The notes: generated by a model from the letters alone, not told the origin. Shown: positions 1-37,585, counted from the first letter of the stretch. The stretch: 37,585 bases of DNA from Methylococcales bacterium (GCA_003584875.1 QVQD01000198.1:1-37585), one strand, 5' to 3'. Program-made: numbers and translations.

Positions 1-3
1 CAC

Positions 4-89
4 CGTAGGGGCGTATTGCATACGCCCAACATCGAAAGTCCAATGTTATAGAACTTATTTTATAAGGGCGTATGCAATACGCCCCTACG
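4..89 (+). repeat. Long palindromic repeat, family 1, copy A
   Basis: Perfect 24-bp inverted repeat (arms begin CGTAGGGGCGTATTGC) around a 38-bp spacer. Each arm is itself nearly palindromic (GCGTAT-TGC-ATACGC). The same unit recurs at 25732-25817 (inverted) and 29496-29580. The sequence that follows (ATCTTCACCACAATG) is also shared with the other copies. It is a non-coding MITE- or REP-like element. Confidence 0.9.
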
Positions 90-159
90 ATCTTCACCAC
101 AATGTTATCGTGCGCTAGGGTTGTGTTTCAAAACAATTGTTATTGAATAAGAGCAGCAT

Positions 160-278
160 TGTAGGCCGGAATAAGACCATCTAAGCGTAGCGCATGATGG
201 AGTTTCCGGCACAGGATCGCTACCTATGCCGGAAACGCTTTACTCGCTTACGCTCGTAAAGTCTTATTCCGGCCTACA
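160..278 (+). repeat. Palindromic repeat, family 2 (GCCGGAATAAGAC type)
   Basis: Perfect 18-bp terminal inverted repeat (TGTAGGCCGGAATAAGAC and its complement), with a second nested inverted repeat inside (GTTTCCGGCA / TGCCGGAAAC). Related but diverged copies lie near 11355, 16560-16681 and 18175-18299. With copy A of family 1 it fills the gene-free first 299 bases. Confidence 0.9.
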
Positions 279-299
279 AAATAGAAGCTCTTGAGCGGT

Positions 300-863
300 T
301 TATAAAATGTCTTCATCCTGAACATAATAGCGTTCAGCGGCGATGACTTCTGCAGGTATTTTTCTAGCTAGTAAATCATCTACATCGGAAGCAACTCTAT
401 CGATAAGTTGCAAAGTTTCATTCAATTCTAATGATTTAAGCAGGGCATTACCCCATACAGAAACATGGAGCGAGTTGATAATTCGAGTCTTATTGTTTTT
501 GGCCCATTCCTCGGAAATCAATAAACCCAGTTGATCTAATTTAGCCTGAATATTATCAGCTGTTGGGGTGTTTTTTAATTTGAGCAATATATCATGGGTT
601 ATATTATTCCAGCCATTTGGATAAAGTTCAGAGCCCTTATAAAAACGAACTATCCAGCTTAAATATTCTTCCTGACTTTGAATGTTTTTATTGGTTACAT
701 CTTGCTGGTATTGGCTTAGAAAATACGCTCTTGGCGGTAGTTCATTAGGCCAGTTTGGGTCTTGTGGTTTATTAAGCGCACAGCCAGAAAGGCAAGCAAT
801 CAATATAGCAAAGACGCTGATCATGATGTGTTTAGAATGTTTTGATAGCAAGTTGTTAATCAT
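300..863 (-). CDS. Hypothetical lipoprotein
   Basis: A 187-residue protein I do not recognise. After a short N-terminal extension there is a lipoprotein signal peptide with hydrophobic core MISVFAILIACLSGC, whose LSGC fits the lipobox, so the mature protein should begin at Cys28 and be lipid-anchored in the envelope. The mature part starts with a Pro-rich stretch (PNWPNELPPRAYF) and is then largely helical and charged, with no catalytic motif I can name. A second in-frame ATG (Met14) directly before the hydrophobic core could be the true start. It stands alone between repeat clusters, so context gives no function. Confidence 0.75.
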   Translation of the reverse strand: MINNLLSKHSKHIMISVFAILIACLSGCALNKPQDPNWPNELPPRAYFLSQYQQDVTNKNIQSQEEYLSWIVRFYKGSELYPNGWNNITHDILLKLKNTPTADNIQAKLDQLGLLISEEWAKNNKTRIINSLHVSVWGNALLKSLELNETLQLIDRVASDVDDLLARKIPAEVIAAERYYVQDEDIL

Positions 864-919
864 GAAGAGCTTGTCGCAGTTAGGGTCATTGCCGTTTAAT
901 TACTTGTTAGCTAGTTTTT

Positions 920-998
920 GTAGGTCGGGTTAGCGAAAGCGTAACCCGACATTTCGTAGTGTATTCTGTCGGGTTACGCTACCGCTAACCCGACCTAC
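920..998 (+). repeat. Palindromic repeat, family 3 (GTCGGGTTAGCG type)
   Basis: Perfect 16-bp terminal inverted repeat (GTAGGTCGGGTTAGCG / CGCTAACCCGACCTAC) with an inner GCGTAACCCGAC / GTCGGGTTACGC pair. Shorter relatives are at 34314-34344 and 37444-37544. The rest of the 864-1212 gap holds only a small GTCGGGGTTTGTAACCCCG palindrome near 1021 and the hairpin at 1134. Confidence 0.85.
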
Positions 999-1133
999 GT
1001 GCTTTATTGATTCCTATGCTGGTCGGGGTTTGTAACCCCGTCCCGCGTGAATTAATAATGCAATCAATAAAGTCAATTATAAATCGGTACTGTGACGAGA
1101 GTTTTACAATTCGATAGGATGCTGAAACAAAGT

Positions 1134-1165
1134 GAAGCGCACATCATAATACACCGATGCGCTTC
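1134..1165 (-). terminator. Possible terminator of the stressosome/kinase operon
   Basis: Perfect 8-bp stem GAAGCGCA / TGCGCTTC with a 16-base loop, 48 bases beyond the stop of the hybrid kinase. Read on the minus strand it is followed by ACTTTGTTTC, only moderately T-rich. Position favours a terminator; the loop is long and the T-tract weak. Confidence 0.4.
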
Positions 1166-1212
1166 TCTGCCGTTTAGCGCATCTTATAAGAGTGTCGGTT
1201 TGTTAATGATGG

Positions 1213-3927
1213 TTATAGTGGTAATTTTTTCATCAGCTCTAATGCACTTTCAAAATCAAAACCACCTACAGCTTGTTGGATTTCTTTTAACAGTGGGTCA
1301 ATAGCTGTTCCATGTGAGCTTTGCAATAATTCTTCTAATACCTCACCAGCACTGGTGTCGTCATCTTCTAGGAGATTTTTCAGTTGTTGGGTGAGTTTTT
1401 TAAAGGCTTGATCCGATATGGGATCCGTTGTCTTTGTTGATGACTTTGCTGAGACCAACGAGGCTAAACCTTTAATCACAATATCAAGCTCTATTACAGT
1501 CAATGCTAAAAGGTCTGAAATAACCTCTTGGTTACTGCCTTTGTGACAAGCCGTTTCAAGTTTAGCGGCTGCCGCATAAAGTGCATTTGCACCAATGTTT
1601 CCAGCGGTGCCTTTTAAGGTATGTGCAGTACGAGCTTGGGCTGCAGGGTCATCACTGCTAGCCGCTAATGTAAATAACTCTGCAAAATTAGCTTGCCCAT
1701 CGTTAAACATAACGAGTTGTCGATGATAAAGCTTTATGTTGTTCATCGTGGTTGCCAGACCCACTTTCATGTTGATGCCCGGCAATGTCTCAGGTAAGGT
1801 CGGTAAGGCTGGGTTATTTTCTGGATGCTCAGCTACTTTAGGCTCTAAATTAACGCTAGGCTTAGCAGGCCTAATCCATTTAGCCATGGTTTCAAACATG
1901 GTTTGAAGATGTAAGGGTTTTCCAATATGGTCAAACATACCCGATGCGATGACTTTTTCTTTATCACCAGTCATCGTATTGGCTGTCATGGCTATGATCG
2001 GCAGTTTTGCCCAGTCAGGATTTTTACGAATTTCTCGCGTGGCAGTAAAACCATCCATGATAGGCATTTGACAATCCATCAAAACGCCATCAAATTGCTC
2101 GCCAGAATTAAGTATATCAAGTGCTTCTTGGCCATTTTCGGCTAGCTTAATGCGAATATCCGCGCTACTTAATAGTTCTATGGCGAGCTCTTGGTTCATT
2201 TCATTATCTTCGACCAGAAGAATATAAGCGCCTCTGAGCAAAGCCATCATTTTTTCAGTGTTATCACTCTTGTCATCAGAAAGTTTTGCGTCTGCACCTT
2301 CATAGCCTAATGACTTGACGGTCTTCCTAAGCAGATGGCTGGCAATGATGGGTTTCATTAATACCGCCTGTAAATCTATGCCGTGTTTCTTTGCAGATTC
2401 ACGTGCATCATCTCTACTAAATGCAGTTACCATGATGTAAGCAGGTTGTTTAGATAAACTTAAGTTTTCAGTGCGCTTAATGGTTTCAATGCCATTCATG
2501 TTAGGCATGCGCCAGTCTACATAAAGCAGTTCATAAGGTGAATTCAATTTATCTGCGATCATTAGCATTTCTAGGGCTTGATGACCATTGTCGGTAATGT
2601 CAACGACTAAGCCTAGTCCTTGTAACATTGAGGCCATAATTTGCAGTGCCATCTGATTATCATCAACTACCAGTGCACGTATGCCCTCAAGTTCGTTTGA
2701 GCCCCATAGCTGCATAGGGCTGATTTCAACGCTGTCGTTAATACCAAAGCGAGCATGAAAATGAAATGTAGAACCTTGGTCAGGTACGCTTTCTACCCAA
2801 ACATGTCCATCCATGAGTTCAACTAGCTTCTTGGTAATGGCAAGACCTAAGCCAGAGCCGCCATATTTTCGTGTAGTTGATGAGTCTGCCTGACTAAAGG
2901 ATTGAAACAATTTGTTGCATTGTTCCGATGTCATGCCTATGCCAGAATCTTTTACCCAAAAGTGTAAGGTAAGGCCTTCAGAGTCTTCAGCAACAGATTC
3001 TATGCCGATAATGATTTGACCTTGGTCGGTGAACTTGATGGCATTATTACTCAGATTGACTAAAATTTGTTCAAGTCTAAGAGGATCACCTATCAGATGA
3101 TTAGGTAGGTTTTTAGCTTGGCTAAATAATAACTCAAGACCCTTTTCTTCTGCATAGATACCGATTAGGTTCACTAAGTTATCGAGTACATGATCAAGCT
3201 GGAAGTGAGTTTGCTCCAAGGTCATTTTGTCCGCTTCGATCTTGGAAAAATCCAGAATATCATTAATGATGCCCAACAAATTTTCAGCGGCACGACTAAC
3301 ACGCGCTATATAGCCGCGTTGTTGGGCATTGAGGTCTGTTTTAAGTGCAAGGCTAGTCATGCCGATAATCGCATTCATAGGGGTGCGAATTTCATGGCTC
3401 ATGTTAGCTAAAAAATCAGATTTAGACTGAGCAGCTTGTTCGGCAATGGTTTTAGCTTTATCAAGCTCTATGTTTTTAGCTTGTAGGTTCAAAAACAAAT
3501 CTTCACGAGAGTGAAGGTTGATGATGTCGGTTAATTGATTAAAAATTTCAGCGTTAAAGTTTATGGTATTGAATTGATAATTCACCAATAGCGTAAAGAT
3601 AAAGTTTTCAATGATCAGTTCTGAAGAAAGTCTACCCAAAGAAATACTCTTTAAGGTTTCTATGTTGGGTTCTGGTCCTATCGCTGAAAAAGCGCATTGC
3701 AACTGGAGGCTGTTATTTTTTTGGGGCGCTATCCATAGTTCTAATAACGGTTTATTTCCAGACTTTCTAAGCCAACGACACAACTCTGAAATCTCGGAGA
3801 CCAAGCGCGTGCTTATTATTGAGTCCAGTTTGAGTAAATTCGCCAATTCACGAACTTTATTGCGCGCATCAAACAGGGAGGTGTCGGTGGTCAAATTAAT
3901 TTGACCTAAAAAATCTATCTGTTCCAT
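1213..3927 (-). CDS. Hybrid histidine kinase with two receivers and HPt, stressosome-linked
   Basis: Cytoplasmic hybrid sensor kinase of about 904 residues with no transmembrane segment. Order: an unusual N-terminal region (about 1-160), HisKA with [14 protein letters not shown] (phospho-His near 178), HATPase_c (N-box LSNNAIKF, G boxes DSGIGM and GGSGLGLA), a receiver with the acceptor Asp in LLYVDWRMP (about 471), a second receiver with LMDCQMP (about 618), and a C-terminal HPt domain with HTLKGTAGN (His about 769). A full internal His-Asp-His phosphorelay is therefore present. The N-terminus ([20 protein letters not shown]) loosely resembles the RsbT/RsbW fold without its ATP-binding residues. 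The track begins at a TTG (3942); I prefer the ATG at 3927, which overlaps the upstream rsbT-rsbX gene by 13 bases and implies coupling. It is the last gene of the operon and the likely output of the stressosome. Confidence 0.9.
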
Positions 3928-5021
3928 TTTATTACTATGCAAGAAGCATCATCATGAGTTTTGCCTAGAAGATCTACTAGGCGATGGGCGATAGTATTCG
4001 CATCCAGAAAACGAAGCTTAAGGGCTTCTTTTTTAATTAAAGATTCAGATAAACCATCAGTGAACATAATAGCCATATCTCCTGGATTGAAGTGGGTTGA
4101 TTGTTCATTATAACTAGGTAAACGTTGTCCGAGTATGCCGTCACGAGAAACCCCTCGCCATTTTTTATCATTAAATACGATAAGGTTAGTATTACCTATG
4201 CCAGCATAAGTGACTATTTGTTTAGTGGCATCAAAAAAAGCTAAGCCCATCGCTGCACCAATCGTGCCTTTTGCAAGTTGATCAAGTTTAGTCATTAAGC
4301 TGGAGAGGTTTGAAGAGGCTATTTTTTTAAGTCCGTTAAGCAATAGTAAAGCCATCTTATGTGCTTCTGGGCCATGGCCGGTAGCATCTACAATGCTCAA
4401 TAAATAACCCTGCTCTAAAGGGATGGCTAATACTTGATCTCCTGAGACCCTATATCCTGGATAGGCGCGGGTACGATTACCAATTTCAAAATTGATGAGT
4501 GGCGATGCTTTGCTCAAGGTAGCATTTCTAAATTCTAAAAGTCTTTCGGATGTTGAAGAATAGAAGGCCTTTGTTGACGATAAAACTTGAAGCTTAATAT
4601 CAACTTTGATGTTTTTTCTTGCAAATACACAAGTGCCATGACCTAGGTTAGAATGAATTTCAAAAGTATCGGCAATGCGTTTGACACCGGATAAGCCTAA
4701 GCCTAGTGTACCGCTAGAACTAAAATTTTCCTGCATGGCTTGCTCTACATTGTCAATGCCAGGACCAGTATCTGTTGCGAGCACTTCAATTTCTACAGTG
4801 CCAGGCCATTCGTAAGAGCGTAGTTCTATATAACCTGGACTTGCATATTTAATAATATTGCTAGCTAGTTCAGAAATAATAGTAGCAATTAATGATTTGT
4901 CCACAGCGTTGGCGCCTATTAAAGGTTGCCAATTAAGAGTATGGGTAATTGCAATATTTAAGTCTATTTGTTCATTTATAAATAAGCGACAGTTAGTAGA
5001 ACAAACATTGTCTTGTAGCAT
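3915..5021 (-). CDS. RsbT-RsbX fusion: serine kinase plus PP2C-type phosphatase
   Basis: A 368-residue two-domain protein. Residues about 15-137 form an RsbT-like GHKL serine kinase: N-box [32 protein letters not shown] and GHGT match the switch kinase that phosphorylates RsbS/RsbR. Residues about 178-366 form a SpoIIE/RsbX-like PP2C phosphatase: [29 protein letters not shown] and HDDAS supply the metal-binding Asp residues. In known stressosome operons these are separate proteins; here opposing kinase and phosphatase share one chain. It starts 2 bases after the rsbS stop and overlaps the kinase gene downstream, so it is part of one operon. Target identity (the RsbS- and RsbR-like proteins next door) is inferred from context. 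Family assignment is strong; the RsbX label rather than generic SpoIIE phosphatase rests on motif and context. Confidence 0.88.
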
Positions 5022-5023
5022 GT

Positions 5024-5407
5024 TCAGACTATGTCCTTTATCTTATTTAAAACTCTGTCTATATCATCAAGTCCAGAGACGGTATTGATACCTGAGATAT
5101 CAGCACCTGCTGAGATTAAAAAAGCGACTACCCCCGCATTAAAGCCTGTGAAAATTGTTTCTGCGCCCATTAATTTAATCATCAGGGCGATGCTATGTAG
5201 GGCATTAAATTCTGTTAAATCTAATATGGCGATTGCAGATAAATCGAAAATAACTAGGGCAATTCTTTGGGTTTTTATATTTTCCAGCACCTCAGAATTT
5301 AATACAGCTATCATCTCTGGGGTGATGTCGCCTTGCAAAATGATCGATAATCGATTATTTGTTCGGCTCATGGAAACGCCGCTGTTTTTAGATAAATCCA
5401 GGCTCAT
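5024..5407 (-). CDS. RsbS-like STAS domain protein
   Basis: A 127-residue single STAS domain, the RsbS-type scaffold of a stressosome. The core LVIFDLSAIAILDLTEF followed by LMGAETIFTGFN and GVVAFLISAGADI aligns with RsbS (typical VDSF, LLG, VG, LVELG). The Ser normally phosphorylated by RsbT is replaced by Leu in ILDL, though a Thr (about 65) follows at once and could be the acceptor. It lies 24 bases after rsbR and 2 bases before the RsbT-RsbX fusion, the classic R-S-T-X order. The start gives an N-terminal extension of about 15 residues; the internal ATG at Met13 is an alternative, and neither has a clear Shine-Dalgarno. Confidence 0.85.
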   Translation of the reverse strand: MSLDLSKNSGVSMSRTNNRLSIILQGDITPEMIAVLNSEVLENIKTQRIALVIFDLSAIAILDLTEFNALHSIALMIKLMGAETIFTGFNAGVVAFLISAGADISGINTVSGLDDIDRVLNKIKDIV

Positions 5408-5431
5408 AGTGTAGCTACAGTTATTGATTAA

Positions 5432-6313
5432 TTAAGAAATAGTCACTTTGATCATTTTTAAAGCAATTTCAAAGGCGTCACGTAGTGTGGATGTTGATTT
5501 GATTTCCCCAACATCTACGCCCAGTTCAATGATGGTTCTAGCAATGGCAGGTGATATTCCAGAAATAATAGCTTCACAGCCCATTAATTGAGTGGCTTTA
5601 GTGATTTTAATTAATTGGTTAGCTACGGCGGTATCAACTGATGCGACGCCACTAATATCTAAAATAAAAACTTTGGTACGTTCTTCAGCAATTTTAGAGA
5701 GTGACTTATTCATGATGTCTTGGGCGCGACTGGAATCTAAGATGCCAAGCAACGGTAATAGCAATATGCCCTCCCAGATAGGTGTGACTGGGGTAGCCAT
5801 TTCTATCATGGTTTTGTGGCTTTCTTCCAGACGAGCATTATGGATATGAGTAATAATGTCCATGACTAAGTAAGTGTCAAGAAAGAAATGTTTTGTGACT
5901 GCATTAGCGATGTCACCGATATTTGCAGGCATAGGCTTGATATTCCAAAGTTCATCAGCTATCAGTTGGAAAGCCTTAGAGACACCTGCAAAATAAATAT
6001 CATTGGGTAAGCCAATTCGGGCATGGACTTCACCGATACGATAACGATCAGTTACATACTGTTCATTGATATTAGCGGAAAAGAAACTTTGCCAGTAGCT
6101 AAGTTGTTGCTTTTTTATTTGCATTAAGTTATTGCTATTAGTGCCAAAAAACATTGAAAATTCTTTTTGTGTGACTAACCATGCATACCATTTTTCAATG
6201 AGTTGGGGTAGGAAATTGTCAAGCAATAAACCTGCATTACGTATGAGTTTAAAGTCTGTGTCAGTGATGACAAATTTATCTTTGAGTTCTTCTAGGTTTA
6301 TTTTTTGATCCAT
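5432..6313 (-). CDS. rsbR: RsbR-type globin-coupled STAS stressosome sensor
   Basis: A 293-residue protein. Residues about 10-165 are a globin-coupled-sensor (protoglobin-like) domain; VHARIGLPNDIYFAG holds the expected proximal haem His (about H97) in the family's H-x-x-IGL context. Residues about 175-290 are the RsbR STAS domain: PIWEGILLLPLLGILDSSRA, then LDISGVASVDTAVANQL and GISPAIARTIIELGVD. Both phospho-acceptor positions known in RsbR are occupied, Ser194 in LDSSRA and Thr228 in VDTAVA. The probable role is to bind O2 or another gas at the haem and set RsbT kinase activity in the stressosome. The start ATG has a good upstream AGGAAAC ribosome binding site. It is the first gene of the four-gene operon. 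Confidence 0.92.
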   Translation of the reverse strand: MDQKINLEELKDKFVITDTDFKLIRNAGLLLDNFLPQLIEKWYAWLVTQKEFSMFFGTNSNNLMQIKKQQLSYWQSFFSANINEQYVTDRYRIGEVHARIGLPNDIYFAGVSKAFQLIADELWNIKPMPANIGDIANAVTKHFFLDTYLVMDIITHIHNARLEESHKTMIEMATPVTPIWEGILLLPLLGILDSSRAQDIMNKSLSKIAEERTKVFILDISGVASVDTAVANQLIKITKATQLMGCEAIISGISPAIARTIIELGVDVGEIKSTSTLRDAFEIALKMIKVTIS

Positions 6314-6688
6314 TAAGGTGTTTCCTATAAATACTGTCTGCTAAATGCGTTCATTAAGAAAGAGGGTGCTTAAGTCGATTTAAGTTTTGAGTTTAGAGCG
6401 TTAAGCTATTTCTCTAAAACTTTTGGTGTATCTGTAAAACGGGTTTGTAAGTTATAGATTACTATAATAGCAACAATTTTATAAAGGATAATTTTTAACC
6501 CGAACAGAGGGTTTGAATATCCTAACTGATTAATACGATGATAGAGCAAAGCTGTCTCCATAAGACAATGTCATTGCTAGCAATAATAATGGGCTAATGA
6601 CTGTAGGGGCGACAAATTCGCCCCTACAATAAATCATTCAATCTACTACATAAGCTCACAATGCTTATCTACCCATTAGCTCCAAGTA
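6314..6688. other. Intergenic region upstream of rsbR
   Basis: 375 bases between two minus-strand signalling genes. The rsbR promoter should lie here; AT-rich sequence near 6455-6490 (TATAGATTACTATAATAG) is a plausible location, but I cannot define boxes with confidence. The only clear structure is the palindrome at 6602-6628. Confidence 0.5.
6602..6628 (+). repeat. Short palindrome, family 4 (GTAGGGGCGACA type)
   Basis: Perfect 11-bp stem TGTAGGGGCGA / TCGCCCCTACA with a 5-base loop, 61 bases past the stop of the REC-PAS-HK-REC gene. It is a minimal form of the longer elements at 15421-15488 and 33455-33520. It could fold in RNA at the 3' end of the kinase transcript, but no T-tract follows. 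Confidence 0.8.
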
Positions 6689-8674
6689 TTAACGATTTAG
6701 CCATTGAACTAAAGTAGACAATAATTCATTTACATTAATGGGTTTGCCTACAAAATCATTCATGCCTGCAGCGAGACTGCGTTGTCGTTCTTCATCAGTT
6801 ACGCTGGCACTTAAAGCGATTACGGGCAACTTTGCATAGTGTGGATTTTTACGAATCTCGGTGGTGGCTTGGTAGCCATTCATGACGGGCATGTGTAAAT
6901 CCATTAACACCACATCAAAATCTTGTTGCTCTAATGCACTTAAGGCTTCAGAGCCATCATTAGTCAAAACTATGAGGCTGGCACCATGACGTTTAAGCAC
7001 TTGATGAATGATCTTCTGGTTGAAGCTATCATCTTCCACGACGAGTATTTTAAAGCCGATCAAGGCTTCTGTTTCTGAGCGTATGTCAATTGTTGGGGTG
7101 TTGGTTGATGGTGTTTTAATGCTAGTTAGTTCCGATGTAGGCGTCGTTGGAAGTAGCAATTCAAAGCTAAAACAACTGCCTTCCCCTGGTTGGCTGTCTA
7201 CTTTAATTTGACTCTTCATCAACGCGACTAAGTCTTGACTGATGACTAAACCTAAACCTGTGCCTTCAAATTTTCTAGCATAACCATCGTCTACTTGGCT
7301 AAAGGGCATAAACAATTTATCTTGTTGATCTTCGGCTATACCAATACCAGTATCTGTTACGGCAAATAATAATCGTGCTTGATGCTCATCAAGCTCTAGC
7401 AAGCTAATGTTTAGCGATACTGAGCCTTGTTGGGTAAATTTGATAGCATTGCCAAGTAGATTAGTGAGTGCTTGTCTTAAGCGAAAGGGGTCGCAGATTA
7501 GGTGTTCAGGCACTCGCTCATCGATGTCTATTTTTAAAGCTAAACCTTTGCTCTGCGCAGTGTCTATGAATAAATTATAGAGAGTTTTTTGCAAGTCATG
7601 CACATTGAATGGACTTAGGTTAAGGCCCATTTTTCCGGCTTCGAGTTTCGATAAATCTAGTATGTCATTAAGAATGACCATCAGATTGTTGGAGGCGGTA
7701 TTGATGTTTTTTAAATAATCGCTAACTTTTTGCGGCATATCATAAAGCAAAGCCAATTCTGAAAAGCCTATGATGGCACTCATGGGTGTGCGAATTTCAT
7801 GAGACATATTAGCTAGAAACTGTGACTTAGTTTTGCTTAAGTTTTCAGCGCGTTCTTTGGCTGCTAGAAGTAGTGCTTCGTTTTGTTTACGTTCGGTGAT
7901 GTCAATAAAGCTGACTACGCAGCCGATAATTTCCTCATTATTTTTAATCGGGTGTGCTTCGTATTGTACTGGGAAACTAGTGCCGTCTTTACGCCAGAAT
8001 ACCTCTGCTTCATCTGAGGAATTTGAATGACCTTGCAGGGCATTGTATATCGGGCAAAGTTCTGCGTTATAAACAGAGCCATTTGCATGGGCATAATGAA
8101 AGAGTTGGTGGTTATTTTTGCCTAGAACTTCTTGTTGTGACTCATAACCCAGCATAGTTAACGCTGATGCATTCATAAAAATACAATCACCGTTAATGCC
8201 AATACCGAAGATGCCTTCACCCGTGGCGTTAAGTATCAAATCTAGGCGCAAATGGGCTTGAAGATTTTTGTCTTTTAATAAGTCGTTCGCAGCTTTAATC
8301 CTTAGATGATTTTTTACACGTGCCATTAATATAGCAGGGCTGATCGGCTTAGAAATATAATCGACCGCGCCTAATTCTAAACCAAATTGCTCGTCTTCAA
8401 CATCAGACAATGCGGTTAAAAATATGATCGGGATATGGGCTGTTATAGGATTTTCTTTAAGTCGTTTACAAACCTCGAAGCCCGAAAGTCCGGGCATCAT
8501 AAGATCGAGTAAAATCAGGTCGATGCTGTTGTCGCTCTGAGCAATTGCAAGTCCTTTTTCGCCATTAATTGCCGATTTGACCTTGTAATAGTTTCTGAGT
8601 AATCCTGATATTAGATTAATAATGTCAGGAGAGTCGTCTATGATGAGAATGACTGGTTTTAAGGTTCCGCTCAT
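6689..8674 (-). CDS. REC-PAS-histidine kinase-REC hybrid regulator
   Basis: A 661-residue cytoplasmic phosphorelay protein. An N-terminal receiver (residues 8-120; acidic pair in LIIDDSPD, acceptor Asp57 in LLDLMMPG, Lys109 in SKP) is followed by a PAS domain (about 142-262, ending in the PAC motif FIDITERKQ). Next come HisKA with [14 protein letters not shown] (His292), HATPase_c (N-box LTNLLGNAIKFT, DTGIGI, GTGLGLVI), and a C-terminal receiver with VLMDLHMP (Asp592). There is no transmembrane segment. The PAS domain lacks the LOV Cys motif, so its ligand is unknown. There is no DNA-binding output domain, so it must signal through a partner. It lies 375 bases upstream of rsbR in the same direction, probably as its own transcription unit. 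The start lacks a strong Shine-Dalgarno. Confidence 0.9.
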   Translation of the reverse strand: MSGTLKPVILIIDDSPDIINLISGLLRNYYKVKSAINGEKGLAIAQSDNSIDLILLDLMMPGLSGFEVCKRLKENPITAHIPIIFLTALSDVEDEQFGLELGAVDYISKPISPAILMARVKNHLRIKAANDLLKDKNLQAHLRLDLILNATGEGIFGIGINGDCIFMNASALTMLGYESQQEVLGKNNHQLFHYAHANGSVYNAELCPIYNALQGHSNSSDEAEVFWRKDGTSFPVQYEAHPIKNNEEIIGCVVSFIDITERKQNEALLLAAKERAENLSKTKSQFLANMSHEIRTPMSAIIGFSELALLYDMPQKVSDYLKNINTASNNLMVILNDILDLSKLEAGKMGLNLSPFNVHDLQKTLYNLFIDTAQSKGLALKIDIDERVPEHLICDPFRLRQALTNLLGNAIKFTQQGSVSLNISLLELDEHQARLLFAVTDTGIGIAEDQQDKLFMPFSQVDDGYARKFEGTGLGLVISQDLVALMKSQIKVDSQPGEGSCFSFELLLPTTPTSELTSIKTPSTNTPTIDIRSETEALIGFKILVVEDDSFNQKIIHQVLKRHGASLIVLTNDGSEALSALEQQDFDVVLMDLHMPVMNGYQATTEIRKNPHYAKLPVIALSASVTDEERQRSLAAGMNDFVGKPINVNELLSTLVQWLNR

Positions 8675-9090
8675 GTTGTTTTAGGGTTTTTGATAGTGTA
8701 ATCAGCTAAATGCGAAAAACTTTTTAATTCTGTGTAAAAAGTTTGATAGTTTAAGCTATTTTTTCTATTTAGTTAAAATTACTGAAAAGCATCGTGTGGT
8801 TAATGAGCACTTAATCATTTAGGCTATTCTATTGCTGAGCAGTCGTGAGCCCTGCGAATGCCGGTATCTCTATTATTGTGTAATATCTTCTTGTTAGTTC
8901 ATTCCTGAAAATCTTATTCGAAAAAACAATTGCATTGAAAGCCTAGTTAGCTCAATCCTTAACTAAATAATCATCAAAATCACCAGCAACTATTGCTTGA
9001 TGCAGTAATGTCCTCAACACTTATCGAACAGTTCTAGATGTTTCGTATTAAAGTTCTAAAATACAAGGCTATAAAATAGAGCTAAAAACC
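8675..9090. other. Gene-free AT-rich intergenic stretch
   Basis: 416 bases between two minus-strand genes. No ORF, repeat family or convincing terminator is visible. It should hold the promoter of the hybrid kinase gene at 8674 and the 3' end of the BLUF gene transcript. Confidence 0.5.
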
Positions 9091-9870
9091 TTATTTCATG
9101 AAATATTTAGTATATTCTTGGGCATTGGTAAGTTTTTGTTTGATGAATTCTCCTGCGGGATGCGTATCTAAATCCGTCCATGATAAATTAGAATCTTGTT
9201 CATCCTGAGTACTATAAAATCCCATATCCCAGTTAGCAAAATGTCGTTCTGTTGTTCGTTCGAGTACAAGTAAGGTTACATTTGTATGGCGTTTATCTTT
9301 TTGTATATGATCAAAAAATAGTGACGTAACAGCACTAAAATTCCCTTCTAAAACTTGCAACCACCATCCTTTGTTGTAGAGTAAAACACCTGTAATCTCG
9401 AGTTCTTTATTAATTTTACGTGCTACTTTTAAAATATCTATAACATCAGAAGCTTTAGTTTCACCTACAGCATGGCTACCGTAAATTAAGGTAAATAAGG
9501 GATTTTTTTCTTCGAATACGCGTTCAGGTTTGTTTATATTGTCCAGCCAGGAAACTAATTTTTTTATATCTGTTTTAGAACTTAAGTAATCAACTTCACC
9601 CTGAGTCAAATTGCGGTTGATTGAATTATCAAGAACTAGACTAGGGAGTGAAGACTTATGAAGAAATTCGTCCAAACGACTGACTTCATCAGCGTTAAGC
9701 TCAACATTAATAATTAATGCATCAAATTGATTGGAAGATGTCGCTAATAATCTCAAGGTGTCCTCTAAATTATTGAAAATTGACGGCACATGCCCCCAAC
9801 AATAAAGTGCAACGGCTAAAGCATTTGTTTCTTCATTTTCTAAAACCACGATGTTATGGCTTTTTTGCAT
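9091..9870 (-). CDS. Blue-light BLUF photoreceptor with degenerate receiver domain
   Basis: A 259-residue cytoplasmic protein. Residues about 5-118 look like a CheY-type receiver (IVVLENEETNALAVALYCWG, FDALIINVEL) but the phospho-acceptor Asp is replaced by Asn near residue 55, so it is probably a pseudo-receiver. Residues about 125-222 are a BLUF domain: LFTLIYGSHAV, ITGVLLYNKGWWLQVLEG, KDKRHTNV and FANWDMGF. The residues that define the flavin photocycle are all present at the spacing of AppA: Tyr130, Asn154, Gln172, Trp214, Met216. It should bind FAD and respond to blue light. No enzymatic output domain follows, so signalling is probably by protein contact, perhaps through the pseudo-receiver. 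A strong GAGGAGAAG ribosome binding site precedes the ATG. It follows the LOV gene by 134 bases on the same strand. Confidence 0.9.
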   Translation of the reverse strand: MQKSHNIVVLENEETNALAVALYCWGHVPSIFNNLEDTLRLLATSSNQFDALIINVELNADEVSRLDEFLHKSSLPSLVLDNSINRNLTQGEVDYLSSKTDIKKLVSWLDNINKPERVFEEKNPLFTLIYGSHAVGETKASDVIDILKVARKINKELEITGVLLYNKGWWLQVLEGNFSAVTSLFFDHIQKDKRHTNVTLLVLERTTERHFANWDMGFYSTQDEQDSNLSWTDLDTHPAGEFIKQKLTNAQEYTKYFMK

Positions 9871-10004
9871 GACTCTTCTCCTCGTTATTTTAATTATTAA
9901 AATATTAACTAATGTTCAGTATAAGTGCAGTTTGTATTGCTTGGCGTAAATACACTTTAAGATTAATGTTATACAGAGTAAAAACTGATCTTATAAGCTA
10001 CACT

Positions 10005-10460
10005 TTATTTAGATAACATGGCGATAATCGCGTTCAACTCCCTTATTTGATTATCAGCTTCAACTTGCTCAGTCACATCCTGTTGAACACCCAAATAGTA
10101 AATAATCCGATTTTTTTTATCTAACAAAGGGGTGATTTTTAATCGATTGTAAAATAGCGAACCGTCTTTTTTGTAGTTTCTCAGCATGACCTCAATCGAT
10201 TCCTGTTTCTTTATCGCTGCTGATATTTGTTGACTCGCTTGTTGATTTCGATCGTCAGCTTGCAAAAAACGACAATTAAAACCGATAGTATCTTCTTGAC
10301 TGAACCCCGTTAGTTTTTCAAACGCTTTATTGGCATAGACGATTGGGGCATCAGGTAAATCTGGATCTGTAAGTACTACTCCGTTCACACATTCATCAAG
10401 AATATCAGTTAATAAATGTGGTATGAGCCCCCCAGAATCTTTTTCAGCTACAAAAAGCAT
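10005..10460 (-). CDS. Short LOV blue-light receptor 1
   Basis: A 151-residue protein made of one LOV (PAS) domain with short flanking helices. GFNCRFLQADDRNQ contains the flavin-adduct Cys (Cys63). Other LOV signatures follow: LRNYKKDGSLFYNRLKITP (flavin-contacting Asn residues) and YYLGVQQDVTEQV (the conserved Gln). The C-terminal helix (about 131-151) is the usual J-alpha/dimerisation element. No effector domain is attached, as in the short LOV proteins known from Pseudomonas. It is a close paralogue of the LOV protein at 12384-12839, with identical length and Cys position. The ATG has a good GGAG ribosome binding site. It is divergent from the small secreted-protein gene and upstream of the BLUF gene on the same strand, possibly co-transcribed. 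Confidence 0.92.
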   Translation of the reverse strand: MLFVAEKDSGGLIPHLLTDILDECVNGVVLTDPDLPDAPIVYANKAFEKLTGFSQEDTIGFNCRFLQADDRNQQASQQISAAIKKQESIEVMLRNYKKDGSLFYNRLKITPLLDKKNRIIYYLGVQQDVTEQVEADNQIRELNAIIAMLSK

Positions 10461-10782
10461 ATTTTAATCTCCGTAATTTATATGACAATAGAGGTCATAT
10501 CTATGATTCGTATCTATACATCAAAAATTAAATTTAGCAATTTAATATTGTGGCTAGGTGCAGTGTCATGAACTATCTTTGTGTTTAAAAAAGACCCCTT
10601 CATATCGGAATAAATAATTGATTTTTATACACGAAGAACAGCGCTGATGTTTCCATTGAATGACTTTTAAAGATTAGAATTCTTTTAATTGACAATGTGA
10701 TTTATCATGATAACCTAGTTTTGCAGTTGGTTAATTTTTGCACTAAGATCAAACTACTAATAATAATAACGAGGAGAAGGTA
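10461..10782. other. Divergent promoter region between LOV1 and the small secreted-protein gene
   Basis: 322 bases, AT-rich, no ORF or repeat. It must contain promoters for both directions. The only fairly recognisable one faces right (10689-10716). Confidence 0.5.
10689..10716 (+). promoter_or_regulatory. Putative sigma-70-like promoter of the small secreted-protein gene
   Basis: A consensus -35 TTGACA (10689-10694) and a weak -10 TAACCT (10711-10716), spaced by 16 bases, 66 bases upstream of the ATG at 10783. The -35 is perfect; the -10 matches only half of consensus. Confidence 0.35.
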
Positions 10783-11190
10783 ATGTACGTAATAAATAAA
10801 AAAACGCTTATAAAATTTACTTCACTTTTGGGCTTACTAGCCGCTTTACAAGTTAGTCCTGTTTCGGCTAACCCCAATGAAACGGCTGCCTGTGCTAGTC
10901 ACATTCAAGAAAAAATCTCTTGGGATAACGACGGCCACGCAAAATGGGAACAGAAAAACATTGATAAATTATGTAAAGGCACTACAAGCCCCAAAGAACC
11001 AGGCGAATGCTTTAAAAAAGTTATGAGTGGCCATGTTAAATGGGGAGAAGGCGATAAATGGGAATGGGAAAATGCAGTCAATTTATGTTCAGGTACAAAT
11101 GACTCTGAGCAAACAATTGAATGCTTCAAAAAACAAGTTCACGCCGGCACTGCTTGGAAAGAAGCTATCACACAATGCCAAGCCAAATAA
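10783..11190 (+). CDS. Small secreted Cys/Trp-repeat protein, unknown function
   Basis: A 135-residue precursor. Residues 1-29 are a Sec signal peptide ending VSPVSA, giving a mature periplasmic protein of about 106 residues. The mature part is an internal repeat of about 38 residues: CASHIQEKISW...WEQKNIDKLCKGT, then CFKKVMSGHVKWG...WEWENAVNLCSGT, then a shortened CFKKQVHAGTAWKEAITQC. Each unit has a Cys at both ends and one to three Trp, suggesting three small disulphide-linked helical hairpins. No haem CXXCH or metal motif is visible. The ribosome binding site (AACGAGGAGAAGG) is very strong and almost identical to that of the BLUF gene. It lies between two LOV-containing transcription units. 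I do not know its function. Confidence 0.85.
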   Translation: MYVINKKTLIKFTSLLGLLAALQVSPVSANPNETAACASHIQEKISWDNDGHAKWEQKNIDKLCKGTTSPKEPGECFKKVMSGHVKWGEGDKWEWENAVNLCSGTNDSEQTIECFKKQVHAGTAWKEAITQCQAK

Positions 11191-11864
11191 TTAACATCTA
11201 AACCTGTCTACTAAATTGAATTACAAAACACTACTAGTGCGTTTATAGCTAGGGTATACAGTTAATTAATCTTAATCACTCGCATCTCTCATAATCAAGA
11301 GAGGCGAGTGCTTCATTATACTGTATCTCTCTTTGTGAAATATTTGAACTTAATTGTAGGTCGGAATAAGGCTTTAAGAGCATAAGCGAAAAAAGAGTTT
11401 CCGGCATCGGCTACATCTACTGTGCATGAAAGGTCACTACGCGCTACTCTTAGGTGGCTATATTAAAGCTTATATGTTGCAGCGCTGAGACTGGTATGGT
11501 CTATCAAGCCCACAAGGATTTTAAGGCGATTACTAATTAACTTTGTTAATTATTATTTGCATGTTTCCAAAGTAACGGTATGTTGTATGGGGTGATTGTT
11601 ACCTTAACAATAGTAAGCAATATTAAACTAATTGTTCGGTTATGTTGAAAGATCGTTCATTGGCAGAATGCTAATAAATAATGCTTGTGACAATGTTTGT
11701 GATGGTGTTATTGTGCGATCCGCTAGATTAGAGGCTGTGCATCTTATTAGTTTAAGTTTTTTATTTAGTTTTCATAATTATAATCGTCAGTGTCTGTAAT
11801 AAAACAGATAATTTAATATAGGCGAGTTTATGTTGAGTTACCCTCAACCGGGAGATGTATCGCA
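11191..11864. other. Long intergenic region upstream of the SRPBCC-LOV-MsrPQ operon
   Basis: 674 bases with no supportable gene. It contains the hairpin at 11277, half of a family 2 repeat at about 11355-11415 (GTAGGTCGGAATAAGG ... GAGTTTCCGGCA) with no matching right arm, and the operon's presumed leader. Close to the SRPBCC start a small hairpin GTTGAG-ttacc-CTCAAC (11833-11849) precedes the GGGAGA ribosome binding site. It could modulate initiation. Confidence 0.55.
11277..11310 (+). terminator. Possible terminator after the small secreted-protein gene
   Basis: Hairpin CACTCGC-at-CTCTC / GAGAGGCGAGTG with an 8-base loop, 87 bases after the stop. The stem is strong (12 pairs with a 2-base bulge), but the sequence after it (CTTCATTATACTG) is only mildly T-rich. 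Confidence 0.45.
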
Positions 11865-12335
11865 ATGCCAATTAAATTTTCTTTTGATTCCTCTACACCT
11901 ATTACAGGTGAGGCTTCAATAAAAATCAATAGATCTATCGCTGATGTTTTTTCCTTTATTGGTGAACGATTCTATGAGAATTATCCAAAATGGGCGCCAG
12001 AAGTAGTGGAGTTACAGCCTTTAGACGGCGATGAACTCTTTGTCGGTGCCAAAACAAAACAAGTCAGAGAAGATCAAGGTGCCCTAGTTGAATCAGTATT
12101 CGAGATTACTGAATATCAGCCTGTTGTACAATTAATTTTTAAAGGTATTGGTGAGCCTTATCAACATTCTTATTTTCTTCAGTCGGAAGATTTAGATATT
12201 ACGGAATTAACTTTTTGTTTTGAATTATCTGAGATAGAAGTTTTTATGCGACCTTTTCAAAAGTTGATTCGTGCCTCTATCGAAGATGGCGCTGAAAATA
12301 CTGTAGAAAATATAAAAAATTTGATGCTCTCTTGA
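11865..12335 (+). CDS. SRPBCC (START/Bet v1-like) ligand-binding family protein
   Basis: A 156-residue cytoplasmic protein with the helix-grip pattern of the polyketide cyclase/SRPBCC superfamily. INRSIADVFSFIGERFYENYPKWAPEVVELQPL is the typical first strand, helix and Trp-Pro segment; VFEITEYQPVVQLIFKGIG and TELTFCFELSEIE are the middle strands; FMRPFQKLIRASIEDGAENTVENIKNL is the long C-terminal helix. These proteins bind hydrophobic ligands such as lipids or isoprenoids; none can be named here. It is the first of five same-strand genes with 48, 5, -4 and -1 base spacings. The ATG has a GGGAGA ribosome binding site about 10 bases upstream. Its place before a LOV protein and a lipid-type hydroxylase hints at a lipid-related ligand (inference). 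Confidence 0.85.
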   Translation: MPIKFSFDSSTPITGEASIKINRSIADVFSFIGERFYENYPKWAPEVVELQPLDGDELFVGAKTKQVREDQGALVESVFEITEYQPVVQLIFKGIGEPYQHSYFLQSEDLDITELTFCFELSEIEVFMRPFQKLIRASIEDGAENTVENIKNLMLS

Positions 12336-12383
12336 GCCCATTAAGCTAGTCCTATGACTAAATTGTAAGAATTGGAGAAAAAT

Positions 12384-12839
12384 ATGCCTTTTATTGTTGA
12401 AAAAGATACCGGATTAATACCACAAGTTTTATCTGCTATTTTAGATGAATGTGTTAATGGAGTGACCTTAGCTGATCCAGATATGGAAGATGCGCCTATT
12501 GTTTACGCCAACAAAGCCTTTGAGCGTTTAACAGGTTATGGGCAAGAAGATATTATTGGGTTTAACTGTCGCTTTATGCAAGGTGAAGATAGAGATCAAC
12601 CTGCACGACAAATAATATCCGAAGCGATGAAAAATTCTGAAAGTGTGGAAGTTACCTTGCGTAATTACAAGAAAGATGGATCTTTATTTCACAATCGTTT
12701 AAAAATAACCCCGTTATTTGATAAAAAACACAGAGTTATTTATTATCTTGGCGTCCAATTTGATATTACTCAGCAAGTCGATGCAAGTAATGAAATTAAA
12801 GAACTCAATTCATTAATAGAAGCAATGAGTCCAAAATAA
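12384..12839 (+). CDS. Short LOV blue-light receptor 2
   Basis: A 151-residue single LOV domain protein. GFNCRFMQGEDRDQ carries the adduct Cys (Cys63), with LRNYKKDGSLFHNRLKITP and YYLGVQFDITQQV completing the flavin pocket. It is clearly a duplicate of LOV1 at 10005-10460, most alike in the core (DECVNGV, APIVYANKAFE, NYKKDGSLF). The ORF track opens at a TTG (12372), but the ATG at 12384 has a proper TTGGAGAAA ribosome binding site 6 bases upstream and gives exactly the length of its paralogue, so I use it. There is no effector domain. It sits second in the operon ending in msrPQ, 5 bases before the hydroxylase gene, so its output is probably a co-encoded or separate protein partner. Confidence 0.92.
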   Translation: MPFIVEKDTGLIPQVLSAILDECVNGVTLADPDMEDAPIVYANKAFERLTGYGQEDIIGFNCRFMQGEDRDQPARQIISEAMKNSESVEVTLRNYKKDGSLFHNRLKITPLFDKKHRVIYYLGVQFDITQQVDASNEIKELNSLIEAMSPK

Positions 12840-12844
12840 ACGTT

Positions 12845-13678
12845 ATGAATGCCACAGAAACTGCAAGTGCTAACGGCGGCCTCTATTTCAATGAGGCTCT
12901 ATTTGGTTTAGCCATCATCGCTTTTATAGTGCTGGTGATTATGGAAAAGCGCCATCCTTTTAGGGCTTTTCCGGCTAAAATTTTTAAAGAGTCTTTTGTT
13001 ACCAATACCACTGCATTTTTGGTTAACAATTTAATATTGAGTACCTTGCGTGCGTCTTCATTGTTCTTAGTTGCTCAACAATTTGCTACACATGGCTTAT
13101 TGAGTGGTATGGAAAATGGGCCCATTAAATGGCTGTTAGCGTTTGCTTTTTTTGATTTGGCCATTTATCTGTGGCATTTTGTCAGTCATAAGTCTGAATA
13201 TTTGTGGCGTTTCCATAAAGTGCATCACAGTGATAAAGGTTTCAATGTTTCTACTGGCTTTAGATTTCATGTCTTTGATTTATTGATTGAGATAGTCTAC
13301 AAATGTGTCTTTGTAGTTGTGATTGGAGTTGATGCTTATGTGGTATTGTCGATTGAAATAGTTGAATTGTTTTTTATATTGTTTCATCACGCCAACATCC
13401 GAGTACCTAATGAAGATTTAATTTCAAATGTATTCATTACGCCTTCTTTACACAGAACACATCATTCTAAAAAACGTTCTGAACACGATAGTAACTATGG
13501 CATTGTTTTTTCATTATGGGACCGAATGTTTGGTACTCGTAAAGAATTGGTGCCAGAACAAATTGGTTTAGACATCATTAATGCTGATAACTTCATTCAA
13601 TTATTCTCTTTGGCTTTTATCACTGAGGTTAAGTTAAGAAAACTCTTGGGATGGATTCCAAAGGGTAAGAAAAAATGA
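12845..13678 (+). CDS. Fatty acid hydroxylase / sterol desaturase family membrane di-iron protein
   Basis: A 277-residue integral membrane protein with the eight-His motif of the family: WHFVSH (H111, H115), FHKVHH (H124, H127, H128), FHHAN (H181, H182) and HRTHH (H203, H206, H207). These ligate a di-iron centre for O2-dependent hydroxylation or desaturation of a lipid substrate. Hydrophobic spans occur at about 17-33, 52-80, 93-112 and 150-182. The substrate cannot be read from sequence; relatives act on sterols, fatty acids, carotenoids or sphingoid bases. It follows the LOV gene by 5 bases and its stop overlaps the msrP start (ATGA), so it is translationally coupled to both. The assignment to the family is firm; the substrate is open. 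Confidence 0.9.
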   Translation: MNATETASANGGLYFNEALFGLAIIAFIVLVIMEKRHPFRAFPAKIFKESFVTNTTAFLVNNLILSTLRASSLFLVAQQFATHGLLSGMENGPIKWLLAFAFFDLAIYLWHFVSHKSEYLWRFHKVHHSDKGFNVSTGFRFHVFDLLIEIVYKCVFVVVIGVDAYVVLSIEIVELFFILFHHANIRVPNEDLISNVFITPSLHRTHHSKKRSEHDSNYGIVFSLWDRMFGTRKELVPEQIGLDIINADNFIQLFSLAFITEVKLRKLLGWIPKGKKK

Positions 13679-14631
13679 TTATCAAAACTCATAAAAGTAT
13701 TCCTGGTTCTGAAATTACTGATCCGTTAGTTTTTAAGCAACGTAGGCAGTTAATTAAGGCAATGCTGGCGTTAGGAATAACGGGTTCAGGAATTTATTCA
13801 GGTTTAGCGTTTGCTAATGAAGCCAAATGGCCAACTGTTGCTAAAGGCTATGAGCCCAAAGCACCATTATCGGCCACTGCAGCTGATATAGTAAAAAACC
13901 ATACCAATTATTATGAGTTTACTTATAACAAAACCGACGCAACCAGCTTAGCCCAAGCATTACCTATTGATCCTTGGTCTGTTGAAATTACGGGTGAAGT
14001 CGAAAAGCCGGGTGTTTATCATTTAGAAGATATTTTAACTCAGCAAACTCTTCAAGAATATATCTACAGATTTCGCTGTGTTGAAGGTTGGTCTATGGTG
14101 GTGCCTTGGATGGGTTTTCCCTTAGCTAATTTATTAAAAAAAGTTAAGCCTTTGTCCAGTGCTCAATTTGTGAAATTTACCACCTTGCAAGATGCTAAAA
14201 GTATGCCTAATCAAGCAGTAAATAGCATGCTGGAATGGCCTTATGTAGAAGGGTTACGGATCGACGAGGCGATGCATCCTTTAGCTATTTTAGCCTCAGG
14301 TATGTACGGTGAAGCTTTGCCTAAACAAAATGGGGCACCTTTAAGGTTAGTCGTGCCTTGGAAATATGGCTTTAAAAGTATTAAAGCCATAGTCAAGATT
14401 GAGCTGCTTAAAAGAGCGCCTTTAAGTACTTGGAGCAAAGCGGCTCCTAACGATTATGGTTTTTACGCCAATGTAAATCCCGATGTTCCGCATCCTCGTT
14501 GGAGTCAAAGTAGCGAACGCGTTTTAGGTGCTGGGTATTTTACACCGCGTCGAAAAACAGAGTTATTTAATGGCTACGCTGATGAAGTTGCTGCATTGTA
14601 TAGCGGCATGGATTTACGGCATTTCTTCTGA
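13675..14631 (+). CDS. msrP: Protein-methionine-sulfoxide reductase catalytic subunit MsrP
   Basis: A 318-residue periplasmic molybdoenzyme of the sulfite-oxidase fold that reduces methionine sulfoxide in oxidised envelope proteins. A twin-arginine signal (RRQLIKAMLALGITGSG) ends near AFANE at about residue 49. The molybdenum-ligating Cys is Cys135 in YRFRCVEGWSMVVPWMGFP. Further MsrP signatures are YVEGLRIDEAMHPL, NGAPLRLVVPWKYGFK, DYGFYANVNP and HPRWSQSSER, all very close to E. coli MsrP. Length is normal. Its start overlaps the hydroxylase stop by 4 bases and its stop overlaps the msrQ start by one base, so the pair is coupled. Its presence in an operon with a LOV photoreceptor suggests repair of light- or oxygen-driven damage (inference). 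Confidence 0.97.
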   Translation: MIIKTHKSIPGSEITDPLVFKQRRQLIKAMLALGITGSGIYSGLAFANEAKWPTVAKGYEPKAPLSATAADIVKNHTNYYEFTYNKTDATSLAQALPIDPWSVEITGEVEKPGVYHLEDILTQQTLQEYIYRFRCVEGWSMVVPWMGFPLANLLKKVKPLSSAQFVKFTTLQDAKSMPNQAVNSMLEWPYVEGLRIDEAMHPLAILASGMYGEALPKQNGAPLRLVVPWKYGFKSIKAIVKIELLKRAPLSTWSKAAPNDYGFYANVNPDVPHPRWSQSSERVLGAGYFTPRRKTELFNGYADEVAALYSGMDLRHFF

Positions 14632-15287
14632 TGGTTTTGCGTAATATAAAGCCGTATACACTATGCTTTAGCATTTGTTTATTGCCGTTATTAGGCATAA
14701 TTGTCGATATGCTCTTCGGTAATTTAGGTGTCGATCCTATCTTATCGTTGCACATCCGCTTAGGCGATTGGTCTTTACGTTTGTTATGGTTAACCTTGTG
14801 TATTACCCCCTTACAAACGGTGACTCAATGGCGCGGTATGTCACAATATCGAAAAATGTTAGGTCTATACACTTTCTTTTATGCGAGTTTGCATGTCTTA
14901 GTTTATTTATGGATGGACCAAGGCTTGGTATGGAGTGCGATTACTAGGGATATTATTGAAAGTTCGTATATCTGGTTTGGTTTAATAGCTTTTTTGCTAA
15001 TATTTCTATTGGCAATTACTACGCCATTGATAATGGTAAAAAAGCTGGGTAAAAATTGGAAAAAATTACATCGCTACATTTATATAGCCTCTATAGCCGT
15101 TATTATTCATTATTATTGGCAACTTAAAGGGAATATGGCAGAGCCTTTGTTTTATTTGCTCATATTGACTTTATTACTAGCCTTTAGATTAGCTTTATGG
15201 TTTAAAAACCGAAAATTTGCAAAATTGATGATTCCTACAACTCGAAAGATAAATGTGGTAAAGGATGAATCATTTACAGAAGATTAG
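14631..15287 (+). CDS. msrQ: Haem-binding membrane subunit MsrQ
   Basis: A 218-residue inner-membrane b-type cytochrome of the ferric-reductase-like family that passes electrons to MsrP. About six transmembrane helices can be seen, starting with the core CFSICLLPLLGIIVDML. Likely haem-ligating His residues occur in HIRLGDWSLRLLW, YASLHVLVYLW and IIHYYWQLKG, and KKLGKNWKKLHRYIYIA is the family hallmark before a helix. It starts at the A of the msrP stop (TGATG), the last gene of the five-gene set. The length is as in other bacteria. Assignment is secure from the motifs and the msrP partner. Confidence 0.95.
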   Translation: MVLRNIKPYTLCFSICLLPLLGIIVDMLFGNLGVDPILSLHIRLGDWSLRLLWLTLCITPLQTVTQWRGMSQYRKMLGLYTFFYASLHVLVYLWMDQGLVWSAITRDIIESSYIWFGLIAFLLIFLLAITTPLIMVKKLGKNWKKLHRYIYIASIAVIIHYYWQLKGNMAEPLFYLLILTLLLAFRLALWFKNRKFAKLMIPTTRKINVVKDESFTED

Positions 15288-15420
15288 TCTTTAGCGGTAA
15301 AGCTTAAAGCAACAATCATTAAAGAAGTTCAAATAGTTAGTACTTGGGATTCATCAACTACATTGTTTCTGTGTTCTGCATCATTGTCCAAAGTTAAGGA
15401 TTGGGGGAAATCGTTTCACA

Positions 15421-15488
15421 TGTAGGGGCTACAGATTCGCCCAGTAATACGATGTTCCAAGATATAGGGCGAATCTGTCGCCCCTACA
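15421..15488 (+). repeat. Palindromic repeat, family 4, long form
   Basis: 22-bp inverted repeat (TGTAGGGGCTACAGATTCGC / GGGCGAATCTGTCGCCCCTA) with one mismatch around a 24-base spacer that contains CAGTAATACGATGTTCCAAG. The spacer also appears, degraded, near 25960. It occupies the middle of the 303-base gap 15288-15590, where I see nothing else definite. Confidence 0.85.
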
Positions 15489-15590
15489 AAGCTTGATAGT
15501 GGCGTTGACTCAGAACGAGGAAATATTAAAAATTCTATATTCATCTATTACGAATATTTCTTTTTTATAGCTCTAATTTTCACACCTTTT

Positions 15591-16454
15591 ATGGCAAAAA
15601 TCTTAATCATAGGCTGCGGCTCTATTGGTATTCAACTCGCAGAAGTATTAATGACTAAAGGTCATCAAGTAGTCGGGTTTAAAAGAAATCCCCCTATCAA
15701 TGAAGTTGCAACAGGCATAGTTTATTTTAAGGCTGATATAAGTTCTAGCGCTTCACTCACAGCCTTGTCCCTAGATTTCGATTTTGTGTATTTTATTGTC
15801 TCTCCTGATGGTCGTAACCAAGAAAGTTATGAAGCTATTTATAATTTAGGCATTAATAATCTATTAGCGCATTTCTCACAAGCCGAAAAGACCCCGCAGT
15901 GGTTTTTTATATCATCAACCAGTGTTTATGGACAAACGCAAGGTGAATGGGTGGATGAAAGTTCACCTAGCTATCCAGAAAACATAACGAGTCAACTGAT
16001 TAGATCAGCCGAGCAGCGCTTGATGGATTTAAATGCAAATCATGTGATTGTGCGCTTTTCTGGAATCTACGGGCCAGGGCGTGAATATTTGCTAAGAATG
16101 GCCAAACAAGTTCCTGCCCCTGACATACAACAAACTCCTCCTTACTATACCAACCGTATTCATCAAACTGATTGTGTAGGCGTATTAGTGTTTTTACTAG
16201 AATGTCGCCTAGCAGGAAAAGCTTTAAAATCATGTTATGTAGCCAGTGATGATGATCCAGCGACAACCTGGGAAGTCATGTCGTGGTTGGCAGAACGTAT
16301 GAATACTTCATTACCATCCCCTAAAGTAATGCAGCCAGAGGCGGATATGAATAAACGTTGTAATAATCAACGTTTGAAAGCCTTAGGTTATCAGTTTAGT
16401 TATCCAAGTTATAAAGAGGGCTATGCGGAGTTGATTGATAATAGGTGGGTTTGA
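15591..16454 (+). CDS. NAD(P)-binding SDR-family protein, YeeZ-like
   Basis: A 287-residue extended-SDR (NAD-dependent epimerase/dehydratase) protein. The N-terminal Rossmann motif is ILIIGCGSIGIQLAEVL with the GxGxxG glycines at about 8-13, and GHQVVGFKRNPP forms the second strand. FFISSTSVYGQTQGEWVDE carries the Ser/Tyr region but not a standard YxxxK; after SVYG the sequence runs into SSPSYPE, as in the YeeZ subfamily, so catalytic activity is uncertain. VRFSGIYGPGRE and NRIHQTDCVGVL are typical of that subgroup. It stands alone, flanked by repeats on both sides. Its substrate is unknown. Confidence 0.85.
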   Translation: MAKILIIGCGSIGIQLAEVLMTKGHQVVGFKRNPPINEVATGIVYFKADISSSASLTALSLDFDFVYFIVSPDGRNQESYEAIYNLGINNLLAHFSQAEKTPQWFFISSTSVYGQTQGEWVDESSPSYPENITSQLIRSAEQRLMDLNANHVIVRFSGIYGPGREYLLRMAKQVPAPDIQQTPPYYTNRIHQTDCVGVLVFLLECRLAGKALKSCYVASDDDPATTWEVMSWLAERMNTSLPSPKVMQPEADMNKRCNNQRLKALGYQFSYPSYKEGYAELIDNRWV

Positions 16455-16559
16455 TCGTGCGGCACTAAGTATAGTTAAGCATCTGTCGCCCCTAAGATGC
16501 AATTAATCTTCAATGTAGGGTAGTTCGGTAGGATGGGTAGAATAAATTGAAACCTATCA

Positions 16560-16681
16560 AAGGCTAGTCATCGCTGGCGCTCTTGCGTAAGCGAGCAAAG
16601 TGTTTCCGGCAAAGATGCCTTTCCTGTACCGGAAACGCCATTACGCGCTGCGCTAGCATGGTCTTATTCCTTCGGCCTACA
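16560..16681 (+). repeat. Palindromic repeat, family 2, diverged copy
   Basis: Contains the nested pair GTTTCCGG / CCGGAAAC and the right arm GTCTTATTCCTTCGGCCTAC, with a 3-base insertion relative to the copy at 160-278. The left arm is decayed. A fragment of family 4 (CTGTCGCCCCTAAGATGCAA) precedes it near 16481. Together they fill the gap between the SDR and alcohol dehydrogenase genes. Confidence 0.75.
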
Positions 16682-16700
16682 CAACTCGCATCCTACTTAA

Positions 16701-17753
16701 CTAATCTACTTCCAAACTCGCTAAATCAATCACGAATCGGTATTTAACATCACTCTTTAATACCCGTGTATAAGCTTCATTAATTTCTTGCATGGGAATG
16801 ATTTCTATTTCTGAGCTTATGTTATGTTCCGCACAGAAATCTAACATCTCTTGAGTTTCTTTGATGCCACCGATTAAAGAACCCACAATACTGCGACGTT
16901 TAAAGATTAAAGGGCCGACCGAAGGTGAGGGGTGTGGTTGATCCGGTACGCCTACTAAGCAGAGAATACCATCACGTTTGAGTAACAGCGTGTAGTCGTC
17001 TAAATTATGCGGTGCAGCAACAGTGTTTAGAATAAAGTTAAAGCTACCTTGGTGAGCTTGCATTTCCTCGGCATTGGTAGAAATCACTACTTCATCAGCT
17101 CCGAGTCTTTTTGCATCTTCTGCTTTAGCGGGTGTTGTAGTAAAAAGAACTACATGAGCACCAAAGGCACGGGCAAACTTAATGCCCATGTGACCCAGTC
17201 CACCTAAACCAACAATGCCAACTTTATCGCCTTTACCAATATTCCAATGCTTTAAAGGAGAATAGGTGGTAATGCCTGCACATAATAAAGGTGCGGTCTT
17301 AGCAAGGTCAAGCTCGTCTGAAATGTGTAATACAAAATCATGGTTAACCACAATCTGCTTAGAGTAACCGCCGTAATTATTAACACCGGTTTGTTTTTCA
17401 GGGCTGTTATAAGTAAATGAGGCTTGATTGCAAAATTGTTCCTGATGATCGTGGCAATCAGGGCAAGTTCTGCACGAATCGACCATACAGCCAACTCCAA
17501 CACTATCACCTATTTTAAAGCTGGTGACGGCATCGCCTATTTTAGTCACTTTACCGACAATTTCATGTCCAGGTACGATGGGGAAGGTTGAACCGCCCCA
17601 TTCGTTGCGTGCTTGATGTATATCAGAATGGCAGACGCCACAGTAAAGTATCTCTATTTGAACATCAGTAGCACGAAGTTCGCGACGTTCAAAGCTAAAA
17701 GGAGTGAGTGGTGCATCTTGTTGAAGAGCGGCATAGCCTATTGTCTGTGACAT
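16701..17753 (-). CDS. Zinc-dependent NAD(P) alcohol dehydrogenase (cinnamyl-alcohol dehydrogenase type)
   Basis: A 350-residue medium-chain dehydrogenase that should interconvert alcohols and aldehydes in the cytoplasm. Catalytic zinc ligands are visible in CGVCHSD (Cys41) and PGHEIVG (His63, Glu64). Structural zinc ligands are the four Cys in CRTCPDCHDHQEQFC (about 94-108). The nucleotide-binding fold has VGLGGLGHMGIKFARAFGA. GSLIGGIKETQEMLDFCAEH and PMQEINEAYTRVLKSDVKYRFV are typical of the YahK/CAD-like NADP-preferring branch. Length is standard. The AAGGATC ribosome binding site is well placed. The gene is isolated, so the physiological substrate is unknown. Confidence 0.93.
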   Translation of the reverse strand: MSQTIGYAALQQDAPLTPFSFERRELRATDVQIEILYCGVCHSDIHQARNEWGGSTFPIVPGHEIVGKVTKIGDAVTSFKIGDSVGVGCMVDSCRTCPDCHDHQEQFCNQASFTYNSPEKQTGVNNYGGYSKQIVVNHDFVLHISDELDLAKTAPLLCAGITTYSPLKHWNIGKGDKVGIVGLGGLGHMGIKFARAFGAHVVLFTTTPAKAEDAKRLGADEVVISTNAEEMQAHQGSFNFILNTVAAPHNLDDYTLLLKRDGILCLVGVPDQPHPSPSVGPLIFKRRSIVGSLIGGIKETQEMLDFCAEHNISSEIEIIPMQEINEAYTRVLKSDVKYRFVIDLASLEVD

Positions 17754-17900
17754 AATGATCCTTGGGCTGATAATTTCTAATGCTTTTAAACTTTTAATAA
17801 ATTAAATTAAATTAAATTAGATTAACACGAAGACTTTGTAATAGTCTGAGTTTTAAATCGGCTGATGTTAGTTATTAATTGTCATTGAAAACATCAGATT

Positions 17901-17958
17901 GCCATTAAGTTAAGTATTTGTCGCCCCTACAGATGCAATCAATCCTTAACTTAATGGC
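17901..17958 (+). repeat. 14-bp perfect inverted repeat with family 4 fragment inside
   Basis: GCCATTAAGTTAAG (17901-17914) and its exact complement CTTAACTTAATGGC (17945-17958) enclose 30 bases that include TTGTCGCCCCTACAGATG, a family 4 arm. The same interior (CTGTCGCCCCTAAGATGCAA) is seen near 16481, so it may be a small mobile unit. Confidence 0.75.
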
Positions 17959-18083
17959 AGTGACCTTACTACTCCGTTAATTCCCTAATCAGTTGTTCAT
18001 TTATTAATTAATTAATCTTGGCGTCAAAACTCATGAGTTTATCTGCTGTTGTTTTTCAGAAATTAACCAGTAACTTGCAAACG

Positions 18084-18168
18084 GTAGGGCGTTAATAGGC
18101 GATAGATGCATTACGCCGCATGATACGCATTCAATTAGGTGCAATACGCTAAAGCTATTGCACCCTAC
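18084..18168 (+). repeat. Imperfect palindromic element (GTAGGGCG ... CACCCTAC)
   Basis: Element bounded by GGTAGGGCGTTAATAGGCG and GCAATACGCTAAAGCTATTG then CACCCTAC, with GCATTACGCC in between. Arms are only partly complementary. It is not obviously one of families 1-4. Confidence 0.5.
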
Positions 18169-18174
18169 TATGCG

Positions 18175-18299
18175 GTAGCAAGCCGGAATAAGACCATGCT
18201 AGCCTACCTAGCGCGTGGTGGCGTTTTCGGCACAGGTGTTGTGCTGGTGCCAGAAACGCTTTACCCACTTACGCTCGGAAAGCCTTATTACGGCCTACT
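18175..18299 (+). repeat. Palindromic repeat, family 2, diverged copy
   Basis: Left arm GCCGGAATAAGACCATGC and right arm GGAAAGCCTTATTACGGCCT, with the nested TTTTCGGCACAGG / TGCCAGAAACGC pair. Several mismatches relative to 160-278. ORFs 18139-18390 and 18215-18427 run through it and are not genes. Confidence 0.75.
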
Positions 18300-18484
18300 G
18301 TTTTTTTTGTCGATGGAAAACTGGTGTAAACAACGTAATAGTCGACGTACTAAGGTTTACCACTATTGTTTCTGCGGCGATGAAATCTGAATTGAAATCA
18401 CTGGTTTGCTCAAAGACGCGAATTTAACTTTAAAGTACAATTCTGATTACTCAATCATCAAGCGAAACATTATATTTATTGATG

Positions 18485-20677
18485 TTACCTTTTTTCTACA
18501 TCAGCACTAGTTTCATAATTATCCAGTGATACCTTTTGATAAATTCCGGTTAATTTGCGTTTAAATTCATCAGAGATTAGTCTTGAATCCTGCTTGCTTT
18601 TTACTACACGTGGCGTAATTAAAATAACTAGTTCATTCTTAGATCGATTATAAGTGGTGTTGCCAAATAATGAACCTATCCATGGCAGATCATATAAAAG
18701 AGGAAAGCCACTTTTGACTGCGGTGTTAGTGTCATCGATTAAACCACCTAAAACGATGGTTTCTCCATCATTAACGGCAATTGAGCTTTCAATTTCTTTT
18801 TTCTGAATGGTGGGCGAAGTAGCGACCCCTGTTGTTGTTAATACCGGCACACTAAATACTTGTTTAATATCCATAATAACCATGCCGTTCGAATTGACTC
18901 GTGGAGTTACTTCTAAAGTCACACCTGTATCTTTGTATTGAATTGAACTTCCTAAGGCTATGGTTGGTGTTGATCCACTAGCTACGGGTAGGGATGAAGT
19001 ACTCGTTTGTATAGGTACCTGATCACCTACGTTAATTTTTGCTTTCTGGTTATTCAATACCATTAAAGACGGTGATGAAATAACATTAAGGTTACCTTTG
19101 TCGGCTTGTGCGCTCAATATACTATTAACGGCACCAGAGTTATAGACTGCACTTAAACCACCGGTAGCAAAGGCAGAAGTCGCTGCATAGGCAATACTTC
19201 CTAGTTGCTGGGCACCGCCCAAGGCGTTACTCACAGAACTATTGTTTTTATTTAAATACCAAGCGATACCATATTTTAAATCATCTGTTAATTTAACCGA
19301 AGCGATCGTGGCATCAATCAGTACTTGCAATGGGACGATATCAAGTTGTTCAATAATAGGCTTAATTACAGCATACTCTTGTGCTGTAGCAACAATGACG
19401 ACTGCATTATTAGCTTTATCGGAAATTATTCTGACATTGCCTACATTTGAAACTTTGGCAGTACCTGTGCCTGAGCTGCTAGTTGATTTATGTGTCGATG
19501 TAGGTGTTGATGAATTAGTGCTTGATGATCCACCTAGCGATGTATCTGTTGAAGACTTATTCGTTATGGTTGCGGCTGTTTGGCCAGGGGCTACTTTTGC
19601 AGAACTCGATTTCTTCTGGGCGTCGGCAAAAATGTCATTTAAGGTCTCTGCTAATTCTTCAGCATTTGCATGTTGAACTTTATAAACATTGACTCCGCCA
19701 CCTCCAGAAGCTGAGTTAGCTCTGTCTAACCTAAGCACCCAATTCTCAATATCTTTTAAATAATGTCCTTGATGGGTAACAGCCAAAACGGCATTTAATC
19801 GCTGTATCGGTATAAACTGAAAGAATTCAGATTCATCAGATTTAGCTTTTTGATGAAAAATACCTTCTAGTTCTTTAATAACGGTATCTGGATCAACATG
19901 AGCAAGGGTAAACAAGCCAAAAGACCGTCCTTTTAATAAATCAATGTCAAATGTGCTAATTAGCTCTATGACTCTGGCTATTTCATCAGCAGTCCCAGAT
20001 GCCACTATGATATTGCGACTGCCATCAATATTAAGTATGGTTTTTTCATGTACCAATGGCTTTATGATATCGGCAACTTCTTGGGCTGCAACATTTTTGA
20101 CTGGAATAACTCGGGTTTGATAGCCTGTTTTACTACTTGCTATATTGGAGGTGTATAAGGCTTCTGCAGTGGGTTCAATGTGATAAATACGACCATCTTT
20201 AACTAAGGCAGCATTGTTCATCCGTAGAACCATTTCTAGAGTAGGAATCAACTCTTCTTTGCTTAACGCTTCTGTAGTTTGTAAGGTGACTTTGCCGACT
20301 ACTTTTGGACTGAGAACATAATTCTGACCGAGAATGTCGCTCAAAACCACTTTAGCAACCTCGCCAATGTCTGCATCGTCAAAATTTAAGCTATAAGTTC
20401 CAGCATTTGGTGAACTAACTCCTCTATGCTGTGGAATAGAGTCGGGGACAAAGTGATCAGTTCCTGGATATATTTCACTAGCTGTTTTTGAGGCTTTAGT
20501 GGTAGGCGGTGTGTTTTGCAAGCCTTTAATAGCCACATCTTGCTGATTATCTTGTTGTACAGGTATGATCGGTGTTAAAGGTAATTTATCCGCTGTAAAA
20601 GGTTTTAATGCCTCACAGCCAGTTAGAGATAAACTCATCAAAAGAACATAGGAGATTGTTTTTTTATTGGTTGTCAT
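18485..20677 (-). CDS. gspD: Type II secretion outer-membrane secretin GspD
   Basis: A 730-residue lipoprotein that forms the outer-membrane channel of the T2SS. The signal peptide ends in SLSLTGC (lipid-modified Cys about 21), so it may be self-piloting. The N0 domain (about 95-165, YSLNFDDADIGEVAKVVLSD) is followed by N1-N3 repeats (TRVIPVKNVAAQEVADIIKP; VNVYKVQHANAEELAETLNDIF). The secretin core runs from about 450 to 700 (VLIDATIASVKLTDDLKYGI, VPIQTSTSSLPVASG, GETIVLGGLIDD, NELVILITPRVV). A Ser/Thr-rich insert of about 55 residues in N3 (SSSTNSSTPTSTHKSTSSSG) is longer than usual. The track starts at a TTG; I use the ATG at 20677, which overlaps gspN by 14 bases. It is the last gene of the operon, an arrangement of the Xps-like type. 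Confidence 0.95.
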   Translation of the reverse strand: MTTNKKTISYVLLMSLSLTGCEALKPFTADKLPLTPIIPVQQDNQQDVAIKGLQNTPPTTKASKTASEIYPGTDHFVPDSIPQHRGVSSPNAGTYSLNFDDADIGEVAKVVLSDILGQNYVLSPKVVGKVTLQTTEALSKEELIPTLEMVLRMNNAALVKDGRIYHIEPTAEALYTSNIASSKTGYQTRVIPVKNVAAQEVADIIKPLVHEKTILNIDGSRNIIVASGTADEIARVIELISTFDIDLLKGRSFGLFTLAHVDPDTVIKELEGIFHQKAKSDESEFFQFIPIQRLNAVLAVTHQGHYLKDIENWVLRLDRANSASGGGGVNVYKVQHANAEELAETLNDIFADAQKKSSSAKVAPGQTAATITNKSSTDTSLGGSSSTNSSTPTSTHKSTSSSGTGTAKVSNVGNVRIISDKANNAVVIVATAQEYAVIKPIIEQLDIVPLQVLIDATIASVKLTDDLKYGIAWYLNKNNSSVSNALGGAQQLGSIAYAATSAFATGGLSAVYNSGAVNSILSAQADKGNLNVISSPSLMVLNNQKAKINVGDQVPIQTSTSSLPVASGSTPTIALGSSIQYKDTGVTLEVTPRVNSNGMVIMDIKQVFSVPVLTTTGVATSPTIQKKEIESSIAVNDGETIVLGGLIDDTNTAVKSGFPLLYDLPWIGSLFGNTTYNRSKNELVILITPRVVKSKQDSRLISDEFKRKLTGIYQKVSLDNYETSADVEKR

Positions 20678-21335
20678 GATCAATGATTTCAAAACCGCCT
20701 ACAGCGGGTTGTGGGTTATTAGGTGCAGTAAATGGATTAAATGGATTAGGCACGTCAGCAATGGGAGGATTACTGGCTGCGTCTGGTGCTGCTGCTGGTA
20801 TTATAGGTGTATTTGGATTATTGGAAAGTTCCTTCGGCTTGGATTTTTGCAGTAATAATTCTTTAGATAGATTATTTTGCTCAAATAGAACCCGATCTTT
20901 TTTAATTTCTGTTAGCTTCCAGCCATCAATCTCAGCACCAACAATTAATTTTCGATATCTGGTTTTGGTTCCTTTTGTTATTGCTCGACTCAGTAAAGCT
21001 GTTAATCCATTGGCTGTAGTATAAACGCCATTAAGTTGCCAGTCGAAAGTATTGGCTGTTATTTGAATATTTTGTGGTGCTTCTTTTGAGGGTTCTATTA
21101 CTGCTCTTCTACCTTTTATAAACAGAGGTCGAGTCGATAAATCTTGATAATTTTCCTCAGACTGTTTAAGTAGATCTATAACAGGCATTTCATCAAGAGA
21201 TTGCGTTTCTTTTATTGCAACGCTTGAATTTAATGCTTTTTTCTGCTGCCATGCCGAGTAAAACCACTCGGACACTAAAGTCAATGTACATGCTAAGCAA
21301 ATGACCGCTAGAACTGTATGTGTTTTTCTGTTCAT
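20664..21335 (-). CDS. gspN: T2SS GspN / GspC-like inner-membrane protein
   Basis: A 223-residue bitopic protein. A transmembrane helix (about 8-25, VLAVICLACTLTLVSEWF) is followed by a periplasmic part with LSTRPLFIKGRRAV, the RPLF-x-RR motif common to GspN and GspC proteins. A compact beta domain (about 93-165, FDWQLNGVYTTANGLTALLS ... WKLTEIKKDRVLF) resembles the GspC homology region that contacts the secretin. The tail is Pro/Asn-rich and disordered, and no PDZ domain is present. As no separate gspC is seen in this operon, this protein may take that role. It overlaps gspM by 4 bases and gspD by 14. T2SS membership is sure; the letter N rather than C is from position and size. Confidence 0.8.
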   Translation of the reverse strand: MNRKTHTVLAVICLACTLTLVSEWFYSAWQQKKALNSSVAIKETQSLDEMPVIDLLKQSEENYQDLSTRPLFIKGRRAVIEPSKEAPQNIQITANTFDWQLNGVYTTANGLTALLSRAITKGTKTRYRKLIVGAEIDGWKLTEIKKDRVLFEQNNLSKELLLQKSKPKELSNNPNTPIIPAAAPDAASNPPIADVPNPFNPFTAPNNPQPAVGGFEIIDHDNQ

Positions 21336-21922
21336 TCTGCTAGCTTTCTCATGAAACTAACTGCTTGAAAATTAACATTTAATACATTGCTGGCTTCAAT
21401 CTTATGTGTAACTAAATTCATAGTTCCGTGTTGCATAGGTCTAATATCGATTTGGTCAATTATAATTAATGGAGTCGATGTTTCTATTTTGTAAAGTACT
21501 TTTCGCAATACCTCGCTGCTCCCCATCATTCTTACGCTAATCGTTATTTTACTAAACTTATTTTTATTATTGACTGGAAGAGCTTGGGTGCTGCTTAATT
21601 CACCGCCTGCATCAACAATTGTTTTTTTAATAAACGCCTGCATTTCAGCTGAGGCTAAAGCATCTGTTTCCTGGCTATTAAAGTAACCTTGTTGATCATG
21701 TTGTTGTTTTATTTTGGCCATACTAGCAATGACCGTATTTTTTGTGGCCAAAATGCGTTCATATTGTTGTAATCTAAACATCAAGTCATTTTTAGATTTA
21801 CTCAGTTCCAGGCCTTTGCTAAGCAAAGGTACCATAATGATTAGGCAGAAAATAAGCACTATAAAAATTAATAAGCCTACTGCTAGCCAGCGTTGTTTAT
21901 TTTGAATAGTTAGGATATTCAT
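21332..21922 (-). CDS. gspM: Type II secretion protein GspM (PilO-like)
   Basis: A 196-residue inner-membrane assembly-platform component. A short cytoplasmic N-terminus and one transmembrane helix (about 13-33, WLAVGLLIFIVLIFCLIIMVPLL) lead into a coiled-coil (SKSKNDLMFRLQQYERILATKN) and a ferredoxin-like periplasmic domain (ITISVRMMGSSEVLRKVLYKIETSTPLIIIDQIDIRP). This fold pairs with GspL. It starts within the gspL stop (ATGA overlap) and ends overlapping gspN in the same way. Sequence identity in this family is low, so assignment uses topology plus position. Confidence 0.88.
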   Translation of the reverse strand: MNILTIQNKQRWLAVGLLIFIVLIFCLIIMVPLLSKGLELSKSKNDLMFRLQQYERILATKNTVIASMAKIKQQHDQQGYFNSQETDALASAEMQAFIKKTIVDAGGELSSTQALPVNNKNKFSKITISVRMMGSSEVLRKVLYKIETSTPLIIIDQIDIRPMQHGTMNLVTHKIEASNVLNVNFQAVSFMRKLAE

Positions 21923-23022
21923 TGATGTGCTCCTTTTGGAGTTACATCAACAGTAATCTGGAAACGTTCGATCTTATTAATGGCATCTTGGGTCACGGGC
22001 GACGCAAATCGGACATGAGTAAACAACTCAGATGCTTCAAGTATTGCTATCAATGTTGAAGCGGTTGGTGATTCGCCTTGTATTTGTAAGTGTCCATCTG
22101 AATATTGTACATAACTTAACCAAGTATCATCATTTATAAGTGAGCTTAAGGTATTTAGCATTTCAATCATGGGAGGCGCAGCACTTTTTTCTGCTAGCAA
22201 TTGACGAGTTTCATCAATAGAAGCATCTATTTCTTTCTGCAAGGCTTTAACTTTTTTAGCGTCTTTTTCTAGAGCATTAGTTTTGAGTTGTAAAGCATCA
22301 ATGGTTTTGCTTTCAAGCCAAATAGGAGTTGCTATAACCGCCACTAATAATAAACCGGTCAACATTATGAGTGTTGAGTTAATTATATGGGTTATTTTTG
22401 GCGTTTTTTGTCTTAGTGGTTCAGGCAGTAAATTAAAGTGGTCATCAATTCGATTAATATCTAAGGTTGGATCGTCTAAATAAGCCAATTGAGGTGACAA
22501 GCCCATAGCGCTGCAATCATCAAAGAGTCCATCAAGAATTGCTCGAGTTGTTAATATTAACATCACCCTAATCTGTCCCAGTTCATTGCTATCATTCAGT
22601 CGCTTAACTGTAAAATAAACCTGTTCAGGCTTAAAGGGGGTATAACGATCGAGTTCGTAGGATACTACTTGTAAGAGATTTTCTTTTGCCACAGAAGGTA
22701 AGCTGAGTTCTTTTTGAATAGCGTATTGACTAGACAATCTGAGTATTACTTTAGCTTTAATGAGTCGTTCATCTTTTTCTCGCAGAGTTTTAAATTGCGC
22801 TAGGCCAGATTCATCTCGGTCTACTGTTGCCAGTAGTTCGGACTCTTCCTTGTTTTGATAAGTGATTTTTAACTGATTGTTATCAAGGCTTACGATGAGA
22901 TAGCCTTGTTGGTCAGTAACCAAGTCTTTGAGTTTATCTGGGACTAAAAAGTCTAATTCACGCTTCCACCAGCGTAAAAACTGCTTAAAGTCTAGATCAA
23001 TTGTTGAATTCAGGTTCAGCAT
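21919..23022 (-). CDS. gspL: Type II secretion protein GspL (PilM/PilN-like)
   Basis: A 367-residue bitopic protein. The cytoplasmic half (about 1-205) has the GspL features LRLSSQYAIQKELSLPSVAKENL and VVSYELDRYTPFKPEQVYF, the region that docks the GspE ATPase. A transmembrane helix (about 210-232, INSTLIMLTGLLLVAVIATPIWL) is followed by a periplasmic coiled coil (LKTNALEKDAKKVKALQKEI) and a PilN-like domain (MIEMLNTLSSLINDDTWLSYVQ). It overlaps gspK by 26 bases upstream and gspM by 4 downstream. The role is to link ATPase and pseudopilus platform in the inner membrane. Confidence 0.92.
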   Translation of the reverse strand: MLNLNSTIDLDFKQFLRWWKRELDFLVPDKLKDLVTDQQGYLIVSLDNNQLKITYQNKEESELLATVDRDESGLAQFKTLREKDERLIKAKVILRLSSQYAIQKELSLPSVAKENLLQVVSYELDRYTPFKPEQVYFTVKRLNDSNELGQIRVMLILTTRAILDGLFDDCSAMGLSPQLAYLDDPTLDINRIDDHFNLLPEPLRQKTPKITHIINSTLIMLTGLLLVAVIATPIWLESKTIDALQLKTNALEKDAKKVKALQKEIDASIDETRQLLAEKSAAPPMIEMLNTLSSLINDDTWLSYVQYSDGHLQIQGESPTASTLIAILEASELFTHVRFASPVTQDAINKIERFQITVDVTPKGAHQ

Positions 23023-24028
23023 ATTGTTTTACTAATAATTCGGTCATTGCATCAACAAATAATGACTTACTACGAGTCGTTAGCTGTTGCCATTTTAAAA
23101 CTTGATAAGGACTCTGTTGAAATGTGCTGTTTTGCGCCACTAAGAAAGCGGATTGTTTTATGACCACGCTGATTATGGCACTAGCTTCATCATTCAATAT
23201 AGCCTCAGATACTAATGTTATTGTATTGATTTGTTCAGGTATTGGTGTTTGTCCAGGCGATGGTGCTTGCCCAGTTGCGTTAGTAGGTGTGCTGCTAATA
23301 GTCTGTGTTGGATTAGATGTAAATGCAGGTGCTGGTAAGTTATTTATTGCGCTGTCCAATCGGGCTTTCATATAAGAATCTATAAGACTAGTATCCACGT
23401 CGGGAATTATCTGCAAAACTTCTTTAGCGGCAAGTTGTTCGGAAACTTTCGATTGTCCTGAATAAACCGTTATTAAAGGTTCTATCTGAGAAAATATTGA
23501 TTCATTCATGCCCAGTACTAACTGTAATTCTTCAAGAGATTCAAAAGGTTTGTTTCTAGGCTGATAATTTAAGCCAGCATCTTTATATTCTTTTTTTTCT
23601 GCGCCATCGTTATGAACTAGATCATCTTCGTCACGCCAATCGATAATGGCTGCAGCTAATTTTGATTTTTGCTCTGCTTGGTTAGTAACTGTGGCCATTA
23701 GAGCTTCCAGCAAAACTTGATCCGCTTTATTAATATCTATCTTGCCTTTTTCTGCTAATAGTCGAACCCGAATTTTGGCATCGCTCGAAATTATTTCATA
23801 AATACTGCCGTCTGTCCTCCAACGTTTATTTTGATCAGGATTCAATAACATCAGTTCTGCCATCGCTATTCCTGATTCGGCAACTGATATGGCTTGAGCA
23901 TTATTTTTAATGCCTGCAGTAATAGATGCTTCTCTGCGCATTGTTAGAACGAAACTGCCCGCCATAATGGTCAGCAAACTCAATACCCATAGTACTAGAA
24001 CCAATGCCATCCCTTTTTGTTTTGTCAT
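22997..24028 (-). CDS. gspK: Type II secretion minor pseudopilin GspK
   Basis: A 343-residue minor pseudopilin that caps the pseudopilus tip with GspI and GspJ. The leader is KQKGMALVLVLWVLSLLTIMAG; Gly5 is the processing site, and unlike other pseudopilins the +1 residue is Met rather than Phe, common in GspK. GKIDINKADQVLLEALMA, AAIIDWRDEDDLVHNDGAEKKEY and FESLEELQLVLGMNESIF are the diagnostic GspK segments, the second being a Ca-binding Asp-rich loop. A Pro/Thr-rich linker (about 232-268) breaks the last domain. Start and stop overlap with gspJ (1 base) and gspL (26 bases). Confidence 0.94.
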   Translation of the reverse strand: MTKQKGMALVLVLWVLSLLTIMAGSFVLTMRREASITAGIKNNAQAISVAESGIAMAELMLLNPDQNKRWRTDGSIYEIISSDAKIRVRLLAEKGKIDINKADQVLLEALMATVTNQAEQKSKLAAAIIDWRDEDDLVHNDGAEKKEYKDAGLNYQPRNKPFESLEELQLVLGMNESIFSQIEPLITVYSGQSKVSEQLAAKEVLQIIPDVDTSLIDSYMKARLDSAINNLPAPAFTSNPTQTISSTPTNATGQAPSPGQTPIPEQINTITLVSEAILNDEASAIISVVIKQSAFLVAQNSTFQQSPYQVLKWQQLTTRSKSLFVDAMTELLVKQYAEPEFNN

Positions 24029-24696
24029 TAGTCTGATCTAGGGTTGTTGAAATTCATGGGAGCATCGCTTGAGTTGGTATTGATGTTTACGCCCTCAACT
24101 TTAAGTTCAAGAATCATTTCCGGATAAATAATGTCATTGTCTAAACTGATGTTGATTTTAATCAATCGAGGCAAGGCATTTGAATTTAGCCATTTATCCT
24201 GCCATTTAGCGACACTAATTCCGTCAGTAGAACCAAAATAGGCTAAAGTAAAATCACTAATATGGCTGATTAATGTTTCTTCTTCCTTATGCCATGTTGC
24301 ACCTTCAGCTAGAGGAAAAAAAGGACTTAAGGTAATTTTGATAAGTGAGTCATTATTTTCTGATTCTAAATCGACAGAAAATAACTGCAAGCCTGATCTA
24401 CCTGCACTAGCAGGTAAAGCTGAAACAAATTGTAGTGAATGTTCTGTGCCCTGAAAAGAAAAGGACTTTTGTTCACTTGAAAAATCATTCCATAAGGGCT
24501 GTGCTAAAGACAAATGCTGATGAAAAAAATTATAAACGACCGCAAAATCATTGACATCGGTGATTTTATTTTCACCTTTTTCCCAGCTATCTGCACAAAT
24601 CTTTAAACTGCCAAACAATAAAACCATCATCATGCTTAACAAGGTCATGGCGATTAGTACTTCAATCAAAGTAAAGCCTTGAGTCTGATGCCTCAT
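24028..24696 (-). CDS. gspJ: Type II secretion minor pseudopilin GspJ
   Basis: A 222-residue minor pseudopilin. The prepilin leader RHQTQG is followed by FTLIEVLIAMTLLSMMMVLLFGSL with Glu at +5. The globular part contains AVVYNFFHQHLSLAQPLWND and LISHISDFTLAYFGSTDG...WQDKW, matching the GspJ core that wraps around GspI. Length is normal. It is coupled to gspI by an ATGA overlap and to gspK by a 1-base overlap. Confidence 0.92.
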   Translation of the reverse strand: MRHQTQGFTLIEVLIAMTLLSMMMVLLFGSLKICADSWEKGENKITDVNDFAVVYNFFHQHLSLAQPLWNDFSSEQKSFSFQGTEHSLQFVSALPASAGRSGLQLFSVDLESENNDSLIKITLSPFFPLAEGATWHKEEETLISHISDFTLAYFGSTDGISVAKWQDKWLNSNALPRLIKINISLDNDIIYPEMILELKVEGVNINTNSSDAPMNFNNPRSD

Positions 24697-25097
24697 ATAG
24701 ATTTATTTAATAACTTTAATGTGGTTAACTCAAGCTGCCGGTCACTGAGCATGTCATCTCCCCAATGAACGCTGATCTTTACTTTGAAAAGTTCCGCTGG
24801 TAATATTTTTGTATCAATTTGGTCATCATTAAAGGTAAATGGACTAATTTCAATTTGCCAATGATAAATATTATTTTCTATTCCAGTTGTTTGGCCGATT
24901 TGCAAGGGTGTTTCAATACCCGTTTTAGCCATTAAGCTTTCAGATATTTGCACGGCTGTTGTATAGTTTTCGGCAATAATAGCGGTATTAACACCTGCTG
25001 AAAATATTTTTAATAAAATACCTAGGGACAGGGCGAGAATTGAAAATGCAATTAGAATTTCCAATAAAGAAAAGCCCTGTTGTTTATTGTTTGGCAT
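24693..25097 (-). CDS. gspI: Type II secretion minor pseudopilin GspI
   Basis: A 134-residue minor pseudopilin with leader MPNNKQQG and mature start FSLLEILIAFSILALSLGILL. TTAVQISESLMAKTGIE and NIYHWQIEISPF are typical GspI elements. The track opens at a TTG (25109); the ATG at 25097 gives a leader of normal length and is preferred. It overlaps the gspH end by 14 bases and gspJ by 4. Confidence 0.92.
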   Translation of the reverse strand: MPNNKQQGFSLLEILIAFSILALSLGILLKIFSAGVNTAIIAENYTTAVQISESLMAKTGIETPLQIGQTTGIENNIYHWQIEISPFTFNDDQIDTKILPAELFKVKISVHWGDDMLSDRQLELTTLKLLNKSI

Positions 25098-25548
25098 CAA
25101 TGTCACCAAGTTTAATTTGACCGGTTAACCAGTTGATATTAATTTCTGCAGCAAGTTTATCTTGTTCTAGGGTAATTCTTCCTCCAGTAGATGAACCATC
25201 AGGGAAAAATCGAATATTTCCTATGCCATTTCCGCTCAGTTCGCTTTGTGCGGTGACTACGGTAAGCGAAATGTTTTTAGGAATAACATAACTTTTAGGT
25301 CGATCGCTTACGGTATAAGTATTTTCGGCAAGATCAATTGTCATGGTTGTTTCTTGATGCAATATTAAAGCCTGTCCCCGTGTATACCTCAAAGCAGAAA
25401 CCATATCTCTGCTTGCTACCCTAATGGCAGTAGTACTATTTCCTGACGACAGATTAATTCCAACTACTGAAAAACCCAATATCATAATAAATAATACGAC
25501 CAGCAACTCAAGTAGGGTAAAGCCATTATTTAGTGTTAATCGTCTCAT
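25084..25548 (-). CDS. gspH: Type II secretion pseudopilin GspH
   Basis: A 154-residue pseudopilin. The leader MRRLTLNNG is followed by FTLLELLVVLFIMILGFSVVG with Glu at +5. The body has the GspH/FimT pattern ASRDMVSALRYTRGQALILHQ and a beta-rich C-terminus, RFFPDGSSTGGRITLEQ. It probably joins the main pseudopilin to the tip complex. It opens the second half of the operon (gspH to gspD), separated from gspG by 484 bases of repeats. Confidence 0.92.
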   Translation of the reverse strand: MRRLTLNNGFTLLELLVVLFIMILGFSVVGINLSSGNSTTAIRVASRDMVSALRYTRGQALILHQETTMTIDLAENTYTVSDRPKSYVIPKNISLTVVTAQSELSGNGIGNIRFFPDGSSTGGRITLEQDKLAAEININWLTGQIKLGDIDAKQ

Positions 25549-26032
25549 AAGTTTTCGTTGAGTTAATCGATTATTGATGACTGGACAAGTAAAAGTTGCG
25601 TTATCGTTACATTATTACACCCTAAGGACAGCTCGCGATCTGTCCCTAGATAAGATCGGTCTACAGCATAGGTATCTACACAAATAATTGTTAGCATTCC
25701 CAAGCGAGAACGATAACCTTGTGGTGAAGATCGTAGGGGCGTATTGCATACGCCCTTATAAAATAAAATCTATAACATTGGACTTTCGATGTTGGGCGTA
25801 TGCAATACGCCCCTACGATGATTTTTATCGTTTCCACGCCGATAAGAAACTTGTGTAGATACCTATGCCCCTACAGAGTAAAGCCTTGTGGCTCTTGAAG
25901 CCTAGGAGCGTCTCTCCCTGTTGGGATGATGGCTTGTGAAGTAGGAGCGACAAATTTGCTCAGTAATCCGATGTGCAACGAAAAGAGTGAATTTGTTGAA
26001 CCTACTTTCAGATCGTCAAGTATCAGTTGAGA
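25549..26032. other. Repeat-filled gap inside the T2SS operon
   Basis: 484 bases between gspG and gspH, whereas all other gsp junctions overlap or are within 17 bases. It holds a GGACAG / CTGTCC palindrome (about 25627-25647), the MITE-like element at 25661-25874 and a decayed family 4 copy at about 25941-26007 (GTAGGAGCGACAAATTTGCT ... GAATTTGTTGAACCTAC). No ORF. An upstream promoter for gspH may lie near 25550-25620 but I cannot define it. Confidence 0.8.
25661..25874 (-). mobile_element. MITE-like element containing family 1 palindrome, copy C
   Basis: About 214 bp bounded by an 18-bp terminal inverted repeat, GCATAGGTATCTACACAA (25666-25683) and its exact complement (25851-25868). Inside is the 86-bp family 1 palindrome (25732-25817) in inverse orientation to copies A and B. 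The left 72 bases also match the flank of copy B near 29580-29651. No transposase is encoded, so it is non-autonomous. It lies between gspG and gspH. Confidence 0.75.
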
Positions 26033-26458
26033 TTACCAACTAACAATATCTTGATCTTCGCCTTCACCACCTTCTTTATTGTCTGCACCAAAGGTGTATA
26101 AATCAAATTTTCCATGCTCACCCGGTGATACATAATGGTATTCCTGTTGCCATGGATCTAAGGGGATTTTAGATTTACGCAAATAAGGGCCATTCCAGCG
26201 TTTGCTGCTATCTGGTGTTTCAATCAATGCTTTTAAGCCTTCGTCACTGCTTGGGTAACTGCCTACATCAAGTTTATACATGTCCAAGGTAGCCGCTAAA
26301 TCTTCAATTTGTACTTTTGCTGCTTTAGTTTTGGATTCTCCCATGTGCTTCATGACTTGAGGACCTACTATTCCAGCCAGCATGGCAATGATGCCTAGCA
26401 CGACTAATAATTCAAGTAAGGTAAAGCCTGATTCTGAAAGTGGTTTAATTTGTTTCAT
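26033..26458 (-). CDS. gspG: Type II secretion major pseudopilin GspG
   Basis: A 141-residue major pseudopilin. The leader MKQIKPLSESG is followed by FTLLELLVVLGIIAMLAGIVGP with Glu at +5. The signature VQIEDLAATLDMYKLDVGSYPSSDEGLKALI and WNGPYLRKSKIPLDPWQQEYHY are highly conserved. The C-terminal acidic loop (GADNKEGGEGEDQDI) binds Ca in characterised GspG. It is 17 bases downstream of gspF. It builds the pseudopilus shaft and is the last gene before the repeat gap. Confidence 0.97.
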   Translation of the reverse strand: MKQIKPLSESGFTLLELLVVLGIIAMLAGIVGPQVMKHMGESKTKAAKVQIEDLAATLDMYKLDVGSYPSSDEGLKALIETPDSSKRWNGPYLRKSKIPLDPWQQEYHYVSPGEHGKFDLYTFGADNKEGGEGEDQDIVSW

Positions 26459-26475
26459 GGTTAGTATTGTTTCCG

Positions 26476-27687
26476 TTAAAAAGCTAGATCATTCACGCTT
26501 AAGATTGCCAATAAAATCGACACGATGATACCTGCAATCATCAATCCTAAACTAATTATTAATACAGGCTCAAGAAAAGCTAGTAGTCGCTGTATGGCTA
26601 CCCTAAGTTGTTTGTCATAAATAGTGGCTACGCGCAGCAACATTTCCTCTAGTCGACCCGTTTCTTCACCCATTTTAATCATTTGCATAGCCATTTTAGG
26701 AAACAAATCCATGCCCAATAAGGCATCTGATAAATGTTTACCTTGTTTTAACTGTTGCTCTGCATCCTCAATAGCTGCTGCCAACACCAAGTTTTCGACA
26801 GTTTCTCTGACTATGGTTAATGCTGCTAGTAATGAAACACCATTGCCCAGTAAGGTTCCCAGGGTGCGACTGATGTTTGCAGTTTCTTTGTGGGTTATAA
26901 TTGTTCCAGCTAACGGAAGTTTTAAAAAACGGCCATCCCAGACTTTTTTTGTTAAAGGATCAGCTAATTGTAATTTCATATAGCTAGAAATAAAAATAAT
27001 ACTGACTAATAATGCCCACCAATAGCTTTGTAGCCATTCTGCTAATGCCACCACAATTTGAGTTGAGACTGGCAAAGATTTGCCCGCGCTTTCGAACATT
27101 TCAGTAAATTGCGGCACTACAAAAGTGAGCATTACAAATAATGAGGCTAATGACATTACCAATAATATGGCAGGATAAATTAATGCTGTACTTACCGTGT
27201 CTTTTAATTCTTGCGAGCGCTCCAGATATTCAGCTAGTCGAGCCAATACCGAGCCCAGACTTCCACCAGCTTCGCCAGCTCTTATCATATTCAAATAAAA
27301 CTTACTGAAAATGCCTGATTGTTGCTCTAGAGCATCGGCCAAGGTCGCGCCACCTTTTACTTTGTCGAGTACTCGGGCAATCAATTTACTTAATTGTGCA
27401 TGGTCTTCAGTTAAATCTATTAAGACGAGTAAAGATTTATCCAAAGGTAAGTCAGATTCCAGTAATGTGGCCAGTTCTCCTGTTAAAAGAGCGATGTCTT
27501 TCTGCGATAATTTAGATTGTTTTGCTTGCAAGCCAAAAAATGATCGGCTATTAGCCGGCGCAACACGAATTGGGATATAACCTTCAGAATGTAAAGTGGC
27601 AATCAAAGTATGCTCATTGATGGCGTCTCTAATACCTTCTTCTGTTTCACCCAGATTATTAACGGCTTTAAAAGTAAATAGAGGCAT
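26476..27687 (-). CDS. gspF: Type II secretion inner-membrane platform protein GspF
   Basis: A 403-residue polytopic protein with two tandem T2SSF domains (about 68-191 and 271-392). KDIALLTGELATLLESDLPLDKSL and HKETANISRTLGTLLGNGVSLLAAL are the two domain starts; YPAILLVMSLASLFVMLTFVVP and LLAFLEPVLIISLGLMIAGI are membrane helices. GEAGGSLGSVLARLAEYLE and GEETGRLEEMLLRVA are the paired Gly-Glu motifs of the family. It follows gspE after a single base. Length is standard. Confidence 0.96.
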   Translation of the reverse strand: MPLFTFKAVNNLGETEEGIRDAINEHTLIATLHSEGYIPIRVAPANSRSFFGLQAKQSKLSQKDIALLTGELATLLESDLPLDKSLLVLIDLTEDHAQLSKLIARVLDKVKGGATLADALEQQSGIFSKFYLNMIRAGEAGGSLGSVLARLAEYLERSQELKDTVSTALIYPAILLVMSLASLFVMLTFVVPQFTEMFESAGKSLPVSTQIVVALAEWLQSYWWALLVSIIFISSYMKLQLADPLTKKVWDGRFLKLPLAGTIITHKETANISRTLGTLLGNGVSLLAALTIVRETVENLVLAAAIEDAEQQLKQGKHLSDALLGMDLFPKMAMQMIKMGEETGRLEEMLLRVATIYDKQLRVAIQRLLAFLEPVLIISLGLMIAGIIVSILLAILSVNDLAF

Positions 27688-27688
27688 C

Positions 27689-29383
27689 TTAAGTTTCCGC
27701 TGTGACTCGCATAACTTCTTCTAGGGTAGTAATGCCTTGTATTACTTTAACGAGGCCATTTTCATAAAGTGTTTGCATACCTTCAGTAATCGCGAGTTTT
27801 TGAATAGCTCCGGCTTCTTCATGGTTCATGATGAGTTTTCGGATAGGATCGGTCATGGGTAAGAATTCAATAATAGCAAGTCGCCCACGATAACCCATGC
27901 CGGCGCAGGCAGGACACCCAACAGGCTTGTATAAAACAATCTCAGTCTCGGAACTAAATCGATGTAGATTAAGACTACTGACGATTTCAGGTTCAGCGAC
28001 ACTCCCAACTTTACATTCTGGACATAGTTTTCTAACTAAGCGTTGGGCTAAAATCCCATTGACGGTTGAGGTCAGTAAATATTCCTCAAGTCCCATGTCT
28101 AGCAAGCGTGTGATACCTCCAGCGGCATCATTAGTATGCAAAGTTGATAACACCAAATGCCCAGTAAGAGCAGATTGAACAGCAATTTTTGCAGTTTCAA
28201 GGTCACGCATTTCGCCGATCATAATAACATCCGGGTCTTGGCGAACTATAGAGCGTAAGGCTGATGCAAAGGTTAAACCTATTTGAGGCTTGGCCTGAAT
28301 TTGATTGACGCCTTCCATTTGATATTCTACGGGATCTTCAACGGTAATGATTTTGCGTTCAGGCGTATTCAATTGTTTTAAAGCCGCATACATGGTGGTT
28401 GATTTGCCACTACCTGTTGGGCCGGTAATAAGAATAATGCCATGTGGCAGCGATAATACATCAATAAATTGTTGTAGATGACGACCAGCAAAACCCAGTC
28501 CAGCAAAATCTAATACGGTATTTTCTTTATCTAGTAAACGAATAACGACACTTTCACCGTACATGGTCGGTATGGTAGATACCCGTAAATCTAATTCTTT
28601 GCCTAGCATTTGTATTTTAATGCGACCATCTTGAGGTAGTCGGCGTTCGGCAATATTCAGTTTGGCCATAATCTTAATTCGCGAGATCACCGCAGCCGTT
28701 GACTTTACATTAGGCGCGTCAATTTCTTGCAAAACACCATCTATACGTAGCCTAATCTTTAAGGTTTGTTCAAAAGGCTCTACGTGTATATCTGAAGCTT
28801 TGGTTTCAATAGCTCGTTGCATAACCAAATTAACCATTTTGATGACAGGTGCTTCACTGGCCAAATCTTTCAAATGCTCTAAATCTTCTTCTCCAAAATC
28901 ATCGCTATCATTAGCGGCTAGATCATCTATCAATTTATCCATTTTTGATCGATCTTCGCCGTATTGTAAATCTAGGGCGGTATCGATTTCTGATAATAAA
29001 CCCACTTTAGTGATGATTGATTTTCCTGAAGCCAAAGCTAACGCAGCTATAGAAAAGTGATCTTCGGGATCCATCATAGCGACGGTAATGTCGTTATTGG
29101 TTTGATGTAATCCGATAATATGATTGCTCTTCAAAAAGCGTAAGGTCACTGTCTCAGGTAATTGCGTTTCCTGCGGATACTGATTGGATTCAACTTTTTC
29201 AAAGTGTCCCGATTCAACAAAAGCATTGGCTACATCTAATTCTGAGCATAAACCTAGTTTAAGCAACAATTGAGGGATATTTTCAGCAACTGAGGTTTTT
29301 TTTACTCGCTCTACTTTTTTTAATTCTGTAGCGGAAAGTTTATTATGCTTTTGTAAAGTTTCTAACAAAGCCTCATAGGCCAT
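27689..29383 (-). CDS. gspE: Type II secretion ATPase GspE
   Basis: A 564-residue cytoplasmic hexameric ATPase that powers pseudopilus assembly. The N-terminal MshEN/N1 domain (about 1-140) is followed by SDIHVEPFEQTLKIRLRIDG and the nucleotide fold: Walker A GPTGSGKSTT (about 321-330), Asp box ITVEDPVEYQ, Walker B VIMIGEMRD, His box LVLSTLHTNDAAGGITRL. A tetra-Cys zinc element (CPEC ... CPAC) is present as in GspE and PilB. A ribosome binding site (AGGGGAAA) precedes the ATG. It is the first gene of the operon. Confidence 0.97.
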   Translation of the reverse strand: MAYEALLETLQKHNKLSATELKKVERVKKTSVAENIPQLLLKLGLCSELDVANAFVESGHFEKVESNQYPQETQLPETVTLRFLKSNHIIGLHQTNNDITVAMMDPEDHFSIAALALASGKSIITKVGLLSEIDTALDLQYGEDRSKMDKLIDDLAANDSDDFGEEDLEHLKDLASEAPVIKMVNLVMQRAIETKASDIHVEPFEQTLKIRLRIDGVLQEIDAPNVKSTAAVISRIKIMAKLNIAERRLPQDGRIKIQMLGKELDLRVSTIPTMYGESVVIRLLDKENTVLDFAGLGFAGRHLQQFIDVLSLPHGIILITGPTGSGKSTTMYAALKQLNTPERKIITVEDPVEYQMEGVNQIQAKPQIGLTFASALRSIVRQDPDVIMIGEMRDLETAKIAVQSALTGHLVLSTLHTNDAAGGITRLLDMGLEEYLLTSTVNGILAQRLVRKLCPECKVGSVAEPEIVSSLNLHRFSSETEIVLYKPVGCPACAGMGYRGRLAIIEFLPMTDPIRKLIMNHEEAGAIQKLAITEGMQTLYENGLVKVIQGITTLEEVMRVTAET

Positions 29384-29411
29384 GAGTATTTCCCCTGATG
29401 AAGGAATTTAA

Positions 29412-29440
29412 TTTCTAAAAAAAACAGGATAATTTTACAA
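29412..29440 (-). promoter_or_regulatory. Possible promoter of the gsp operon
   Basis: On the minus strand TTGTAA, a 17-base spacer and TAGAAA lie 29-57 bases upstream of the gspE ATG. Each box matches sigma-70 consensus at 4 of 6 positions. The position fits but the match is modest. Confidence 0.3.
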
Positions 29441-29495
29441 GTTGATCTTTTTTAAGCATAGCTATGTATGTTTAAATTTTAAAAACGAGTACCTG

Positions 29496-29580
29496 GTAGG
29501 GGCGTATTGCATACGCCCAACATCGAAAGTCCAATGGTATAGAGCTTATTTTATAAGGGCGTATGCAATACGCCCCTACG
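29496..29580 (+). repeat. Long palindromic repeat, family 1, copy B
   Basis: Same palindrome as at 4-89 and in the same orientation, with a few spacer differences. The next 70 bases (to about 29651, ending GTGTAGATACCTATGCCCCT) match the inverse of 25661-25731, so copies B and C form an inverted pair of about 155 bp flanking gspE, gspF and gspG. Confidence 0.9.
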
Positions 29581-29873
29581 ATCTTCACCACAATGTTTTC
29601 GTTCTCGCGTGGGAATGCTAACAATTATTTGTGTAGATACCTATGCCCCTAAAGTAGGATTTTCGCAATTTATGAATACTTATGCCAGATGAACTTTCCG
29701 ATGGAGACGCTAGAATTATAATACTTTAACAGTTTCTTTCGCTTCATCCCTGCAATCGAAACTACATTTACAGACTTAATATGGGCTCTACAAGGTAACT
29801 GCAAAATTTTTTGTTACGATTAATATTAATCGTCTCATGAGTTTTGGCATTTCGGCAATCCATATTGCATGAG

Positions 29874-30584
29874 TTAGGAAGATTCTGAAGGGCCGACAGA
29901 TTCACCACGTTTCAATGTTGACAATAATTTCTTCATTAACTCTTTAAAGCGTTTAGCATTAAGGATGATAATAAACGGGATAAGGCAGCCCACTAACACA
30001 CACAAAATTAATATCGCTGTCGTTAATGAACTCCAATCAACGGGATAGATATCTGCTTTTACTGGGGCAGTCAAGCCGGGTATGCTAGGTAAATCACCGT
30101 TACCACCATCGACTTTTAATTGGGCTTTCATGCCTTTTTCCATGTGTTGAGGCAATTCACAATGCACGAGATAAGTCTTTTTTAAACTAGGCATAATCAA
30201 TGAGGCTTGTAGCTGGCCTTCACCATAAAGCTCTAAATGAAACATGCCGTCTGGATATAAATAACCTGGCAAGCCATGTATCATCAATTGATGGCGTATT
30301 TGGTCATCATTAATAAAAGTGATATTGATTTTAGCGCAGGGTTTAACATTCCATTCTTGCTGATCGAAGGCAAACATTTTGCCGGTAAATTTTTGTGCAT
30401 GTTGTTGACCCGCACGAATAGTAATGTCTACAGTTTCTGAAATTGCCGTGCAGTCACGGGGCAGGGTGTCGCTGTTGGCATTCATAATCATGCCTTTATC
30501 ATCCATCAACATGCCGTCCATGTCCATGGCAGTCACCACGGAGCTAGCGCAGAGCATTAATAAAGTGAGCATTAAGGTTTTCAT
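29874..30584 (-). CDS. Membrane-anchored cupredoxin
   Basis: A 236-residue envelope protein. The signal peptide (1-19, LMLCASSVVTA) is followed by a Met-rich stretch (MDMDGMLMDDKGMIM) that could bind Cu(I). A cupredoxin domain (about 50-158) carries the type 1 copper ligands His98 (IRHQLMIHG), Cys142, His147 and Met152 in VHCELPQHMEKGM. A transmembrane helix (about 187-209, LTTAILILCVLVGCLIPFIIIL) and a short basic cytoplasmic tail end the protein, so the copper domain faces the periplasm. Its ATG overlaps the multicopper oxidase stop (ATGA), so the two are made together and it may be the redox partner. Electron transfer or copper delivery are both possible; no close characterised relative is recognised. 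Confidence 0.87.
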   Translation of the reverse strand: MKTLMLTLLMLCASSVVTAMDMDGMLMDDKGMIMNANSDTLPRDCTAISETVDITIRAGQQHAQKFTGKMFAFDQQEWNVKPCAKINITFINDDQIRHQLMIHGLPGYLYPDGMFHLELYGEGQLQASLIMPSLKKTYLVHCELPQHMEKGMKAQLKVDGGNGDLPSIPGLTAPVKADIYPVDWSSLTTAILILCVLVGCLIPFIIILNAKRFKELMKKLLSTLKRGESVGPSESS

Positions 30585-32239
30585 GATGATTTCCGTCTAA
30601 CAATAAGCGCACTCAAAATAAAAAGGGCGATGATCAAGCCAGCGAGTAGACCAAATAGGATGATGCGGCCATAATTCGGAGCTACTAAACCAGCGTCACC
30701 CAGTAAGGCGGCAAAATCTCCGCTCGCCCATACCGCTTGTTTTTTAGCGTAATAATCTTTATTAAACACTTGATCAAATAACTCATCATGCATTTTGGGC
30801 ATACCTAAGTCATCAAGATAATGTTTATAAGCAAGAATCGCCATGTTACCGCCTGGTTCCATTCCATCAGTTGTTGTGCCGGTAGGCACATGATCATGAA
30901 ACATCCACAAACCAGGGCCATAACTTTGTAAACCATCATCTGTAGTTTGCAAGCGTAAATCGGTGCGTTGTGCTGGAGCAATATCAAAGACATCTCGTGT
31001 TATTTGCCGGCCTTCTGGCTGATCTACGCCATCTAAGGCGGTGATTGTGGCTTTGTGGCCATGAATATGTAAAGCAACAGCGGAGCGCTGTAAATTGGCG
31101 ACATGGAGTTTAATGGTCTCATTTTCATCAGCGATGATCATAGCGTCACGCAGTGTATAAGGAAAGGAGTGGCCATTGAGCATAAAGTAGTTTTCAAAAG
31201 ACTCAGTCATGTTGTAGTCTCTAGCCATATGCTGGGCAATGAGTCTAGGGTCATTAGCCGTTTGAATGATAGAAGCTAGTTTCTTATCGACTGATTGATA
31301 ATGCAAATCGTATTCTTGGTTATAGGTTTTCTTAACAGCCGCTGATGGGTGGCGTACTTGCCCTGCACCAATATTGAAGGTTTGTAGCCAATTATTAGGC
31401 TGATTTTCTTCAACGATAAACATTCCATTTAAACCCATCATGAAATGCTGTGCAGTTTGCACATGGCAGTGATAAAGCATAGTGCCGGTATGTCTGGGTT
31501 GTATTTGATAAGTGTGGCTCTTACCAGGGAAAACAGCATGAGTTTCCATGCCATCATTATCTTGGCCTTCATCATTCAGCCAAGGATGATCTACGCCATG
31601 TAGATGGATGGTATGCGGTAAATAATGGGTATTTTCTAAGGTAATATAAATTTTATCGCCTTGTTCGACACGGATGACAGGAGAGGGTGCGCGTAATAAA
31701 GGATTGGCTACTAAGGAATTGAAGTTTTTTAAAGCCATGCCCCTTGATTTAGGGGCATAGACCCAAAGCCCAGGTTGTATGCCTGGCGCTATATCATAGG
31801 TGTTGATTAAAAACTCACCATCTGGGCTGCTGCCGTTAAGCTCAACCACTTCCAATTTAATGCGAATAATATCGGGATCACCATCATGATCTAAATCGTC
31901 GCTCATAGTGATGGCATCTTGAGCAAAGTTAGTTTGCATTAAGGTGCCCATCGAAACATTATTGCTGCCTTTAACCGAGGTGACAATATCATAAGGATTA
32001 TCAGGTTCGCAAGAAGGTGCAGCATCTAAGGTAACGCCTTCAATGACTTGCGCAGGTCGCCACTCAGGATGATCATTTGAGCAGGGTTTGTTAATGCTAC
32101 TATTGTCTGAGCGACTATAGATAGTAGCTGGAGGTATGATGTCTGCCGCTTGTTGTAACTGGGGCGCGACTTTAATAAGAGCTGCGATTAATGCCACAAG
32201 TAGCAGTAATATACAGAGCAAGGCGTATTTAGGTTTCAT
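30581..32239 (-). CDS. Two-domain multicopper oxidase with C-terminal membrane anchor
   Basis: A 552-residue envelope copper enzyme. It has an N-terminal signal or anchor (6-25) and a C-terminal helix (about 524-546, IILFGLLAGLIIALFILSAL) followed by RRK. The first cupredoxin domain has HTIHLHG (about 209-215) and YHCHVQTAQHFMMGLNGM (about 256-273), giving the type 1 Cys. The second has ALHIHGHKATI and MFHDHVP, His pairs without a Cys. The trinuclear-site His pairs thus come from both domains while type 1 copper is in domain 1, as in nitrite-reductase-like two-domain oxidases. An Asp-rich loop (DDLDHDGDPD, about 114-123) resembles a Ca-binding site. The substrate is unknown; metal, phenol or nitrite chemistry are candidates. 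There is no good Shine-Dalgarno at the ATG. It is followed by, and coupled to, the cupredoxin gene. Confidence 0.88.
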   Translation of the reverse strand: MKPKYALLCILLLLVALIAALIKVAPQLQQAADIIPPATIYSRSDNSSINKPCSNDHPEWRPAQVIEGVTLDAAPSCEPDNPYDIVTSVKGSNNVSMGTLMQTNFAQDAITMSDDLDHDGDPDIIRIKLEVVELNGSSPDGEFLINTYDIAPGIQPGLWVYAPKSRGMALKNFNSLVANPLLRAPSPVIRVEQGDKIYITLENTHYLPHTIHLHGVDHPWLNDEGQDNDGMETHAVFPGKSHTYQIQPRHTGTMLYHCHVQTAQHFMMGLNGMFIVEENQPNNWLQTFNIGAGQVRHPSAAVKKTYNQEYDLHYQSVDKKLASIIQTANDPRLIAQHMARDYNMTESFENYFMLNGHSFPYTLRDAMIIADENETIKLHVANLQRSAVALHIHGHKATITALDGVDQPEGRQITRDVFDIAPAQRTDLRLQTTDDGLQSYGPGLWMFHDHVPTGTTTDGMEPGGNMAILAYKHYLDDLGMPKMHDELFDQVFNKDYYAKKQAVWASGDFAALLGDAGLVAPNYGRIILFGLLAGLIIALFILSALIVRRKSS

Positions 32240-32649
32240 TAATAGCGATGAAATGATGTTGTAGTGACGCTATTGTAAAGGGCTAATTAGGTAAATCCTA
32301 GTGACCTTTGTATTGATTTAATCGCTAGGGTTTTAATTAACCTTTGAAGCTTGCGTTGGGGTGAGTGATAACGAACCCCAACGCAACACGCAACTTGTTG
32401 GGGTTCGCGTTGCTTCACCCCAATCTACTAGGCTAGCAATCTACCACATACGGAGCGATAAACTGACCCTCACTTGGATACTTCCTCGTGAGTTTTTTTG
32501 TTCGAATGTTTTCGATATTGCGTGTATGCGGCGGTTTGCTATCGCGAAACCACCCTACGACTTACGGACTTAATAGTTGTTTAATTAAAATCGACATAAG
32601 ACGTAATTAAAACTAATATAAGTCTTCTTATTTCATTTGGAAGCTAAAC
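32240..32649. other. Divergent intergenic region with strong hairpins
   Basis: 410 bases between the divergent oxidase and toxin-antitoxin genes. A perfect 11-bp stem TTGCGTTGGGG / CCCCAACGCAA (32351-32386, 14-base loop) is followed by a related TTGGGGTTCGCGTTGC ... CACCCCAA unit to about 32433. These form a further repeat family. The 70-residue track ORF (32361-32573) runs through it and is not a gene. Promoters for both sides must lie outside the hairpins. Confidence 0.65.
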
Positions 32650-32922
32650 ATGAAGTTTTCATCCCAAATCAAACCAATCAGTTACCTTAAAAGCCACGCA
32701 GCAGAAATCGTTAAAAATCTTTCTGAAAGCAGAGAGCCATTACTCATTACTCAAAATGGCGAAGCCAAGCTTGTTGTTTTAGATGTTAAAACCTATGAGG
32801 AGCAAGAGGCAACTTTAGCTTTACTTAGGATTTTGGCGCTTGGCAATCATGAGATAGAACAGGGAAGGTTCCGCGATATTGAAGCAGTTTTTGAGGAATT
32901 AGATAAGGTCGAACAGGCATGA
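32650..32922 (+). CDS. Phd/YefM-family antitoxin
   Basis: A 90-residue antitoxin. The N-terminal half has the Phd/YefM DNA-binding fold (IKPISYLKSHAAEIVKNL, REPLLITQNGEAKLVVLDVKTYEE). The C-terminal half (LLRILALGNHEIEQGRFRDIEAVFEELDKV) is the part that wraps the toxin. A TTGGAAG ribosome binding site precedes the ATG. Its stop overlaps the toxin start (ATGA), the standard arrangement. It probably represses its own promoter together with the toxin. Confidence 0.92.
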   Translation: MKFSSQIKPISYLKSHAAEIVKNLSESREPLLITQNGEAKLVVLDVKTYEEQEATLALLRILALGNHEIEQGRFRDIEAVFEELDKVEQA

Positions 32923-33248
32923 CCGTTAAGGTTGTCATCCTAGAATCAGCAGAGCAAGACCTCAAAGAACTCAAAGCCTACTTAAGTAAACACTTCTCCC
33001 TTACGACTTGGCAGGAGACTTTTGGAAAATTAAAAAAATCAATTCGTGTTTTGAATGATTACCCTTATTCGGGCACTATACCAGAAGAATTCGAAAGGCT
33101 TAATATCAGTCAATACAGGCAAATTATCTCTGGAATGAACCGCATCATCTATGAAGTACGGCAAGATATTTTGTATATTCATATTATTGTAGACGCTCGA
33201 CGTGACTTAAAAGCCTTACTCATTAGACGCCTACTACGTAGGATTTAA
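32919..33248 (+). CDS. RelE/ParE-family toxin
   Basis: A 109-residue toxin. VVILESAEQDLKELKAYLSKHF is the family's first strand and helix pair, YPYSGTIPEEFERL the middle loop, and YRQIISGMNRIIYEVRQDILYIHIIVDARRDLKALLIRRLL the C-terminal sheet and helix. The motif set fits RelE/ParE; which of the two activities (ribosome-dependent mRNA cleavage or gyrase poisoning) applies cannot be read with certainty, though the RRDL ending leans to ParE. It is translated from the 4-base overlap with the antitoxin gene. It looks intact. Confidence 0.9.
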   Translation: MTVKVVILESAEQDLKELKAYLSKHFSLTTWQETFGKLKKSIRVLNDYPYSGTIPEEFERLNISQYRQIISGMNRIIYEVRQDILYIHIIVDARRDLKALLIRRLLRRI

Positions 33249-33559
33249 CCTTGCTCTTATAACAAGCATAAGCCAAGCAGGGTGGGCAACGTTTTTTTGC
33301 CTACCGCTCAAATGACAAAAGGTGCGCAAACAAAAAACTGTTTGCACAGCCGTGTGACATAGTATGTCGGGGTACGTATCACCAACTAGACATCCCGCAT
33401 AGAGAGGGTGCTGAGGCCTCTGGGGTTTATAAAAGCGATATTGGGTATTGTATCTGTAGGGGCGACAGATTTGACCAGTACATTGTCTGTTTAAACGTGG
33501 CGTATGAGTTCGCCCCTACAGTAGGATCTTTGAGGTTTACATATCCTCATGCACAATAA
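33249..33559. other. Intergenic region with three hairpin-type sequences
   Basis: 311 bases between the convergent toxin and rpiA genes. It contains GGGCAACGTTTTTTTGCCTA (about 33283-33302, stem GGCAA/TTGCC), the hairpin GTGCGCAAAC / GTTTGCAC (33322-33347) and the family 4 copy at 33455. No ORF. The first hairpin, 35 bases past the toxin stop, could end that transcript. Confidence 0.55.
33455..33520 (+). repeat. Palindromic repeat, family 4, diverged copy
   Basis: Outer arms TGTAGGGGCGA and TTCGCCCCTACA are conserved. The interior (GATTTGACCAGTACATTGTC) has drifted from the copy at 15421-15488. Confidence 0.75.
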
Positions 33560-34213
33560 TTATTGAGTAATAACTTCAGTGCCTTTACCAATTAAAACGA
33601 TGTCAGCGGGTCTCATAGCAAATAAACCGACAGTGACTACACCGGTAATATTATTGATGATTTGTTCTAATTCAATTGGATTAAGAATGTTGAGGTTATG
33701 GACATCGAGTATCACGTTATGATTATCAGTGATACAGTTTTCGCGCCATACTGGTTGGCCGCCTAATTTAACGAGCTCTCTAGCGACGTAACTTCTTGCC
33801 ATAGGAATCACTTCAACAGGCAAAGGAAATTTGCCCAGAACATCAACGCATTTGCTTTCATCGACGATACAAACAAACTTTTTGCTAGCTGCAGCAATGA
33901 TTTTTTCGCGAGTTAAGGCACCGCCGCCGCCTTTAATCAGATGCTTATGAGGGCTGACTTCATCAGCGCCATCAACATACACATCAAGTGTTCCGACTGC
34001 ATTTAAGTCAAAAACAGGGATGCCAACTTTCTTTAAATGAGCAGTACTGACTTCAGAGCTAGACACTGCGCCTTCGATATCGCCCTTAATGTCGCCTAAA
34101 TAATCAATAAAATGTTTGACGGTAGAGCCTGTGCCTACGCCAACGATGGCGACATCTTTAATATAGTGTATGGCTGCTTGTGCCACTTTTTGTTTTAATT
34201 CATCTTGAGTCAT
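33560..34213 (-). CDS. rpiA: Ribose-5-phosphate isomerase A
   Basis: A 217-residue cytoplasmic enzyme that interconverts ribose 5-phosphate and ribulose 5-phosphate in the pentose phosphate pathway. All family motifs are present: [14 protein letters not shown] (phosphate loop), [21 protein letters not shown] (catalytic Asp pair), [13 protein letters not shown] with the catalytic Lys, and [16 protein letters not shown]. Length matches E. coli RpiA (219). It is single and divergent from comEC. In ribulose-monophosphate methylotrophs it would feed formaldehyde fixation, but that context is not seen here. Confidence 0.97.
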
Positions 34214-34313
34214 GGAAGCTTCCTGTTAAAAGTAATCGGTGTGCGATAATACCTCAGAATGGCGCGGAGTTCAGCCGTTTTTTAAATTTCCCTGTAAGAA
34301 AGCTCATTTGTCA

Positions 34314-34344
34314 TGTAGGTCGGGTTAGCGTAGCGTAACCCGAC
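34314..34344 (+). repeat. Palindromic repeat, family 3, short form
   Basis: GTCGGGTTA-GCGTAGC-GTAACCCGAC hairpin with the GTAGGTCGGGTT outer sequence on the left only. It sits in the 211-base divergent gap between rpiA and comEC, where it may affect either promoter. Confidence 0.75.
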
Positions 34345-34424
34345 AAGGTATCAATACTTAGGTTGAAAAAGATCTAATCCATCCAACAGACGTTTTTTAG
34401 TTTGACCTAACACCGAGGCATTAA

Positions 34425-36692
34425 ATGCTGGTATCTGTACTGTTATTTCTTATCGGGCTACTTGCTGTCCAGCAATTTCAGGTATTGCCCAGCAATCTTT
34501 GGCTAATAATGGTTAGCTTCTCTGCTTTGGTTTTAGCAAGCTTACGGCACTGGCGCTTATTGTTCTTAGTGATGGGCGTGTTGTGGGCAGTCGTTTTTGC
34601 CATGCTGCGTTCAGCAAATCAATTACCAGAAGCTCAAGAAGGCGTCGATATCGCTGTGAGTGGTTATGTGGCGGATTTGCCAGAGCAAGATGAGCGGCGT
34701 ACTCGCTTTGATTTTATTGTGCCATCTTCTGCGCAAAAAATACCAAAATTATTAAGATTAAATTGGTATTTTCCAGAGCAGCCTATTAAGGCCGGACAGC
34801 AGTGGTCATTTACCGTTAAGTTAAAACGACCTCATGGTAGTTTTAATCCAGGTGGCTTTGATTATGAACGTTGGCTATTTACTGAAGGTATTGCGGCCAC
34901 TGGATATATTCGCCCCAGTCCTAAGCCTGTATTACTAGGCGAGGCTTCAGCGTGGATGCATATATCTTTATGGCGACAAATAATTACTGATCGCTTATCA
35001 GAAGTGGCTAGTGATTGTACTCATTTAGGTTTGATTAAAGCGCTCACCATAGGCGATGGTAGTGGCATTTCTCAGCATGAATGGACAGTGTTTCGAATAA
35101 CGGGTACAACCCATCTCGTGGTTATATCAGGTTCACATGTAGGTTTGATAGCTGGATTGGTCTATGTTTTAGTATTAAAGCTTTGGGCTAGGCTAGGTTT
35201 TTTAATGTATTCACCACAACGGATTGCAGCGCTTGCTGCGATGTTGACGGCCGTTTTTTATGCTGGATTAGCCGGTTTTTCGGTGCCGACTCAGCGTTCA
35301 GTAATTATGCTAACCGTGGTGATGTTGGCTATTAGTTTTCAGCGCAATACTAGGCCTTTTAATACTTTAGCCGTAGCATTATTGTTAGTGTTAATTATTG
35401 ATCCTTTGGCCGCTTTGTCGGCGGGCTTTTGGTTATCCTTTTTAGCTGTTAGTTTAATTATTTATACTATTTCCGCTCGCTTAGGCTCGTTCGGTTATGT
35501 GTTAGAAGTCATTAAGATTAATTGGGCGACTTCCGTGGGTTTAGCGCCGTTGTTATTATTCTTCTTTCAACAAGTGTCATTGATTTCGCCGTTGGCCAAT
35601 TTTATAGCGGTACCAGTTATCAGCGTATTAGTGGTGCCGGTGGCCTTAATCGGAGTTTTGTTAATGTTTTCGGTACCGGTCATTGCTCATGGCTTATTTG
35701 TTGTCATTGATGGTGTTTTACAAGGATTGTGGTGGCTGTTGTCGATGCTGGCAGAGTTGCCGCTCGCCTCTATTAATCATGCGCAGCCCTCTGTCTGGGC
35801 TTTAGTATTTGCAGTGCCAGGTATTTTATTAATGTTAGCGCCTGCGGGTATGCCAGCACGATGGCTAAGTATGGTTATGTTTCTACCCTTAATTTTTACT
35901 GCACCTGTCTTGCCAGTGTTGGGCGCGATTAAGTTGACGGTACTGGATGTAGGGCAGGGTTTGTCGGTGGTGGTGCAAACTACTCATCATAATTTGGTTT
36001 ATGATACTGGCGCAAAATTTTCCGCAGAAAGTGACATGGGTCAGAGTGCCATCCTGCCGTTTTTACGGCAACAAGGTATCGATCACTTAGATACTTTGAT
36101 TGTCAGTCATGGTGATAACGATCATATAGGTGGAGCAGAATCATTGTTGCGTAATATGCCTACTCAGCAAATATTGACCAGTGCCACTCAGCAATTAAGC
36201 ACACATGCACCTGAGACTTGTCTGGCAGGACAAACTTGGATCTGGGATGATGTCAGCTTTACGATGTTATCGCCTCAGCAAAGCTTTGTTTCAGATAACG
36301 ATAATTCTTGTGTGCTAAGGGTTCAATCGAAACAGGGATCAGTGTTATTAGTCAGTGATATAGAGACTGCTGCAGAATCTTGGTTGGTAGAGACTTATGG
36401 ACATGCTTTAAAGTCTGATATTTTGCTGGCCCCGCATCACGGTAGTAAAACCTCTTCTACGCTCAGTTTTTTAGAGACAGTCAATCCTAAGTATGTATTA
36501 ATCTCAGCGGGCTATAAAAATCAATTTGGTCATCCGCATCCGCTTAGCCTGCAACGTTATCAGCAAATGGGTGCTCTATGCTGGAATACAGCAGATAGAG
36601 GTGCTCTTATGTTAAGTGAAAAGGCAAATGACTGGGATGTTCATTCATGGCGTGATGAAAACGCTAAATATTGGAATAATCGGCATAAGTGA
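34425..36692 (+). CDS. comEC: DNA uptake channel protein ComEC/Rec2
   Basis: A 755-residue inner-membrane protein for transport of single-stranded DNA in natural transformation. The N-terminal DUF4131 region with a first helix pair (LVSVLLFLIGLLAVQQF) and OB-like fold (GQQWSFTVKLKRPHGSFNPGGFDYERWLF) is followed by the competence domain. There GTTHLVVISGSHVGLIAGLVY, AGLAGFSVPTQRSVIML and LSAGFWLSFLAVSLIIY are classic. The C-terminal metallo-beta-lactamase domain has LTVLDVGQGLSVVVQT, LIVSHGDNDHIGGAESLL, LLVSDIETAAE and LLAPHHGSKTSST with its metal ligands intact. All three parts are present, so the gene looks functional. The ATG has GAGG upstream. The next gene begins 41 bases after the stop. 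Confidence 0.96.
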   Translation: MLVSVLLFLIGLLAVQQFQVLPSNLWLIMVSFSALVLASLRHWRLLFLVMGVLWAVVFAMLRSANQLPEAQEGVDIAVSGYVADLPEQDERRTRFDFIVPSSAQKIPKLLRLNWYFPEQPIKAGQQWSFTVKLKRPHGSFNPGGFDYERWLFTEGIAATGYIRPSPKPVLLGEASAWMHISLWRQIITDRLSEVASDCTHLGLIKALTIGDGSGISQHEWTVFRITGTTHLVVISGSHVGLIAGLVYVLVLKLWARLGFLMYSPQRIAALAAMLTAVFYAGLAGFSVPTQRSVIMLTVVMLAISFQRNTRPFNTLAVALLLVLIIDPLAALSAGFWLSFLAVSLIIYTISARLGSFGYVLEVIKINWATSVGLAPLLLFFFQQVSLISPLANFIAVPVISVLVVPVALIGVLLMFSVPVIAHGLFVVIDGVLQGLWWLLSMLAELPLASINHAQPSVWALVFAVPGILLMLAPAGMPARWLSMVMFLPLIFTAPVLPVLGAIKLTVLDVGQGLSVVVQTTHHNLVYDTGAKFSAESDMGQSAILPFLRQQGIDHLDTLIVSHGDNDHIGGAESLLRNMPTQQILTSATQQLSTHAPETCLAGQTWIWDDVSFTMLSPQQSFVSDNDNSCVLRVQSKQGSVLLVSDIETAAESWLVETYGHALKSDILLAPHHGSKTSSTLSFLETVNPKYVLISAGYKNQFGHPHPLSLQRYQQMGALCWNTADRGALMLSEKANDWDVHSWRDENAKYWNNRHK

Positions 36693-36733
36693 AAGATAAT
36701 GTTTGTTTTTTGATTTTATCTAAAGGCGATGAG

Positions 36734-37432
36734 ATGGCTCAATTTACAGTGACTGGTGATGTAGATCCTTTTTTGCATATTAGTCTGTTGCGTGGGGAAA
36801 CAATTTATTGCGAATCAAACGCGATGGTGATGATGGAAAGCGCCTTAGAGCTAAAAGGCAAAATGACTGGCGGTTTAGGTAGTGCTTTAATGCGCCGTTT
36901 TGCTAATGGGGAATCTTTCTTTCAAGAGCATATAGAAGCAACCAGAGGTGATGGCGATTGTTTATTGTCGCCCACTTTGCCGGGTGCTATACAAGTTTTA
37001 GATGTCGGTGCTATCAGCTATAAAATTACTGATGGTGCTTTTGTGGCTGCCGAAAGTGGTGTGAGTTTAAATGTGCGTTCACAAAACTTAGGTTCAGCCA
37101 TGTTTGGACAAACAGGCGGATTCTTTATATGTGAAGCCAGTGGTGTTGGAAAATTAGCCGTATCGGGTTTTGGTTCTAGTTTTGTCTTAGATGTAGAACC
37201 GGGTAAAGACATCATTATTGATAATGCCCATGTGGTCGCTTGGGATAGCTCTTTGCATCATGAAATCTCGGTTGCAACACAGCAGTCGAGTGGCTTGTTA
37301 GGGCAGTTGGTGAACAGCGTCACCAGTGGTGAAGGCATGGTGTTAAAGTTTTCAGGTAGAGGCAAGGTGGTGATTTGTTCTCGTAATCGAGAGAATTTTA
37401 TCGCTTGGTTACTTAAAGGAATGCCAGGGTAA
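36734..37432 (+). CDS. AIM24 / TIGR00266 family protein
   Basis: A 232-residue cytoplasmic protein of the widely conserved, functionally undefined AIM24 (TIGR00266) family, predicted to form a double beta-barrel. Family features: LRGETIYCESNAMVMMESALELKGKMTGGLGSALMRRFANGESFF near the start, LSPTLPGAIQVLDV, FFICEASGVGKLAVSGFGSSFVLDVEPGKDIIIDNAHVVAWD in the centre, and VTSGEGMVLKFSGRGKVVICSRN at the end. The track starts at a GTG overlapping the comEC stop; the ATG at 36734, preceded by AAAGGCGATGAG, gives the usual MAQFTVTGD start and is preferred. It probably shares a transcript with comEC. No function can be assigned from sequence. Confidence 0.9.
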   Translation: MAQFTVTGDVDPFLHISLLRGETIYCESNAMVMMESALELKGKMTGGLGSALMRRFANGESFFQEHIEATRGDGDCLLSPTLPGAIQVLDVGAISYKITDGAFVAAESGVSLNVRSQNLGSAMFGQTGGFFICEASGVGKLAVSGFGSSFVLDVEPGKDIIIDNAHVVAWDSSLHHEISVATQQSSGLLGQLVNSVTSGEGMVLKFSGRGKVVICSRNRENFIAWLLKGMPG

Positions 37433-37443
37433 TTCGATAGTAA

Positions 37444-37544
37444 TGTAGGTCGGGTTGGCGATCTCATTATTTGTCTTTTTTATAAACCATTGAATGGCTG
37501 CGTAACATCGGTTAGTAGTTAATTTTGTCGGGTTACGCTATCGA
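37444..37544 (+). repeat. Palindromic repeat, family 3, diverged copy
   Basis: Left arm TGTAGGTCGGGTTGGCG and inner right arm GTCGGGTTACGCTA with about 65 bases between. The outer right arm is lost. It takes up most of the final 153 bases, where no other feature is visible before the window ends. Confidence 0.65.
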
Positions 37545-37585
37545 GACTGTGAAAGTATTCTTTTTATGTCCCACTCTTTAGCCAT

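Follow-up and report, generated by a model that had tools for sequence, protein, structure and literature searches.

A globin stressosome operon in a lake methanotroph, with an RsbT-like domain as candidate coupler to its phosphorelay kinase

RsbT activates RsbU via an N-domain and a coiled-coil linker, and input domains of this kind have been proposed to be exchangeable with kinases and cyclases (PMC12143880). A description of the Vibrio vulnificus stressosome and of eleven architectures found downstream, phosphorelays and c-di-GMP modules among them, left open how stressosomes are coupled to outputs that lack RsbU_N: the domain was undetected in most downstream proteins, including the Vibrio kinase VvD1, an interaction of VvRsbT with VvD1 could not be detected, and transient phosphorylation was suggested (Heinz 2022, PMC9237108). 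The same question is raised by a methanotroph operon in which stressosome genes are followed by a hybrid histidine kinase. The window analysed (37,585 bp) spans one entire contig (G000:C10); the draft genome to which it belongs totals 3.03 Mb in 240 contigs and is closest to lake MAGs of Methylococcaceae/Methylobacter. The analysis points to a concrete candidate answer, which is also its most interesting result: an RsbT-like domain that recurs at the N-terminus of such outputs, this kinase included, as candidate coupler between shell and output.

The operon and its gene products

The operon comprises four minus-strand genes (6313-1213; Table 1) in the order rsbR, rsbS, RsbT-RsbX fusion (TX) and hybrid kinase, with spacings of +24 bp, +2 bp and -13 bp (overlap), the last for a kinase start at ATG 3927; TTG 3942, the start of the listed ORF, is also possible. 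An earlier note on this DNA had described this arrangement, and the ORFs were found as it had stated; its gene identities (globin-RsbR, RsbS-like STAS protein, RsbT-RsbX fusion, hybrid kinase with REC-REC-HPt) are backed by Pfam and PDB matches and by intact motifs in RsbT, RsbX, the kinase, the receivers and HPt. Promoter-like sites were no more frequent than in shuffled sequence, and none of the terminator-like sites (9 vs. a shuffle mean of 4.8) was informative. No relatives were found in the viral contigs searched, and comparison with PHROGs gave nothing useful.

Table 1. Features of the stressosome locus in the window
Feature	Position	Strand	Basis
Neighbouring hybrid kinase REC-PAS-HisKA-HATPase-REC	6689..8674	-	Pfam; comparison with relatives
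rsbR	5432..6313	-	Pfam Protoglobin/STAS; phmmer to V. vulnificus RsbR 7o0i; alignment
RsbR sensor (protoglobin)	about 5852-6295	-	Pfam
RsbR STAS domain	about 5456-5788	-	Pfam
rsbS	5024..5407	-	Single STAS; best PDB match V. vulnificus RsbS 7o0i; alignment of 24 RsbS
RsbT-RsbX fusion (TX)	3915..5021	-	Pfam HATPase_c + SpoIIE; split T/X genes in same-architecture operons
GHKL kinase (RsbT) domain of fusion	about 4602-5021	-	Pfam
SpoIIE/PP2C phosphatase (RsbX) domain of fusion	about 3924-4490	-	Pfam
Hybrid histidine kinase	1213..3927	-	Pfam domains; motif reading
RsbT-like input domain of kinase	3442..3927	-	hhalign, AlphaFold2, Foldseek

RsbR comprises a Protoglobin (6e-22) and a STAS domain (1e-13) and matches V. 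vulnificus RsbR (PDB 7o0i), from a stressosome of solved structure, near full length (phmmer, 1.1e-79). The haem residues (distal Y43, proximal H97) are kept in the alignment with the Vibrio protein, the acceptor-type threonines T177 and T228 are retained in the STAS domain, and RsbR is predicted to sense O2 via haem. A second globin-STAS RsbR, 70% identical and with the haem residues kept, is encoded alone on another contig (G000:C51); such an orphan is present in genome G019 too, and none was found in the remaining congeners searched. V. vulnificus has no VvRsbR paralogues (PMC9237108).

The STAS score of RsbS (3e-4) falls slightly short of the Pfam cut-off, but among PDB entries the protein comes closest to V. 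vulnificus RsbS (7o0i, 2.2e-7). In the alignment of 24 RsbS, the acceptor position (S59 in Bacillus, S56 in Listeria) is L64, followed by T65; a Thr/Ser next to the lost serine (+1) is kept throughout the Methylobacter clade. The earlier note had overlooked this absence of the canonical phospho-serine. Vibrio RsbS likewise aligns without the acceptor serine, and the Bacillus phospho-acceptor sites are not conserved in V. brasiliensis RsbS either (PMC4976288); the missing serine was therefore dropped as an argument against RsbS identity. Judging from their sequences, RsbR and RsbS would assemble as a shell. The stressosome core particle of RsbR, RsbS and RsbT amounts to 1.8 MDa; the proteins encoded here are predicted to form one.

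In the third protein, RsbX directly follows RsbT within one chain (HATPase_c, 1e-11; SpoIIE, 1e-16), with intact RsbT motifs (N-box E51/N55, G1 DTGPGI, G2 GTLGLGL) and RsbX catalytic motifs. The fusion is the sole SpoIIE-family protein found in the 240-contig draft, in which no protein scored above the Pfam cut-off for HATPase_c_2 and the searches turned up neither RsbU nor an RsbW-type protein. As the earlier note had observed for the neighbourhood, no RsbU, sigma factor or anti-sigma factor is encoded at the locus; of the Bacillus sigma-B pathway (RsbU/RsbV/RsbW/sigma-B) no member lies nearby, RsbV having been sought genome-wide via the STAS scan only and sigma-B locally. An assembly artefact was ruled out, the fused form being conserved in about ten genomes. 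Nor does the fusion's GHKL domain correspond to the second GHKL that accompanies SpoIIE in operons of the L033 type, from which it is set apart in a tree that leaves open which stand-alone RsbT is nearest. T and X are separate neighbouring genes, followed by the same kinase architecture, in L076, L168, L169 and the Vibrio locus L177; the fusion is therefore probably the derived state.

The kinase comprises HisKA, HATPase_c, two Response_reg and Hpt domains (Pfam); catalytic motifs are intact in the kinase, both receivers and HPt, and the phospho-residues, numbered from the ATG, are H178 (HisKA), D471 (REC1), D618 (REC2) and H769 (HPt).

A survey of homologous neighbourhoods found the four genes conserved together, in the order R-S-TX-HK, in about ten same-genus Methylobacter-like genomes, some of whose contigs end within the operon, and also in MAGs labelled betaproteobacterial (L044, L045); a planctomycete-labelled MAG (L046) has the same operon type with an HD-GYP output. 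The locus of Vibrio sp. THAF64 (L177) reads R-S-T-X-HK(REC-REC-HPt)-(REC-HD-GYP), with a PAS domain in the kinase. The gene before rsbR in several relatives encodes a REC-HD-GYP protein, which is intact in L026, L029, L031 and L044 and has lost its HD-GYP core in three others (L024, L027, L028). In the window and in G019 this place is occupied by a different hybrid kinase, here on the same strand and 375 bp upstream of rsbR; its N-terminal REC is ~70% identical to that of the relatives' REC-HD-GYP protein, and it is possibly part of the same pathway. The REC-HD-GYP orthologue of this genome lies on another contig (G000:C151), is 85% identical to that of L026 and falls inside the rsb-adjacent clade (support 100/99). 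Because its counterparts neighbour the operon in relatives and in Vibrio, this c-di-GMP phosphodiesterase is likely the target of the HPt domain and thus of the phosphorelay. In G018 the kinase is broken off after residue 52 beside a transposase-like ORF and R-S-TX is retained; the output would not be essential in all of these organisms, since the phosphodiesterase is unlinked here, the HD-GYP core is lost in three relatives and the kinase is lost in G018.

The N-terminal domain of the kinase

Pfam has no match for the kinase's N-terminal ~160 residues, and the domain that they form had been missed in the earlier note. Compared with stand-alone RsbT, this input domain gave an hhalign probability of 96.3% and an E-value of 1.6e-9, which is a pairwise and not a database-search value and refers to about 77 aligned columns in the N-terminal half of the domain. 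Profile comparisons with unrelated domains (RsbS, REC, SpoIIE, the kinase's own HATPase, RsbU_N) gave probabilities of <=0.3%, and those with 30 column-shuffled controls <=1.6%; a search with the input-domain profile also picks up genuine RsbTs. The AlphaFold2 model (pLDDT 81.5, pTM 0.72) has the predicted order beta-alpha-alpha-beta-beta-beta-beta-alpha, and in Foldseek it ranks complexes of UsfX, SpoIIAB and RsbW highest in the PDB (E 1.7e-5 to 1e-3), at a sequence identity of no more than 9-14%. The domain's N-box lacks the Asn (SELCRW in place of SELARN), and neither a G1 nor a G2 box is present in the aligned members. The input domain is a degenerate RsbT/RsbW/SpoIIAB-like GHKL domain of RsbT-like ancestry. 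In a longer model its final helix (141-194) runs unbroken, at moderate confidence, into the DHp helix with His178. An RsbU_N domain (PF08673) was rejected for this kinase, with no Pfam match and a profile-comparison probability of 0.3%; the control L077 matches at 2.5e-10.

In other operons, too, the gene that follows RsbX or TX directly encodes the input domain, on proteins with GGDEF (L171), PAS-GGDEF-EAL (L172), GAF-HD-GYP (L046) and HK-REC-REC-HPt architectures. The N-terminus of the Vibrio sp. THAF64 kinase matches its C-terminal part (9e-5), and this kinase probably carries the domain as well; the kinases of L033, L034, L085, L173 and L174 have N-terminal RsbT-like domains that retain ATP-binding motifs. 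The domain is thus a candidate coupling module in stressosome operons without RsbU_N. In the open-licence papers covered, neither an RsbT-like input domain on a stressosome output nor an RsbT-RsbX fusion as sole RsbT was found described.

Candidate signal route and alternatives

The earlier reading of the locus as a globin stressosome with two-component output agrees with the sequences, with the synteny and with what has been characterised in the Vibrio homologues, haem sensing being a prediction. The best explanation, which we consider fairly probable, is a methanotroph version of the Vibrio-type O2-sensing stressosome, in which RsbT signals to the RsbT-like input of the kinase and onward through the phosphorelay to REC-HD-GYP. 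RsbT, as part of the fusion, would be held by the shell of haem-globin RsbR and RsbS STAS. Loss of O2 from the haem of RsbR would let RsbT phosphorylate RsbR (T228 and/or T177) and possibly RsbS (perhaps at T65) and leave the shell. Freed RsbT would engage the degenerate input domain, probably by GHKL-GHKL pairing, and the engaged domain would alter the coiled-coil leading to His178, the phospho-acceptor. The phosphoryl group would then pass from REC to HPt and to the unlinked phosphodiesterase, and the RsbX half would dephosphorylate the shell for reset. The O2 step is proposed because of homology to the V. brasiliensis system, in which RsbT activity is O2-dependent and loss of O2 from the RsbR haem leads to phosphorylation of the shell and departure of RsbT (Jia 2016, PMC4976288); action of RsbT on the kinase is proposed because of the recurrence and the RsbT ancestry of the input domain. 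The contact between RsbT and this domain, and the direction of kinase control, are what we infer. Points against the route are the lost acceptor serine of RsbS, a loss that Vibrio shares, the undetected VvRsbT-VvD1 interaction, the phosphodiesterase gene outside the operon, the deletions of output genes in relatives and the draft state of the genome.

The same ancestry would allow the kinase to be a docked output, its pseudo-RsbT domain filling RsbT sites on the STAS shell and being recruited and released along with RsbT. A domain RsbT-like in sequence and fold could keep a STAS-binding face, and the top Foldseek match comes from an anti-sigma factor/antagonist (GHKL-STAS) complex. In SpoIIAB-SpoIIAA, however, part of the contact with STAS is made around the ATP lid, which the input domain has lost, and the intact RsbT-like domains on the kinases of L033, L173 and L174 indicate that the role may vary; we regard docking as unlikely. 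Still less probable is that the kinase is itself a transient phosphorylation substrate of RsbT, with the N-terminal domain as a fold relic or dimeriser only. This was proposed for VvD1, for which no stable interaction with VvRsbT was found (Heinz 2022, PMC9237108), but a mere relic fails to explain why outputs that are otherwise unrelated, encoded at one and the same place in the operon, should share an N-terminal domain descended from RsbT. A lack of any functional link between the neighbours in the operon, with a stressosome that acts elsewhere and a kinase that has its own signal, would suit the relative that keeps R-S-TX without the kinase, and the unlinked phosphodiesterase gene in this genome; overlapping genes, an order conserved across genera, the input-domain pattern and the phenotypes common to V. 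vulnificus delta-RSTX and delta-D1 mutants (PMC10014275) make it very improbable.

Coupling of freed RsbT to the input domain, the reading that we prefer, may extend further: in many Gram-negative stressosomes a degenerate RsbT-like domain on kinases, diguanylate cyclases or HD-GYP proteins would receive the RsbT signal, as a second, RsbU_N-independent coupling that would also explain VvD1. We advance this generalisation tentatively, as one that could well fail. With this locus, the range of O2-sensing stressosomes with a likely c-di-GMP output would extend to methanotrophs of lakes, which depend on O2 to oxidise methane.

Comparison with known stressosomes

A globin RsbRSTX stressosome with two-component output is already published for Vibrio (PMC4976288, PMC9237108), where the common mutant phenotypes tie RSTX functionally to the two-component module (PMC10014275); what varies in the methanotroph is that RsbT and RsbX are fused, the phosphodiesterase is unlinked and RsbR has a paralogue. 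With the Vibrio-type systems (V. vulnificus, V. brasiliensis, THAF64) it shares a Protoglobin RsbR (about 44-45% identity), an RsbS that lacks the phospho-serine of Bacillus, RsbT and RsbX, a REC-HD-GYP partner and HK-REC-REC-HPt with a probably related N-terminal domain; it differs in its fused RsbT/RsbX, a kinase without PAS, the unlinked REC-HD-GYP and the orphan second globin-RsbR. The RsbR/S/T core and the RsbX logic are those of Bacillus and Listeria (RsbR-S-T-U-V-W-sigB-X), whereas the haem-type globin, the phosphorelay output and the lack of any RsbU/RsbW-type protein found are not. Outputs with RsbU_N (Moorella GGDEF; proteobacterial NreB-like kinases, e.g. in L077) likewise have an exchangeable N-terminal input domain and a helical linker, but the input of the methanotroph kinase is an RsbT-like GHKL domain. 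The canonical Methylobacter stressosome of L033/L034 (R-S-T-[GHKL-SpoIIE]-HK-REC), from the same genus, also has a GHKL-SpoIIE fusion and a kinase with an N-terminal RsbT-like domain; it differs in that the RsbS serine is kept, RsbT is separate, the RsbT-like domain of the kinase has ATP-binding motifs, and the RsbR sensor is not matched by the protoglobin profile used here.

Stressosome output in relatives

The operons at L033, L034, L085, L173 and L174 (loci in relatives or elsewhere) each encode three RsbT-like GHKL domains, i.e. a stand-alone RsbT, a SpoIIE-fused copy and a copy at the N-terminus of the kinase, the last with its ATP-binding motifs kept. In the related, single-contig genome G018, the kinase gene ends after residue 52, at the site of a transposase-like ORF; this truncation represents a natural loss of stressosome output. 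The REC-HD-GYP proteins at L024, L027 and L028 retain both flanks, and their catalytic HD-GYP core is deleted.

Sensors and neighboring genes

A photoreceptor cluster (one BLUF and two LOV-type PAS genes) adjoins the stressosome in the window; the PAS proteins carry an NCRFLQ/NCRFMQ motif, share approximately 70% identity, and the group is conserved in the related genome G019 (L023). The MsrP/MsrQ-like pair lies downstream of a fatty-acid hydroxylase gene. Downstream of an orphan RsbR on another contig (C51) are, by appearance, SRPBCC-like, fatty-acid desaturase-like, FAD oxidoreductase-like and cyclopropane-fatty-acid-synthase-like genes. This second globin-STAS RsbR might allow a mixed-sensor stressosome.

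Features and their coordinates
Feature	Location	Strand	Remark
BLUF; two short LOV-type PAS	window 9091-9870; 10005-10460, 12372-12839	-; -, +
Molybdopterin oxidoreductase and ferric-reductase-like membrane protein	window 13675-15287	+	MsrP/MsrQ-like
Type II secretion (Gsp)-like cluster	window 18485-29383	-	by appearance
Transposase-like ORF	L024:8034-9245		G018
REC-HD-GYP, core lost	L024:4339-5157, L027:383-1177, L028:4010-4747		adjoining rsbR
Orphan second globin-STAS RsbR	G000:C51:6982-7866 (L180)		70% identical
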